Shown here: positions 1 through 62,529 of the stretch, one piece after another | Position numbering within the stretch: position 1 is the first letter of the stretch | How the letters are laid out: each line of letters starts with the position of its first letter | The notes under the pieces: model-generated | Databases searched by the model: none | What the model was told of the DNA's origin: nothing | Seen by the model: only the letters and a program-made list of their open reading frames with translations | Origin: an uncultured beta proteobacterium | GTDB lineage: Bacteria > Pseudomonadota > Gammaproteobacteria > Burkholderiales > SG8-41 | Assembly: GCA_903933915.1 (NCBI GenBank) | Contig: CAIZLW010000201.1 | Coordinates: 1 to 62,529, forward strand | Direction of reading: 5' to 3' | DNA length: 62,529 bases | Position numbers and translations under genes: made by a program

Positions 1-1590
1 CGCCTGGATGGCGATGTCGAACATCTGCCGCGGAATCAGCTTGCGCATTCTTGCCGCGACGTCCCGCCCGCGGTACTGCGCGTTGGCGCGATGCACGATC
101 AGCGACAGTGCATCAACCCGTTCGGTGTTGATCAGGATGTCCAGGCGGACAAGATCCCCGGCTCGATATTCAAGGAAATCGTAATCCAGGGAGGCGTAGC
201 CTCGTGATACCGACTTCAGGCGGTCGAAGAAATCCATGACCACCTCGTTCAGCGGCAGTTCGTAAGTCAGCATCACCTGGCGCCCCAGGTACTGCATGTT
301 TTTCTGTGCACCGCGTTTCTCCGTGCACAGCGTCATCACCGGACCGACATAGTCGCCGGGAACGAGGATGGATGCCGTGATCATCGGTTCGCGGATTTCC
401 TCGATCAGCGTCGCATCTGGCAGGCGCGACGGATTTTCAATTTCCATCACCGTGCCGTCACGCAACGCCACCTGATAGACCACGGTCGGCGCCGTGGTGA
501 TCAACGACATCCCGTATTCGCGCTCCAGCCGTTCCTGCACGATATCCATGTGCAGCAGGCCGAGGAAGCCGCAACGAAAACCGAAACCCAGGGCCTGCGA
601 TGATTCCGGCTCGAAGCGCAGCGAGGAATCGTTCAGGTGCAGCTTTTCGAGCGCGTCGCGCAACGCTTCATACTCGCTGGACTCGACCGGATAAAGCCCG
701 GCAAACACCTGCGGCTTGATTTCCTTGAAGCCTGGCAACGCTTTTGTGGCTGGCCTGTTGACCAGCGTTATGGTGTCGCCGACCTTGGCCGCCTGCAATT
801 CCTTGATGCCGGCAATGACAAAACCCACTTCTCCCGCCGACAGACGCTCCCGAGCCTGCGACTTGGGCGTGAAAACGCCCACCTGCTCGCACAGGAAGTT
901 GCCAGCACCCGCCATCAGCAGGATGCGGTCTTTCGGCTTCAGTTCACCGTCAACGACACGAATCAGCATGACGACGCCGACGTAATTGTCGAACCACGAA
1001 TCGATGATCAGCGCCTTCAGCGGCGCTGCCGGATCGCCTTTGGGCGGCGGCATCTGGTGGACAACCGCTTCCAGGATTTCGGTGATGCCCTCGCCCGTTT
1101 TGGCGCTGACCCGCACGGCATCCTTGGCCGGAATCCCGATGATGTCTTCGATCTCTGCCGCGACACGCTCCGGTTCCACCTGCGGCAGATCCATCTTGTT
1201 CAGCACCGGCACCACTTCCACACCCAGCTCAATCGCGGTATAGCAGTTGGCTACCGTTTGCGCTTCAACGCCCTGCGAAGCATCGACCACCAGCAGCGCG
1301 CCCTCGCAGGCGGAAAGCGAACGGGACACTTCATAGGAAAAGTCGACATGCCCCGGCGTGTCGATCAGGTTCAGTTGGTAGACCTGGCCGTCCAGCGACT
1401 TGTAGCTCAGCGCAGCGGTCTGCGCCTTGATGGTAATGCCTCGCTCGCGCTCGAGATCCATCGAATCGAGAACCTGCGATTCCATTTCGCGGTCGGACAG
1501 GCCGCCGCAATGCTGAATGAACCGGTCGGCAAGCGTCGACTTGCCGTGGTCAATGTGGGCGATGATGGAAAAGTTGCGGATATGCTGCAT
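1..1590 (-). CDS. lepA: Elongation factor 4 (LepA), C-terminus cut by window edge
   Basis: Ribosome-associated translational GTPase that back-translocates or remodels stalled ribosomes; cytoplasmic or membrane-associated. The 530 codons present start at ATG 1588-1590. They show the G1 motif AHIDHGKST at residues 11-19, a DTPGH motif and NKMD, followed by the elongation-factor domains. The family is usually about 600 residues, so roughly 70 C-terminal residues lie beyond position 1. The N-terminus [10 protein letters not shown] matches the usual LepA start. It is last in a minus-strand run after the glutaredoxin-like gene; lepB would be expected next, outside the window. No Shine-Dalgarno sequence is visible, because a perfect 8-bp hairpin abuts the start codon. 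Confidence 0.98.
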
Positions 1591-1591
1591 G

Positions 1592-1615
1592 GGGTGCCCA
1601 GAAAAAGGGGCACCC
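1592..1615 (-). promoter_or_regulatory. Hairpin abutting the lepA start codon
   Basis: GGGTGCCC (1592-1599) and GGGCACCC (1608-1615) form a perfect 8-bp stem around an 8-nt loop. On the lepA strand the stem ends one base before the ATG, and the place where a ribosome-binding site should sit is inside the stem. A further GC-rich stretch (about 1629-1639) could pair alternatively. The U-rich run is in the loop, not after the stem, so this is not a typical terminator. A translational control role is inference. Confidence 0.5.
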
Positions 1616-1659
1616 AAGATTTCCCGGAGTGCCCCGTTCCGATCGTAAGACCGTGTATT

Positions 1660-1920
1660 TTAGCGGATTTTCCGCAAGTAATCAGTAACGGCGGCACTAT
1701 CCAGGTGGTAATGGCAGAGTTCCCGGTCGCCATGCATCAGGACAGGCACCCATTCGCCAAAGCGCTGCTCCAGCGCCGGATCGCTGTCGACATCAATAAC
1801 GACCAGATCAAAGGGCTGTCCGGCCTGTAACTGCTGCAGGCCGGACAACATGTCTTCGCAAAGATGGCACCAGGTCCGGCTGTACAGAGTCAGCGCCGGA
1901 CCGGGTTCAGCCATTACCAT
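1660..1920 (-). CDS. Glutaredoxin-like thioredoxin-fold protein
   Basis: Small 86-residue protein with a thioredoxin-fold start (LTLYSRTWCHLC). The redox motif CHLC is at residues 18-21. The pattern and length fit the glutaredoxin-like DUF836 type; no signal peptide, so probably cytoplasmic. Its substrate is unknown. The start at 1920 overlaps the end of the degQ/mucD gene by 14 bp; a second ATG two codons in (1914) is equally possible and still overlaps. The position between the protease gene and lepA suggests co-transcription with the rpoE operon, but a link to stress signalling is inference from position only. Confidence 0.85.
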   Translation of the reverse strand: MVMAEPGPALTLYSRTWCHLCEDMLSGLQQLQAGQPFDLVVIDVDSDPALEQRFGEWVPVLMHGDRELCHYHLDSAAVTDYLRKIR

Positions 1921-3289
1921 CGAGGCGAAGCGGGATGTAGAGCGAATTGCTGCCGCGACGGACCAGCAAGGCGACGATACGGCCTTTTTCGAAACTGCCC
2001 ATCAGTTGGCGGAACTGCTCGACCGACTTCACGTCCTGGTTGTTGACCGCCAGGATCACATCGCCGCGACGCAGGCCGGCGCGGGTGGCTACCCCTTGTG
2101 CATTGTCGACAAACACACCGCCTTCGACTTTGAGTTCCTTGCGTTGTGCGTCGGTCAGGTCCGCAAGACTCATGCCGAACTGCGCCACAGCCGGCGGTTG
2201 CGGTTTCCCGCTGCGCGCCTGCCTGCCGGCACGATCGTCAGGCAATTCGGCCACAACGACCTGTAGGTCGCGGGGGGTCTTGTTGCGCCAAATTTGTACT
2301 GCGACCTTGTTGCCAGGTTTGGTACTGCCGACGACACGCGGCAGATCTTCGGATGAATTCACGGCTTTGCCGTCGAAGCGCAGGATCACATCACCAGCTT
2401 CGATTCCGGCCTTGTCAGCGGGACCACCCTTTTCCACCGAATTGACCAGCGCGCCCTGCGGCTTGGTCAGGCCGAAGCCATCGGCGAGTTCCTTGGTGAC
2501 TTGCTGAATCACCACACCGATGCGGCCTCGGGTCACCTTGCCCGTCGTGCGCAACTGTTGGGCGATGTCATTGGCGACATCAATCGGGATCGCGAATGAA
2601 AGCCCCATGAATCCGCCGGTACGGCTGTAGATCTGGGAGTTGATGCCGACGACTTCGCCGCGCAGGTTGAACAGTGGTCCGCCCGAGTTACCAGGATTGA
2701 CTGCGACATCGGTCTGAATAAACGGCACGAAGTTTTCCTGCGGCAGCGATCGCCCCTTGGCGCTGACAATACCGGCGGTCACCGTGTTGTCGAATCCGAA
2801 CGGGGAACCGATCGCCACCACCCACTCGCCTACTTTCAGCTTTGCGGGATCTCCAAAACGTACGGTCGGCAGGCTGGTGGCCTCGATCTTGATCAGTGCG
2901 ACATCGGTACGTTTGTCGGTGCCGATCACCTTGGCCTTGAATTCACGCTTGTCGGTCAGTTTGACCGTGACTTCCTCGGCACCGTCAATCACGTGGGCGT
3001 TGGTGAGTATGAAACCATCGGCGGAGATGATGAACCCCGAACCCAATGATTGCGGCTGGAATTCGCGCTGCCCCGGATTGGGTGAAAAACGACGGAAGAA
3101 CTCGAAAAAAGGGTCGTTTTCATCGAGTTGCGGCAACTGCTGGGAAAGCGTGTTGCGGGCCGCCTGCGTTATGCTGATATTGACGACAGCGCCGCCTTGT
3201 TTTTCGACCAGGTCGGTGAAATCGGGCAACTGCGCTGATACCTGCAGCGGAACCAGCAGGAACAGCGCCAGCATCATAGTTCTGAGCAT
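1907..3289 (-). CDS. mucD: Do-family periplasmic serine protease (DegQ/MucD)
   Basis: Periplasmic protease/chaperone of the HtrA family that degrades misfolded envelope proteins. The 460 residues begin with a signal peptide (residues 1-20, ending SAQ). The trypsin-like domain carries the triad His99 (TNAHV), Asp129 (RTDVALIK) and Ser202 (GNSGGP). Two PDZ domains follow, near residues 250-340 and 365-455. The two PDZ domains and place in the rpoE-rseA-rseB operon fit MucD/DegQ rather than the single-PDZ sensor DegS. No DegS is seen in the window. The product probably relieves, and is controlled by, the sigma-E response. Confidence 0.96.
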   Translation of the reverse strand: MLRTMMLALFLLVPLQVSAQLPDFTDLVEKQGGAVVNISITQAARNTLSQQLPQLDENDPFFEFFRRFSPNPGQREFQPQSLGSGFIISADGFILTNAHVIDGAEEVTVKLTDKREFKAKVIGTDKRTDVALIKIEATSLPTVRFGDPAKLKVGEWVVAIGSPFGFDNTVTAGIVSAKGRSLPQENFVPFIQTDVAVNPGNSGGPLFNLRGEVVGINSQIYSRTGGFMGLSFAIPIDVANDIAQQLRTTGKVTRGRIGVVIQQVTKELADGFGLTKPQGALVNSVEKGGPADKAGIEAGDVILRFDGKAVNSSEDLPRVVGSTKPGNKVAVQIWRNKTPRDLQVVVAELPDDRAGRQARSGKPQPPAVAQFGMSLADLTDAQRKELKVEGGVFVDNAQGVATRAGLRRGDVILAVNNQDVKSVEQFRQLMGSFEKGRIVALLVRRGSNSLYIPLRLDGNG

Positions 3290-3342
3290 CGTGGTTTTTC
3301 CGGGAAATGAAATGGAAATCGGGAAATAAAACGGGATTTGAA

Positions 3343-4332
3343 TTAACGCGGCGACGCCGTGGCAGCCGTCGTGGCCTTGGGTTCCAGGGAACGCGCAAGT
3401 TGCATTACGGTTTCAGCAGGGGTTTCACCCAGCACGGTAACGGTATGGCCGGCGACCGGTCGCGTGTAAATCGACACTGCACCCTGATGGTGCAGCGCCG
3501 GTTTTCTGTCGGCTTTGAAGCCTGGTTCAATGAACACTGAAATCGCCGCAAGCCCGTCGGAGAACACGAGGTGGGACATGGTGCCGCTTTTCCCGGGTAT
3601 CGAACGGCGCAATTCCATGAGTTTGGTGAAACCTGCAGGCTGATTCTGCACGACCCAGCCGGAATCGCCGCTGTCAGCGGCCGTCATCGCCGAACGGTCG
3701 ACGCGCCAGTTCTGCTTGTTGCTGATGGCGGCATATTTGGAGCGCACCAGGTCGCGTTTGAAACCGCCGCCGATCTCCAGGGTCGAGAACGAAAAGGCTT
3801 CCAGCGTTTCATTCCTGTCATTGAGCGTGCGGGCACGCAAAGGCAATCCGGTTTTGACATCAGCGCAGAAACGCCGCGCATAACGCAGATTGTCCTTGGG
3901 CTGCAGCGCAACCCATTGGCATTCAACGCCGGCGACCCGGTCCGTTGCTTCCTTGACAATGCGGTAGTGTTGCGTCAAATCCTGGATCTGCTCGAGACGC
4001 ACCGGGAACTGGCGGGAGCCCCTGGGGTCAATCAGCACGGTTTTTGTGCCCGGCAGATAACAGGTGACCTGATCGTTGGTCCGGATGACTTCTCGAGCCG
4101 GGCCGTCGAGGGCCTCAAGACGCTCAAGCACCCCGCCTGCCGGGTTGACGAAATGCGCAATGCGCGAAGTTTCCGATTGGCCGCCGTGATTGAATACAAA
4201 CGTGCCGGAGTAATTGGTGGTACGGCTCGCCGAAGCCATTTTTTCGAGCATGGCAAGGCCGTCACGAGTACTGTCGGCGGCAAGCGCAGCAGCCGGCAGC
4301 AGTCCGCAAAACAGGATCCAGCAGACTCTCAT
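3343..4332 (-). CDS. rseB: Sigma-E regulatory protein RseB/MucB
   Basis: Periplasmic protein that binds the anti-sigma factor RseA and shields it from cleavage until off-pathway lipopolysaccharide or lipoproteins are sensed. The 329 residues start with a signal peptide (about 1-19, ending ALAADS). The body has the lipoprotein-carrier-like fold of MucB, with a long N-terminal domain and a smaller C-terminal domain containing the typical stretch SHLVFSDGLAAISVF. It lies six bases downstream of rseA and upstream of the protease gene, the usual rpoE-rseA-rseB-mucD order, so one transcript is likely. Confidence 0.95.
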   Translation of the reverse strand: MRVCWILFCGLLPAAALAADSTRDGLAMLEKMASASRTTNYSGTFVFNHGGQSETSRIAHFVNPAGGVLERLEALDGPAREVIRTNDQVTCYLPGTKTVLIDPRGSRQFPVRLEQIQDLTQHYRIVKEATDRVAGVECQWVALQPKDNLRYARRFCADVKTGLPLRARTLNDRNETLEAFSFSTLEIGGGFKRDLVRSKYAAISNKQNWRVDRSAMTAADSGDSGWVVQNQPAGFTKLMELRRSIPGKSGTMSHLVFSDGLAAISVFIEPGFKADRKPALHHQGAVSIYTRPVAGHTVTVLGETPAETVMQLARSLEPKATTAATASPR

Positions 4333-4338
4333 CGGAAA

Positions 4339-4860
4339 TTACCGGCCTGCCGGGGTTGTCGCGGAGATGGTGCGGATATAGGGGGCTACGCCCTGGAGCC
4401 CACTGCTCGGCGATACACCCTGATGCGCGAGCAGATATTCGTTCATCTGGTCGCCGCTGGGCGCACTGACGAGTTGCGGCTCGGCAGTTTGAACTGCGGG
4501 CGTGGTTGAGGTCGCCTTGGCAAGTTCGGCCGGGGAATTGACTGCGGTGCCGGTTGAAAAAGCCATCCAGCCCACCACGGCTATCGCTGAAACCGAAGCA
4601 GCAGCCGACAAGGCAAAAGTCAGGGCCTTGCCGGGCTTGGCGACCCGTCGCGGCGCCAGCACCGTGGGCTCAGTCTGCAAGGCAGCGGAAACCCGGCTTG
4701 TTACGTTGACCGCCGTGTCCTGCCCGCGCATCAGATCGCCGATCAGATGGTAGGTGTCCCAGGTTTCCTTCGCTTCCGGTGTGTCTTCCAGCCGGCGCAA
4801 GGCCTGATTGGAATCCTGGGGCGAAAGTTCGCTGTCCATTAATGCAGAAATCTGTTCCAT
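4339..4860 (-). CDS. rseA: Anti-sigma-E factor RseA/MucA
   Basis: Inner-membrane anti-sigma factor that holds the ECF sigma factor inactive until it is proteolysed by a DegS-type protease and then RseP. The 173-residue protein has an N-terminal anti-sigma domain (about 1-75, with ISALMDSELS at the start). A single membrane segment (about 79-101, LTFALSAAASVSAIAVVGWM) follows, then a periplasmic tail that would bind RseB. It starts one base after the rpoE stop. RseP, needed for its cleavage, is encoded at 30.9-32.3 kb of this window. Confidence 0.93.
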   Translation of the reverse strand: MEQISALMDSELSPQDSNQALRRLEDTPEAKETWDTYHLIGDLMRGQDTAVNVTSRVSAALQTEPTVLAPRRVAKPGKALTFALSAAASVSAIAVVGWMAFSTGTAVNSPAELAKATSTTPAVQTAEPQLVSAPSGDQMNEYLLAHQGVSPSSGLQGVAPYIRTISATTPAGR

Positions 4861-4861
4861 C

Positions 4862-5461
4862 TCACCATCTCCTGTCCTTGCTGGTGCCCAGCAAGGGTCT
4901 CAACTTGCCCGCGACCGCTTCGCGAGCCCGGAAAATTCTCGAGCGAACCGTACCCACAGGACATTGCATGATCCCGGCAATCTCCTCGTAACTCAGCCCT
5001 TCGACTTCGCGCAGCGTAATGGCCGTCCTTAATTCCTCTGGCAGTTCCAGCAGGGTTTGGTTCACTGTTTCCGCGACTTGTTTGCTCATCAGCTGGTTTT
5101 CCGGGGTATTCAGATCCCGCAATTGCTCGCCCGCCTCGGTCGATTCCGCCTCTTCCGCATCCATTTCCGTGCTGGTCGGCGCTCGCCGCCCCATGGCCAC
5201 CAGATGATTTTTGGCGGTATTGATGCCAATCCGGTACAACCAGGTATAAAACGCACTCTCGCCACGAAAGCCAGGAAGCGCGCGATAAGCCTTGATAAAA
5301 GCTTCCTGCGTCACATCCTCGACCTCGCTGGGATCGCGAATAAAGCGCGACAGCAGTCGTCCCAGCTTGCGCTGGTATTTAGTGACCAGCAAGTCGAATG
5401 CGCGCTTGTCACCACGCCGCACCCGCTCTACCAGCTGCTGATCGACTTCGCGATCGCTCAT
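4862..5461 (-). CDS. rpoE: ECF RNA polymerase sigma factor RpoE/AlgU
   Basis: Envelope-stress sigma factor of about 199 residues. Region 2 (about residues 20-90) includes the DPSEVEDVTQEAF and WLYRIGINTAKN motifs. Region 4 (about 135-185) includes LSYEEIAGIMQCPVGTVRSRIFRAR, shown here in part as its helix-turn-helix. I chose ATG 5459-5461 (MSDREVDQQLVERV), the standard family start; the 33 upstream in-frame codons look non-coding. It is first gene of rpoE-rseA-rseB-mucD. The 175-bp upstream gap holds a candidate sigma-E-type promoter and a set of short direct repeats, which fits autoregulation. Confidence 0.97.
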   Translation of the reverse strand: MSDREVDQQLVERVRRGDKRAFDLLVTKYQRKLGRLLSRFIRDPSEVEDVTQEAFIKAYRALPGFRGESAFYTWLYRIGINTAKNHLVAMGRRAPTSTEMDAEEAESTEAGEQLRDLNTPENQLMSKQVAETVNQTLLELPEELRTAITLREVEGLSYEEIAGIMQCPVGTVRSRIFRAREAVAGKLRPLLGTSKDRRW

Positions 5462-5498
5462 TATTATTAGGTCCCTGACGCTGCGGCTGTTCTGCTCC

Positions 5499-5551
5499 CC
5501 GGCAGGCAATACGCACTGACCGGGCAAGCAGTATAAAGCACCGGCAAGCAG
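5499..5551. repeat. Three imperfect short direct repeats in the rpoE leader
   Basis: CCGGCAGGCAA (5499), CGGGCAAGCAG (5521) and CCGGCAAGCAG (5541) share the core GGCAAGCA with one or two changes. The spacing is 22 and 20 bp, about two helical turns. They lie between the rpoE start codon and the candidate promoter. An operator or RNA-binding role is possible but only inferred. Confidence 0.4.
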
Positions 5552-5579
5552 ACGAAACACGCCACCGAAGCGTTAGTTC

Positions 5580-5607
5580 AGTGACAGGAAACCTTTGATT
5601 AAGTTCA
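5580..5607 (-). promoter_or_regulatory. Candidate sigma-E-type promoter of rpoE
   Basis: On the minus strand GAACTT (5601-5606) lies 15 bp before GTCACT (5580-5585). The known sigma-E consensus is GGAACTT, 15-16 bp, then GTCTAA or TCTGA, so the -35 part fits except for the first G and the -10 is partial. Position, about 120 bp upstream of the rpoE ATG, suits an autoregulated promoter. Transcription start mapping would settle it. Confidence 0.35.
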
Positions 5608-5636
5608 TATAGAGGCTATTTTTCATAATATGGCAT

Positions 5637-7196
5637 TCAGCGCGATGCTCCTGAGGACGCATTAGGTGCCCAGACGCGGCGGTCCAGCACCCGGAATAAC
5701 AATTCAAACAGCAGCGCCAGCATGGCTGCGGGTATCGCCCCGGCCAGCATTAAATCCCGGTCGTTGACCGCAAGACCGGCGACGATGCGCTCCCCGTATC
5801 CGCCGGCGCCGATGAATGCGGCAATGGTGGCCGTGCCCACATTGATCACCGCTGCAGTCTTGATTCCGGCCAGTACGCCCGGCATGGCCAGGGGCATTTC
5901 AATCAGGCGCAGCCGCTGCCAGGCATCAAGACCCAGCGCACGGCCGGCATCCAGCATATCTTTACCCACCCCCGTCACCGCCGCTTCGGTGCTGCGGACA
6001 ATCGGCAGCAAGGCGTAGATAAAAAGTGCCAGGATTGCAGGCAAGGCGCCAATTTGGCCGAGCGCGGCGATCAAAAACGCCAGCAAAGCCAGACTGGGCA
6101 CCGTTTGCAGCAAACCGATCACGGGCAGTATCCAGCGCCCTGCCTGCGGCGCACGCTGCGCCCAGATGCCCAGCGGAATTCCGACAAATATACTCAACAT
6201 TAAAGAGCTGCAAACCAGCAGCAGATGCTGCGCTGTCAATCGCGGCAGATCGGGGCCGAATACCAAAGCGCTCAATTTTTGCCGGCCTCCTTCCGAAGCC
6301 ACGGTGCCGCCCTGCAGCCACTGCGTGGCGACTGCCGCAAAACTGCTGCCCTGCAGTTCTACCGCAGCGTTCATGCTGCGCATGGCCTCAACGCTCAGTC
6401 CGCCCTGCATTTTTTGCAGCGCCGCCCATGCCGCAGGATGACGCTGCGGCAAATCCCTGCGATAAACCAACAGTGCCTCATAAGCCGGAAACACTCGACG
6501 ATCGTCGCTCAGCACACTGAGTCGATGCCGGTTGATCTGCGGGTCGGTGGTGTAGACATCGATGATGTCGACCTGGCCCCGCGCCTGCGCCTCATACGCC
6601 AGTCCATGCTCAAGGCTGCGAACTGACATGGCCTCCAATCCATAAGCCGCTCGCAGCGCCGGCCAGCCATCCCGTCGATTGAGAAATTCGGGTGACAACC
6701 CGGCGCGCAGATTTTGCGAAGAGCTCAAATCGCTGATGCGCGTGTAGCCCAGCCGGGTGGCGGCTTCCGAACCCATGGCAAGAGCGTAAGCATTATCGAA
6801 CCCCAGCGGAATCCCTGCAGCGAGTCCGTGTGCCTCCAGCCGCCGGTTCAGTTCCTGTAGCGGCGGCACGGTCTTCAAACCCAGCAGTTCCAGCGCCACC
6901 GTTCCGGTGTAATCAGGGTAAATATCGATGGCGCCGCTTTTTAATGCCGAAAAAAGTATCGCGGAGTTGCCGAGCCCGGGGCGATGTTCGACATCAACCG
7001 TGCCCGCGCGTCGCGCGGTGCCGGTGATGATTTCACCGAGAATGTACGACTCGGTGAACCGTTTGGACCCCACCCGCAACGGCTCGGCAACGGCATCGGG
7101 GATGAGGACCAGCAGTTGCATCAGAATGATCACCGCAGTAACGGCGATCAGTGTTGGTAAGCCAGGAATGGAGTCCCGGACAGCGCATCTTGACAT
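5637..7196 (-). CDS. Fused substrate-binding/permease protein of an OpuB/EgtU-type ABC importer
   Basis: Single 519-residue polypeptide combining both non-ATPase parts of a quaternary-amine-type importer. Residues 1-37 form a membrane anchor or signal segment. Residues about 38-300 are a glycine-betaine/choline-type binding domain with the family hallmarks GSKRFTESYILGE and DIYPDYTGT. Residues about 315-510 are a ProW-like permease with several membrane helices and the LDAGRALGLDAWQRL coupling-loop region. The order is binding domain then permease; well-studied fusions (EgtUBC, OpuC-like) have the permease first. No ATPase gene is adjacent. The substrate could be betaine, choline, carnitine or ergothioneine; the sequence alone does not decide. 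It is upstream of rpoE on the same strand and divergent from an aminotransferase gene. Confidence 0.88.
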   Translation of the reverse strand: MSRCAVRDSIPGLPTLIAVTAVIILMQLLVLIPDAVAEPLRVGSKRFTESYILGEIITGTARRAGTVDVEHRPGLGNSAILFSALKSGAIDIYPDYTGTVALELLGLKTVPPLQELNRRLEAHGLAAGIPLGFDNAYALAMGSEAATRLGYTRISDLSSSQNLRAGLSPEFLNRRDGWPALRAAYGLEAMSVRSLEHGLAYEAQARGQVDIIDVYTTDPQINRHRLSVLSDDRRVFPAYEALLVYRRDLPQRHPAAWAALQKMQGGLSVEAMRSMNAAVELQGSSFAAVATQWLQGGTVASEGGRQKLSALVFGPDLPRLTAQHLLLVCSSLMLSIFVGIPLGIWAQRAPQAGRWILPVIGLLQTVPSLALLAFLIAALGQIGALPAILALFIYALLPIVRSTEAAVTGVGKDMLDAGRALGLDAWQRLRLIEMPLAMPGVLAGIKTAAVINVGTATIAAFIGAGGYGERIVAGLAVNDRDLMLAGAIPAAMLALLFELLFRVLDRRVWAPNASSGASR

Positions 7197-7276
7197 GACG
7201 CGAAGATGGTAGCATGCCCTCTGCGCGCGCCCCTTGAAACGCGCTGATCAACAAGAAAACCGAAACTGGATCTGCC

Positions 7277-8608
7277 ATGACCGCACGCGACACCCGACTC
7301 GAACCGTACTGGATGCCGTTTACCGCCAATCGGGCCTTCAAACAGGCGCCGCGGATGCTGGTAGCGGCGAAGGACATGCATTACTCAACGGATGATGGCC
7401 GCCAGATTCTGGATGGAACATCGGGGCTCTGGTGCGTGAATGCGGGGCATTGTCGACCGCGCATTGTCGAAGCCATACAGAAACAGGTCGCCACGATGGA
7501 TTACGCGCCGGCGTTCCAGATGGGGCACCCCGATGCGTTCCGCCTCGCGGAACGCCTTGCTGCGATGGCGCCCGGCGATCTGGACCACGTGTTCTACTGT
7601 AACTCCGGCTCGGAAGGTGTCGATACCGCGCTAAAAATCGCACTGGCCTACCACCGCGCGCGCGGCGAAGGTCACCGCAACGTATTGATTGGTCGCGAGC
7701 GCGGTTATCACGGCGCCGGATTCGGCGGCATTTCTGTCGGCGGCATACCGGCCAACCGCAAGGTCTACGGCAACATGCTGTTCCGGGTCGATCATCTGGC
7801 GCATACGCATAATCTGAAGGAAAACGCTTTCAGCAGAGGCCAGCCCGCCTGGGGCGCCCATCTCGCCGATGAACTCGAAGCGCGCATCGTGCCGCTGCAC
7901 GATGCCAGCAACATTGCCGCCGTCATCGTTGAACCGCTGGCCGGTTCCACCGGCGTGCTGGTGCCGCCCAAGGGTTACCTTGAACGCCTGCGTCAGATCT
8001 GCGACAAATACGGCCTGCTGCTGATATTCGATGAGGTCATCACCGGCTTCGGCCGCACCGGTCCCTGCTTTACTGCAGATGCTGTCGGTGTGGTTCCGGA
8101 CATGATGATCATTGCCAAGGGACTCACCAACGGCACGGTGCCGATGGGCGCGGTGATCGCGCGCCGCGATATTTACGAGACCGTGGTCAACAACGCACCC
8201 CCGGGCATGGTCGAGCTGTTTCACGGCTATACCTATTCGGGACACCCGCTGGCAACGGCGGCCGCATTGGCCAGCCTGGATACCTTCGAAGAAGAAGGAT
8301 TGTTCCAGCGCGGGCAGGAACTCGCACCCTACTTCGAGCAGGCGGTGCAGTCGCTGCGCGAAATGCCCAATGTCATCGACGTACGCAACATGGGTCTGGT
8401 CGCGGGCATCGAACTGGAGTCGCGGCCCGGTGCGCCGACGGCGCGGGCGTTCGAAACCTTCCTCAAGTGTTACGAAAAAGGCGTGCTGATCCGCACCACC
8501 GGCGACATCATCGCGATGTCGCCACCGCTGATCATCAGCAAGGCGCAAATCGATGAACTGGTGGGCACGCTGGCCGACGCCCTGCGGGAGGTTGGGCGGA
8601 ACGGTTAA
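7277..8608 (+). CDS. Class III PLP aminotransferase (beta-alanine:pyruvate type)
   Basis: PLP-dependent omega-amino-acid transaminase of 443 residues, cytoplasmic. The N-terminus (LEPYWMPFTANRAFK) and the segment DGTSGLWCVNAGH match the beta-alanine/omega-amino-acid:pyruvate transaminase group. FDEVITGFGRTG gives the PLP-binding aspartate, and the Schiff-base lysine is Lys281 in MIIAKGLTNG. Probable reactions are beta-alanine or other omega-amine plus pyruvate to the semialdehyde plus alanine; the exact substrate is not readable. It stands alone on plus, divergent from the fused transporter gene with an 80-bp gap, so a functional link to the transporter is possible but unproven. Confidence 0.92.
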   Translation: MTARDTRLEPYWMPFTANRAFKQAPRMLVAAKDMHYSTDDGRQILDGTSGLWCVNAGHCRPRIVEAIQKQVATMDYAPAFQMGHPDAFRLAERLAAMAPGDLDHVFYCNSGSEGVDTALKIALAYHRARGEGHRNVLIGRERGYHGAGFGGISVGGIPANRKVYGNMLFRVDHLAHTHNLKENAFSRGQPAWGAHLADELEARIVPLHDASNIAAVIVEPLAGSTGVLVPPKGYLERLRQICDKYGLLLIFDEVITGFGRTGPCFTADAVGVVPDMMIIAKGLTNGTVPMGAVIARRDIYETVVNNAPPGMVELFHGYTYSGHPLATAAALASLDTFEEEGLFQRGQELAPYFEQAVQSLREMPNVIDVRNMGLVAGIELESRPGAPTARAFETFLKCYEKGVLIRTTGDIIAMSPPLIISKAQIDELVGTLADALREVGRNG

Positions 8609-8647
8609 AAGTTATATAAAACAATAACTTGCAATACCACCCCACAT

Positions 8648-8680
8648 AAAAACGGGCAGTCGAGACTGCCCGTTTTTTTA
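8648..8680. terminator. Bidirectional rho-independent terminator
   Basis: AAAAACGGGCAGT (8648-8660) and ACTGCCCGTTTTT (8665-8677) form a perfect 13-bp inverted repeat with loop CGAG, followed by a T run on plus and preceded by an A run, so it works on both strands. It sits between the convergent aminotransferase and oxidoreductase genes. Confidence 0.93.
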
Positions 8681-8692
8681 TTGCCGCAGGTT

Positions 8693-11600
8693 TTATTTCG
8701 TCAGGCAGTGGTGCAGCCAGGCCGCCGTCAGCTTTTCCTGCGTCGAGTTCTGCTTCAGCCGCTGGTCCAGCGCCGGCCAGTCGACGTGGTCGAGCTCCTG
8801 ATCCTGGTTGAAGCAGGAGAACACATAACTCTTCTTGCCGGTCTTGGGATCGACATGCGGCTGCAGACACTGCGCGCAGATCTCTTTCATCATGCACTGC
8901 ATCGGCGAGTTGATCGAACCGACAGCGTGGTGGCATTCCTTCAGATGCGGCTTGAGAATGTCATGCCGCGCCCTGGCCACCGCTGCCATCATCTTGTCTG
9001 AACCGATGGCGATGATGCGGTCGGCATCACTGAACGCAATCGCCTGCTCGCCGAGCGCGCCCGAGGCATAACTTTTCATCGCCTGCACGATGTTGCCGAC
9101 GAAGGTGCGGTCCGCAGGACGTGACGGCTTGAAACCCGGCTGCTCATCGCAGCACCAGATCACCACATCGCTCGCCGCTTCGATATTTTCAACGTGGTAA
9201 CGGTCGGCCATCGACTTGTAGCCGGCGAAATAGAGTACGCGGCTGCCCGCCTTGCGCATCGCCTGGCCGATGGAAAACAGCACGGCATTACCCAAACCGC
9301 CGCCAACGAGCATGACGGTCTCGCCGGAAGTAATTTCTGTCGGTGCACCGGTCGGCCCCATCAGGATCACCGGTTCGCCGGGCTTGAGTTCCATGCACAG
9401 ATTGCTGGAGCCGCCCATTTCCAGAACGATGGTCGAGAGCAGTCCCTGCTCCCGATCCACCCAGGCGCCAGTCAACGCCAGGCCTTCCATCGCCAGCGTG
9501 CTGCCCTGGGTTTTGGCAGCGCGTGATTCGAAATTCTGCAAACGATAGAACTGGCCGGGCTGAAAACGCCGTGCCGCCAGCGGCGCCTTGAGGATCACTT
9601 CGACGATGGTCGGCGTCAGGCGTTTGACTTCGTGCACCGTGGCGCGGAGTTCGGCCTGCAGTTTACCGAGGAATCCGGCGTCATCGGCTTTTGCCGCGGG
9701 CTGAACCTGCTCCAACACCTTGCTGACCACCGGATAGCCCTGCTTCGCGCTGCCGATGGCCTTGACGACATTGCCGAAAAACGACGGATGCACGTCACCA
9801 AAGTAGCTTATATAGCGTCCATCGTCGCGCTTCGACAGCAGCACATTGATGGCATTGGGTTTGGATATGGATTTCTCGGCGGCGACTGGTTGGCCGTTTT
9901 CATCGCAGGCACGGAAGTAACGGCCGTCCAGCACAAAGTGATCGGCGTCTTCGCGGGCCAGCACGGTATTCGGCTGCGTGCCTGCGGCGATCAGTACTGC
10001 TTTCGCCGGGATCAACGTTTGTCCGACATCCCGCCATTCACCGTCCTCGCCTTTGGATTGCACCGCAACCTTGAGTCCGCTGGCGTGGCCGTATTGATCG
10101 GTTTCGATCGCCAGCGGCGTCAGGCATTCGGCGAAGGTGATGCCTTCCTCCAAAGCCTTGTGTATTTCCTCGTGGTTGAGCGTGTATGAAGGGCTGTCGA
10201 CCAGGCGCTTGCGATAGGCAACGGCCGCGCCGCCCCAGGATTGCAGCAGTTGCAGGACACGCGGCTCGCGGCCTTCTTTTTCCGCAGCAACACGTTCAGC
10301 ACGAATCGCCCGGGCATGCCCCATGAATTCTTCTGCAATCCCGCGCTCTTCCGGCGTCCAGGTGATGCGCGTGCCGGCTTCGCCGAGTTTGGCGACCAGC
10401 GTTTCATGGCGCTTGAGGAATTTCTCGACCTGCAGCGGGTAATAAGCCAGCGACTCGGTGGCAGTGTCGATTGCAGTCAGCCCGCCGCCGATGACCACGA
10501 CCGGCAACCGCAGTTGCATATTGGCAATGGAGTCGTCCTTGGCCGCGCCAGTGAGCTGCAAGGCCATCAGGAAATCTGACGCCGTACGCACACCACGCGC
10601 CAGGCCGTTGGGCATGTCGAGCACGGTCGGGCGGCCGGCACCGATAGCCAGTGCAATGTGGTCGAAGCCCAGCGCAAACGCATCCTCGGCAGTCACCGTG
10701 CCACCGAAACGCACGCCACCGAAGAGCGCAAACTGCTCTCGGCGCTCAAGAAGCAACCTTATGATTTTTAAGAAGTTTTTATCCCAGCGTACGGTGATGC
10801 CATATTCAGCAACACCACCGAAACCGGCCATCGCCCGCGTATCCAGCGATTCATACAGATCACGAATGTCGCGCACCGGCTGGAACGACACCCGCTTGCC
10901 TGCGGCATCAACACCGGACAGTGCCGGCGGCAAGGGCTCGATTTTGAGGCCGTCGATGCCGACCACAGTATGGCCGTCGTTCATCAGGAAATGCGACAAC
11001 GAAAACCCCGCAGGCCCCATGCCAGCGACCATGATGCGTTTACCCGATGGCGCCTTGGGATAGGGATTGCGCAGGTTCAGCGGATTCCAACGCGTCAGCA
11101 GGCTGTAAATCTCGAAGCCCCAGGGCAATTCGAGGACGTCCTTCAGCGTGCGCGTTTCCGCCTGCGGAATATCGACCGGTTCCTGCTTCTGGTAGATGCA
11201 GGACTTCATGCAGTCGTTGCAGATGCGGTGGCCGGTTGCTGCGGCCATCGGATTGTCGACTGCGATAATCGCCAGCGCGCCAATGGCAAGGCCCTGGGTC
11301 TTGGCTTTATGGAATTCTGAAATTTTTTCTTCGAGCGGACAGCCGGCCAGCGTGATGCCGAACGGGGATTTTTTGAACGACTGCGCGCCGCGTCCACTGG
11401 CACCTTTCTCCAGCAGACCTTTTGAACACGAGTCCTTGCCCTGCTCATGGCACCAGATGCAGTAGTTGGCCTCGTCCAGCGCACCGGTCAGATCAGTGCC
11501 GCTGTCGGTCAGCTTGAATCCGGCACGCTGACGCAGCTTCGACACATCGAAGCGGTGCTCGGTGTAACCGCCGGCGGTACTGACTTGCGACGGCACCAGG

Positions 11601-12190
11601 TTCTGGAAATCCAGCTTGTGCGGCGATTTGAACAACACGCCGTCGTGGTGACGGGCACGCCCTGCGTCGGTGTGCGCAGCCCATGCTGCATATTTCAGCG
11701 CCAGTTCCAGCGCATCGGCATTAACCGCCTCATCCTGCTGCCATTGCGCAACGTGACGAGCGAAGGCCAGTTCCGTCAGCGCCTCACCGAATCGCGCCTC
11801 GAGTTCCTTGCCCACAGCGACGCCATCAATCGCAGCCGCCGCATCCGCTTTGTATTTATGCATGGCCTTGCGCTGCACGAACAGACGCTTGGTGCTGTAC
11901 AGCGGCGCCAGCTTGTGATGCTGTTCCGACAAGGCCCGCACTTCGGTTTCGATCATGAACAACTGGCCGATGAAGTCATCCAGGTAAGGCGCCAGTGCCA
12001 GCAGCAATTCCGACTCATCCTTGGCGGCCAGGGGCTCAGCACTGGTGCGTGCCGTCAGCAGCCGGCCATGCACTGCCGCATCCGCCTGTTCAAGTTCGTG
12101 CAGGAATACCTGATCCAGACCCACCAGACCGTCACGGCGGTAAAAATCGTCGAAAGAAAATCCGAATTTCAGGGGTGCGGCAGTGGTCAC
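8693..12190 (-). CDS. Giant FAD/Fe-S pyridine-nucleotide oxidoreductase, multidomain
   Basis: About 1165 residues from the GTG at 12190; an ATG at 12298 would add 36 residues with no recognisable content and no ribosome-binding site. Residues 1-240 are a helical region I do not recognise. A cysteine cluster follows (Cys244, 247, 255, 284, 324, 327, 331), suggesting Fe-S centres. Next is a GltD-like FAD/NAD(P) module with a GMGPAG dinucleotide motif at 390-395 and a second one (VVIGGGLTAIDTA). The C-terminal third resembles a ferredoxin-reductase/PyrK unit and ends with Cys1099, 1105, 1108 and 1126, as in the [2Fe-2S] site of dihydroorotate dehydrogenase electron-transfer subunits. Electron transfer between NAD(P)H and an unknown partner is inferred. 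No partner subunit gene is adjacent. Confidence 0.85.
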   Translation of the reverse strand: MTTAAPLKFGFSFDDFYRRDGLVGLDQVFLHELEQADAAVHGRLLTARTSAEPLAAKDESELLLALAPYLDDFIGQLFMIETEVRALSEQHHKLAPLYSTKRLFVQRKAMHKYKADAAAAIDGVAVGKELEARFGEALTELAFARHVAQWQQDEAVNADALELALKYAAWAAHTDAGRARHHDGVLFKSPHKLDFQNLVPSQVSTAGGYTEHRFDVSKLRQRAGFKLTDSGTDLTGALDEANYCIWCHEQGKDSCSKGLLEKGASGRGAQSFKKSPFGITLAGCPLEEKISEFHKAKTQGLAIGALAIIAVDNPMAAATGHRICNDCMKSCIYQKQEPVDIPQAETRTLKDVLELPWGFEIYSLLTRWNPLNLRNPYPKAPSGKRIMVAGMGPAGFSLSHFLMNDGHTVVGIDGLKIEPLPPALSGVDAAGKRVSFQPVRDIRDLYESLDTRAMAGFGGVAEYGITVRWDKNFLKIIRLLLERREQFALFGGVRFGGTVTAEDAFALGFDHIALAIGAGRPTVLDMPNGLARGVRTASDFLMALQLTGAAKDDSIANMQLRLPVVVIGGGLTAIDTATESLAYYPLQVEKFLKRHETLVAKLGEAGTRITWTPEERGIAEEFMGHARAIRAERVAAEKEGREPRVLQLLQSWGGAAVAYRKRLVDSPSYTLNHEEIHKALEEGITFAECLTPLAIETDQYGHASGLKVAVQSKGEDGEWRDVGQTLIPAKAVLIAAGTQPNTVLAREDADHFVLDGRYFRACDENGQPVAAEKSISKPNAINVLLSKRDDGRYISYFGDVHPSFFGNVVKAIGSAKQGYPVVSKVLEQVQPAAKADDAGFLGKLQAELRATVHEVKRLTPTIVEVILKAPLAARRFQPGQFYRLQNFESRAAKTQGSTLAMEGLALTGAWVDREQGLLSTIVLEMGGSSNLCMELKPGEPVILMGPTGAPTEITSGETVMLVGGGLGNAVLFSIGQAMRKAGSRVLYFAGYKSMADRYHVENIEAASDVVIWCCDEQPGFKPSRPADRTFVGNIVQAMKSYASGALGEQAIAFSDADRIIAIGSDKMMAAVARARHDILKPHLKECHHAVGSINSPMQCMMKEICAQCLQPHVDPKTGKKSYVFSCFNQDQELDHVDWPALDQRLKQNSTQEKLTAAWLHHCLTK

Positions 12191-12333
12191 GATGTTCCGG
12201 CTGGTGGGCAAAGATGAAATTATATCAACTGGGGTATTGAGGACTTGGCGCAAAGGGTTATTTGCATATCGCCTCAGGCAATAACCGCACTGTGACATAC
12301 AATAATGAAGAACCGCATAGGGTTATCGTTGCA

Positions 12334-12468
12334 ATGACACAGACTCAAACCAAATTGCTGGTGTGGATCGTACTGGCGACTCTGGCCGCAATGCTGACCT
12401 ATGCGACTTTCCGCGGCTATTTGAGTCCAGAACTGCTATTGGGATTCGCCAACACCTTTTCCTGCTGA
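12334..12468 (+). CDS. Small single-span membrane protein, 44 residues
   Basis: Short reading frame starting at ATG 12334 (MTQTQTKLLVW). One hydrophobic helix (about residues 8-26) is followed by the polar tail FRGYLSPELLLGFANTFSC. The composition is protein-like, and I recall similar RGYLSP...LLxFAN tails on tiny proteins in related genomes, but assign no function. An AGGG lies 11 bases before the ATG, a weak ribosome-binding site. It is divergent from the large oxidoreductase and convergent with folD. It could be spurious. Confidence 0.55.
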   Translation: MTQTQTKLLVWIVLATLAAMLTYATFRGYLSPELLLGFANTFSC

Positions 12469-12489
12469 ATAAAAGCAGAAACAGCCGCT

Positions 12490-13341
12490 TTAAGCCGCGG
12501 CTCGCCCGGCAGCGCTGATCACATTGGCGATCACCATGGCCACCGTCATCGGGCCGACGCCGCCCGGGACTGGGGTGATCCAGCCCGCTTTTTCCCTGAC
12601 CGCATCAAAATCAACATCCCCGCACAACTTGCCGTCGGGCAAGCGGTTGATGCCGATATCAATGATCGCCGCACCGGGCTTGACCATGTCGGCGGTGATC
12701 ATCCTGGGTCTGCCGATTGCGCAGAGCAGAATATCCGCTTGCCGGGTCATCGCGGCGAGATCGGCGGTGCGGGAATGGCAGACAGTGACTGTGGCATTGC
12801 GCTCCAGCAGCATCAGTGCAGCCGGTTTGCCGACAATGCTGCTGCGCCCCAGCACCACCGCATGCCGTCCTGCAACGGGAACACCGGCGCGCTCCAGCAG
12901 AATCATGCTGCCCGACGGCGTGCATGGCGCCAAAGCCGGATGCCCGTCCAGCAACGCTCCCAGATTGCGCCAGTTAAAGCCGTCGACATCTTTTTCGACG
13001 ACAATACGCTGCAGTATCTTCACGGCATTGATGTGCTGCGGCAGCGGCAGCTGCACCAGTATGCCGTGTACCCTGGGATCGCTGTTCAGCGCATCCACCT
13101 GCCTGAGCAATTCGGTTTCGCTGGTATCTGCAGGCAGGCGGGTGTCAAACGTCTGCACACCGGCCTCACGGCACGCCCGCTCCTTGCTGCGCACATAAAC
13201 AGCTGAAGCAGGATCATCACCGACCAGCAGCACGGCAAGTCCCGGCGTATGGCCACGGGCCGTCAGACGGTCAGCGAGGATTTTCTGTTCGGCGAGCACC
13301 TGTTTGGCGATCGCGGTGCCATCAATGATGATTGCGCTCAT
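12490..13341 (-). CDS. folD: Bifunctional methylenetetrahydrofolate dehydrogenase/cyclohydrolase
   Basis: Interconverts 5,10-methylene-, methenyl- and 10-formyl-tetrahydrofolate with NADP. The 283 residues have the family signatures GLAVLLVGDDPASAVYVRSK near residue 34 (catalytic lysine region) and PGGVGPMTVAM near the C-terminus. The Rossmann segment VVLGRSSIVGKPAA lies between. It begins at ATG 13341, nine bases after the ftsB stop, so it may be read with the pyrG-kdsA-eno-ftsB run. It converges on the 44-residue membrane protein gene. Confidence 0.98.
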   Translation of the reverse strand: MSAIIIDGTAIAKQVLAEQKILADRLTARGHTPGLAVLLVGDDPASAVYVRSKERACREAGVQTFDTRLPADTSETELLRQVDALNSDPRVHGILVQLPLPQHINAVKILQRIVVEKDVDGFNWRNLGALLDGHPALAPCTPSGSMILLERAGVPVAGRHAVVLGRSSIVGKPAALMLLERNATVTVCHSRTADLAAMTRQADILLCAIGRPRMITADMVKPGAAIIDIGINRLPDGKLCGDVDFDAVREKAGWITPVPGGVGPMTVAMVIANVISAAGRAAA

Positions 13342-13350
13342 TGCTTTCCG

Positions 13351-13674
13351 TTACTTTGCTGTGGTTGCCGGTGACGGCACTGCAGGCCTGGCTGCAGCGG
13401 GATCGCCTTCAAGCACCTGGAAAAATATTTCGTCCTTGCGAATCATGCCCAGTTCGCTGCGGGCACGCTCCTCCACCGCCTCAAGGCCCTGCTTCAAGTC
13501 ACGGACCTCGGCATCCAGAGCCGCATTACGAACCTGAAGCTTGCTGTTGGATTCGCGCTGAACCTCGATCTGGCGCTCCATTTCCCAGACCCGCAGTGCA
13601 CCGCCTTTGCCCAGCCAAAGCGGGTACTGGATCAGCAAAACCAGGGCGGCGAGGACGATGGCGAGCAGCCGCAT
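13351..13674 (-). CDS. ftsB: Cell division protein FtsB
   Basis: Bitopic divisome protein that pairs with FtsL and FtsQ and helps activate septal peptidoglycan synthesis. From ATG 13674 it has 107 residues: a single membrane helix (about residues 2-20, LLAIVLAALVLLIQYPLW), a periplasmic coiled coil (about 30-75) and the ELGMIRKDEIFFQV segment typical of the family. A GTG two codons upstream (13680) is possible but the ATG gives the usual N-terminus. It follows eno after 33 bases, the conserved eno-ftsB arrangement. Confidence 0.95.
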   Translation of the reverse strand: MRLLAIVLAALVLLIQYPLWLGKGGALRVWEMERQIEVQRESNSKLQVRNAALDAEVRDLKQGLEAVEERARSELGMIRKDEIFFQVLEGDPAAARPAVPSPATTAK

Positions 13675-13707
13675 GGTCACTGCGGACGGCCGGTCGACGA
13701 ACTGGGC

Positions 13708-15027
<1,320 letters not shown>

Positions 15028-15864
15028 TCAAAGCCGGTCTTCCGCAAACCCTTCGCGTTTGACCAGGGCATCCAGTGCCGCGAGTGTTTTCAGCAGCGAT
15101 TTCATGTGTTTCAAGGGCCAGGCATTCGGACCGTCCGACAGCGCCTTTTCCGGTTGCGGATGGGTTTCCATGAACAGTCCGGAGATGCCGCTGGCGACGG
15201 CAGCGCGCGCCAGCACCGGCACGAACTCCCGCTGCCCGCCGCTGCTGGTGCCCTGCCCCCCGGGCAACTGCACCGAGTGTGTCGCATCGAATACCACCGG
15301 GCAGCCGGTGTTGCGCATGATCATCAGCGAACGCATGTCGGAAATCAGGTTGTTGTAGCCGAAAGAGGCGCCGCGTTCGCAGACCATGATGTTGTCCTGT
15401 CCACTGGCGGCGCGTGCCTTGTCGACCACGTTCACCATGTCACCGGGCGCGAGAAACTGCCCCTTCTTGATGTTGACGGGTTTGCCGGCTGAAGCCACAG
15501 CGGTGATGAAATCCGTCTGCCGGCACAGGAAGGCCGGCGTCTGCAGCACGTCAACCGTCGCCGCAACCTGGGCAATTTCCTCAATGGCATGCACATCGGT
15601 CAGCACCGGCACGCCGAGCGTCTTGCGCACGTCGGCCAGAATTTCGAGCCCCTTGTCCATACCCAGCCCACGGAAGGACTTGGACGAACTGCGGTTCGCC
15701 TTGTCGTAGGAGGCCTTGAAAATGAAGGGGATGCCGAGTTCGCCGCAAATCGTCTTCAACTCGCCTGCGGTATTCATTGCCAGTTCGCGTGATTCGACCA
15801 CACAGGGCCCGGCGATCAGAAAAAATGGCCTTTCAAGACCAGCCTCGAATCCGCAGAGTTTCAT
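15028..15864 (-). CDS. kdsA: 3-deoxy-D-manno-octulosonate 8-phosphate synthase
   Basis: Condenses phosphoenolpyruvate with arabinose 5-phosphate to make KDO 8-phosphate for the lipopolysaccharide inner core. ATG 15862-15864 gives 278 residues starting [20 protein letters not shown], the normal family start. A longer frame reaches 15963 but would overlap pyrG by 71 bp. Motifs include [12 protein letters not shown] and the [11 protein letters not shown] segment. It sits 28 bases after pyrG and before eno, so the three are probably one transcript. Confidence 0.98.
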
Positions 15865-15892
15865 CGGGAGCAGACTTTCATAAAGAGGCGCT

Positions 15893-17578
<1,686 letters not shown>

Positions 17579-17598
17579 TCATAAGCCAACGTTTTCTT

Positions 17599-17627
17599 AT
17601 TTTATCGCAATTCCCGCCTCCGGCCAA
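17599..17627 (-). promoter_or_regulatory. Candidate sigma-70 promoter for pyrG-kdsA-eno-ftsB
   Basis: On the minus strand TTGGCC (17622-17627), a 17-bp spacer, then TAAAAT (17599-17604). Both hexamers match the sigma-70 consensus at four or five positions. The pyrG ATG is 24 bases beyond the -10. Confidence 0.45.
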
Positions 17628-17635
17628 ACAAGGAA

Positions 17636-20020
17636 TCAGCCTGGTTTGCCGCCACGGGCCAGATATAGCCAGGTTTCGACCACCGTGTCGGGATTCAGTG
17701 ACAGGCTCTCGATGCCTTCCTGGACCAGCCATTCCGCCAGATCGGGATGGTCTGAAGGTCCCTGTCCGCAGATGCCCACGTATTTTTTGGCTTTGCGGCA
17801 GGCCGCGATGGCCAGATGCAGCATGTGCTTGACCGCGGGATCACGCTCGTCAAAAGCATCGGCAATGATCCCTGAGTCGCGGTCGAGCGCCAGAGTCATC
17901 TGCGTCATGTCGTTCGAGCCGATCGAAAAACCGTCAAAAAGCTCCAGGAACTGGTCGGCAAGGATGGAGTTCGACGGAATCTCGCACATCATGATGATGC
18001 GCAGGCCGTTCTTGCCCCGTTCCAGGCCGTTTTCAGCCAGCAGCTCGATGACTTTCCTGCCCTCGGCGAGGGTTCGCACGAACGGCACCATGATCTCGAC
18101 GTTGGTCAGTCCCATTTCATCGCGGACTTTTTTCATTGCCCGGCATTCCAGCTCGAAACAGTCCCGGAACGAAGCGGAGATATAACGCGATGCGCCGCGG
18201 AAACCGAGCATCGGGTTTTCCTCGTGCGGCTCGTAGCGCGATCCTCCCGTGAGGCTGGAGTATTCATTCGACTTGAAGTCTGACAGGCGCACGATCACCG
18301 GCTTGGGCCAGAAAGCCGCACCCAGCGTGGCAACGCCTTCGGTCAGTTTTTCAACGTAAAAACTCACAGGATCGGAATAACCGGCGCTGTGCTCCTCAAC
18401 CGCCAGCTTGAGGTCGGCGCTGAGATCCGGGTACGCCAGCACGGCTTTCGGGTGCACGCCGATCATCCGCGCAATGATGAATTCCAGGCGCGCCAGCCCG
18501 ACGCCTTCATTGGGCAAGCGCTGAAACTCGAATGCGAGTTCGGGATTGCCGACGTTCATGGTGATTTTAACCGGCGACTTCGGCATGCTCGACAGCGAAA
18601 GATCAATGATCTCGGTCTGCAGTTCCCCCCGATAGACAAATCCGGTGTCGCCTTCAGCACAAGATACCGTAACCGACTTGCCCTCCTTCAGCAGTTCAGT
18701 CGCATCACCGCAACCAACCACGGCGGGTATGCCCAGTTCGCGGGCAATAATCGCGGCATGACAGGTTCGTCCGCCACGATTGGTAACAATGGCGGCGGCG
18801 CGCTTCATTACCGGCTCCCAATCAGGATCGGTCATGTCGGTGACCAGCACATCGCCTTCCCTGACGCTGTCCATTTCCTTGGCGCTTTTGACCAGGCGCA
18901 CCGGTCCGCAACCAATGCGCTGGCCGATGGCCCGGCCTGTCGTCAGCACTTCAGAACGCTCTTTCAGCCGATAGCGCCGCAACGTGTCCACTTTTTCACT
19001 GGCCTTCACCGTCTCCGGACGGGCCTGCAGAATATAGAGCTTGCCGTCATTGCCATCCTTGCCCCACTCGATGTCCATCGGGCGCTGGTAATGCGCTTCG
19101 ATAATCATCGCGTAGCGCGCCAGCTCGTTGACTTCGGCATCGGTAATCGAGAACTTCCGGCGCTCGGCTTCGGGCACATCGATGGTCTCTACCGACTTAC
19201 CGGCTTTGCGGTTCTCGGTGAAAATCATCCGCAGCGCTTTCGAACCTAAACCGCGGCGCAGGATGGCGCTTTTACCTTCCTTCAAACCGCGCTTGTAAAC
19301 GTAGAATTCATCGGGATTGACCTGGCCCTGCACCACCGTTTCACCAAGACCGTAAGCCGAGGTGATGAAAACGACCTGATCAAACCCCGATTCCGTATCG
19401 AGGGTGAACATCACGCCGCTGGAGCCCCTGTCGCTACGCACCATCCGCTGCACGGCGGCCGAAAGCGCGACCTCGTCATGGGTAAATCCCTGGTGCACCC
19501 GGTAGGAAATCGCGCGATCGTTATACAGTGAAGCGAAGACGTGTTTGATGGCCTCCAGTAGATTGTCCAGGCCCTGCACGTTCAGGTAAGTCTCCTGCTG
19601 ACCGGCAAACGAGGCGTCCGGCAGATCTTCTGCGGTCGCTGACGAGCGCACGGCAAAGGACACTTCCGGGCCGGCGGTTTTGGTCAGTTTTTCATAGGCA
19701 ACATCAATAGCCTGGCGAAAGTCGGGGCTGAAGGGCTGCCCGACGATCCAGTCGCGGATTTCGCGGCCGGCAGCCGTCAGCGCATTGACGTCATCGGCAT
19801 TCAGCGTGGAAAGTCGTTTGGAAATCCTGTCGGCGAGGCCGTTGTGCGCCAGAAACAACCGGTAGGCGTCGGAAGTCGTGGCAAAACCGCCCGGCACCCT
19901 TACCCCTGCACCGGCTAACTGGCTGATCATTTCACCCAGCGACGCGTTTTTACCGCCGACCCGCCCCACGTCAGTCATGCGCAGTGCGCCGAGGTCCACA
20001 ACCAGTTCTTTCCCGCTCAT
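17636..20020 (-). CDS. ppsA: Phosphoenolpyruvate synthase
   Basis: Gluconeogenic enzyme converting pyruvate and ATP to phosphoenolpyruvate, AMP and phosphate. ATG 20018-20020 is preceded by AAGGAAT at a good distance and gives 794 residues starting [16 protein letters not shown] longer frame to 20158 overlaps ppsR. Domains in order are the ATP-grasp nucleotide domain ([11 protein letters not shown] near residue 20), the swivelling phosphohistidine domain ([15 protein letters not shown]) and the TIM-barrel PEP-binding domain ending with [12 protein letters not shown]. The divergent ppsR product controls it by phosphorylation. Confidence 0.98.
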
Positions 20021-20034
20021 TCCGGATTCCTTGA

Positions 20035-20063
20035 TTGTAAGCAGCATCAAAAGCGGATATTTT
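20035..20063 (+). promoter_or_regulatory. Candidate sigma-70 promoter of ppsR
   Basis: TTGTAA (20035-20040), a 17-bp spacer and TATTTT (20058-20063) precede the ppsR ATG at 20090. The -35 nearly touches the ppsA ribosome-binding site on the other strand, so the two divergent promoters must overlap. Confidence 0.45.
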
Positions 20064-20089
20064 ACCGAATCCCCACACTGGTTCCGAGA

Positions 20090-20914
20090 ATGAGCGCACA
20101 GCGAACGGCTTTTTTTGTTTCCGACCGTACCGGTATTACGGCCGAAATGCTCGGACACAGCCTGTTGACCCAGTTTGATGGCGTCCGCCTGAAGGAAATC
20201 ACTGTTCCGTTCATTGATTCAGCGGAGAAAGCGAAGAATTTTGTCCGCCAAATCAACGCGGCAGCGATCACCGATGGGCTGCGGCCCATTGTGATCAGCA
20301 CACTGGTCAGTACCGAGATTGCCGGCATTGTGTCCACAGCCAACGCGTTATTCCTTGATTCTTTTGAGATTTTTATTGAACCGCTGGAACGGGAACTGGG
20401 CGTCAAGGCTTCCCATGCCGTCGGTCGTTCGCACAGCACCGACGACTTTGTGAATTACCACCACCGCATTGAGGCGGTGAACTATGCCTTGTCCCACGAC
20501 GACGGGGTGTCCAAACGCGAATTGACTGAAGCCGACATCATCCTGGTTGGCGTTTCTCGCTGCGGCAAGACACCAACCTGCCTTTATCTGGCCATGCAGT
20601 TCGGCATCCGTGCGGCCAATTACCCTTTGATTCCCGAGGACTTCAGCACCATGCAATTGCCGGCGCAGATCAAGACGCTGCGCGCCCGGCTTTACGGACT
20701 GACGATCCGCCCTTCACGATTGCAGCAGATCCGCAACGAACGCCGGCCCGGCAGCAAATACGCCACGCTGGCCAATTGCGAGTTTGAAATCCGTGAAGCG
20801 GAAGCGCTGATGCGCCAGGAAGGCATCCCTTACCTGGACGCCACCAGCAAATCCGTCGAAGAACTGGCAACTACCATCCTGCAGGAAGCCAAGCTGGAGC
20901 GGCGGATTTATTGA
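20090..20914 (+). CDS. ppsR: PEP synthase regulatory kinase/pyrophosphorylase (PSRP)
   Basis: Bifunctional protein of the former DUF299 family. It inactivates PEP synthase by ADP-dependent threonine phosphorylation and reactivates it by phosphate-dependent dephosphorylation. The 274 residues begin [20 protein letters not shown], and the P-loop GVSRCGKT is at residues 154-161. It is divergent from ppsA, its expected target. Its 3' end overlaps the convergent TrmH-family gene by 7 bp (20908-20914). Confidence 0.96.
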
Positions 20915-21687
20915 CGCTGCTGGCGCACGCGCTCAAACAGGCAAATCGCCGCAGCGGCGCCGACATTCAGCGATTCCGTTTTTCCCGGCATCGGAATATG
21001 CACGGTCTGGTTTGCGCATCCGGCAAGCGCGGTAGTCAGTCCGCCCCCCTCGTTACCGAACAACAGTGCTACGTCACCTTTGAGATCTGCTTCAAACACC
21101 GGCGTGCCCCCGCTGACGCTGGTTGCATATATGCGTCCCGAATAGCCCTCTGCAAGCTGCAGCAGGTCAGCCCCTTCAATAATGCGCAATGCGAAATGGG
21201 CGCCCATGCCCGCCCGCAGCACCCGCGGCGACCAGGCATGAACCGAATGTCGCGACAGGCAGACGGTTGCAACACCTGCCGCAGCCGCAGAACGCAGGAT
21301 CGAACCCACGTTGCCCGGATCCTGAATATCTTCCAGCCAGACGCTGGCGCCGGAAAGCTTTACCGGCTGCTCCAGGCGAGGAGTCGGCACAACCCCGATA
21401 ATTCCGGTCGGCGTGGCAACTGACGATAACTGGCGGAAAAGCGCATCGGTGAACAGCACGGCATCCACGTCGGGCATCCCGGACAGCAGCGCTGCAACTT
21501 CAGGATTCTCCAGTCCATCTTGGCTCAACACCATTTCAGCGGGCTTGCCGATATGGTCTCGGTAGGCAGCCACCAGATGCACGCCATCCAGCAAGGACAG
21601 TCCCGATGTGCGCCGCTCACGCGCGGATTGCGCCAGTTTCAGCAAGGCGCGAAAGCGCGGATTTTCAGCTGAGGTGATGGTTTTCAT
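20908..21687 (-). CDS. SpoU/TrmH-family RNA 2'-O-methyltransferase
   Basis: SAM-dependent ribose methyltransferase with a SPOUT knot. The 259 residues have an N-terminal substrate-binding part ([18 protein letters not shown]) and the three SpoU motifs: [27 protein letters not shown] and [18 protein letters not shown]. The target nucleotide, rRNA or tRNA, cannot be told from sequence. Its ATG overlaps the senA stop codon by 4 bp (ATGA, 21684-21687), so it is probably translated from the senA transcript. It converges on ppsR. Confidence 0.93.
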
Positions 21688-22961
21688 ATTGCACAGGTGC
21701 GAAATCCGGCATAAACATCGTTACGATCGGGTTTATAGAAATTACGCCAGGTATTGCGGATCAGCGTGGCGCGCGTGGCATGACAGCCGCCACGCAGCAC
21801 CTTGTGGTCACCGAACCAGGGCTCGGAATAATCAGCGTAAGGATCACGAACGAAGCCCGGATAGGGATGAAACCAGTCCGCCGTCCATTCCCAGACATTG
21901 CCGATCATCTGCCTGAGCCCCCAGCCGCTGTCACCTGCGGCACAGGCATTCACCGGCAAACAACGGCCAGCCACGCCGAACAGATTGGCCTGAGTCGAAT
22001 CTCCGGGTCGCTCGCCCCAGGGCAAATAACGCTTGTTCTCGGTCATGCCTGGCGCGGTCGCCGCAGCAAATTCCCACTCGGCTTCCGTCGGCAGTCGACG
22101 GCCCGCCCACCGACACCAGGCATCCGCCTCGTACCAGCTGACATGGATCACGGGCTCATGCTCCGGCAAAGTCTCGACACCGTCGAAAAGCCGCCGTTGC
22201 CATCCGGAATCGTTTTTTTGCCAATACAGCGGCTGTGACAACGCATGCCGGGTGCGCCAGTCCCAGCCTTCGCAGCTCCACCATTTTTGGGTGGCATAAC
22301 CGCCGGCATCGACGAATTCAGCATACTGAGCATGCGTGACCGGCGCCCGCGCCATTTGAAACGGCAATACCGCAACCGGATGTGACCATTTCTCGTTATC
22401 GAAAACAAAGCGACCGTCGTCATTGGCACCCATACTGAATATGCCACCGTCGATTTCGACATCACCGGGCCACGCTTCGCCGGCAATCGGCTGCGCCGTT
22501 CCTGCGGGCGCCCGGTATCCCAGAGTCTGCCAGGTATAGGTAAACGCTTCGCAGTGCATTTCCTCGTGAAATGCACTAAGGGTCGCAAAATAATCAATGC
22601 GCCGGTCCTGTGTGATGCGTTCACGAACAGCGGCGCGCACAGCGGCCAGATACTGCTGCGTATCCGCAGGCTCCGGCAACGGCAACGACCAGCGCTGGCC
22701 ATGCGCCACTTGCGAGGAGTTGTATAGCCGGTCGGCATCAGCACGAAAGCCGGGCTGGGACGTCGATCCCTGGCGCAGGCACCAGAATTCTTCGAACCAG
22801 CCCAGATGCCCCACTTCCCAGAGCGGCGGATTGACAATATCGAGCTTGGGGCCCAGCCATTGTCCGGCCTCAAGCATCGCGACCAGTTCCAGCGTGCGCG
22901 CCCTCGCCGCATCGAGCAATGCGCCGGGCGACATTTCAGATTGAGGAAGGGCTAGACCCAT
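21684..22961 (-). CDS. senA: EgtB-like selenoneine synthase SenA
   Basis: Non-haem iron enzyme of the EgtB/SenA type, 425 residues from ATG 22961 (MGLALPQSEMSPG); a frame to 23081 would overlap senB. An N-terminal DinB-like domain supplies the iron ligands: His52 (VGHLGWFEEF) and the HxxxHxE motif His132/His136/Glu138 (HEEMHCE). A C-terminal sulfatase-modifying-factor/C-type-lectin domain follows, with LPTEAEWEFAA, GNVWEWTADWF and RGGCHATRATLIRNTWRNF. EgtB joins gamma-glutamylcysteine or cysteine to trimethylhistidine; SenA uses selenosugar instead. The SenA reading rests mainly on the adjacent senB gene; EgtB would be the alternative from domains alone. It overlaps the TrmH gene by 4 bp. Confidence 0.85.
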   Translation of the reverse strand: MGLALPQSEMSPGALLDAARARTLELVAMLEAGQWLGPKLDIVNPPLWEVGHLGWFEEFWCLRQGSTSQPGFRADADRLYNSSQVAHGQRWSLPLPEPADTQQYLAAVRAAVRERITQDRRIDYFATLSAFHEEMHCEAFTYTWQTLGYRAPAGTAQPIAGEAWPGDVEIDGGIFSMGANDDGRFVFDNEKWSHPVAVLPFQMARAPVTHAQYAEFVDAGGYATQKWWSCEGWDWRTRHALSQPLYWQKNDSGWQRRLFDGVETLPEHEPVIHVSWYEADAWCRWAGRRLPTEAEWEFAAATAPGMTENKRYLPWGERPGDSTQANLFGVAGRCLPVNACAAGDSGWGLRQMIGNVWEWTADWFHPYPGFVRDPYADYSEPWFGDHKVLRGGCHATRATLIRNTWRNFYKPDRNDVYAGFRTCAI

Positions 22962-23022
22962 CAGGAACAGTTCTTCGACTTTGATATATATTCGGGCGAA
23001 GTGTAGCCGGATACCGGAATCT

Positions 23023-23982
23023 ATGAAAATTGCATTAGTCACCCCTGCGGCCGCGACCTCACGATATGGCAACCGCAACACAGCCGTGCGATGGGCTGAA
23101 CTGCTGCGGGAGCTCGGCCACCAGGTGGTTGTTCAGGAACGCTGGAACGGACGCAGCGCCGATCTGTTGCTGGCGCTGCATGCCCGTCGCAGCCACGATT
23201 CCGTGGCGCGTTTTTCCGAACGTCATCCGGAGCGGCCGGTCATTGTTGCCCTCACCGGCACCGATCTGTATAGCGACATCCGCGACGACGCCAATGCCCA
23301 GGAGTCGATGGAACTGGCAACGCGGATGATTGTGCTGCAGGACATGGGGCTGCGCGAACTGGCGCCGTCTCTACGCCGCAAGACGCGGGTGATTTACCAG
23401 TCCTGCGAGAGTATTGCCAGGCAGCCAGTCATACGCTCATGCTTCGAAATCATCATCAGCGGGCATTTACGCGCCGAGAAAGATCCGTTCTGCGCTGCCG
23501 CTGCACTTGCCCATTTGCCAGCCGCGAGCGGTATCCGTATCACGCAGATCGGTGGCGCCCGGGAGCCTGCCTTTGCCGGTGAAGCACGCGACTGGATGAA
23601 ACGCGAGCCGCGTTACCTCTGGCTGGGCGAACTGCGCAGACCGCATGCCCTGGCTACACTCGCCCGCGGCCGCGCCATGCTGATCAGTTCGCGCATGGAA
23701 GGCGGCGCCAACGTGGTCAGTGAAGCCTTGATGGCGCGGGTTCCGGTCATTGCATCGCGGATTCCCGGCAACGTCGGCATGCTTGGCAAGGCCTACGCCG
23801 GCTACTATCCGGTCGGCAATGCACGCGCGCTGGCCCGGCTACTGCGTCGGCTGGAGACCGATCCGGACCTGCTCCAGACTTTGCGCCGGCAATGTGCAGT
23901 GCGGCGCAAGCTGATCAGCCGTAGTCAGGAGCGAATCAAGCTTCGCGCACTGATCACAGAATGCGTAAATAAAACAATGTAA
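23023..23982 (+). CDS. senB: Selenosugar synthase SenB (GT-B glycosyltransferase)
   Basis: GT-B-fold glycosyltransferase of 319 residues from ATG 23023 (MKIALVTPAAATSRYGNRNTA, the usual start). In selenoneine biosynthesis SenB makes a selenosugar from selenophosphate and a UDP-N-acetylhexosamine. Family features visible are the N-terminal GNRNTAVRWAELLRELGH, LLLALHARRS near residue 50, VALTGTDLY near 87, and the C-terminal donor-site segment SRMEGGANVVSEAL. It is divergent from senA with a 61-bp gap. SenC/SelD, which provides selenophosphate, is not in the window. A plain glycosyltransferase is the alternative, but pairing with an EgtB-like gene makes SenB the better call. Confidence 0.85.
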   Translation: MKIALVTPAAATSRYGNRNTAVRWAELLRELGHQVVVQERWNGRSADLLLALHARRSHDSVARFSERHPERPVIVALTGTDLYSDIRDDANAQESMELATRMIVLQDMGLRELAPSLRRKTRVIYQSCESIARQPVIRSCFEIIISGHLRAEKDPFCAAAALAHLPAASGIRITQIGGAREPAFAGEARDWMKREPRYLWLGELRRPHALATLARGRAMLISSRMEGGANVVSEALMARVPVIASRIPGNVGMLGKAYAGYYPVGNARALARLLRRLETDPDLLQTLRRQCAVRRKLISRSQERIKLRALITECVNKTM

Positions 23983-23997
23983 CCCATTGTTTTATTT
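23967..23997. terminator. AT-rich hairpin between convergent senB and rnhB
   Basis: A 13-bp inverted repeat (23967-23979 with 23985-23997; core ATAAAACAATG/CATTGTTTTAT) has loop TAACC. It covers the senB stop codon and reaches the rnhB stop codon. The arm is A-rich on one side and T-rich on the other, so it could end transcription from either gene, although the stem is weak in GC. Confidence 0.55.
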
Positions 23998-24564
23998 TAT
24001 ATTTAAGGCGGCGCGCACTGGTGCAAAACTGCGTCGATGCTCCGGTGTCGGGCCGAGCCTGCGCAAGGCCTCCATGTGCAGTGCGGTGCCGTAACCCTTG
24101 TGCCGGTTGAAGCCATATCCAGGATAAGCGGCGTGCAGCTCCAGCAGCAGTTCATCCCGCGCGACTTTGGCCAGTATCGATGCCGCGGAGATTGCCGGCA
24201 CCGAGGCGTCTCCCTGCACAATGGCAAGCGCCGGCATGGTGACCTTCGGCGTGTAAAGGCCGTCAACCAAAATGGCCGCCGGTTGAATGTCCAGCCCCTC
24301 GACGGCACGGCGCATTGCCAGCAGACTGGCCTGAAGAATGTTCAGGGTGTCGATTTCTTCGACGCTTGCACTGGCTACAGCCCAGCACACGGCACGCGCC
24401 TTGATTTCCAGCGCAAGTGCATCACGTCGTTTTGCAGTCAATTTTTTGGAATCAGCCAGCCCCTGGATCAGCGGCGGATCTTCGAGGATCACCGCGGCCG
24501 CAAATACAGGCCCGGCCAGCGGACCACGCCCCGCCTCATCCACGCCGCAAACCACGACCGTCAT
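23992..24564 (-). CDS. rnhB: Ribonuclease HII
   Basis: Cleaves RNA in RNA-DNA hybrids and starts ribonucleotide excision repair. The 190 residues begin [20 protein letters not shown]; the DEAGRG motif (residues 9-14) gives two metal ligands. DGLYTPKV and [11 protein letters not shown] follow, and the tail contains [15 protein letters not shown]. Its start overlaps the lpxB stop by 4 bp (ATGA), so it closes the lpxD-fabZ-lpxA-lpxB-rnhB series. Confidence 0.98.
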
Positions 24565-25733
24565 CGACCCGGGCCTGACAGATACGGCAATATCGCTTCA
24601 GCGGCACGCTGGGCGGCGTTCTGGCGCAGCGCCATGGCCATCTCGCCAAATCGCTGCTCGATTGCAGACCGCCGGTCACGGTCATTCAGCAGATCGATCA
24701 CGGCGGCAGACAGGGCCTCCGGGGTCGCCGCATCCTGCAGCAGCTCGGGCACAACGAACTCACCCGCGAGAATATTTGGCAAGCCCACCCAAGGCTGATA
24801 ACGCCGGCTGTTCATGAGCCACCAGCTCAACCGCGGCATGCGGTAGGTAATGACCATGGCGCGCTGCAACAGTGCAGCCTCAAGCGTGGCCGTGCCTGAG
24901 GCCACCAGCACAACGTCAGCGGCAGCCATTGCTTCATGGGCATGCCCGAACAGCAGCGTAATTTCCAGTTCGCCGCTTTGACGGCGATAAAGCGCAGCCT
25001 CGAACAGTTCACGGGTCTGGCGATTGACCAGGGGCACCAGCAACCGTACGCCAGGCACCGCAGCAGCAATCTTTTCCGCCGCAGCGACAAACACGTCTGA
25101 CAGTTGTTCCAGTTCACTGAGTCTGCTACCCGGCAGCAGTGCGACAACCGGTGCGGATGCGGGGATCCGCAACTCGGCCCTTGCCGCGGCTTTGTCAGGC
25201 ATGTTGGCCAGCATGTCGGCCAGCGGATGGCCGACATAGGTCACCGGAATACCTGCCTGCTCGTAAAGCGGCGCCTCAAATGGAAATACGGTCAGCATGC
25301 GTGAAACCGCCTTGCGGATCTTGCGTATGCGGCCGCCCCGCCAGGCCCAGATGGAAGGACTGACGTAATGCACCGTCGGAATGCCGCGCGCCTTCAGACC
25401 CGATTCAAGATCGAGGTTGAAATCCGGCGCGTCAATGCCGATGAAGACCGCAGGTTTCTCGCGTAGAAAGTAACGCTTCAGGTCGTTGCGGATACCGATG
25501 ATTTCCCGGTAATGCCGGATCACTTCGACATAACCACGGACCGAGAGCTTGTCCATCGGAAAAAGGGATTCGACACCGGCCGCCATCATTTTCGGGCCGC
25601 CGATGCCGACAAAGCGGACTCCGGGATGACGCTCGCGCAATACCGCAACCAGCGCGCCGCCAAGCAAATCCCCCGAGGGCTCACCCGCAACAATACCCAC
25701 CAGCGGTCCGGTCGCTGTCACCGATTCAGGCAT
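24561..25733 (-). CDS. lpxB: Lipid-A-disaccharide synthase
   Basis: Inner-membrane-associated glycosyltransferase joining UDP-2,3-diacylglucosamine and 2,3-diacylglucosamine 1-phosphate to form the lipid A disaccharide. The 390 residues start near [15 protein letters not shown] and include [23 protein letters not shown] and the C-terminal [11 protein letters not shown] donor-site motif. It follows lpxA by 6 bases and overlaps rnhB by 4 bp. Confidence 0.98.
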
Positions 25734-25739
25734 GTTCGT

Positions 25740-26519
25740 TCAGCGGATAATGCCGCGGCCTGCGACGGCCAAAAATTCAGTCAGCGCCTGCAATTCCGCC
25801 AGCGCTCCGGCGTCAGCGGCTATCGCGGCACGCGCCTCTTCAAAGGACAGTCCGGATTTATAAAGCGTTTTGTAGGCGCGTTTGATTGCAGTGATGACTG
25901 CCGCTGAAAATCCGCGGCGACGCAGTCCTTCACTGTTGATGCCGTGCGGCACGGCCGTATTGCCCGAGGCCATGACATAGGGCGGCAGATCCTGCAGCAA
26001 AATTGTCCCCATCGCGGTAATGCTGTGCGTACCGATCCTGCAAAACTGATGCACTACGGTGAAACCGCCGAGGATTGCATGGTCGTCAACATGCACATGC
26101 CCGGCAATCTGGGCGTTGTTGGCGAAAATCGTGTGATTGCCCACCTGGCAGTCATGCGCCATGTGCACGTAGGCCATGATCCAGTTGTTGTTGCCGATCC
26201 TGGTAACGCCCGCATCCTGAGCCGTACCGCGGTTCAGCGTGCAAAACTCGCGTATGGTGTTGTCATCACCGATTTCAAGACGCGTAGGTTCATCCTTGTA
26301 TTTTTTATCCTGCGGCGCCTCGCCGATGGAACTGAACTGAAAGAACATGTTGCGGGCGCCGATCCGGGTATGGGCGCCGACGATCACGTGGGGCCCTATG
26401 CGGGTGCCCGAGCCGATTTCCGTGCCGGGACCAACAATCGAATACGGACCGATCTCGACGTCGTCCCCGAGGCTGGCCCGGGGATCGACGATGGCCGTTG
26501 GATGGATGCGCGTAGCCAC
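25740..26519 (-). CDS. lpxA: UDP-N-acetylglucosamine acyltransferase
   Basis: First step of lipid A synthesis: moves a 3-hydroxyacyl chain from acyl-carrier protein to UDP-GlcNAc. I chose GTG 26517-26519, which follows the fabZ stop by 8 bases, has AGCAGG just upstream and gives the normal start [13 protein letters not shown] (259 residues). An ATG at 26555 would overlap fabZ by 28 bp. Hexapeptide repeats of the left-handed beta-helix fill residues about 5-185, and the catalytic His lies in [11 protein letters not shown]. The C-terminal helical domain carries GLRRRGFS. Confidence 0.97.
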
Positions 26520-26527
26520 GGCCTGCT

Positions 26528-26977
26528 TTATGCCGGAAGGTCGCGGACGGTGCACATCAACTCTGCTTCGGCAGCCAGCGCATCTTCCACACGCGCCACT
26601 GCACTGAACTTCCAGATGCCGCGAACGTGCCGCGTCAGATTTACCGTTATCCGCAAGGCATCGCCGGCTGTTACCGGACGCTTGAAACGCGCATTGTCGA
26701 TGCCGACGAAGTAATAAATCGACTTGTCATTGGCCTTGGCACCCATAGTGACAAAAGACAGTATCGCCGCAGCCTGCGCCATGGCTTCGATAATCAGAAC
26801 CCCCGGCATTACCGGATGATGCGGAAAATGTCCGACAAAAAAAGGCTCATTGATGGTGACATTTTTCAGCGCCTCAATGCTTTTGCCCGGCTCATAAGAC
26901 AAAACACGGTCAATCAGCAGAAACGGATACCGATGCGGCAGATAACGCAGTATCTCGTTGATATCCATACCGTTCAT
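26528..26977 (-). CDS. fabZ: 3-hydroxyacyl-ACP dehydratase FabZ
   Basis: Dehydrates 3-hydroxyacyl-ACP in fatty-acid elongation and competes with LpxA/LpxD for the same substrates. The 149 residues show the hot-dog fold signatures [13 protein letters not shown], with the catalytic His in PHRYPF, and [20 protein letters not shown], with the catalytic Glu. The ATG overlaps the lpxD stop by 4 bp (26974-26977), which supports [10 protein letters not shown] as the start rather than the ATG three codons later. Confidence 0.98.
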
Positions 26978-28008
26978 TGCTTTCCTTTCTTGCGCAGTTC
27001 CAGCGCTTTTTCCAGTGCGCGGACGCGCTCAGTCAGTTCACCGAGATTTCGCAGGCTTGCGGCATTACGCCGCCAGTCGCGATTGACCTCGAAGGGATAT
27101 GCCCCGGTATAGGTGCCAGGCTCAGTAATCGATTTGGTCACCAGGGTATGCGCGGAAATCTCGACATGGTCTGAAATATTCAAATGCCCGGCAATGCCCG
27201 AAGCGCCGCCAATCCTGCAGTATCGTCCGACGCGGGAGCTGCCTGCAATACCGACGCAAGCGGCAATGGCGGTGTGCGCCCCGATCTGTACGTTGTGAGC
27301 AATCTGGATCTGGTTGTCCAGCTTTACGCCATCCTCGATGATCGTGTCTTCGATGGCGCCACGGTCTATGGTGGTGTTGGCACCAATTTCAACGTCATCC
27401 CCGATGCGCACGCCGCCAATCTGGGGGATCTTGAGCCAGCGGCCCTCGTCCATCGCAATGCCGAAGCCGTCCGCACCGATAACCGCTCCCGAATGAATAA
27501 TTACGCGCGCACCTATGATGCATTTTTTATAAATCGAAACATTGGCGTACAGATGGCCATGCTCACCGATAGAAGAATTGGCACCGATATGGCAGCCAGC
27601 TCCAATCCGGACATGCGAACCGATCACCACGCCCTCTTCGATGACCGCGCACGGACCGATTTCCACGCCCTCTCCAATCGTCGCGGCAGCGTGGATGACT
27701 GCAGTCGGGTGGAAACCCGGAACAGCATCAGGCTCGCGGTTCAGAAGGGTCGAGACCCGGGCAAAATAGGAATACGGGTTAGTTGCGACAATATGGGGGA
27801 TGCCCAACGAACCGCGCAACGCCTCCCCGACAATCACAGCGCCGGCCGTTGTGGACTTCAGATGCGGCAAATAACGCTCATTGGCCAGAAAAGTGATGGT
27901 ATCGGGCAAAGCTCTTTCCAGAGTGGCAACCTGTCGAACGGTGATGCTGCCGTCCCCTATCAACTCACCGCCAAGGCGCTCAACAATACCGGCCAGAGTA
28001 TAAGACAC
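26974..28008 (-). CDS. lpxD: UDP-3-O-(3-hydroxyacyl)glucosamine N-acyltransferase
   Basis: Third step of lipid A synthesis, adding the amide-linked acyl chain. The 344 residues begin with a GTG codon (28006-28008; [13 protein letters not shown] follows). An N-terminal uridine-binding domain (to about 100) precedes a long series of hexapeptide repeats (about 100-300). The catalytic His is in [10 protein letters not shown], and a C-terminal helix with a coiled tail ends the protein. It lies 73 bases after skp and overlaps fabZ. Confidence 0.98.
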
Positions 28009-28081
28009 GATCTATCGCCTCTCTATCGGTTGGCCGTCACTCAACCCCCGTGCCTTCGGGAGGGATTACCGGCATGAAGCG

Positions 28082-28585
28082 TCATTTTCCGTCCGAGAGC
28101 GCTTTCAGAACACGATCGGTGATATCGATTCTAGGATTGCGATACACCGCTTCCTGCAGAATGACATCGTACTTCTCGGCTTCGGCAATCTGTTTGATCA
28201 CACGATTGGCACGCTCGAACAGGGCGCCGAGTTCCTGATTTCGGCGCAAGTTCAAATCCTCGCGATATTCACGCTGCATTCGCTGAAAATCCAGGGTCAG
28301 GCGTCCCAGCTCCTGCTCCTTGGCGCGCCGGTCGCTCTCGCTCATGGTCAGGGCGTCTTTTTCCAACTGCCCCTGCATGGTCTTGATCTGCGCTTCACGA
28401 CGCTGCATTTCCTGGGCGCGCGGCGCGAATTCTTTCTCAAGCTGCTTGCTGGCGCGATCTGCCGGGGCACTTTCCCTGGTGATGCGCTCCTGATCAACGA
28501 AGCCGATTTTTAGCTCAGCGCCGGCAGAAGCCTGAGACAGGGAGATCAAGGCAACAGCAACGATGGACAGAATAAAATTTTTCAA
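28082..28585 (-). CDS. skp: Periplasmic chaperone Skp/OmpH
   Basis: Trimeric periplasmic holdase that carries unfolded outer-membrane proteins to the BAM complex. The 167 residues have a signal peptide (about 1-22, ending ASAGAEL), the KIGFVDQERI strand and a long charged coiled coil (about 45-135). The start codon is TTG (28583-28585), supported by a strong AGGAG six bases upstream; no better ATG is present. It is 49 bases downstream of bamA, the conserved order. Confidence 0.94.
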   Translation of the reverse strand: MKNFILSIVAVALISLSQASAGAELKIGFVDQERITRESAPADRASKQLEKEFAPRAQEMQRREAQIKTMQGQLEKDALTMSESDRRAKEQELGRLTLDFQRMQREYREDLNLRRNQELGALFERANRVIKQIAEAEKYDVILQEAVYRNPRIDITDRVLKALSDGK

Positions 28586-28634
28586 CTTACTCTCCTATAC
28601 ACGACAGGAATTTCCTGAATAGCAGTCATGTCGG

Positions 28635-30905
28635 TTAAAAAGTGCCGCCAAATGAAAATTGGAATACCTGCGTGCGATCTCCAGGCTGCGAGTTTAACGG
28701 TGCAGCCACACTGATTTTTAACGGCCCCATGGGGGAAGTCCAGTAAAACGACATGCCGGTGGAATACCTGAACTCGCTAGTGTCAATCGAATTGGCAATC
28801 ATACCCGCGTCGACGAAGGCCCCCAAACGCACCGACCGATCATTCATCAAACCGGGAAATGGAAATAAAAATTCAGCATTACCGATAAGCTTATGGCTTC
28901 CACCTTCCGGATTACCATCCACATCCTTGGGGCCAAGAGAGGAAGTCCGATAACCCCTCACAGAGCCTACCCCACCAGCAAAATAATTTTTGAAAAAAGG
29001 CAAGGGCAGATCATTGAGACCACCACCCACACCCACCTCACTATTGAGCATCAAGGTATAAGTGCGAGTTAGCGGAATATAGCGCTGATATTGATAACCG
29101 ACCTTGTAGTATTCCAAAGAAGCTACACCGGGAACACCCACCTCGGCAGTTGCACGCTGAAAAACACCCTTGTTCGGATAAATCAGGCTGTCACGGCCAT
29201 CCCTTGCCCAACCTACAGATGCGATAACTGCATCATTCTGGCTGCCAAAGGTATTTACATAGTTTTGATAGAAAAGAGGACTATCTGAGAAAGTCGTAAT
29301 AGCAGTGTCTTCGTACGCCAAGCCATAACTGATGGTGTCACGCTCTGCTATCGGCACACCAAAACGAATACCGGCACCAAGCGTTTTGGTTATGTATCTG
29401 CCAAGACTTGCTTGGCTACCATCAACCTCCCGTTGATAAACATCGTATCCCTGACTAATACCATCTAAAGTAAAGTAAGGATCCGTATAAGACAGTGCGT
29501 ATACCGTGTTGAAGTTACTCGAATTCACCTGCGCAGAAAGATGTTTTCCAGAACCAAAAATATTTTGCTGAGCAATTGACCCCGACAGCGTAACGCCAGA
29601 ACCGCTACCAACGCCCGCACCCAACATAATATTGCCAGTGGGCTTCTCGACAACTGAAAAATTGACATCGACCTGATCGGCTGTGCCCGTTACAGAGGGT
29701 GTTTCTACATTGACCTCGGTAAAGTAGCCGAGACGGTCAATGCGGCTGCGCGACAGGTTGATTTTTTCAGAGGAATACCAACCGCCTTCAATTTGGCGCA
29801 TTTCACGCCGGATCACCTCGTCGCGCGTACGAGTGTTCCCCCCTACGTTCATGCGACGGACATAAACCCTGCGACCCGGATCAATAAAAAATGTAAAAGC
29901 AGCTTCGTTTTTGGTCTTGTCGATATCGGGAGCAGCATTGACGTTGGCAAAGGCATAACCGTCATTTCCCAGACGGTCATTAATGTTCTTGGTCGTTTCC
30001 GCGATCCGGGTCCTGGAAAAAACCTCGCCTTTTTTGACAGTAATCAGCTTCCGGATTTCTTCTTCCGGAATCAGGAAATCACCGGCAATCTTGATATCGG
30101 AAACCGTGTATTTGGCGCCCTCGGTCAGGCTGACGCTGATAAAAATGTCTTTTTTATCGGGGGAAATCGTGACTTGCGTCGAGTCAATCGCAAATTCCAG
30201 GTAACCGCGATCTAGATAATGAGACCGCAGGGTTTCAAGATCAGCGGAAAGCTTGGGACGCGAATACTGATCCTGCTTGCTCCACCAGGTCATCAAACCA
30301 GGCGTGCGCAACACAAAGAGGTCCAGCAGCTCTTTCTCTTTATATGCCTTGGAGCCAATGATGCTGATCTGCCGGATTTTAGCTATGTCACCCTCATCGA
30401 CATTGAAGTTGATAGCGACGCGATTACGCTCCAGAGGTGTAACCGTCGTGGTAATGGCGACAGCATAACGACCGCGGGTCAGGTACTGCCGTTTCAGTTC
30501 CTGCTCAGCGCGATCCATCTGCGAGCGGTCAAAGATCCGGCCATCCGCGAGACCGATCTGCCGCAGGCTCTTCAGAAGCTGGTCTTTTTCGAATTCCTTG
30601 ACCCCGATGAATTCAACCTGCGCAATCGACGGACGCTCCTGTACGGCCACGACCAGCACATTGCCATCGACTTCAATGGATACATCCTTGAAGAAACCGG
30701 TGCCAAAAAGCGCCCTAATGGCCACGGCCGCCTTCTGGTCATCCATGGTTTCACCGACCTTGACCGGCAGATAGCTGAATACCGTGCCGGCTTCAATGCG
30801 CTGAATACCCTCGACGCGGATGTCCTTGACCACAAAGGGCTCGATAGCCTGTGCTGCGCCCGGCAGCAACATCAAAATGAACGGGAGAATGCGGAGTCGA
30901 AGCAT
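28635..30905 (-). CDS. bamA: Outer-membrane protein assembly factor BamA
   Basis: Omp85-family core of the BAM complex that inserts beta-barrel proteins into the outer membrane. From ATG 30905 (MLRLRILPFILMLLPG) it has 756 residues. A signal peptide ending AAQA is followed by five POTRA domains (about residues 22-420, beginning PFVVKDIRVEGIQRIE) and a 16-strand barrel (about 425-756). The barrel includes GGVGSVRGYRTSSLGPKD, the loop-6 VRGY-type motif, and ends in the C-terminal signal FSFGGTF. Its start is one base after the rseP stop. Base composition in the barrel half is more A-rich than in the neighbours. Confidence 0.98.
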   Translation of the reverse strand: MLRLRILPFILMLLPGAAQAIEPFVVKDIRVEGIQRIEAGTVFSYLPVKVGETMDDQKAAVAIRALFGTGFFKDVSIEVDGNVLVVAVQERPSIAQVEFIGVKEFEKDQLLKSLRQIGLADGRIFDRSQMDRAEQELKRQYLTRGRYAVAITTTVTPLERNRVAINFNVDEGDIAKIRQISIIGSKAYKEKELLDLFVLRTPGLMTWWSKQDQYSRPKLSADLETLRSHYLDRGYLEFAIDSTQVTISPDKKDIFISVSLTEGAKYTVSDIKIAGDFLIPEEEIRKLITVKKGEVFSRTRIAETTKNINDRLGNDGYAFANVNAAPDIDKTKNEAAFTFFIDPGRRVYVRRMNVGGNTRTRDEVIRREMRQIEGGWYSSEKINLSRSRIDRLGYFTEVNVETPSVTGTADQVDVNFSVVEKPTGNIMLGAGVGSGSGVTLSGSIAQQNIFGSGKHLSAQVNSSNFNTVYALSYTDPYFTLDGISQGYDVYQREVDGSQASLGRYITKTLGAGIRFGVPIAERDTISYGLAYEDTAITTFSDSPLFYQNYVNTFGSQNDAVIASVGWARDGRDSLIYPNKGVFQRATAEVGVPGVASLEYYKVGYQYQRYIPLTRTYTLMLNSEVGVGGGLNDLPLPFFKNYFAGGVGSVRGYRTSSLGPKDVDGNPEGGSHKLIGNAEFLFPFPGLMNDRSVRLGAFVDAGMIANSIDTSEFRYSTGMSFYWTSPMGPLKISVAAPLNSQPGDRTQVFQFSFGGTF

Positions 30906-30906
30906 A

Positions 30907-32274
30907 TTAGCTGCCGAGTAGGCGGTGAATGTCGTTAAAAAGCGCAAAAGCCATCAGCACGAACAGCAGAGTCATGCCGATACGCTGCCCGACTTCCATG
31001 ACCTTTTCCGATACCGGTTTCCCGGTGAAAATCTCAATGGAATAATACATCAAGTGCCCCCCATCCAATAATGGTATGGGCAGCAGGTTAAGCACGCCAA
31101 GGCTGATGCTGATCAGGGCCAGAAACATCAGATAGGAAATGCCCCCGCTTTGCGCAGACTGGCCGGCGTAGTCAGCGATTGTAATCGGCCCGCTCAGGTT
31201 CTTCAGCGAAATCTCGCCCATGATCATTTTGCCCATCATGCGCAAACTGAAGAGTGAAGTGTCCCAGGTCTTGATCAATGCTTTCTGCAGGCTTTCAAGG
31301 GGGCCGTAAGACACTACGGTTGAAATACGTTGCAACAGCTTTTCGTCCATTCGCGGACCTGCGCCGATGCGCCCGATGGGAACACCATTGACCGTGGCCC
31401 GATCAGGAATAACCGTGAATACCGGCATATCGATTTCGCCACGGCGCACACGGAACTGCAGCTCCTGGCCTGCACCGGCGCGCACTTTGCCAACCAGGGC
31501 ATCCCAGGTGCCAATGCCCTCTCCGTTTACGTTAAGCACCAGATCCCCGCTTTGCAATCCAGCCCTGGCCGCCGCTCCGCCACCGATCACCTCGCCGATA
31601 ATCGGCGGCAATTGCATCCGGAACCGGGCGAAACCGAGGGTTGCCAACAGATCCCCCTCCAGATCCTTGGGCTCCAGCGCCTCAAAACCGAGTTTGCGGA
31701 CAACTTGAATCTGTTCGCCGGTTTTGACTTCGATTCTGACCGGCTCCTGTTCCAGCGCGCGCTGCAGCAGTTGCCAGCGAAAATCCTGCCATGACGGCAC
31801 GGGCGAGCCTTCTACCCTGATGACCGTGTCACCCGCGACAAATCCTGCACGTGCAGCGGTACTGCCTGCAACCGGTTCACCCATCATCGGGATCATCCCC
31901 GGAACACCATAAACAAAAAGCACCCAGTAGAGCACTATCGCTGCAAGAAAATTGGCGACGGGTCCCGCAGCAACGATGGCAGATCTTTGCCAGACGTTTT
32001 TCCGGTTGAATGCCCGATGCAGTTCCGAAGGAGCAACATCGCCTTCACGCTCATCCAGCATTTTCACGTAACCGCCCAGCGGCACCAGCGCAACCCGCAA
32101 TTCGGTACGGTCGGCACCAAAGGTTCGCGAGAAGATTGCGCGCCCGAAACCCACAGAAAAGCAAAGGACTTTGACGCCACACCGTCGCGCGACCCAGTAG
32201 TGGCCGAATTCATGCACAACAATCAAAACGCTCAGCGCGACAATAAATGCGGCCAAGGTCAAAAGAATGCTCAT
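30907..32274 (-). CDS. rseP: Site-2 zinc metalloprotease RseP
   Basis: Inner-membrane protease that makes the second cut in RseA, freeing the sigma-E factor. ATG 32274 ([10 protein letters not shown]) gives 455 residues. The zinc site HEFGH is at residues 21-25 in the first membrane helix, two PDZ domains occupy about 115-310, and the LDGGH motif lies in a later helix near 400. Start and dxr stop overlap by 4 bp (32271-32274). It belongs functionally with rpoE-rseA-rseB at 3.3-5.5 kb. Confidence 0.97.
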
Positions 32275-33476
32275 GCCCGCGCTCCGCCGGCCTGGTTTTT
32301 CGGTTGCCGAGCGCATGCAGAAAGCGTCAACGCCCTTGCTTTTCGGTCCACCGCCTCGACATCCTCAATCGTGGCGATCCTCTGCCCGGGCGTATTTTCA
32401 ACAGCAGTTTCGATCAGGCGCGGGATATCGAGGAAGCCGATCCGGTGATCCAGAAACTCGGCAACAGCAATCTCATTGGCCGCATTCAGCGCAATCACGG
32501 CCGCAGCGCCTGCTTTTAGCGCGTCATAGGCCAGACGAAGGCAAGGGAAGCGCGTGGTATCAGGGCGCTCAAATTGGAGAGTGCCGATTGCGGCCAAATC
32601 CAGGAAATCGGCGCCCGAAGGTATCCGTGATGGGTGACCCAGCGCATGCGCAATCGGCGTGCGCATATCCGGGTTGCCAAGCTGCGCGAGGACTGAGCCG
32701 TCACAATACTCGACCATGGAATGAATAACGCTTTGCGGATGAATAACCACCTCGATTACCGAGGGATCCGCATCGAACAACCAATGCGCCTCGATGACTT
32801 CAAGACCTTTATTCATCATGGTTGCGGAATCCACGGAAATCTTCCTGCCCATGGTCCAGTTCGGATGGGCAACCGCTTGTTCCGGGGTCACCAGTGCCAT
32901 TTGCGCCTGTGACATGGTCCGGAACGGACCGCCAGAAGCCGTGAGCAATATCCGTCTGACGCCGCTGTTTGCCAGGGAGCCGCTCCGGTTTCCGGGCAAA
33001 GCCTGAAACACCGCGTTATGTTCGCTGTCGATGGGCAAAAGTTCCGAACCGCTGGATTTGACCGCTGACATGAACAATCCGCCGGCAGTTACAAGGGATT
33101 CCTTGTTGGCAAGCAGGATTCGTTTGCCTGCGTGGGCCGCAGCCAGTGTTGGGCGCAGCCCTGCTATACCAACGATAGCCGCCATCACGGTCGTTACTTC
33201 GGGCAGTGCGGCGACCGTTTCAAGAGCCTCCGTTCCACACAACACTTCGGTTTCAGAACCGGATTCACGAAGCCGCCGCTGAAGCCGTTCGGCATCAACC
33301 GCCTCGATCACAACGGCATATCGCGGCCGAAACCTGCAGCATTGTTCGAGAAGCAGATCGATTCTGGATCGCGCAGTCAACGCAACAACAACAAACTTGT
33401 CTGCATTGCGGTCAACCACGTCCAGAGTGCTGACGCCGATGCTGCCTGTAGAGCCGAGTATCGTCAGAAATTGCAT
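32271..33476 (-). CDS. dxr: 1-deoxy-D-xylulose 5-phosphate reductoisomerase
   Basis: Second enzyme of the MEP isoprenoid pathway; converts DXP to MEP with NADPH. The 401 residues begin [20 protein letters not shown], containing the NADPH-binding GSTGSIG motif (residues 8-14). [19 protein letters not shown] and [20 protein letters not shown] carry substrate and metal ligands. It lies four bases after cdsA and overlaps rseP by 4 bp. Confidence 0.98.
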
Positions 33477-33480
33477 GTCA

Positions 33481-34296
33481 TCAGCCGCGCTGAAGCAGGC
33501 AGGCCAACACCAGGGCAGCCAGTGGCAAAGTTGAGGTCAATGCGTCGATGCGATCAAGCACACCGCCATGCCCGGGCAGCAATCGTCCACTGTCCTTGAC
33601 GCCCGCCTGACGTTTGATCCACGACTCAAACAAGTCTCCAATGATGCTCAACGGGAATAACACGGCAACCAGCACCGCAGCCGGGATTGCAAGGTTCGGC
33701 ATGTGCTGACTGAATCCAAAATTCCAGATCAGGCCATGATACACCGCCACTGCGACTGCGGCCCCTGCCGCGCCCTCCCAGGTTTTACCGGGGCTGACCG
33801 TCGGAGCCAGTTTGCGGCGCCCCCAACGGTGACCGGCAAAATAAGCAGCGCTGTCGGCAACCCAAACAATACCCATTAACGCCAGCAGCAGCCACGGCCG
33901 CTCCTGAAGGCGAACCAGCGCCAGCCATGTCGGTACCAGCAATATCCACCCCGTGACGATCATCAAAATCGGGGTCCGTGATTTCCAGCCCATCTTCAGC
34001 CAAAGCGGCGCAATCACCAGCCAGAAAACCGCTGAAACCGCGAATATTGCCCCGTCAAGTATCGGCGATAGCGGTTCATTCCCGGTTACCAGGATTGCAA
34101 GTGCTGAAATCAGCAGCAGCAGGCAATAGATCCAGCGATTTCCAGAACTGAAACCCGACAGGTTGGCCCACTCCCAGGCGCCAGCCAGCACCAGCGGCAT
34201 TAACGCGATGGCCCACCATCCACCAGGAAGATAAAAAAGACCGCCCACGAAAAAGGGCAGCAGTATTGCTACGGTGAGAATTCTGGTCAGGAGCAT
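33481..34296 (-). CDS. cdsA: Phosphatidate cytidylyltransferase
   Basis: Makes CDP-diacylglycerol, the precursor of phosphatidylethanolamine and phosphatidylglycerol. ATG 34296 ([18 protein letters not shown]) gives 271 residues with about seven to eight membrane helices. The family signature is near the C-terminus ([19 protein letters not shown], then [14 protein letters not shown]). A longer frame would run through uppS and is rejected. It starts 25 bases after the uppS stop. Confidence 0.96.
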
Positions 34297-34321
34297 GGCG
34301 TAAGCCGCCGCAGCAGGGCGC

Positions 34322-35095
34322 TCAGGCGCTTGCCGTGCGACCGGGTGTTTCAGCGACGCCGGAAACCTGTTCGCTGGTGCGGCCGAAACGGCGCTCGCGC
34401 TTGCGATAGGAAGCGATAGCCAGATCAAGCGCCTGCGCGTCAAAATCCGGCCATAGTGTTTCGGTGAAATACAACTCGGTATAGGCCAGTTGCCAAAGCA
34501 GGAAATTGCTAATCCTCTGTTCGCCGCCGGTGCGAATGAACAGATCCGGCTCCGGAAGTTCTCCCAGAGACAGGTGCGGCAACAACTGTGCCTCAGTCCA
34601 AGGCGCATTGCTCGCACCCTCCTGCCTGCGAAGCTTGTCGACTGCCTGCAGAATGTCCCAACGGCCGCCATAGTTCGCAGCTACAGTGAGTGTCAAACCG
34701 GTGTTGGCTGCAGTCAGTTTTTGTGCAGAATCGATCAAATCCACCAGTTGCCGGTCGAATCGCGTCAAATCACCGATTACGCGAAACCGGATGCCGCTGT
34801 GGTGCAGGCGATCAACCTCCTGCTGCAATGCGCTGACAAACAACTGCATCAGCAGGGAGACTTCTTCCTGCGGACGGCGCCAGTTTTCACTGCTGAACGC
34901 AAACAGAGTCAGTGCAGACACGCCGCGCTCTGCGCAAGCGCGTACCGTGTTGCGTACGGCCTCGACCCCTTTGTGATGACCCGCTACACGAGGAAGGAAG
35001 CGCCGCTTGGCCCAGCGGCCGTTGCCATCCATGATGATCGCAACATGGCGGGGTACACCGCCAACAGCAGGAACTTCCTGGGTGGAACTGGTCAT
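34322..35095 (-). CDS. uppS: Undecaprenyl pyrophosphate synthase
   Basis: cis-Prenyltransferase making the C55 lipid carrier for peptidoglycan and O-antigen. The 257 residues have the catalytic [11 protein letters not shown] motif (Asp23), [19 protein letters not shown] and the C-terminal [21 protein letters not shown] signature. It lies three bases after frr. Confidence 0.98.
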
Positions 35096-35098
35096 GTA

Positions 35099-35656
35099 TC
35101 AGATCGCCAGGAGGTCGGCTTCCTTGACCTCGAGCAATTTGTCGATTTCAGCGATCGAGCGATCGGTCAGTTTTTGCACTTCATCCTGGCCGCGACGCTC
35201 ATCATCTTCGGCCACCTCTTTTTTCTTCAGGAGATCCTTTAGATGGGTATTAGCGTCCCGACGGATATTGCGAACAGCGACACGGGCGTTTTCCCCTTCG
35301 TGCCGCACCACCTTAATCAGATCCTTTCGACGCTCTTCGGTCAGAGCCGGCATCGGCACACGCACGATATCGCCCTGGGTCATCGGATTAAGCCCCAAAT
35401 CACCGTCGCGAATAGCTTTTTCGATGGCCTGCGCCATCTTCTTTTCATACGGGCTGACCCCGATGGTGCGGCCGTCGAGCAGTGACACGTTGGCGACCTG
35501 GGGTAGCGGCGTCGGATTGCCGTAATAATCAACCATCACATGATCAAGAAGACCGGTATGCGCGCGACCGGTGCGGACTTTGCCGAGGTCGGTCTTGAGC
35601 GCCTCTATGGTCTTCTTCATTTTCTGCTCAGCGTTTTTCTTGATGTCAGCAATCAT
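35099..35656 (-). CDS. frr: Ribosome recycling factor
   Basis: Splits post-termination ribosomes together with EF-G. Normal length (185 residues): a three-helix bundle with [21 protein letters not shown] near the start and [19 protein letters not shown] in the middle. It follows pyrH by 12 bases in the rpsB-tsf-pyrH-frr series. Confidence 0.99.
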
Positions 35657-35668
35657 TTTCGCCTCCAG

Positions 35669-36388
35669 TCAAACATGAACCATCGTGCCTTCATCTTCAC
35701 CCATCACCACCCGCTTTAGTGCCTGCGGCTTGAAGATGCTGAAAACATTGATCGGAAGCTTCTGGTCACGACACAGCGTCAGTGCCGTAGCGTCCATGAC
35801 CTTAAGATTCTTGTTGATCGCCTCGTCAAAAGTCAGCGTCCGGTAGCGCATGGCGTCGGGGTGCGTTTTCGGGTCATCGGTATAAACGCCATCCACCTTG
35901 GTCGCCTTCAGAACCAGGTCTACATTCATTTCCATGCCGCGCAAAGCCGCTGCGGTATCGGTCGTGAAGAAGGGGTTGCCCGTGCCGGCGGCAAAAATGA
36001 CGATTTTCCCTTCTTCCAGATAACGCATGGCCTTGCCGCGGATATAGGGTTCAACCACCTGCTCGATGTTGAGCGCGGATTGCACACGACTCAGCAATCC
36101 GATCTGACGCATCGCATCCTGGATCGCCAGCGCATTCATGACCGTGGCCAGCATGCCCATGTAATCGGCAGTCGCGCGATCCATGTGCGCGGCACCGGGT
36201 GCAACGCCACGAAAAATGTTGCCGCCCCCGATGACAACAGCAATTTCAACCCCGAGTCTTGCGACCTCAGCCACTTCCGCAACGATGCGGTTGATCGTTT
36301 CCGGGTTAATGCCGTAGCTGTCGTCGCCCATCAACGCTTCCCCGCTCAGTTTGAGCAGAATGCGCTTGTAGGCAGGGGCTTGGGGCAT
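35669..36388 (-). CDS. pyrH: UMP kinase
   Basis: Phosphorylates UMP to UDP; hexameric amino-acid-kinase fold, feedback-inhibited by UTP and activated by GTP in relatives. The 239 residues include [42 protein letters not shown] and [14 protein letters not shown]. It starts 25 bases after the tsf stop. Confidence 0.99.
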
Positions 36389-36413
36389 ATTCTAACCCTT
36401 TGTTTTTAAACGA

Positions 36414-37325
36414 TTAAACATTCTGCTTGGCTTGACTAACCTGCGCCATCACCTCGGCCGCAAAATCATCCTTCTTCTTCTCGATCCCTTCGCCGACCAC
36501 AAACAGGTCAAAGCGGGCAACGCTGGCATTGGCTGATTTGAGCAATTGCTCAATCGTCTGCTTGTCATTCTTGACGAACAACTGGCCGAGCAGCGTCACT
36601 TCCTTCAAGAATTTCTGTACCGAGCCTTCAACGCGCTTGGACATGATTTCAGGCGGAATCGATTTACCCGATTTCGCCGCATCTTCAGCCGCTTTTTCAG
36701 TCGCTACGCGACGCTCAGCTTCGATGGCTTCCGGTGCAACACCTGATGCATCAAGAGCTTTGGGTTTGCTGGCTGCGATATGCATTGCGATGTCCTTGCC
36801 GAGCGTCTCATCGCCGCCGACCAGATCAATCAGCACGCCGATTTTTGCGCCGCCGTGAATATAAGAGGCGTATTTGCCTTTGGCATCGGTGCATACAAAA
36901 CGACGGATAGATACGTTTTCACCAATCTTGCCGACCAGCGCCTTGCGTCGCTCCTCGATCACAACACCGTCGACCGTCAGTACCGAAATTGCTGCGACGT
37001 CCGCAGGCTTCTGTTCGGCTGCGAGTTTGGCCAGTGCTGCCGCAAACGCCAGAAAATCATCGTTTTTCGCGACGAAATCGGTTTCGCAATTGAGTTCGAT
37101 AATGGCGCCCTTCTTGCCGTCAGCCGCAATGTGTATGGCGACCACACCTTCCGCGGTGACACGCGAAGAAGCCTTGCTCGCCTTGTTGCCCAGCTTGACC
37201 CGCAGAATTTCTTCGGCCTTGCCCAGATCGCCGTCCGCTTCGGTCAGTGCCTTTTTGCATTCCATCATCGGGGCATCGGTCTTTTCGCGCAGTTCCCGCA
37301 CCATGCCCGCTGTAATTTCCACCAT
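36414..37325 (-). CDS. tsf: Elongation factor Ts
   Basis: Guanine-nucleotide exchange factor for EF-Tu. The 303 residues begin with the UBA-like domain ([19 protein letters not shown]), followed by the dimerisation core with [13 protein letters not shown] and a C-terminal helix. It follows rpsB after 73 bases, and a rho-independent terminator lies in that gap, so tsf expression is set partly by readthrough. Confidence 0.99.
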
Positions 37326-37351
37326 TGCTGCAATTCCTCTTACGCCAATTT

Positions 37352-37378
37352 AAAAAAAAGGGGCTGAGCCAGCCCCTT
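37352..37378 (-). terminator. Intrinsic terminator/attenuator between rpsB and tsf
   Basis: On the minus strand AAGGGGCTG, loop GCT, CAGCCCCTT then a run of eight T. The 9-bp stem is 37358-37366 paired with 37370-37378. Since tsf follows directly on the same strand without a clear new promoter, it probably attenuates rather than ends the operon transcript. Confidence 0.88.
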
Positions 37379-37398
37379 GAATATGCTGTGGGGCCGGA

Positions 37399-38151
37399 TC
37401 AGGCAGCGGCGGCTTCGCCGTCCTCAACCTCGACAAACTCGTCCGAACTACCCTTGATGATTTCCTTGATGCTGTTATTGCGGCCTTCCAGTACGGCATC
37501 CGCCATTCCGCGTGCATACAGCTTGATCGCACGGCTCGAGTCGTCATTGCCCGGAATGATGTAATCAACGCCATCGGGTGAATGATTGGTATCGACCACG
37601 CCGATGACCGGGATGCCCAGTTTCTTGGCTTCGGTGATCGCGCCCTTCTGGTAACCGACGTCGATGACGAAAATTGCATCGGGAAGACTGCTCATGTCCT
37701 TGATGCCGCCCAGACTACGCTCCAGCTTGGCGATTTCGCGTTCATACTGAAGACCTTCTTTTTTCGACAGCTTCTCGAACGAGCCGTCCTCGCGCATGAC
37801 CAGCATGTCCTTGAGGCGTTGGATCGAACCCTTGACCGTCTTGTAATTAGTCAGCATGCCGCCGAGCCAGCGGTAATCGACATAAGGGGAACTGCAACGC
37901 ACGGCTTCTTCGCGCACGATGTCGCGGGCCTGGCGCTTGGTGCCGACAAACAGAATGGTGCCTTTGTTGGAAGTAATCTGGCGCACGAATTTCAGTGCGT
38001 CCAAATACATGGCCATCGTCTTTTCAAGATTGACGATGTGAATTTTATTGCGATGACCGAAAATGTACGGTGCCATTTTCGGGTTCCAATAACGCGTCTG
38101 GTGGCCGAAGTGAACACCGGCCTCAAGCATTTCACGCATGGTGACTGACAT
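37399..38151 (-). CDS. rpsB: 30S ribosomal protein S2
   Basis: Small-subunit protein, 250 residues from ATG 38151 ([26 protein letters not shown] in its first part). A TGGAGA lies nine bases upstream. Signatures include [20 protein letters not shown] and the later [23 protein letters not shown]. It heads the series running to rnhB. The 5' leader can fold into a nested hairpin that may mediate S2 autoregulation. Confidence 0.99.
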
Positions 38152-38275
38152 GGTTCTGTATCTCCAGTTAGGGTTAATCCGCCACCTGCCCAAGACAACC
38201 CGTAATCCGGGCACCCTTAACGTCGGCAGGTGTGTGTAATAACGGCAGGCAAATTTGCGCGGCCGATCGAGCTAA
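38152..38275 (-). promoter_or_regulatory. Structured 5' leader of rpsB
   Basis: Between the candidate promoter and the rpsB ATG, arms CACCTGCC/GGCAGGTG (38183-38190 with 38225-38232) can pair over 8 bp and enclose a small hairpin CCCG/CGGG (38199-38202 with 38208-38211). rpsB leaders are known autoregulatory targets of S2 in Gammaproteobacteria; whether this one is equivalent is inference. Confidence 0.4.
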
Positions 38276-38281
38276 CTTGTT

Positions 38282-38311
38282 ATTTTAGCACGCAAAGCCC
38301 CTATTTCTCAA
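38282..38311 (-). promoter_or_regulatory. Candidate sigma-70 promoter of the rpsB operon
   Basis: Minus-strand TTGAGA (38306-38311), an 18-bp spacer and TAAAAT (38282-38287), about 130 bases upstream of the rpsB ATG. This is the only good match seen in the 312-bp divergent region on this strand. Confidence 0.5.
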
Positions 38312-38373
38312 GCCTCAAAACCGTATCAGATACCCCCGCTCCGGCACCGGCTTGGAACCGGGGAGTTGCGAAT

Positions 38374-38401
38374 TTTTTGAATGGTTACAACCTGTTAGAA
38401 T
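38374..38401 (+). promoter_or_regulatory. Candidate sigma-70 promoter of map
   Basis: TTTTTG, 16 bp, then TAGAAT (38396-38401), 62 bases before the map ATG. The -35 is weak, the -10 is good, and it lies in the shared divergent region with rpsB. Confidence 0.35.
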
Positions 38402-38463
38402 CGTCCCCTGATTATTTACCGCAACCCGCGCAGCCCCGTATGGCGCGCATCGAAAGCGCCGTC

Positions 38464-39255
38464 ATGGCCGTAGAACTCAAGACCCCAAAAGACATCGAAT
38501 ACATGCGCGTGGCCGGCCGCCTCGCTTCAGAGGTCCTGGATTTCATCACGCCACATGTCCAGCCGGGCATCACGACCGGTGAACTGGATCGGCTATGCCA
38601 TGACTACATGGTCAATCAACAGGGAACCATTCCGGCGCCGCTGAATTACACGCCGCCGGGGTACACTCCCTATCCCAAATCGATCTGCACTTCGGTCAAC
38701 CACGTCGTCTGCCACGGCGTACCCGGGGAAAAACGCCTGAAGAACGGGGATATCGTGAATCTCGATATCACAGTCATCAAGGATGGCTACCACGGCGATA
38801 CCAGCCGCATGTTTTTCTTGGGCCCTGCGTCAATTCAGGCGCGCCGGCTGGTTGAGCTGACTTACGACTGCATGTGGCGCGGTATCCGCGTCATCCAACC
38901 CGGCAAAACCCTGGGCGACATCGGGCATGCCATCCAGACCCATGCGGAACGCAACGGCTGCACCATCGTTCGCGAGTTTTGCGGTCATGGTATCGGCCGC
39001 AAGTTTCACGAAGACCCCCAGATCCTGCATTACGGCAGCCCGGGCATCGGCATGAAACTCGAAGAAGGCATGATTTTCACGGTCGAGCCCATGATCAATG
39101 CCGGCCGACCGGAGATCCGTCAAATGGCGGATGGCTGGACCATTGTGACCAAAGACCACAGTTTGTCGGCGCAATGGGAACACACCGTGCTGGTGACTGC
39201 TGACGGCTATGAAGTGCTGACGCTTTCCGCCGGCAGCCCCCCACAGCCAGCTTAA
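38464..39255 (+). CDS. map: Methionine aminopeptidase, type I
   Basis: Removes the N-terminal methionine from nascent proteins; dinuclear metal enzyme. ATG 38464 (MAVELKTPKDIEYMRVAG) gives 263 residues, the normal length. An in-frame ATG at 38440 is an alternative. Metal-ligand segments visible are NLDITVIKDGYHGDTSRMF, GHGIGRKFHEDPQ and FTVEPMINAG, with substrate His in VNHVVCHGVP. It is divergent from rpsB, a common bacterial arrangement, and 12 bases ahead of glnD. Confidence 0.98.
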   Translation: MAVELKTPKDIEYMRVAGRLASEVLDFITPHVQPGITTGELDRLCHDYMVNQQGTIPAPLNYTPPGYTPYPKSICTSVNHVVCHGVPGEKRLKNGDIVNLDITVIKDGYHGDTSRMFFLGPASIQARRLVELTYDCMWRGIRVIQPGKTLGDIGHAIQTHAERNGCTIVREFCGHGIGRKFHEDPQILHYGSPGIGMKLEEGMIFTVEPMINAGRPEIRQMADGWTIVTKDHSLSAQWEHTVLVTADGYEVLTLSAGSPPQPA

Positions 39256-39267
39256 GACCGGGATTCG

Positions 39268-41859
39268 ATGCACGCCGCGTCCGAACCGCTGAACCGGAAC
39301 GCCACCACCGCCGGAGTCGGCGCCCAGCGCGCAACGCTGTCGGCGGAGCGCATCACCATACGCAACAGCTTTGAATCCGGCCAATTGGGCCGCGATCTTC
39401 TGCACCGACTTGCCTTGCTGACCGACCGCCATCTGCGGCTCGCCTGGAAAGCACAACAAATGCCGCAAGGCACCTCACTGATCGCCGTTGGCGGTTATGG
39501 TCGAGGGCAGTTGTTCCCGTATTCCGATGTCGACATACTGATTCTGCTGCCTGGTGAAGCTGACGAAGACTTGAGATCCAAACTTGAGACTCTGGTCGGA
39601 CACTTATGGGATATCGGGCTGGAAACCGGTCACAGCGTGCGCACGCTTGACGAGTGTTTCGAGATGGCCGCGACGGATATCACGGTGCAGACAACGTTGC
39701 TTGAATCGCGCCTGATTACCGGCAATCGCGATTTATACCGCCGCTTTACCCGCAGGCTGCAGCAGTCGATAGACCCTGCGGCTTTTCTGCGCGCCAAGAT
39801 GATCGAACAGCAGGATCGTCATTCGAGGCATCAGGAAACCAATCTCGAGCCCAACCTCAAGGAAAGTGCTGGTGGCCTGCGCGATCTGAATACCATACTT
39901 TGGATTTCCCGTGCAGCCGGTCTCGGCCGTACCTGGCTGGAACTTGCGCGTCGCGGGTTTATCACCCGTGATGAGGCTGCCGCAATCAGCCGCCATGAGC
40001 GCTTGCTGGAGGTGTTGCGCATACACCTGCATTACCTTGCCAGTCGCCGCGAGGACCGCCTGCTGTTTGATCACCAGACTGCGCTGGCCAAGCAACTCGG
40101 TTTTGCCGAACGCACCGGAAAACGTGCGAGTGAGCGGTTGATGCAGCGCTATTACCAGACCGCCAAATCCGTCTCACAGTTGAACACGATACTCCTGCAG
40201 AATCTGCAACGGCGCATTACACCGCCCGGAAATCGCCAGGTCAAACCGCTGAATGAGCGGTTCGTCATTCTTGGTGAATTACTGTCCGCACCTGATGAAA
40301 CCATCTTTGAGCGCGACCCCTGCGCCATACTCGAAGCGTTCGCACTGATGCAGAAGCATCGCGAAATCAAGGCTATCGGCGCATTCACGCTGCGGGCACT
40401 CTGGCGCGCGCGACGCCGCATCAACCCCGCAGCACGCCGCGATCCGCGGATGCGGGAGCAGTTCATGGAAATTCTGCGCAGCCCGACGAGTGTGATACGT
40501 GAACTGCGGCGCATGCACCAGTACGACATTCTGGGACGTTACATCCCCGCTTTCGGCCGTATTGTCGGCCAGATGCAGCATGATCTTTACCACGTCTACA
40601 CCGTCGACGAGCACATCCTGAAAGTCGTGCGCAACTTGCGGCGCTTTGCAGTTCCTGAACTGGCCCACGAGTTCCCGCTTTGCAGCCGGCTGATGAGCGA
40701 GTTTGACCGGCCCGAACTGCTCTATCTCGCCGGACTGTTCCACGACATCGCCAAAGGTCGCGGCGGTGACCATTCCGAACTCGGCAAGCCGGATGCGCTC
40801 CGTTTCTGCAAAGCCCACGGACTCAGCGCCGCAGACAGCGACCTCGTTACATGGCTGGTGGAGAAGCATCTGGTGATGTCTGCAACTGCGCAAAAACAGG
40901 ATCTTTCAGACCCTGAAGTCATCCAGGCATTTGCTCAAATGGTCGGTGATGAACGACACCTCGTCTCGCTGTATTTGCTGACGGTCGCCGATGTGCGCGG
41001 CACCAGCCCCAAGGTCTGGAATGCCTGGAAGGCACGGCTGCTCGAGAACCTTTTTTACAGCACGCGACGTCTGTTGAGCGGCGAGCGCAGCGAACGACAG
41101 GACGGCCAGCGCGCACGACAGGAAGAAGCCATTGCCACGCTGCTGCTGTATGCCATACCTGAAAATGCCTACAAGGAATTCTGGCAGCAGCTCGATACGG
41201 GATATTTTCTGCGTCATGACCCCCAGGAAATCGCCTGGCACACGCGCCAGCTGTATCAACGCTTCCAGTCACCCACCCCGATTGTCAGGGCACGCCTGTC
41301 ACCGGTCGGTGAAGGCCTTCAGGTCATGGTTTACATCGCAGACCAGAAAGAGCTTTTTTCGAGAATCTGCGGTTTTTTTGAAAGTATCAGCTTTGATATT
41401 TTCGAGGCCAAGGTTCACACCACCCAGCATGGCTACGCGCTTGATACTTTCCAGATCCAGGATACTTCGGGGCGGCAACCTTCCGAATATCGCGACCTGA
41501 TCAGTTACATCGAATACGAGCTGACCGACCGGATTGCAAACAATGCCCCGCTGCCGCCGCTGTCGAAACCACGGATCAGCCGCCAGCTGCGCCATTTCCC
41601 CATCACACCCGAAGTCATCATTCAGACCGATGAACGCGGCGCCTACCGAATGATGTCGATTGTTGCGGGCGACAGGCCGGGGCTGCTGTCGCGCATCTCC
41701 AGGACGTTGACGGCATTCGATATCAATCTGCACTCTGCCAAGATCAATACCCTGGGTTTCCGTGCCGAAGATACCTTTGTCGTCAGCGGCAGCGCACTGA
41801 ACAATCCAAAAACGACGGTCCGCTTCGAAAGCGAACTACTGGATCAGTTGAGAATCTGA
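39268..41859 (+). CDS. glnD: Bifunctional PII uridylyltransferase/uridylyl-removing enzyme
   Basis: Senses glutamine and modifies or demodifies PII proteins to control nitrogen assimilation. The 863 residues have a nucleotidyltransferase domain with GGYGRG (75-80) and SDVD (86-89) as the active site. A helical linker, an HD hydrolase domain (LFHDIAKGRGGDHSELG, near residue 490) and two C-terminal ACT domains (about 685-760 and 795-863) follow. All catalytic motifs look intact. It follows map closely, and its stop converges on def. Confidence 0.98.
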   Translation: MHAASEPLNRNATTAGVGAQRATLSAERITIRNSFESGQLGRDLLHRLALLTDRHLRLAWKAQQMPQGTSLIAVGGYGRGQLFPYSDVDILILLPGEADEDLRSKLETLVGHLWDIGLETGHSVRTLDECFEMAATDITVQTTLLESRLITGNRDLYRRFTRRLQQSIDPAAFLRAKMIEQQDRHSRHQETNLEPNLKESAGGLRDLNTILWISRAAGLGRTWLELARRGFITRDEAAAISRHERLLEVLRIHLHYLASRREDRLLFDHQTALAKQLGFAERTGKRASERLMQRYYQTAKSVSQLNTILLQNLQRRITPPGNRQVKPLNERFVILGELLSAPDETIFERDPCAILEAFALMQKHREIKAIGAFTLRALWRARRRINPAARRDPRMREQFMEILRSPTSVIRELRRMHQYDILGRYIPAFGRIVGQMQHDLYHVYTVDEHILKVVRNLRRFAVPELAHEFPLCSRLMSEFDRPELLYLAGLFHDIAKGRGGDHSELGKPDALRFCKAHGLSAADSDLVTWLVEKHLVMSATAQKQDLSDPEVIQAFAQMVGDERHLVSLYLLTVADVRGTSPKVWNAWKARLLENLFYSTRRLLSGERSERQDGQRARQEEAIATLLLYAIPENAYKEFWQQLDTGYFLRHDPQEIAWHTRQLYQRFQSPTPIVRARLSPVGEGLQVMVYIADQKELFSRICGFFESISFDIFEAKVHTTQHGYALDTFQIQDTSGRQPSEYRDLISYIEYELTDRIANNAPLPPLSKPRISRQLRHFPITPEVIIQTDERGAYRMMSIVAGDRPGLLSRISRTLTAFDINLHSAKINTLGFRAEDTFVVSGSALNNPKTTVRFESELLDQLRI

Positions 41860-41871
41860 TCGCCCGCGGGA

Positions 41872-42405
41872 TCAGTCGTCGCCCAGGTTTTCACCTGGGA
41901 AAAGTTCTTCGGTAAATCCGAAATCGCGCAAGTCGCGAACCCGCATCGGATACAGCACGCCGTCCAGATGATCGCATTCATGCTGCACAACCCGCGCATG
42001 AAAATCATCAACCGTACGGTCGATGGCATGGCCTGAAGCATCAAGCCCCCGGTAACGCAGCCGCTTGTAGCGCGGCACCCACCCCCGCATGCCGGGTACC
42101 GACAGGCATCCCTCCCAGCCCTCCTCGAGGTCATCACCCAGTGCCTCGAGCACCGGATTGACGAGAACGGTGAACGGCACCGGCTCCGCATCCGGATATC
42201 GCGGATTCGATTGCATGCCGAATATCACGACCCGAAGGGGAACACCGATCTGTGGCGCCGCCAGACCCGCACCATTAAGCGCATGCATGGTGTCCTGCAT
42301 GTCGGTCAACAGTTCACGCAGTTCTGCCGAATCAAAGCGCTCAACCGGCCGGGACACCTCCAGCAGGCGTGGATCACCCATGCGCAGCACCGACCTAACC
42401 GCCAC
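41872..42405 (-). CDS. def: Peptide deformylase
   Basis: Removes the formyl group from nascent proteins. The 177 residues contain the three metal-site motifs: [10 protein letters not shown] (46-55), EGCLSVPG with Cys100, and HECDH (142-146). The start is GTG 42403-42405 with GGGGACGGATC just upstream, giving the usual [15 protein letters not shown]; an ATG eight codons later is less likely. The gene overlaps the upstream phosphorylase gene by 11 bp. It is not beside fmt as in many genomes, so a second deformylase elsewhere is possible. Confidence 0.97.
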
Positions 42406-43141
42406 GATCCGTCCCCATGGCCTCGAGAATCAGACGCACTTTTTTCATTGCTGCCTCAGATACCGCCAGAATGTCATCAAGGGATACCGCCTTTGCATTG
42501 TCACCCTTACCCGCTGCGGGATTAACCACCACGGCCAGCATGGCATAACAAACCCCGAGCTCCCGGGCGAGCACGGCTTCCGGCATGCCCGTCATACCGA
42601 CGAGGTCGGCACCGTCGCGCTCCATCCGGCTGATTTCTGCGGCGGTCTCAAGCCGTGGCCCCTGTGTAGCGCCATAAGTGCCGCCGTTATGCAATTCAAA
42701 TCCGCTCGCTTGTCCGGCCGCCAGTAACCGGCGTCGCATGTCAGCACAGAACGGCAGAGTAAAATCGATATGCTGCAAAGGCTGCTGCATGCCGTCACAG
42801 TAGGTGCTTTCACGGTCATGGGTATAGTCAATGATCTGATCCGGCACCACCAGCGCGCCGGCAACCATCTGCTTTGTGATCCCGCCGACCGTGGAAACCG
42901 CGACAACATTGCGCACGCCCTGCGCATGCAGGGCCCATAAATTTGCGCGGTAGTTGATGTGGTGCGGCGCGACCGAATGATCAACACCGTGGCGAGGCAG
43001 GAATATCAATTCACGCCCATGAAGCCTACCGAACACCAGATCTGCAGAAGGTTTGCCATAAGGCGAAGCACAAGCCCGCCTTTCGGTGATTTCAAGGCCG
43101 GGAAGCTGATCAAGGCCACTGCCGCCAATAATGCCGAGCAT
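42395..43141 (-). CDS. S-methyl-5'-thioinosine/thioadenosine phosphorylase
   Basis: Purine nucleoside phosphorylase-type enzyme salvaging methylthioadenosine breakdown products. ATG 43141 ([13 protein letters not shown]) gives 248 residues. Features are IGGSG at the phosphate site, [20 protein letters not shown] and the base-site loop [16 protein letters not shown]. The GMTGMPE loop fits methylthioinosine phosphorylases better than MTA phosphorylases, which usually have MT(T/S)xPE, but I cannot be sure. It is in a tight minus-strand run with the purine phosphoribosyltransferase upstream, consistent with purine salvage. Confidence 0.88.
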
Positions 43142-43149
43142 GTTGTTAT

Positions 43150-43695
43150 TCAGTCCTGTTGGTCTTCCGCCAAAGCGTATATCGCAGGGAGGTTGCGCCA
43201 CTGGCCGCGAACATCCATGCCGAAACCAAACACATAGCGGTTCGGCAGCGTCACGCCGACAAAATCCGCTGCCACCGGTTTTTTGCGCTGTATATCCTTG
43301 TCGGAAAAAACGGCTATCAGCACCCTCACTGCCCCGGCCTCCAGCAGCTTGTCCTTGATGGCGGCGATGGTCAGCCCCTCATCCAGAATGTCGTCAATCA
43401 GCAATACGGTACGTCCGGAGACCGAATCCGGAATGCCGCCACGCCAGGCTAATTCGCCGCCACGGGTGGCAGCGCCATAACGCGTGGCATCAACATAATC
43501 GACATCCACAGGAAAGCCAAGTTGCGGCAGCAAGTGCCCTGCAAAAATCAGGCCGCCGCGCATCACCACGAGTGCCAGAGGACGTTCGGGTGAACCGGAA
43601 AGCGCTGCGTTGACAGCTTTTGCCACCCTGCTGACTGCAGCGGCAACACCGTCGGGCGCCAGCAGCAGTTCGGCGCGTGGTGGCAGCGCGAGCAT
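43150..43695 (-). CDS. hpt: Hypoxanthine-guanine phosphoribosyltransferase
   Basis: Salvages hypoxanthine or guanine to IMP/GMP with PRPP. ATG 43695 (MLALPPRAELLL) gives 181 residues; a TTG one codon earlier is possible. The PRPP motif is VLLIDDILDEGLT; upstream VDYVDATRYG and downstream PVAADFVGVTLPNRYVFGFGMD complete the type I PRTase pattern. Its start shares one base with the DsrE-family stop (TGATG). Product of the neighbouring phosphorylase (a free purine base) is a plausible substrate. Confidence 0.92.
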   Translation of the reverse strand: MLALPPRAELLLAPDGVAAAVSRVAKAVNAALSGSPERPLALVVMRGGLIFAGHLLPQLGFPVDVDYVDATRYGAATRGGELAWRGGIPDSVSGRTVLLIDDILDEGLTIAAIKDKLLEAGAVRVLIAVFSDKDIQRKKPVAADFVGVTLPNRYVFGFGMDVRGQWRNLPAIYALAEDQQD

Positions 43696-44063
43696 CAATA
43701 GGTGAACGTCACCACATCATCATCCATGGCCTGCTCAATGATGTAGGCCCCGCCGACAATTTCAGTGATTTCCGGAATCAGATCGTCACCCCATAGCTCC
43801 AGGGTCGGCGTGCATACCTTGAACTGGACGCCGGCCTCATGAGCATCTTTCATGAAGTCATACACGTTTTTGAGAGCGCCTTCCTTGACGTACAGTTTCT
43901 CCGCCACGCCTTTTTTTGCCAGCTCGCCGGCGCGGGCTGTCAGGATGACTTCGACCTCGTAATCCATGGCAGCTGCCACCGTGGCCTGGAAAAACGGCGC
44001 ACCAAGCTCCGCACTGCTGTTCGGATCGGTGTTGACCATGATGATCATCAGTTTGTTTGCCAT
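43695..44063 (-). CDS. DsrE/DsrF-like family protein
   Basis: Small 122-residue protein with a DsrE-like alpha/beta fold: MANKLMIIMVNTDPNSSAELGAPF at the start in two parts, then VEVILTARAGELAKKG and VCTPTLELWGDDLIPE. One cysteine lies in FKVCTPTLEL, in the region where DsrE proteins carry a persulfide-bearing residue. It may handle sulfur transfer or be a structural relative without that role; the neighbours (purine salvage, galU) give little help. No other dsr gene is in the window. Confidence 0.85.
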   Translation of the reverse strand: MANKLMIIMVNTDPNSSAELGAPFFQATVAAAMDYEVEVILTARAGELAKKGVAEKLYVKEGALKNVYDFMKDAHEAGVQFKVCTPTLELWGDDLIPEITEIVGGAYIIEQAMDDDVVTFTY

Positions 44064-44144
44064 ATTGCCGCCGGTAAACCTTGCTAAACGTCAAGAGTCC
44101 CTGACTCGGACCCGGGACATCATCATATAGCGTTCCGCTCCTGC

Positions 44145-45023
44145 TCAGCGAATCAGACCGTGCAGGTAGCGCTTGAACGCAGCGCCGATCTCGGGATGCC
44201 GCATGCCGAGTTCGACATTGGCTTCCAGATACCCCAGCTTGCTGCCGCAATCGTAGCGTCGGCCCTCAAACTCATAAGCCAGGACAGGCTCATGTTTCTG
44301 CAATCGGGCAATGGCATCGGTCAGCTGGATTTCCCCGCCGCTGCCGGCACCGGACTTCCGCAGCTCCCTGAAAATGCCCGGGGTAAGAATATAGCGGCCC
44401 ACAACGCCCAGCAGAGATGGTGCCTTGGCTGCAGGCGGCTTCTCGACGATGCCGCTAATCACATGCGGCGACTTCGACCGTGCCGGTACGGCAACCACAC
44501 CGTAGCGGGAAATCTCGGCTCGAGGCACTTTCGACACCGCCACCATGGATTGCGCATTCTCGCGATGCAGACGTTCCATCTGCGCCAAAACCGGGACCTC
44601 GGCATGGATCAAGTCATCAGCCAGCAGCACGGCAAACGGCTCATTGCCGATGGCCGGCTGTGCGCACAGCACCGCATGCCCAAGACCCAGCGGTTCGGCC
44701 TGTCGGACAAAGATGCAGCTGACTCCGCGCGGCAGGATGCTGCGCACCTCGGCCAGCAACTTCGATTTGCCGCTACGTGACAAGGCCAACTCCAGCTCCA
44801 TAGCCTGGTCGAAATGGTCTTCAATTGCCCTCTTACCGCGCCCGGTCACGAAAATCAGCTCTTTCACGCCGGCAGCCACCGCTTCTTCAACGGCGTACTG
44901 GATCAGCGGCTTATCGACGATCGGCAGCATTTCCTTGGGGCTGGCTTTTGTCGCGGGCAGAAAACGTGTGCCCAGACCGGCAACCGGGAAAACCGCCTTG
45001 CGAATGGAACTTTTTTTCAGCAC
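44145..45023 (-). CDS. galU: UTP-glucose-1-phosphate uridylyltransferase
   Basis: Makes UDP-glucose for lipopolysaccharide, exopolysaccharide and trehalose synthesis. The start is GTG 45021-45023 with an ideal AGGGAGT seven bases upstream, giving 292 residues (VLKKSSIRKAVFPVAG). Nucleotide-site motif GLGTRFLPATKASPKEML is near residue 18. Other family stretches are DKPLIQYAVEEA and GGEIQLTDAI. It starts 16 bases after ligA, so it may share the smc-zipA-ligA transcript. Confidence 0.97.
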   Translation of the reverse strand: MLKKSSIRKAVFPVAGLGTRFLPATKASPKEMLPIVDKPLIQYAVEEAVAAGVKELIFVTGRGKRAIEDHFDQAMELELALSRSGKSKLLAEVRSILPRGVSCIFVRQAEPLGLGHAVLCAQPAIGNEPFAVLLADDLIHAEVPVLAQMERLHRENAQSMVAVSKVPRAEISRYGVVAVPARSKSPHVISGIVEKPPAAKAPSLLGVVGRYILTPGIFRELRKSGAGSGGEIQLTDAIARLQKHEPVLAYEFEGRRYDCGSKLGYLEANVELGMRHPEIGAAFKRYLHGLIR

Positions 45024-45039
45024 GAATCTGACTCCCTGT

Positions 45040-48134
<3,095 letters not shown>

Positions 48135-48147
48135 TTCAGTCCGGCCG

Positions 48148-51100
48148 TCAGGCCGCCTCTTCCGTGAGTTTCATTGCGGCTTCGATATCCACAGCCACCA
48201 CGCGGGAAACACCAGGCTCCTGCATCGTGATGCCAAGCAGCTGATTGGCGATTTCCATGGTGATCTTGTTATGGGTGATAAAGATGAATTGTGACTGCTC
48301 GGACATCCGTTTCACCAGTTCGCAGAGGCGGCTGGTGTTGTGGTCATCAAGCGGCGCATCGACCTCATCCAGCATACAGAACGGCGCGGGATTGAGCTGG
48401 AAAATCGCGAAGACCAGCGACATTGCGGTCAGCGCCTTTTCACCACCGGACAACAGATGGATCGAGCTGTTCTTCTTGCCCGGCGGCTGGGCGATGACCT
48501 GGATACCGGCATCGAGGATTTCCTCGCCGGTGAGGACCAGTTTCGCATTGCCGCCGCCGAACAGCACAGGGAACATGCGCGAAAAATGCGCGTTGACGTC
48601 ATCGAAGGTCGACTGCAGCCGCTCGCGGGTTTCACGGTCGATGCGGCGGATGGCGTCCTCCAGCGTGCTCATCGCCGAAGTCAGGTCGGCAGACTGCGCA
48701 TCGAGGTAGGTTTTGCGTTCGCGGCCGGCTTCCAGTTCCTCGAGTGCGGCAAGATTGACCGCGCCCAGGCTCTTGATTTCGTCGTTGAGCCGGTTGATCT
48801 CGGATTGCAAAGAGCCGGAACGCTGACCTTTTTCGACGCTTTGCGCCAGAGCCTCTTCATTGGCTCCCGCTTCAAGCAGCTGTTGCGCATACTGCTCCTC
48901 GTTGATGCGCGCTTCCTGTTCCTTAAGCTTGACTTCGTTGATACGGTCGCGCAGCGGACCCAGTTTCTGCTCCGAAGTCATGCGTTCCTGCTCAACCACT
49001 TTCAGTTGCGCCTCTGTGGCTTCCAGCACATCGCGGGCCTCGGCCAGCGTCTGCTCTTTGGTGCCGCGCAACGACAATGCGATCTGCAGCTGGCTTTGCC
49101 AGGGCGACTCATCGAGACGCTCCAGGGCTTCCTGCTCGGTGGCCAACGCCTGCTGAACCCGCTCCAGGGTTTCAGTGGCTGCCGCCATCGCACGCTCGAC
49201 CTCGCCGATCTTGCTGAGCGAAGTTTTGGCTTGAAAAATGGCTTCCTGCAGCTCGCGATCGGCTTGCTGCACGGTAATGCGCTGCGCCTCAAGCACCGAC
49301 TGCGCCTGACGGAACAGTTCCAGCGCCATCTCCAGTTCCGAAGCGTAGCCGTCGGCTTCTTCGCCAAGACGGGAAAGTGCGCCTGCCGTATCTTCCTGTT
49401 GCTCGGTTTCGACGGCCACCTGCCCGGCAATGTCGGCCAGTTCAGCAGCGATCTGCTCGCCACGTTGGGTCAGCCGCTGTGTCTGTTCGGTCAGCCGGAC
49501 GCTTTCGACCTGCAACGCATAGTGATCCTGCTGCAGTCGTGTCACATCCTTGCGCAGCTCGCCCAGAATGGTCTTCTCGCTGGCAATCCGTGCAACCTGC
49601 TCTTCAACCGTGGCGCGCAGCGCTGTGAGCGCTGTTCTGCGATCGGCAATGTCAAGATCCAGAGTTTCAATTTCGCGTTGCCGCGACAGCACGCCATGCA
49701 GTTCTGAATCCGGCGCGTGGAAGGTCAGACTGTTGCGGGTGAACAGATAGCCGTCCCTGGAGACCAGCACCGCTCCGGGGCTCAGCTGACTGCGCAGGCT
49801 CAAGCCCATCGCTAGATCTTCGACGACAAACGCGCTGTGCAGCCAATCGGCCAGTGCCGAAGCCAGATGGGTATCCCGGCAGGTGACGAATTGTGCAAGC
49901 GGGCGAGCGCGGGAAGGCATCGGCGCGGTAACCGCATCGGTGCCGGCAACGCTGGTATCGGCGACAGCCAGCTTGCCCGGCGGCGCATTGCCGGACCAGT
50001 TGCCGCAGGCATCAAGCCCCGAGACCGCAACCGCATTCAGGCGCTCGCGCAGCACGGCCTCCAGCGCATCCTCGTATCCGGTTTCAATCGTGATGCCCTG
50101 CCACAGGCGCGGCGCACCATCGAGTCCGCGCGAAGACATCCACGCTTCCATGTCGGCGCCATGCGCCAGATTGTCCTGCAACTGGCGCAGTGCCTCGACG
50201 CGCGCTTCCATGGCGGCGAGCGCCTGGGCGGCCTGATCGACTTCGGCTGTGCGTTGCTCAAGCGTCTGCTCCAGACCCGGCAGGTTGCGCTCACGCTCAG
50301 CCAGCGCTTCGCGCTGGGCTTCCAGCTCTGCCGTGACATCGGCAATCTGACCTTGCAGCGCTTCCAGTGCGGCGGCATCGGGTTTCTCGAGGGCGTTTTG
50401 CTCCTCGAACAGCCGGGCATTGCGCAACGCAAGTTGCTCCAGCACCTTGGTGGTGTGGGCGAGCTTGGTCTGCTCGACCTGGCGTGACTGTTCGGCGCGG
50501 CCAACGGCCTGCTGCATTTCATCGCGGCGCGCACTCGCCGACTGCCAGCCTTCTTCAGCAAGCGGCAGCTTTTCACGTTCTACGGCAATGCGCCCTTCGC
50601 AGGAAGCGACCCGGGCTTCGGAACGGACGTGTTCCTCGCGCCATTCGGCCAGACTGGCCTGGGATTGTTCCAACGTACCGCTTGCGCTGTCGGCCTGTCC
50701 GTTCAGGTTGCCGATCTGCTGCTCGACACGGCTGCGGTTTTCGCGAATATGGGCAATTTGCTGTTCGAGACGGGCGATTTCGGCATTGGTCTCGTAAAGC
50801 GCGCCCTGCGCGGCATGTACTTCGTCGCCGCTGCGGTAGTGCTGGCTGCGCAATTCTTCGAGCCGCCGTTCGGCATCGCGCAAACGCGCGGTTTCGGCCT
50901 CAAGCTCGGTACCCATGCGCTCGATGTCGCGCGCATGACGGGTGCGGGTTGCCGCTGCCTCGTTGCGACGCACGAACCACAGCAAATGCTGCGTGCCGGC
51001 AACCTGCTCCTGCAATGCGTGATAACGCGTCGCCACTTCGGCCTGGCTCTGCAGGTGCTCCAGTTGCTTGTCCAGTTCCTGGCGGATGTCGTCAACCCGC

Positions 51101-51675
51101 GCCAGATTTTCACGCGTGTCGCGCAGCCGCAATTCGGTTTCACGGCGGCGTTCGCGGTATTTGGAAACGCCCGCTGCTTCTTCAAGGAAAACCCGCAGTT
51201 CTTCCGGCTTGGCCTCAATCACCCGCGAAATCATGCCCTGCTCGATGATCGCGTAAGCACGCGCGCCAAGACCGGTGCCGAGGAATATGTCGGCCACGTC
51301 GCGGCGACGGACATGGATGTTGTTGATGTAATAGCTGGAATCGCCGTCGCGCTCGAGCATGCGCTTGACCGATACCTCGGCGTAGCTGGACCACTGTCCC
51401 GCGGCCTTACCCAAGCTGTTGTCGAATACCAGTTCGACGCTGGCACGGTTGACCGGTTTGCGGTCGCCGGAACCGTTGAACAGCACGTCCTGCATTGTTG
51501 CGCCACGCAGGTGTTTTGCCGAAGTCTCACCGAGCACCCAGCGCACGGCATCAATGATGTTCGATTTGCCGCAGCCGTTGGGGCCGACAACACCGATCAG
51601 GTTCCCCGGAACGGGGATATGGGTGGGATCGACGAACGATTTAAAACCGGCGAGATTGATTTGCTTGAGGCGCAA
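48148..51675 (-). CDS. smc: Chromosome segregation protein SMC
   Basis: Condensin-type ATPase. From TTG 51673-51675 it has 1175 residues: Walker A GPNGCGKS at 31-38, coiled coil (about 170-500), hinge (about 515-640), second coiled coil (about 660-1020) and a C-terminal ATPase half with signature LSGGEKAL near 1075 and Walker B CMLDEVD near 1100. TTG gives the standard start (LRLKQINLAGFKSF). An in-frame ATG at 51792 would run through queF on the other strand, and there is no ATG between. The zipA gene follows after 13 bases. No scpA or scpB is nearby. Confidence 0.97.
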   Translation of the reverse strand: MRLKQINLAGFKSFVDPTHIPVPGNLIGVVGPNGCGKSNIIDAVRWVLGETSAKHLRGATMQDVLFNGSGDRKPVNRASVELVFDNSLGKAAGQWSSYAEVSVKRMLERDGDSSYYINNIHVRRRDVADIFLGTGLGARAYAIIEQGMISRVIEAKPEELRVFLEEAAGVSKYRERRRETELRLRDTRENLARVDDIRQELDKQLEHLQSQAEVATRYHALQEQVAGTQHLLWFVRRNEAAATRTRHARDIERMGTELEAETARLRDAERRLEELRSQHYRSGDEVHAAQGALYETNAEIARLEQQIAHIRENRSRVEQQIGNLNGQADSASGTLEQSQASLAEWREEHVRSEARVASCEGRIAVEREKLPLAEEGWQSASARRDEMQQAVGRAEQSRQVEQTKLAHTTKVLEQLALRNARLFEEQNALEKPDAAALEALQGQIADVTAELEAQREALAERERNLPGLEQTLEQRTAEVDQAAQALAAMEARVEALRQLQDNLAHGADMEAWMSSRGLDGAPRLWQGITIETGYEDALEAVLRERLNAVAVSGLDACGNWSGNAPPGKLAVADTSVAGTDAVTAPMPSRARPLAQFVTCRDTHLASALADWLHSAFVVEDLAMGLSLRSQLSPGAVLVSRDGYLFTRNSLTFHAPDSELHGVLSRQREIETLDLDIADRRTALTALRATVEEQVARIASEKTILGELRKDVTRLQQDHYALQVESVRLTEQTQRLTQRGEQIAAELADIAGQVAVETEQQEDTAGALSRLGEEADGYASELEMALELFRQAQSVLEAQRITVQQADRELQEAIFQAKTSLSKIGEVERAMAAATETLERVQQALATEQEALERLDESPWQSQLQIALSLRGTKEQTLAEARDVLEATEAQLKVVEQERMTSEQKLGPLRDRINEVKLKEQEARINEEQYAQQLLEAGANEEALAQSVEKGQRSGSLQSEINRLNDEIKSLGAVNLAALEELEAGRERKTYLDAQSADLTSAMSTLEDAIRRIDRETRERLQSTFDDVNAHFSRMFPVLFGGGNAKLVLTGEEILDAGIQVIAQPPGKKNSSIHLLSGGEKALTAMSLVFAIFQLNPAPFCMLDEVDAPLDDHNTSRLCELVKRMSEQSQFIFITHNKITMEIANQLLGITMQEPGVSRVVAVDIEAAMKLTEEAA

Positions 51676-51776
51676 GGTGCTGTTCTGCCAAGAAAAGTGG
51701 TTGTGCAGCGAAGCTAAACGGGTAGAATTCAGCGCGCATTTTAACTGAATTGACTCACCGAATTGATATAACAGCC

Positions 51777-52193
51777 ATGCCGACAAAACCATCCCGCGAT
51801 TTGGAGACTTTTCCCAGCCCGGCGCCTTCGCGCGACTTCCGGATTCACATGGAAATTCCGGAGTTTACGTGCCTCTGCCCGAAAACCGGGCAGCCGGATT
51901 TCGCGACCCTGATCCTGGATTACGTGCCGGACCGGCTTTGTGTCGAGCTGAAAAGCCTGAAGCTGTATATCTGGTCGTTTCGCAACGAGGGCGCGTTTCA
52001 CGAAGCTGTCACCAACCGCATTCTGGACGACCTCGTCAAGGCAACGCGGCCCCGTTATATGCGCCTGACAGCCCGCTTTTACGTCCGTGGCGGCGTCTTC
52101 ACCACGGTGACCGCCCAGCACTTCAAACGCGGATTCAAGCTGGCCAGCGTCCCCGAAATGCCCGAGCAGGACCCGGGCGCGCCGACCCGTTGA
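51777..52193 (+). CDS. queF: NADPH-dependent 7-cyano-7-deazaguanine reductase
   Basis: Reduces the nitrile preQ0 to preQ1 in queuosine tRNA modification. ATG 51777 gives 138 residues, the short single-domain (YkvM) form. Catalytic Cys34 and Asp41 lie in [17 protein letters not shown]; the NADPH-binding QueF motif is ELKSLKLY (57-64); FHE is at 74-76. A TTG at 51750 would extend it by nine residues. It is divergent from smc with about 100 bases between the start codons, so the two promoters overlap in that space. Confidence 0.97.
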
Positions 52194-52235
52194 TTGTTGA
52201 ACCCGGGAGCGGGACGTTGATCCCGCTGACCGCCT

Positions 52236-52270
52236 TATAATTGGCTGCTGTGCCGCCCTGTACGGGCGGC
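52236..52270 (+). promoter_or_regulatory. TATAAT box and GC hairpin upstream of dapC
   Basis: A perfect TATAAT (52236-52241) lies between queF and dapC; the best upstream TTGATC (52217) is only 13 bp away, so the -35 is uncertain. A 7-bp inverted repeat GCCGCCC/GGGCGGC (52252-52258 with 52264-52270) follows at the expected transcript 5' end. No T run follows, so it is not a terminator. Confidence 0.35.
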
Positions 52271-52292
52271 TTAACACTTGGGCGACACTCCG

Positions 52293-53486
52293 TTGAATCC
52301 ACGTCTTGACCGGTTGCACAGTTATCCTTTTCAGCGACTGAGCGCGTTGCTGGCCGGGAGCACGCCGCCGGCCGGCCGCAAAACGGTCAGCCTGCATATC
52401 GGAGAGCCGAAACACCCGACTCCCGCCTTTATCCGCGAAACCCTGATCAGCAATCTGGACGGACTGTCGGTTTATCCGGCAACGCTGGGCACGGATGCGC
52501 TGCGCCAGGCCATTGCCGGCTGGATCGGCCGGCGTTACGGCATTGCAGCACCGGATGCCGCTACCCAGGTCCTGCCGGTCAATGGCAGTCGCGAAGCCTT
52601 GTTTTCGTTTGCGCAGGCGGTTATCGACCCCACCCAGCCCGCTCCCGTGGTCGTCTGCCCGAACCCGTTCTACCAAATCTATGAAGGCGCTGCGCTGCTG
52701 GCCGGCGCCGAACCGCAATTTATCCATACCCTGCCCGAAAATGATTTTTCGTTTGATCACGGGCAGCTGGGGCAAGACATCTGGCAACGCACGCAGCTGC
52801 TTGTGGTCTGCTCTCCCGGAAATCCGACTGGAAAAGTGCTGAAGCTGGCGGACTGGGAACAGTTGTTTGAACACGCCGACCGTTACGGCTACGTCATTGC
52901 CGCTGACGAGTGTTATTCGGAAATCTTTTTCGACGAAAACAAGCCACCGCTGGGCGCGCTCGCCGCCGCCGTGCAACTCGGCCGCACCGATTTCCGCAAC
53001 CTCGTCGTGTTCTCCAGCCTGTCCAAACGTTCCAATGTGCCGGGCATGCGTTCGGGATTCGTCGCCGGTGATGCCGCCATCCTGAAAAAGTTCTACCTCT
53101 ACCGGACCTACCATGGCGGCGCGATGAGCCCGCCGGTGCAGGCCGCCAGCATTGCAGCTTGGCTGGATGAGGCGCATGTGGTGGAAAACCGCAGGTTATA
53201 CAAGCAGAAATTCGATGCCGTCATCGATATACTGAAACCGGTGATGCCGGTCGAATGGCCCGATGCAGCGTTCTACCTGTGGCTCAAAACACCCATTGAT
53301 GACGTTGAATTTACCCGTAAGCTGCATGATGCTGAAGCGGTCAGCGTGCTGCCGGGCAGCTATCTCGCCCGCGAAGCCCGCGGCATCAACCCCGGCACCA
53401 ATCGCATCCGTATTGCGCTGGTCGCCACGGTGGAAGAATGCGTCGAAGCCGCACAACGCCTGCGGCGATTCGCCGCCTCTCTGTGA
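52293..53486 (+). CDS. dapC: Succinyldiaminopimelate transaminase
   Basis: PLP enzyme converting N-succinyl-2-amino-6-ketopimelate to N-succinyl-diaminopimelate in lysine and peptidoglycan synthesis. I use TTG 52293 (LNPRLDRLHSYPFQRLSALL, the family start; 397 residues); TTG 52278 is an alternative and no ATG fits. Class I/II fold with VVCSPGNPTGK, AADECYSEIFFDE and the PLP-lysine segment SSLSKRSNVPGMRSG. It is 18 bases before dapD, next enzyme group of the same pathway. Confidence 0.95.
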   Translation: MNPRLDRLHSYPFQRLSALLAGSTPPAGRKTVSLHIGEPKHPTPAFIRETLISNLDGLSVYPATLGTDALRQAIAGWIGRRYGIAAPDAATQVLPVNGSREALFSFAQAVIDPTQPAPVVVCPNPFYQIYEGAALLAGAEPQFIHTLPENDFSFDHGQLGQDIWQRTQLLVVCSPGNPTGKVLKLADWEQLFEHADRYGYVIAADECYSEIFFDENKPPLGALAAAVQLGRTDFRNLVVFSSLSKRSNVPGMRSGFVAGDAAILKKFYLYRTYHGGAMSPPVQAASIAAWLDEAHVVENRRLYKQKFDAVIDILKPVMPVEWPDAAFYLWLKTPIDDVEFTRKLHDAEAVSVLPGSYLAREARGINPGTNRIRIALVATVEECVEAAQRLRRFAASL

Positions 53487-53504
53487 TCATCCAAGGAATC
53501 TGAA

Positions 53505-54329
<825 letters not shown>

Positions 54330-54420
54330 TCCCGGCTTTGCAAGGAACTTCATCGCAGGCAAAATGACTGCATTGCATCACGCACCACTGGTCCGCAGGG
54401 CCTAACGGGGGATAAGTACC

Positions 54421-55590
54421 ATGTTTGTCACACCGCTGTTCAAGCTGATGTCCGACAAGCAGGCCTCGGACATGTTCTTCACCGCCGGCGCCCCCATCCA
54501 GATCAAGATCAACGGTACGGTGATGCCGATCAACAGCCAGCCGCTGGATCCCGAGCAGGTCAAGAAGATCTGCTACGAGCTGATGACAGAGCCACAGGTC
54601 AAGGAATTCGAGACCAAGCACGAAATGAACTTCGCCCAGATCGGCGGTGACCTGGGCAATTTCCGCATCAACATCTTCCACCAGAAAAACACCGTGGCGA
54701 TGGTGATCCGCTTCGTCAAGCCGGATGTGCCGGCCTTCGAGTCGCTGGGCCTGCCGCCGATCCTGAAAGAAGTCATCATGGAGAAGCTCGGCCTGATCCT
54801 GATCGTGGGTTCCACCGGATCGGGCAAGTCGACGACCATGGCGTCGATGATCGATTACCGCAATACCATCAAGACCGGGCACATCCTGACCATCGAAGAC
54901 CCGGTCGAATTCATCTTCAAGCACAAGAAATCCATCGTCAATCAACGTGAAGTCCGGGTCGACACCCACACCTACGAGAACGCGCTGATCAGCGCGATGC
55001 GAGAGGCGCCGGATCTGCTGATGGTCGGCGAGATCCGCGACCGCGAAACCCTGCAGAGTTCGCTGCTGTTCGCACAGACCGGTCACCTGTGCATGTCCAC
55101 ACTGCACGCCAACAACAGCTACAACGCGCTGAACCGGATCATCGGCTTTTTCCCGCGGGAAGCGCGCGAAAGCCTGCAGGCCGACCTGTCGATCGCGCTG
55201 CGGTGCGTGATCTCGCAGCGGCTGGTGAAGTCGGTCGACGGCAAACGTGTTGCCGCCGTCGAAGTCATGCTCAACACCAAGCACATCCAGGAGCTGATCA
55301 AGGCCGGCGAGATCAACCAGATCAAGGACGCCATGGAGCAAAGCCTGTCGCCAGGATCAAAAACCTTTGAGCAGGCGCTGTTCGAACATTACCGGGCCGG
55401 CCGCATCACCATGGATGAAGCGCTGGCCAATGCCGACTCGCCGAGCAACCTGCACAACCTGATCAGCAATGCCCCCAAAGCCGGCAGCACGGCGAATACC
55501 CCGCCGCCCAACGAAAACGGCAGGACCATCAGCGGCGCCAACGACGACCTGTCCAGCATCAAACTCGACCTCGGCGCCCTGGATCGATAG
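54421..55590 (+). CDS. pilU: PilT/PilU-type retraction ATPase
   Basis: Hexameric ATPase of type IVa pili used for pilus retraction and twitching. The 389 residues have an N-terminal PAS-like domain, Walker A GSTGSGKST at 130-138, an Asp box TIEDPVEFIF, Walker B-like LMVGEIRDRETL and a His box TGHLCMSTLHANN. The first residues (MFVTPLFKLMSDKQASDMFF) and the extended C-terminal tail fit PilU rather than PilT. No pilT or other pil gene is adjacent; it sits between dapD and prmB. GGGGGAT lies just before the ATG. Confidence 0.9.
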   Translation: MFVTPLFKLMSDKQASDMFFTAGAPIQIKINGTVMPINSQPLDPEQVKKICYELMTEPQVKEFETKHEMNFAQIGGDLGNFRINIFHQKNTVAMVIRFVKPDVPAFESLGLPPILKEVIMEKLGLILIVGSTGSGKSTTMASMIDYRNTIKTGHILTIEDPVEFIFKHKKSIVNQREVRVDTHTYENALISAMREAPDLLMVGEIRDRETLQSSLLFAQTGHLCMSTLHANNSYNALNRIIGFFPREARESLQADLSIALRCVISQRLVKSVDGKRVAAVEVMLNTKHIQELIKAGEINQIKDAMEQSLSPGSKTFEQALFEHYRAGRITMDEALANADSPSNLHNLISNAPKAGSTANTPPPNENGRTISGANDDLSSIKLDLGALDR

Positions 55591-55618
55591 TAAGCAATTG
55601 ATTTTATTGGTATTTTAA

Positions 55619-56584
55619 GTGCCACGCGCCCATCCTCGGCTGGCGCAGCAAACCACGGCGCGGCAACTGATTGCCGCTGCCGCGCAACGCTTCCACAGCG
55701 CCCGCCTGGCATACGGTCACGGCACCCTCAACGCTGATGACGAAGCCGCGTGGCTGACCGTGCATGCCCTGGGTTGTCCGTTTGAGGAATTGGCAGCCCG
55801 CCTTGATCTTCCGGTGCCACCGGGGGCACTACGGCGTGCGCAGCGCCTGTTTGACCGCCGCATCACCGAACGCATCCCCGCAGCGTACCTGACCCATGAA
55901 GCGTGGCTGGGCGAATACCGTTTCTACGTCGACGAACGCGTCATCGTGCCGCGTTCCTATATCGCTGAACTGCTACGCGATCGTCTGCAGCCCTGGCTGC
56001 CGCCGCGATACAAACCAAAGACCATCCTCGACCTGTGTACCGGCTCCGGCTGTCTGGCCATCGTCGCCGCACATACTTTTGCGCAAGCGCAGGTGGACGG
56101 TGCGGATATTTCGTCTGCCGCACTGTCGGTCGCGCGGCGCAATGTGCGTGAACATCATCTGGCGGCGCGCGTGCAGTTAAAGCGTACCGACCTGTTCGGG
56201 AAATTGGCCGGGCTTCATTACGACCTGATCCTCAGCAATCCGCCCTACGTCGGCGTCAGCGCCATGCGCGCGCTGCCTGCAGAATTCCGCCATGAACCCG
56301 AGCTGGCGCTGGCCGGCGGCACCGACGGACTCGATCTGGTCCGACGTATCCTTGTAGATGCACCACAGCACCTTAACGCAGGCGGCTGGCTGGTGATGGA
56401 GGTTGGACACTACCGCCCGCGCGTCGAACGCGCATTCCCGCGACTGCCGTTTATCTGGGCGGAGACGAGCGGCGGGGACGACTGTGTCCTGTTAATTCAG
56501 AAGGAAGCGTTGCTGTCAGCGGCGCCCCGGGTTCAGCCGTCCACAACAGCAGTTGCTCGACGTCGGCGGACGACATCTCCATGA
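55619..56584 (+). CDS. prmB: Ribosomal protein L3 glutamine methyltransferase PrmB
   Basis: SAM-dependent N5-glutamine methyltransferase of the HemK family. Starting at GTG 55619 it has 321 residues with an N-terminal helical domain, the SAM motif TILDLCTGSGCLAIV (about 135-149) and the catalytic NPPY at 207-210. Length, the YLTHEAWLGEYRFYVDERVIVPRS segment and position fit PrmB rather than PrmC. The last 45 or so residues overlap the 3' end of rluB on the other strand by 134 bp; the family usually ends near the start of that overlap. Confidence 0.92.
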   Translation: MPRAHPRLAQQTTARQLIAAAAQRFHSARLAYGHGTLNADDEAAWLTVHALGCPFEELAARLDLPVPPGALRRAQRLFDRRITERIPAAYLTHEAWLGEYRFYVDERVIVPRSYIAELLRDRLQPWLPPRYKPKTILDLCTGSGCLAIVAAHTFAQAQVDGADISSAALSVARRNVREHHLAARVQLKRTDLFGKLAGLHYDLILSNPPYVGVSAMRALPAEFRHEPELALAGGTDGLDLVRRILVDAPQHLNAGGWLVMEVGHYRPRVERAFPRLPFIWAETSGGDDCVLLIQKEALLSAAPRVQPSTTAVARRRRTTSP

Positions 56585-57431
56585 ACTGACCGCGTTTGAG
56601 TTGCGGCGGCAACGCAACAATGCCGAAACGCACGCGCATCAGCCGGCTCACCGTCAGATTCTGCGACTCGAACAAGCGGCGCACGATGCGGTTGCGACCT
56701 TCCCGTAACAGCACGCGAAACCAGCGGTTGGCACCCTCACCGCCTTCCTCCTCGATATGTTCGAACTGCGCGACGCCGTCCTCCAGTCGCACGCCCTGGC
56801 GCAACGCATCCATCGCCGCCGGATGCACCGTACCCAGCACCCTTACGGCATATTCCCGATCCACTTCAAAACGCGGGTGCATCAGCCGGTTGGCCAGATC
56901 ACCCGAAGTCGTAAAGATCAACAGACCGCTGGTGTTGAAATCCAGTCGACCAATCGCCAGCCACTTGGCGCCGCGTGCCGGCGGCAACTTGGCGAATACG
57001 GTCGGGCGGCCCTGCGGGTCATCGTTGCTGACGATTTCACCTTCGGGTTTGTGATACAGGAGAACCCGGGGCAACTGCTTTTCCTGCCCCCAGCGCAGGA
57101 TTTTGTCGCCGACCTTGACACGATCCTCCGGCGTCACCCGATCGCCGATGGTGGCCACTTTGCCGTTGACCGTCACTTCACCGGCGCGTATGCGTTCTTC
57201 CATCGCCCGTCGGGAACCAAAACCCGCCTGGGCCAGAACTTTATGCAGTTTCTCGCCGCGCACATCCCCTTCCGGGACTGCTGCCGCCCTGGCAACGGGT
57301 TCAGATGAGAACTCTTTTTGCGGCACTTCTGCATGCGGCTTACGGGCTTGTTTGGAGGCCGGCGGACGCAACGGTCCGCGCCGCGGCTTGCCTGAACGTG
57401 CAGTCGGTTTGGCCTTTGCTCTTGGTTTCAT
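56451..57431 (-). CDS. rluB: 23S rRNA pseudouridine synthase RluB
   Basis: Pseudouridylates 23S rRNA (position 2605 in E. coli). ATG 57431 (MKPRAKAKPTARS) gives 326 residues; a GTG at 57443 is an alternative. A basic, low-complexity N-terminus (about 1-60) is followed by an S4 RNA-binding domain (about 62-108, GEKLHKVLAQAGFGSRRAMEE in part) and the catalytic domain with GRLDFNTSGLL carrying the active Asp. The C-terminal tail overlaps prmB. RluB is preferred to RluE/F by the S4 domain and length. Confidence 0.93.
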   Translation of the reverse strand: MKPRAKAKPTARSGKPRRGPLRPPASKQARKPHAEVPQKEFSSEPVARAAAVPEGDVRGEKLHKVLAQAGFGSRRAMEERIRAGEVTVNGKVATIGDRVTPEDRVKVGDKILRWGQEKQLPRVLLYHKPEGEIVSNDDPQGRPTVFAKLPPARGAKWLAIGRLDFNTSGLLIFTTSGDLANRLMHPRFEVDREYAVRVLGTVHPAAMDALRQGVRLEDGVAQFEHIEEEGGEGANRWFRVLLREGRNRIVRRLFESQNLTVSRLMRVRFGIVALPPQLKRGQFMEMSSADVEQLLLWTAEPGAPLTATLPSELTGHSRPRRSSPPR

Positions 57432-57627
57432 TTGCAGATCCACTTCGAAAAAAGAGGCCTAAAACGCAGTTTTCCGACCAATTCACTCGCCCAATAGCCT
57501 GTTGATGCCATTTTTGTTATCTCTGTTTTCGTCAAGCTTGTAGTATACAGAGCATCACAACGCTGTTTCCGGGCTGTGAATCATTCGTCGCTGGGCTGTG
57601 ATGGCGAACACAGGGGAGCCTATACAA
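57432..57627. other. Divergent intergenic region, rluB / TPR-barrel gene
   Basis: This 196-bp AT-richer gap must hold promoters for both rluB and the TPR-barrel/FecR pair. TATACA occurs near 57545, but I found no -35 at a good distance. No repeat or RNA-like structure stood out. Confidence 0.4.
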
Positions 57628-58941
57628 ATGAAACTCAGACTTTCAGGAGTGTTTTGGGCGATTTTCCTATTGGCGGCCGCCAGCGCCGCAAACGCCGCGC
57701 CTGCCGACGATATCAAAGCGCTGATCGAAAAAGGCAACTCGGCAGCCGCCTATGCGCTTGGCAAACAAAACCCGCAGGAACTTGGCAATCCGGTTTTTGA
57801 TTTCTATTTCGGCGTTGCCGCTGTCGATAGCGGCCATTCCGGCGAAGGCGTTCTGGCGCTCGAACGCTATATCATCAATTTCCCCGGTAACCTGCAGGCT
57901 CGACTTGAACTCGCACGCGGCTATTTTGTGCTTGGGGAAGATTTGCGCGCCAAGGAAGAGTTCTCCGACATCCTGAAAGCCAATCCGCCATCCGACGTGG
58001 TGGCAAACATTGATCGTTACCTCGATGCCATACGCGCCAGGGAATCGACCTACCGGACCACATCAGGCGTATTCGTTGAATTCGGCGCCGGATACGACAC
58101 CAACATCAACGGCGGGGTCAGCGGATCCAACATCAGTCTGCCCAATTTCGGCCTTGTGACCGTTGCACCGGCAGGCGTCCGCATTGACCGCGCATTCAGT
58201 CAACTGACCGCGGGTGCCAGTGTATCCGTACCGTTGGCTCCAGGCGTTGCCGTATATGGCTCTTTCAGCGGCGATTACAAACTCTATTCCGGCGACAGGG
58301 AGTTCGACCAGGGAAATCTGGGGGCTGCCGGTGGCGTCAGCTATCTCTCGGAAAAGAATCTTTATCGCGCGACAGTTTCGCTGAATTCCCTCGATGTTGA
58401 TTACAACCGTTACCGAAACATCAGCGCATTGACCGGTGAATGGATCCATCAACTGGATGAACTGCAGGGCATCAGCGGCTCACTGCAATACGCCGATCTT
58501 GATTACACCGGCAGCAACGACATCCGCGACGCCAAACTCTATGGTATCGGCATCGGCTACCGCAAAGCATTTATCAACGCCTGGAGTCCCCTGCTCACAG
58601 TCAACGGCGGCTACTCGGTGGAAAACAACACTGCAGGGCGCGATGATCTCGGTCGCGATATTTACGCCTTGCGTGTCGCCGTCAGCGCCTCTCCTGCCCC
58701 GCGCTGGTCCGTCGGCGGCGGCCTGGGTGCGCAGATGAGCCGCTATTCCGCACAGGACACCTTGTTGCTTACAACCCGCCGGGACCATTACCTCAGCCTT
58801 GATGGCGCCTTGAGTTATGCCGTGAACCGTCAATTGAGCCTGCGCGGAGAACTACTGCTGTCAGCCAATTACAGCAACATCGAATTGTATGAATACCGTC
58901 GCGATGTCATCGCCTTCAAAGTCCGCTACGAGTTCAAATAG
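57628..58941 (+). CDS. TPR plus outer-membrane beta-barrel protein, Slam/T11SS-like
   Basis: Predicted outer-membrane protein of 437 residues from ATG 57628, with GGGGAG nine bases upstream. A signal peptide (1-23, ending ANA) is followed by TPR-like helices (about 27-125). The segment GVFVEFGAGYDTNINGG (about 147-163) opens a beta-barrel of alternating hydrophobic strands that runs to the aromatic C-terminal end VRYEFK. TPR domain plus barrel, and the GYDxNIN motif, resemble surface lipoprotein assembly modifiers, the type XI secretion outer-membrane proteins. The next gene begins 9 bases later and is the likely partner or cargo. An alternative is a structural or adhesin-like barrel of unknown job. 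Confidence 0.75.
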   Translation: MKLRLSGVFWAIFLLAAASAANAAPADDIKALIEKGNSAAAYALGKQNPQELGNPVFDFYFGVAAVDSGHSGEGVLALERYIINFPGNLQARLELARGYFVLGEDLRAKEEFSDILKANPPSDVVANIDRYLDAIRARESTYRTTSGVFVEFGAGYDTNINGGVSGSNISLPNFGLVTVAPAGVRIDRAFSQLTAGASVSVPLAPGVAVYGSFSGDYKLYSGDREFDQGNLGAAGGVSYLSEKNLYRATVSLNSLDVDYNRYRNISALTGEWIHQLDELQGISGSLQYADLDYTGSNDIRDAKLYGIGIGYRKAFINAWSPLLTVNGGYSVENNTAGRDDLGRDIYALRVAVSASPAPRWSVGGGLGAQMSRYSAQDTLLLTTRRDHYLSLDGALSYAVNRQLSLRGELLLSANYSNIELYEYRRDVIAFKVRYEFK

Positions 58942-58950
58942 AGGTACGCC

Positions 58951-60510
58951 ATGACCCGATCCCTCGCCTTTCTGGCCCTGATGCTGAGTGTTCCATCCAT
59001 CTGGGCTGCAGATGCCGGCCGCGTATTGCTCGCCGGCGGCAATGCCGTTGTCATCCGCGCAAACCAGACGATTCCATTGACGAGAGACAGCGCCATTCAG
59101 GAGAAAGATGTTCTGCGCACCGGCCCCGGGAGCAGCCTGCAGGTACGCTTCAGCGACGAGAGTCTGGTGTCCATGCGCGAGAACAGCGAGCTCAGTGTCG
59201 ATAATTACCGTTTTGAAGGACGCGAAAATGGCAATGAAATGCTCGTGTTCCGACTGGTCAAGGGTGGCCTGCGCACCATCACGGGTTTGATTGGCAAAAC
59301 CAATCACAAAAACTATTCCCTGAGTTCAGTAACTTCGACCATCGGCATACGTGGCACCGACTATGCAGCAACACTATGCCAGGGTGACTGCCGTAATGCT
59401 GACGGCTCAGCGGCTGCAGACGGACTTTATGGCCGTGTCATAGGGCAATCAAGTGGAACCAATCGCATTGTTGTCAGCAACGAGAGCCATGAAAGACAAT
59501 TTGGCATAAACCAGAATTTTTATGTCGCTGATGCACGCAGCGAACCACGGCAACTTCTCGAAGCACCATCCTTCGTTTCAAGCAGGCCCGAAGGCCGTGG
59601 TCAGACTGCACGTAAGGATGGCGACCGGTCAACAGGACGTGAAACTGCCACATCAGGGGGAGCCAGCCAGGAAAGCCGCGTATCCAGCACCGAAACTGCA
59701 GCGCCTGAACCCCTGGCCTATGTCGTTACCGAAGACAAATCAGCCAGCGGCAACCCCACGGTACTGACCGGAACACTCGGCATCGCGGGCGCCAATGGCG
59801 GCGATGCCGGCGGAGCGACCGTATTTGCCAGTCAGCTGACACTGTCCGGAACAACGCTGATCGGATTAAACGTCACTGGCACCGAGGATAACGGAACTCC
59901 GTTTTCTTTCAGCGGCACAACAACTATAGGTGCAGTCGCCGATACCGGCTCCAGCGCCGATATCTATGCCAACTGGGGCCGCTGGACCAGCGGCACCATC
60001 GTTGACAACGGTGTCGTTATAACACTGGGCCCCGCGCCCAACGGCCACTTTCATTACATCTATGGCGAACTGACCCCGCCCGATGTGGTTGCATCAAAAA
60101 CTGGAACCGCCGTGTTCAGTCGCATTGGGGGTACTACACCGACTGATAGCGTTTCACCGGTGAATACGGCTTCGAGTTTTACTTTCGGCTCAATCGGGAT
60201 CAATTTCACTACGCGTACTGCGAGTCTGAGCAGCCTGAACATGTCGTTCCCGACAGGCGTCAACTACAACTTCAGCAGTGTACCGCTGACCATGAATTTT
60301 AGTGGCGGCGCGGCAAGCATTGAAGGCCGGGTGACCAATAGCACCGGTTGCACGGGTGGCGCTTGCATCACCAGTTCACCGGCCACCCTGAAAATCGATG
60401 GTGCGTTTTTAGGTCCAAACGGGAATCACATCGGCGCGGTATTCGCGACTCAGTCTGTTGCCGGCACCACCGCTTCCGCACAATTGTTCAAGTGCAGCGC
60501 CTGCCCCTGA
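58951..60510 (+). CDS. FecR-domain protein with C-terminal TbpB-like barrel region
   Basis: Exported 519-residue protein. Signal peptide 1-19 or 20 (PSIWA-A) lacks a lipobox cysteine. A FecR domain spans about 45-140, including VLRTGPGSSLQVRFSDESL and IGIRGTDYAA, with a Cys143/Cys147 pair just after. A Ser/Gly/Thr-rich linker lies at about 205-250. The C-terminal half is strand-rich, with WGRW (342-345), a KTGTAVFSRIGGTTPTD segment and GAFLGPNGNHIGAVF (484-498). These resemble the small barrel of transferrin-binding-protein-B-like cargo. It ends with CSAC. It follows the TPR-barrel gene by 9 bases, GAGG preceding its ATG. Ligand and location are not known. Confidence 0.72.
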   Translation: MTRSLAFLALMLSVPSIWAADAGRVLLAGGNAVVIRANQTIPLTRDSAIQEKDVLRTGPGSSLQVRFSDESLVSMRENSELSVDNYRFEGRENGNEMLVFRLVKGGLRTITGLIGKTNHKNYSLSSVTSTIGIRGTDYAATLCQGDCRNADGSAAADGLYGRVIGQSSGTNRIVVSNESHERQFGINQNFYVADARSEPRQLLEAPSFVSSRPEGRGQTARKDGDRSTGRETATSGGASQESRVSSTETAAPEPLAYVVTEDKSASGNPTVLTGTLGIAGANGGDAGGATVFASQLTLSGTTLIGLNVTGTEDNGTPFSFSGTTTIGAVADTGSSADIYANWGRWTSGTIVDNGVVITLGPAPNGHFHYIYGELTPPDVVASKTGTAVFSRIGGTTPTDSVSPVNTASSFTFGSIGINFTTRTASLSSLNMSFPTGVNYNFSSVPLTMNFSGGAASIEGRVTNSTGCTGGACITSSPATLKIDGAFLGPNGNHIGAVFATQSVAGTTASAQLFKCSACP

Positions 60511-60525
60511 CCCGGCAATACAGGC

Positions 60526-61122
60526 TCAGACGGAGCGGCGCTCCATCACCGCCTGTGCAATGGTGCCGCTGTCGACATGCTCCAGCTCGCCGCCAACTGG
60601 CAGTCCGCGCGCGATACGCGTGACCTTGAGTCCTTTCGCCCGCAGCAGTTCGCCCGCGTAATGGGCGGTGGCCTCGCCTTCAACGGTAAAGTTGGTGGCC
60701 AGCACGACTTCCTCGACAACGCCGTCGCCAGCCCGTTGCAGCAGCCGCTCCAGATGAATGTCGCGCGGGCCGATGCCGTCGAGCGGTGACAACGCCCCCA
60801 TCAGCACGAAATACAGGCCATCGAAACATTGCGCCTGCTCCATCATCAGCAGATCGCCCGGTGTTTCGATGACGCACAGCAAATGCGCATTGCGCCGCGG
60901 CGAGCGGCACAGTGCGCACATCGCTTCTTCGGAAAAGTTATTGCAAAGATCGCAGTGCCGCACGCGTTCAAGCGCCGCACCCATGGCGACGGACAGACGT
61001 TCCGCACCCGGGCGATCCCGCTGCAGCAAGTGAAAGGCCATACGCTGTGCAGAGCGCGGACCGACGCCGGGCAAGCAGCGCAGCGCGTCGATCAGGGCTT
61101 GCAGGGATGAGGATGAATTCAC
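60526..61122 (-). CDS. recR: Recombination mediator protein RecR
   Basis: Forms the RecFOR complex that loads RecA at gaps. The 198 residues begin at GTG 61122 ([20 protein letters not shown] follows) with a helix-hairpin-helix ([11 protein letters not shown]). A four-cysteine zinc site ([16 protein letters not shown]) and a Toprim domain ([13 protein letters not shown] through to [11 protein letters not shown]) complete the family pattern. It is last of dnaX-ybaB-recR; 15 bases separate it from the convergent FecR-domain gene. Confidence 0.98.
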
Positions 61123-61150
61123 TAATTAACTATTTGTTTTTATTGATAAT

Positions 61151-61477
61151 TTAGAACGGCAATTTCATGCCGGGCGGCAACGGCAAGCCAGCCGTCACCC
61201 CGGCCATTTTTTCCTGGCTGGTCGCCTCCGCCTTGCGCACGGCGTCGTTCATCGCCAATGCGATCAGGTCTTCGAGCATTTCCCGGTCATCACCAATCAC
61301 TGACGGATCAATGCTCACGCGCTTTACTTCATGGCGGCAGGTCATCACCACCTTGACCATGCCCGCGCCTGCCTGGCCTTCGACCTCGATCAGCGCAAGC
61401 TCCTCCTGCGTCTTACGCATATTGTCCTGCATCTGCTGCGCCTGCTTCATCAGCCCGGCAAGCTGGTTTTTCATCAT
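61151..61477 (-). CDS. ybaB: YbaB/EbfC nucleoid-associated protein
   Basis: Small dimeric DNA-binding protein of the nucleoid, 108 residues. Helix-rich N-terminus ([22 protein letters not shown]), then the strand region [27 protein letters not shown], shown in part, and a C-terminal helix. The start could be the first or second ATG (61477 or 61474). It lies 20 bases after dnaX and before recR, the standard cluster. Confidence 0.96.
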
Positions 61478-61497
61478 GATGGCAACCTCTGTCTGGT

Positions 61498-62529
61498 TTA
61501 TTTGGGTTTTATCGAACCGTCATCCAGCGAACCGTCGAAATCCTCGATCAATTCACGCACAAAGGGATCCTGACGGATTTCTGCGACAGCCGCCGCATGG
61601 CGCTGCTCGATCTTGCGATCGGTAATGGCCTTGGGCGACACCCCGGCAACATCGCCGGCGACAAACGAAACCTTGACCGCGGCGCCCAATTGCTGGCGCA
61701 GCGCGGTAGTCAATTTTTCGCGATAGGGTTTATCAAACATCCGCTCATCGGCGGGTGAAATCCGCAATTCAACTGCATCCGTCGTGCGTTTGGTCATCTC
61801 ACAGCGCAGCGCCAGTTGGTTGGCCATTGCGCTCAATCCGAGTTGCGCGACCAGATCAGCCCAGGACGACGCGTCGGCTTTCGAGACGGGGGCGGCAGCG
61901 ACTGCAGATGCACCCGGCACGGAAGCCGTGGCAACCACAGCGTCGATTGAAAGCGCCGCTTCCCGGCTTCGCGGCGGGGTTGCAGCAACAACAGCGCCAC
62001 CGGGCGCAAAGGCCAGCATGCGCAGCAGGGTCATCATGAACCCTGCATGTTCATCGGGTGCAAGGCCGATTTCAGCGCGGCCCTGCACGGCAATCTGGTA
62101 AAAAAGCTGCAGTTCATCCGCACCAAAGGCCTGCGCCAGTTCAAGGGTCGCCGGCGCATCCGGATCATCATCCGCCAGGCTGCCCGGAACCACCTGCGCC
62201 AGCGCCATCCGGTGCAGCAGCGCGGCAAGATCCTGCAGCGCGGCTTCAAAAGACAAGCTGCGTTCGCCCATGCGCCCCGCTTCCGCGGCCAACGCGGCAC
62301 CATCACGTGCCGCCAGCGCACGCAGGACCGAATGCAGATAAGTCTGATCCACGGCACCGAGCATGTCCCGGGTCGACGCCTCGTCCAACGTGCCACCGCC
62401 ATGGGCGATCGCCTGATCGAGCAGGCTCAGCGCATCACGCAGACTGCCTTCCGCGGCGCGGGCAATCAGCGCAATCGAAGGCGCATCGGATTTGACGTTC
62501 TCGGCTGCGAGCACCTCAGTGAGACGGCC
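61498..62529 (-). CDS. dnaX: DNA polymerase III subunits tau/gamma (DnaX), N-terminus cut by window edge
   Basis: Clamp-loader ATPase and replisome organiser. Only the C-terminal 343 residues are present; the frame runs off the right edge with [36 protein letters not shown] is the end of AAA+ domain II, shown in part, and the collar domain III follows. A short Ala-rich linker and a DnaE-binding C-terminal domain (with [20 protein letters not shown]) complete it. Walker A and the zinc site lie outside the window. I did not see a clear gamma frameshift slippery run (A AAA AAG) in this part. Confidence 0.96.

Follow-up and report, generated by a model that had tools for sequence, protein, structure and literature searches.

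Described cargo of type XI secretion (T11SS) outer-membrane proteins carry their N-terminal part as an effector (PMC12282271). In a T11SS similarity network, members associated with water and soil predominated in nine of the ten clusters, and those nine contained no characterised protein (PMC8406197). The FecR domain normally works inside the cell envelope, and we found no link of FecR to Slam or T11SS in the literature searched. A LysM-FecR gene with a CHASE2 kinase gene has been described as an operon in Burkholderia contaminans (PMC5192318). LapA-type adhesins are surface proteins held by a periplasmic plug, and the retention module of LapA stays in the periplasm.

Here, we analyzed a gene pair in a 62,529-nucleotide stretch of DNA from an uncultured beta proteobacterium (hereafter, the window). 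A first-pass annotation made from sequence alone had placed two genes 9 bp apart at 57628-60510, and both the gap and the coordinates held (Table 1).

Table 1. Features of the gene pair, with positions in the window and the basis of each assignment
Feature	Position	Strand	Basis
Gene 1 (P0001), Slam/DUF560 (T11SS) family outer-membrane protein by computation, 437 aa	57628..58941	+	ATG at 57628, stop ends 58941
Gene 1 signal peptide, residues 1-23	57628..57696	+	Read from sequence; helix 6-21 in model
Gene 1 TPR-type helices, residues 25-139	57700..58044	+	Model and weak TPR matches; periplasmic location inferred
Gene 1 14-strand outer-membrane barrel, residues 145-436	58060..58935	+	Model strand list; barrel closure unchecked
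Gene 2 (P0002), FecR-domain protein with TbpB-like C-terminal barrel, 519 aa	58951..60510	+	
Gene 2 signal peptide without lipobox, residues 1-19	58951..59007	+	Read from sequence
Gene 2 FecR-type beta domain, residues 20-205 (Pfam FecR 53-140)	59008..59565	+	Pfam, model and fold matches
Gene 2 disordered linker, residues 212-274	59584..59772	+	pLDDT under 50
Gene 2 pedestal/handle-like strands with WGRW, residues 276-360	59776..60030	+	Model strand list and alignments
Gene 2 C-terminal 8-strand barrel, residues 367-514	60049..60492	+	Eight long strands in model (closure unchecked), profiles, fold
Gene 2 motif GAFLGPNGNHIGAVF, residues 484-498	60400..60444	+	Resembles G.FFG..A.ELGG.F of TbpB_B_D (family consensus)

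Gene 1 and the Slam family

By computation, both family and fold support gene 1 as a divergent member of the Slam/DUF560 (type XI) outer-membrane proteins; transport of cargo by it is inferred. Pfam and NCBIfam scans run directly on the two proteins were too weak to place gene 1 or the C-terminal domain of gene 2, and relatives and profiles were required. Indeed, P0001 had no match to Pfam SlipAM (PF04575) up to an E value of 1. SlipAM was matched by 17 of 24 aligned rows of gene 1 relatives (alignment A1; E up to 0.1, best 8.6e-16), and BLASTP linked P0001 to the SlipAM-positive protein of another locus (L201) with an E value of 9e-12. When the gene 1 family profile (A7) was compared by hhalign with the profile of 11 Slams paired with TbpB_B_D proteins (A9), the match had a probability of 100 and an E value of 1.8e-47 over 393 columns and took in both the TPR domain and the barrel of canonical Slams. 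Ten of the 11 A9 Slams were scanned, and all ten were above the SlipAM cut-off. The annotated likeness of gene 1 to Slam held, although P0001 itself had no SlipAM match. A PF04575 search across the window's genome also gave no match, which says little because its control was not matched either.

The AlphaFold2 model of P0001 (pLDDT 94.4) showed helices and then, by a count of its strand list, 14 long strands, at the residues given in Table 1. Its top Foldseek matches were the TPR-barrels of BcsC and PelB, and CymA and OmpG were also listed. The annotation's signal peptide, TPR helices and barrel are in agreement with this model and with the signal-peptide-like start. Its aromatic C-terminus held only in part, since the protein ends in ...RYEFK and the aromatic residue is penultimate, not last. 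In a quick tree (LG+G4, with long-branch warnings), gene 1 fell in a set separate from the TbpB_B_D-paired Slams; the labels were partly hand-set and based on the loose CTD model described below.

The FecR partner and its recurrence

The start of P0002 is hydrophobic and, as read from the sequence, contains no cysteine. The protein matched Pfam FecR with an E value of 7.9e-10 (39.5 bits against a cut-off of 24). Single-sequence PDB searches with the two proteins found nothing useful, and a Pfam scan of P0002 for TbpB_B_D (PF01298) gave no match up to an E value of 1. Using a profile of the C-terminal domain against 177,635 PDB sequences, we found that the best 13 matches were all TbpB, LbpB or hemophilin. 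By hhalign, the domain matched a set of 18 PF01298 stretches with a probability of 89 and an E value of 2.3e-6. Foldseek of the P0002 model placed TbpB or hemophilin at ranks 1 to 22, then fHbp, with FecR folds at ranks 25, 26, 28 and 29 (FecR-type matches 4m0h, 4m0n and 6ovk). The TM-scores were low (TMq 0.20 to 0.27 for TbpB and hemophilin; TMt 0.49 for the 5kkx C-lobe). Profile and fold therefore support a TbpB-like C-terminal barrel, P0002 itself being without a PF01298 match; entry by Sec and export are inferred. The label "pedestal" for residues 276-360 was taken by analogy from PMC12282271.

Rank 34 of the same Foldseek list was an odd entry, fatty acid synthase 9p4v (probability 0.18), which we took as chance.

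The first-pass annotation had described gene 2 as a signal peptide without lipobox, a FecR domain, a linker and a strand-rich end with GAFLGPNGNHIGAVF, all of which held, as did the TbpB-like barrel by profile and fold. Of the two outcomes that the annotation had named as refuting it, neither was found: gene 1 belongs to the DUF560/Slam family, and the C-terminal fold of gene 2 is related to the TbpB barrel. Its claim that the FecR protein is cargo is supported, export itself being inferred: P0002 has the C-terminal barrel, the signal peptide (by reading) and the adjacent T11SS outer-membrane protein gene that are among the marks of T11SS cargo.

The FecR-partnered Slam system is also found in related bacteria and extends beyond the single window pair. 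A FecR gene was present at the Slam gene in 72 of 80 related loci, and 74 of the 76 FecR ORFs in these loci were Slam-gene partners. The pair was kept in 25 of 28 loci with a P0001 match. These 80 loci were the best of 317, so that close kin are over-represented. In a phylum sample, 17 of 20 loci had a FecR partner. Of the 26 genomes whose A1 matches were strongest, the window's own genome excluded, this sample took 20; left out were G049 (already represented as L088), G121, G145 and G224, with G074 and G422 in the following batch. Because the genes stay together in relatives and the top 13 PDB matches are all TbpB, LbpB or hemophilin, we consider the pairing and the TbpB-like end to be more than chance.

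Each HMM (FecR, CTD, barrel, TbpB, CHASE2) was trained on members of the sets to which it was applied. The loose CTD model, which overlaps the last part of the FecR domain, matched 60 of 74 FecR partners, and a stricter barrel model matched 49 of the 66 complete ones. A hydrophobicity and lipobox pattern scan found the lipobox pattern in only 6/74 partners. The linker was estimated at 50 residues or more in all 35 aligned proteins. In a scan for promoters and terminators, sites were no more numerous than in shuffles.

One protein (locus L226) matched FecR (1.2e-13) and TbpB_B_D (6.7e-7) in a single chain, both above cut-off, and adjoins a SlipAM plus TPR_Slam protein. Of the other FecR-TbpB_B_D proteins, L218 and L229 (L220 was unscanned) had no PF01298 match up to an E value of 0.05; the assignment of these two depends on a home-made model, into which a stretch of the L226 genome had gone. 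A LysM-like segment precedes FecR in 6/74 partners and is rare, barrel and FecR are encoded by separate genes in 12 loci, and CsgG was found in 12 of 75 proteins of the FecR set. In several lineages, Slam-like, FecR and CHASE2 genes were co-located. A downstream same-strand CHASE2 gene was found in 9/16 rows with FecR but without a barrel match, and in 4/4 FecR-TbpB_B_D rows compared to 0/11 TbpB-only rows. Among the 80 close-relative loci, only seven had CHASE2, in some cases upstream or on the opposite strand. The LapA retention module was partly matched in 36/75 FecR-set proteins. Scanned singly, the Retention_LapA (NF033682) matches spanned about half of the model and stayed below its curated cut-off of 50 bits (P0002, 15.4 bits; best of ten relatives, 36.9).

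The seven flanking window genes scanned (matching dapD, PilT/PilU, L3 glutamine methyltransferase, RluB-like, recR, YbaB and dnaX) included no CHASE2, sigma factor, FecI-like, response regulator or polysaccharide gene. CHASE2 was absent from the window locus, and the two CHASE2 matches of the window's genome sit on another contig. A LapG-like protease is encoded elsewhere in this genome.

Proposed export and rival readings

We lean towards reading the pair as one unit, a type XI exporter with its dedicated substrate, whose barrel would be exported and whose FecR domain would be left in the periplasm. Computation supports family membership, folds and pairing; that the substrate enters by Sec, is exported and keeps FecR in the periplasm is inferred. 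The gene 2 product would enter the periplasm by Sec, and the exporter would recognise its C-terminal pedestal and 8-strand barrel and pass both to the cell surface, as with TbpB or hemophilin. On its long flexible linker, the N-terminal FecR domain would stay near the exporter's TPR domain and the peptidoglycan. With FecR periplasmic and the linker long, the protein would thus need no lipid anchor to stay at the surface, its periplasmic end being readable or anchorable. We favor a periplasmic FecR because of LysM before FecR, the split barrel and FecR genes with CsgG, the CHASE2 neighbours and the partial LapA retention similarity. The annotation had FecR either moved to the surface or held across the membrane; the latter is favored over full export and is not shown.

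Against this reading stand the lack of a SlipAM match of P0001 and of a TbpB_B_D match of P0002, the dependence of L218 and L229 on the home-made model, the low TM-scores, the rarity of LysM, the partial and below-cut-off Retention_LapA matches, and the absence of CHASE2 from the window locus and its presence in only seven of the 80 close-relative loci. The effector role of the N-terminal part in described cargo also counts against half-export, and to our knowledge there is no half-exported T11SS cargo. Ordinary two-domain proteins often have long linkers, which weakens the linker argument.

Full T11SS export, in which the whole non-lipidated protein would be surface-bound or released with FecR as N-terminal effector, remains possible. 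It fits the layout published for such cargo, in which an effector and a pedestal precede a barrel at the C-terminus (PMC12282271). It also fits the signal peptide, which lacks a lipobox like that of soluble cargo, and the scarcity of the lipobox pattern among partners. However, some partners carry LysM before FecR, FecR without a barrel match occurs near CHASE2, and FecR can be split from the barrel gene. Less probable is a trans-envelope sensor, with the Slam-like barrel as receptor, FecR as periplasmic relay and the TbpB-like barrel plugging or sensing from below without crossing. The co-located Slam-like, FecR and CHASE2 genes and the B. contaminans operon speak for it; the TbpB-like barrel, however, is the domain type exported by Slams, and CHASE2, sigma factor and response regulator genes are all missing from the seven flanking genes scanned. 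We considered a BcsC/PelB/PgaA-type exopolysaccharide exporter with an unrelated FecR neighbour because BcsC and PelB top the fold list, and set it aside as very unlikely because the sequence profile is that of Slam; the 14 strands, the lack of polysaccharide genes among the seven flanking ones and the recurrent FecR partner also argue against it.

Two further candidates were rejected. A FecA/FecR/FecI-type regulator would lack, at the window pair, both an anti-sigma part and partner genes among the seven flanking genes scanned. For LapG-cut retention, the retention match is partial and below cut-off, despite the LapG-like protease; no LapG-type site was seen when P0002 was read by eye.

Half-export also allows a bolder reading, which we can only offer as a possibility: FecR-paired Slams would form a separate type XI branch whose cargo spans the outer membrane, barrel outside and FecR or LysM-FecR end in the periplasm, reporting in some lineages to an inner-membrane CHASE2 sensor. 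If true, this would be outside-to-inside signalling built on a secretion system, like FecA-FecR with an exported protein as receptor. Such a pairing might allow a surface protein to be held or read from inside, and raises the question of whether a half-exported protein is usable as a lipid-free anchor or sensor. The recurrent FecR partner offers a testable cargo class for part of the T11SS family.

Comparison with known systems

Gene 1 resembles the Slam/T11SS outer-membrane proteins (DUF560, PF04575) in its TPR domain and 14 strands, its profile homology and the adjoining gene for a cargo with the TbpB-like barrel. It differs in its separate tree set, in P0001 being below Pfam detection and in its FecR partner. 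Gene 2 shares the C-terminal barrel, the preceding strands and the G.F.G motif with TbpB, LbpB, hemophilin and fHbp; unlike these, it has an N-terminal FecR domain and a long linker, and the exporter gene comes first. Unlike TbpB, it has no lipobox.

The FecR domain, by Pfam and fold, is common to gene 2 and the FecR-family anti-sigma regulators (FecR, PupR). However, gene 2 has a signal peptide where their anti-sigma domain and transmembrane helix would be, and no FecI-like gene is among the seven scanned neighbours. FecR with a nearby CHASE2 gene, as in the LysM-FecR/CHASE2-kinase (BiofilmReg) operon of B. contaminans, also occurs in some relatives, whereas the window pair has no CHASE2 neighbour; the term "outer membrane" is absent from the main text of PMC5192318. 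Finally, the N-terminal retention module of LapA-type adhesins partly resembles the N-terminal domain of gene 2, below the family cut-off. The periplasmic plug is the shared idea, but LapA relies on a type 1 system and long repeats, whereas the window pair has a Slam and a TbpB-like barrel.

The gene pair and its predicted products

The first-pass annotation had described two adjacent genes, one Slam-like and one encoding a FecR-domain protein with a TbpB-like end, and this observation held. The two genes are separated by 9 bp and flanked by an rluB-like gene on one side and by recR on the other, both on the opposite strand.

Coordinates of the gene pair and of individual genes in related loci
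Locus	Feature	Position	Strand	Length
window	gene 1 (P0001)	57628-58941	+	437 aa
window	gene 2 (P0002)	58951-60510	+	519 aa
L077	Slam homologue ORF	7109-8514
L122	Slam homologue ORF	8875-10280
L081	FecR protein, different end domain	5960-7246
L082	FecR protein, different end domain	7328-8845
L085	giant partner	11045-17992
L087	giant partner	3198-10043
L091	giant partner	7338-11792
L142	giant partner	10498-14415
L125	barrel cargo without FecR	7935-9566
L193	multi-barrel protein	8180-11242
L194	multi-barrel protein	6635-10255

On its own, P0001 gave only weak matches in the Pfam scan (BBP2_2, E 0.001, and TPR). When it was aligned with its relatives (24 rows), SlipAM matched 17 rows and TPR_Slam 9 rows at E ≤0.1 (best 8.6e-16 and 1.7e-6, respectively). 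Furthermore, hhalign aligned the gene 1 family (70 rows, 66 of them used) with 11 Slams paired with TbpB_B_D proteins over 393 columns (prob 100, E 1.8e-47). Ten of these 11 reference Slams were scanned, and all 10 scored above the SlipAM cut-off (best E 2.7e-86). The structural model derived from the 70-row alignment (pLDDT 94.4, pTM 0.77) is helical at residues 25-139, and 14 long strands were counted from the strand list at residues 145-436. Foldseek ranked the TPR-barrel exporters BcsC and PelB at the top; the 50 matches displayed included the barrels OmpG (TMt up to 0.70) and CymA, and no Slam was named among them.

P0002 carries a signal peptide without a cysteine and a FecR domain at residues 53-140 (Pfam, E 7.9e-10). 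Searching 177,635 PDB sequences with its C-terminal profile (A5, 53 rows) returned TbpB, LbpB and hemophilin in the 13 top-ranking positions (E 6.3e-5 to 0.014), followed by enzymes at ranks 14 and 15 (E 0.51 and 0.57), and 107 columns of the profile aligned with 18 PF01298 stretches (prob 89, E 2.3e-6). In the P0002 model (mean pLDDT 78.8, pTM 0.52), residues 212-274 are of low confidence and the parts on either side are more confident. When the whole model was compared by Foldseek, the top 22 ranks went to TbpB and hemophilin (best E 3.5e-6) and fHbp came next; a separate group of matches, at E 5e-4 to 8e-4, was to anti-sigma structures of the FecR type (4m0h/4m0n and PupR 6ovk). TM-scores were low: TMq was 0.20-0.27 for the TbpB and hemophilin matches, and the TbpB C-lobe 5kkx reached 0.49 when scored by its own length. 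Part of the reason, in our opinion, is that the comparison took in two domains connected by a free linker at once.

We regard the pair as a probable Slam-type exporter and its cargo, the latter bearing FecR; family and fold are supported by computation and export is inferred. To this extent, the earlier interpretation that the FecR protein is the cargo also stands.

Recurrence of the FecR-Slam pairing

The closest relatives are metagenome genomes of Betaproteobacteria/Burkholderiales. The system is patchy in the window's family, since the gene 1 profile matched at E <1e-50 in 26 of its 74 genomes, the window's own included. Within the window's genus, family and order, a FecR gene adjoins the P0001 match in 25 of 28 fetched loci, the exceptions being two weak matches (L066 and L070) and a contig end (L068).

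Among the best 80 of 317 loci from GTDB genomes, 84 Slam ORFs were counted, including two that are merely pieces or overlapping frames of other ORFs. FecR partner genes, 74 in all, lie at the Slam gene on the same strand in 72 of these loci, and Pfam FecR matched P0002 and every partner (75/75) at E ≤0.05. Across the 1.22 Mb of these loci there are 76 FecR ORFs, 74 of them being the Slam-gene partners. One of the eight loci without a FecR partner, L125, has a Slam-adjacent barrel cargo with a peptidase-C39-like N terminus (Pfam E 8e-5, just under the cut-off). L138 and L148 gave neither a FecR nor a barrel match. In L139, L144, L145, L155 and L161, the product of the next gene resembles a FecR protein that has degenerated (by Pfam FecR at E 0.061 for L139, by eye for the others), and the barrel is encoded by a gene of its own. 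In 7 of the 80 loci, rluB and recR likewise flank the pair; in 2 more, one of them is visible before the contig ends, and one or the other is present in the available flank of 15. In one relative (L077, L122), the Slam homologue is split into two ORFs.

In a phylum sample of 398 genomes, FecR was adjacent in 17 of the first 20 loci, twice on the opposite strand. Multi-barrel cargo without a FecR match was found in L193 and L194, and L211 had neither; the L193 N terminus looks FecR-like by eye, yet Pfam FecR did not match it. The next 20 loci comprised 8 with an adjacent FecR, 11 with a TbpB_B_D protein lacking FecR and 1 with neither, as counted with a TbpB model built partly from the same genomes.

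The pairing is recurrent and, in the literature searched, undescribed. No paper in the open-licence literature, supplements excluded, was found to join FecR with Slam/DUF560, type XI secretion, surface lipoprotein assembly modifier, T11SS or the TbpB barrel, and FecR is not mentioned in the Slam/T11SS papers PMC5449769, PMC8406197, PMC9100927, PMC7857515 and PMC12282271, again without supplements.

Slam tree and variants of the partner

A quick tree of 118 Slams split into 98 and 20 rows (SH-aLRT 99), with a FecR partner label on 88 of the 98 and 7 of the 20. Four FecR-TbpB_B_D fusions fall within the smaller side, so the FecR association is either ancient or has originated repeatedly. In one of them, L226, a single chain matched FecR (1.2e-13) and TbpB_B_D (6.7e-7), both above cut-off, next to a protein with SlipAM and TPR_Slam; it also matched the NCBI Slam-dependent lipoprotein model (E 6.3e-6), under that model's cut-off. 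Two other fusions, L218 and L229, had no PF01298 match up to E 0.05.

With the strict model, the barrel lies ≤16 residues from the C terminus in 49 of 66 complete FecR partners, 6 of which carry 2-4 copies. No strict match was obtained in the other 17. Twelve of these, which we call the Rubrivivax type, have the barrel in the next gene (in L127 by the loose model only, since the contig ends inside the barrel gene); the other five are L103, L116, L121, L132 and the first L169 gene. CsgG matched 12 of the 75 FecR-set proteins. A FecR gene without a match to the loose C-terminal-domain (CTD) model is present in 16 phylum-sample rows, of which 15 belong to the larger part of the tree (98 rows) and one, L222, to the smaller; several of these FecR proteins end in Pro- and Gly-rich tails.

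A three-gene version, consisting of Slam, a FecR or FecR-like protein (with a CsgG-like end in some) and a separate TbpB-like-barrel protein, occurs in L131, L134-L137, L139, L143-L145, L147, L152, L154, L155, L157, L161 and L162; TPR_2 matched 11 of 13 scanned barrel proteins and outliers of this version. The end domain in L081 and L082 is DUF2135-like by eye only, and the neighboring Slam is ~50% identical to P0001. Giant partners of 1305-2315 aa have FecR at the N terminus, the one in L142 carrying four barrel copies.

Placement of FecR and likeness to known cargo

Three lines suggest, on balance and by inference, that FecR would lie in the periplasm. A LysM-like segment precedes FecR in 6 of 74 partners and in both FecR proteins of L197 (among the 75 FecR-set proteins, Pfam LysM matched 2 and FimV_core 5). 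A CHASE2 gene lies downstream on the same strand, 0.1 to 6.3 kb off, in 13 of 41 phylum-sample rows: 9/16 with FecR without barrel, 4/4 with FecR-TbpB_B_D, 0/11 with TbpB only and 0/10 of the remainder. Four of these loci had served as seeds for the CHASE2 model; PF05226 nonetheless matches at all 13 places, and the L199 contig ends too early to judge. Finally, FecR and barrel can be split into two genes and therefore need not travel together.

The rival reading, full export of the FecR-bearing cargo, is still possible. In published T11SS cargo, the effector is the N-terminal part (PMC12282271), which counts against a periplasmic FecR, as do the presence of CHASE2 in just 7 of the 80 close-relative loci, where it is sometimes upstream or on the opposite strand, and its absence from the window locus. 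Weighing these points, we lean toward partial export, in which FecR would stay in the periplasm, and consider full export the weaker inference; neither is excluded. In all 35 aligned proteins, the linker is estimated at ≥50 residues (median 86), assuming the pedestal length of P0002. Such a length would suffice to cross an outer membrane but is no proof of crossing. The retention_LapA model matched 36 of 75 FecR-set proteins (best E 6.7e-10); in singly scanned proteins, the match was under the cut-off and covered about half of the model.

A LapG-like protease is encoded elsewhere in the window's genome (L232, G000:C80; PF06035, E 2.3e-16), with a partial NCBIfam LapG match of 145.9 bits, below the cut-off of 320. 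In L201, L204, L205, L206 and L208, the gene order is Slam-like, FecR and CHASE2-domain protein; in L208, the latter is histidine-kinase-like and is followed by a response-regulator-like gene (by eye). This arrangement resembles a trans-envelope signaling cluster, a tentative inference.

The multi-barrel proteins of L193, which has Pro-Thr repeats, and L194 resemble the "Sphingomonas surface proteins" of PMC12282271.
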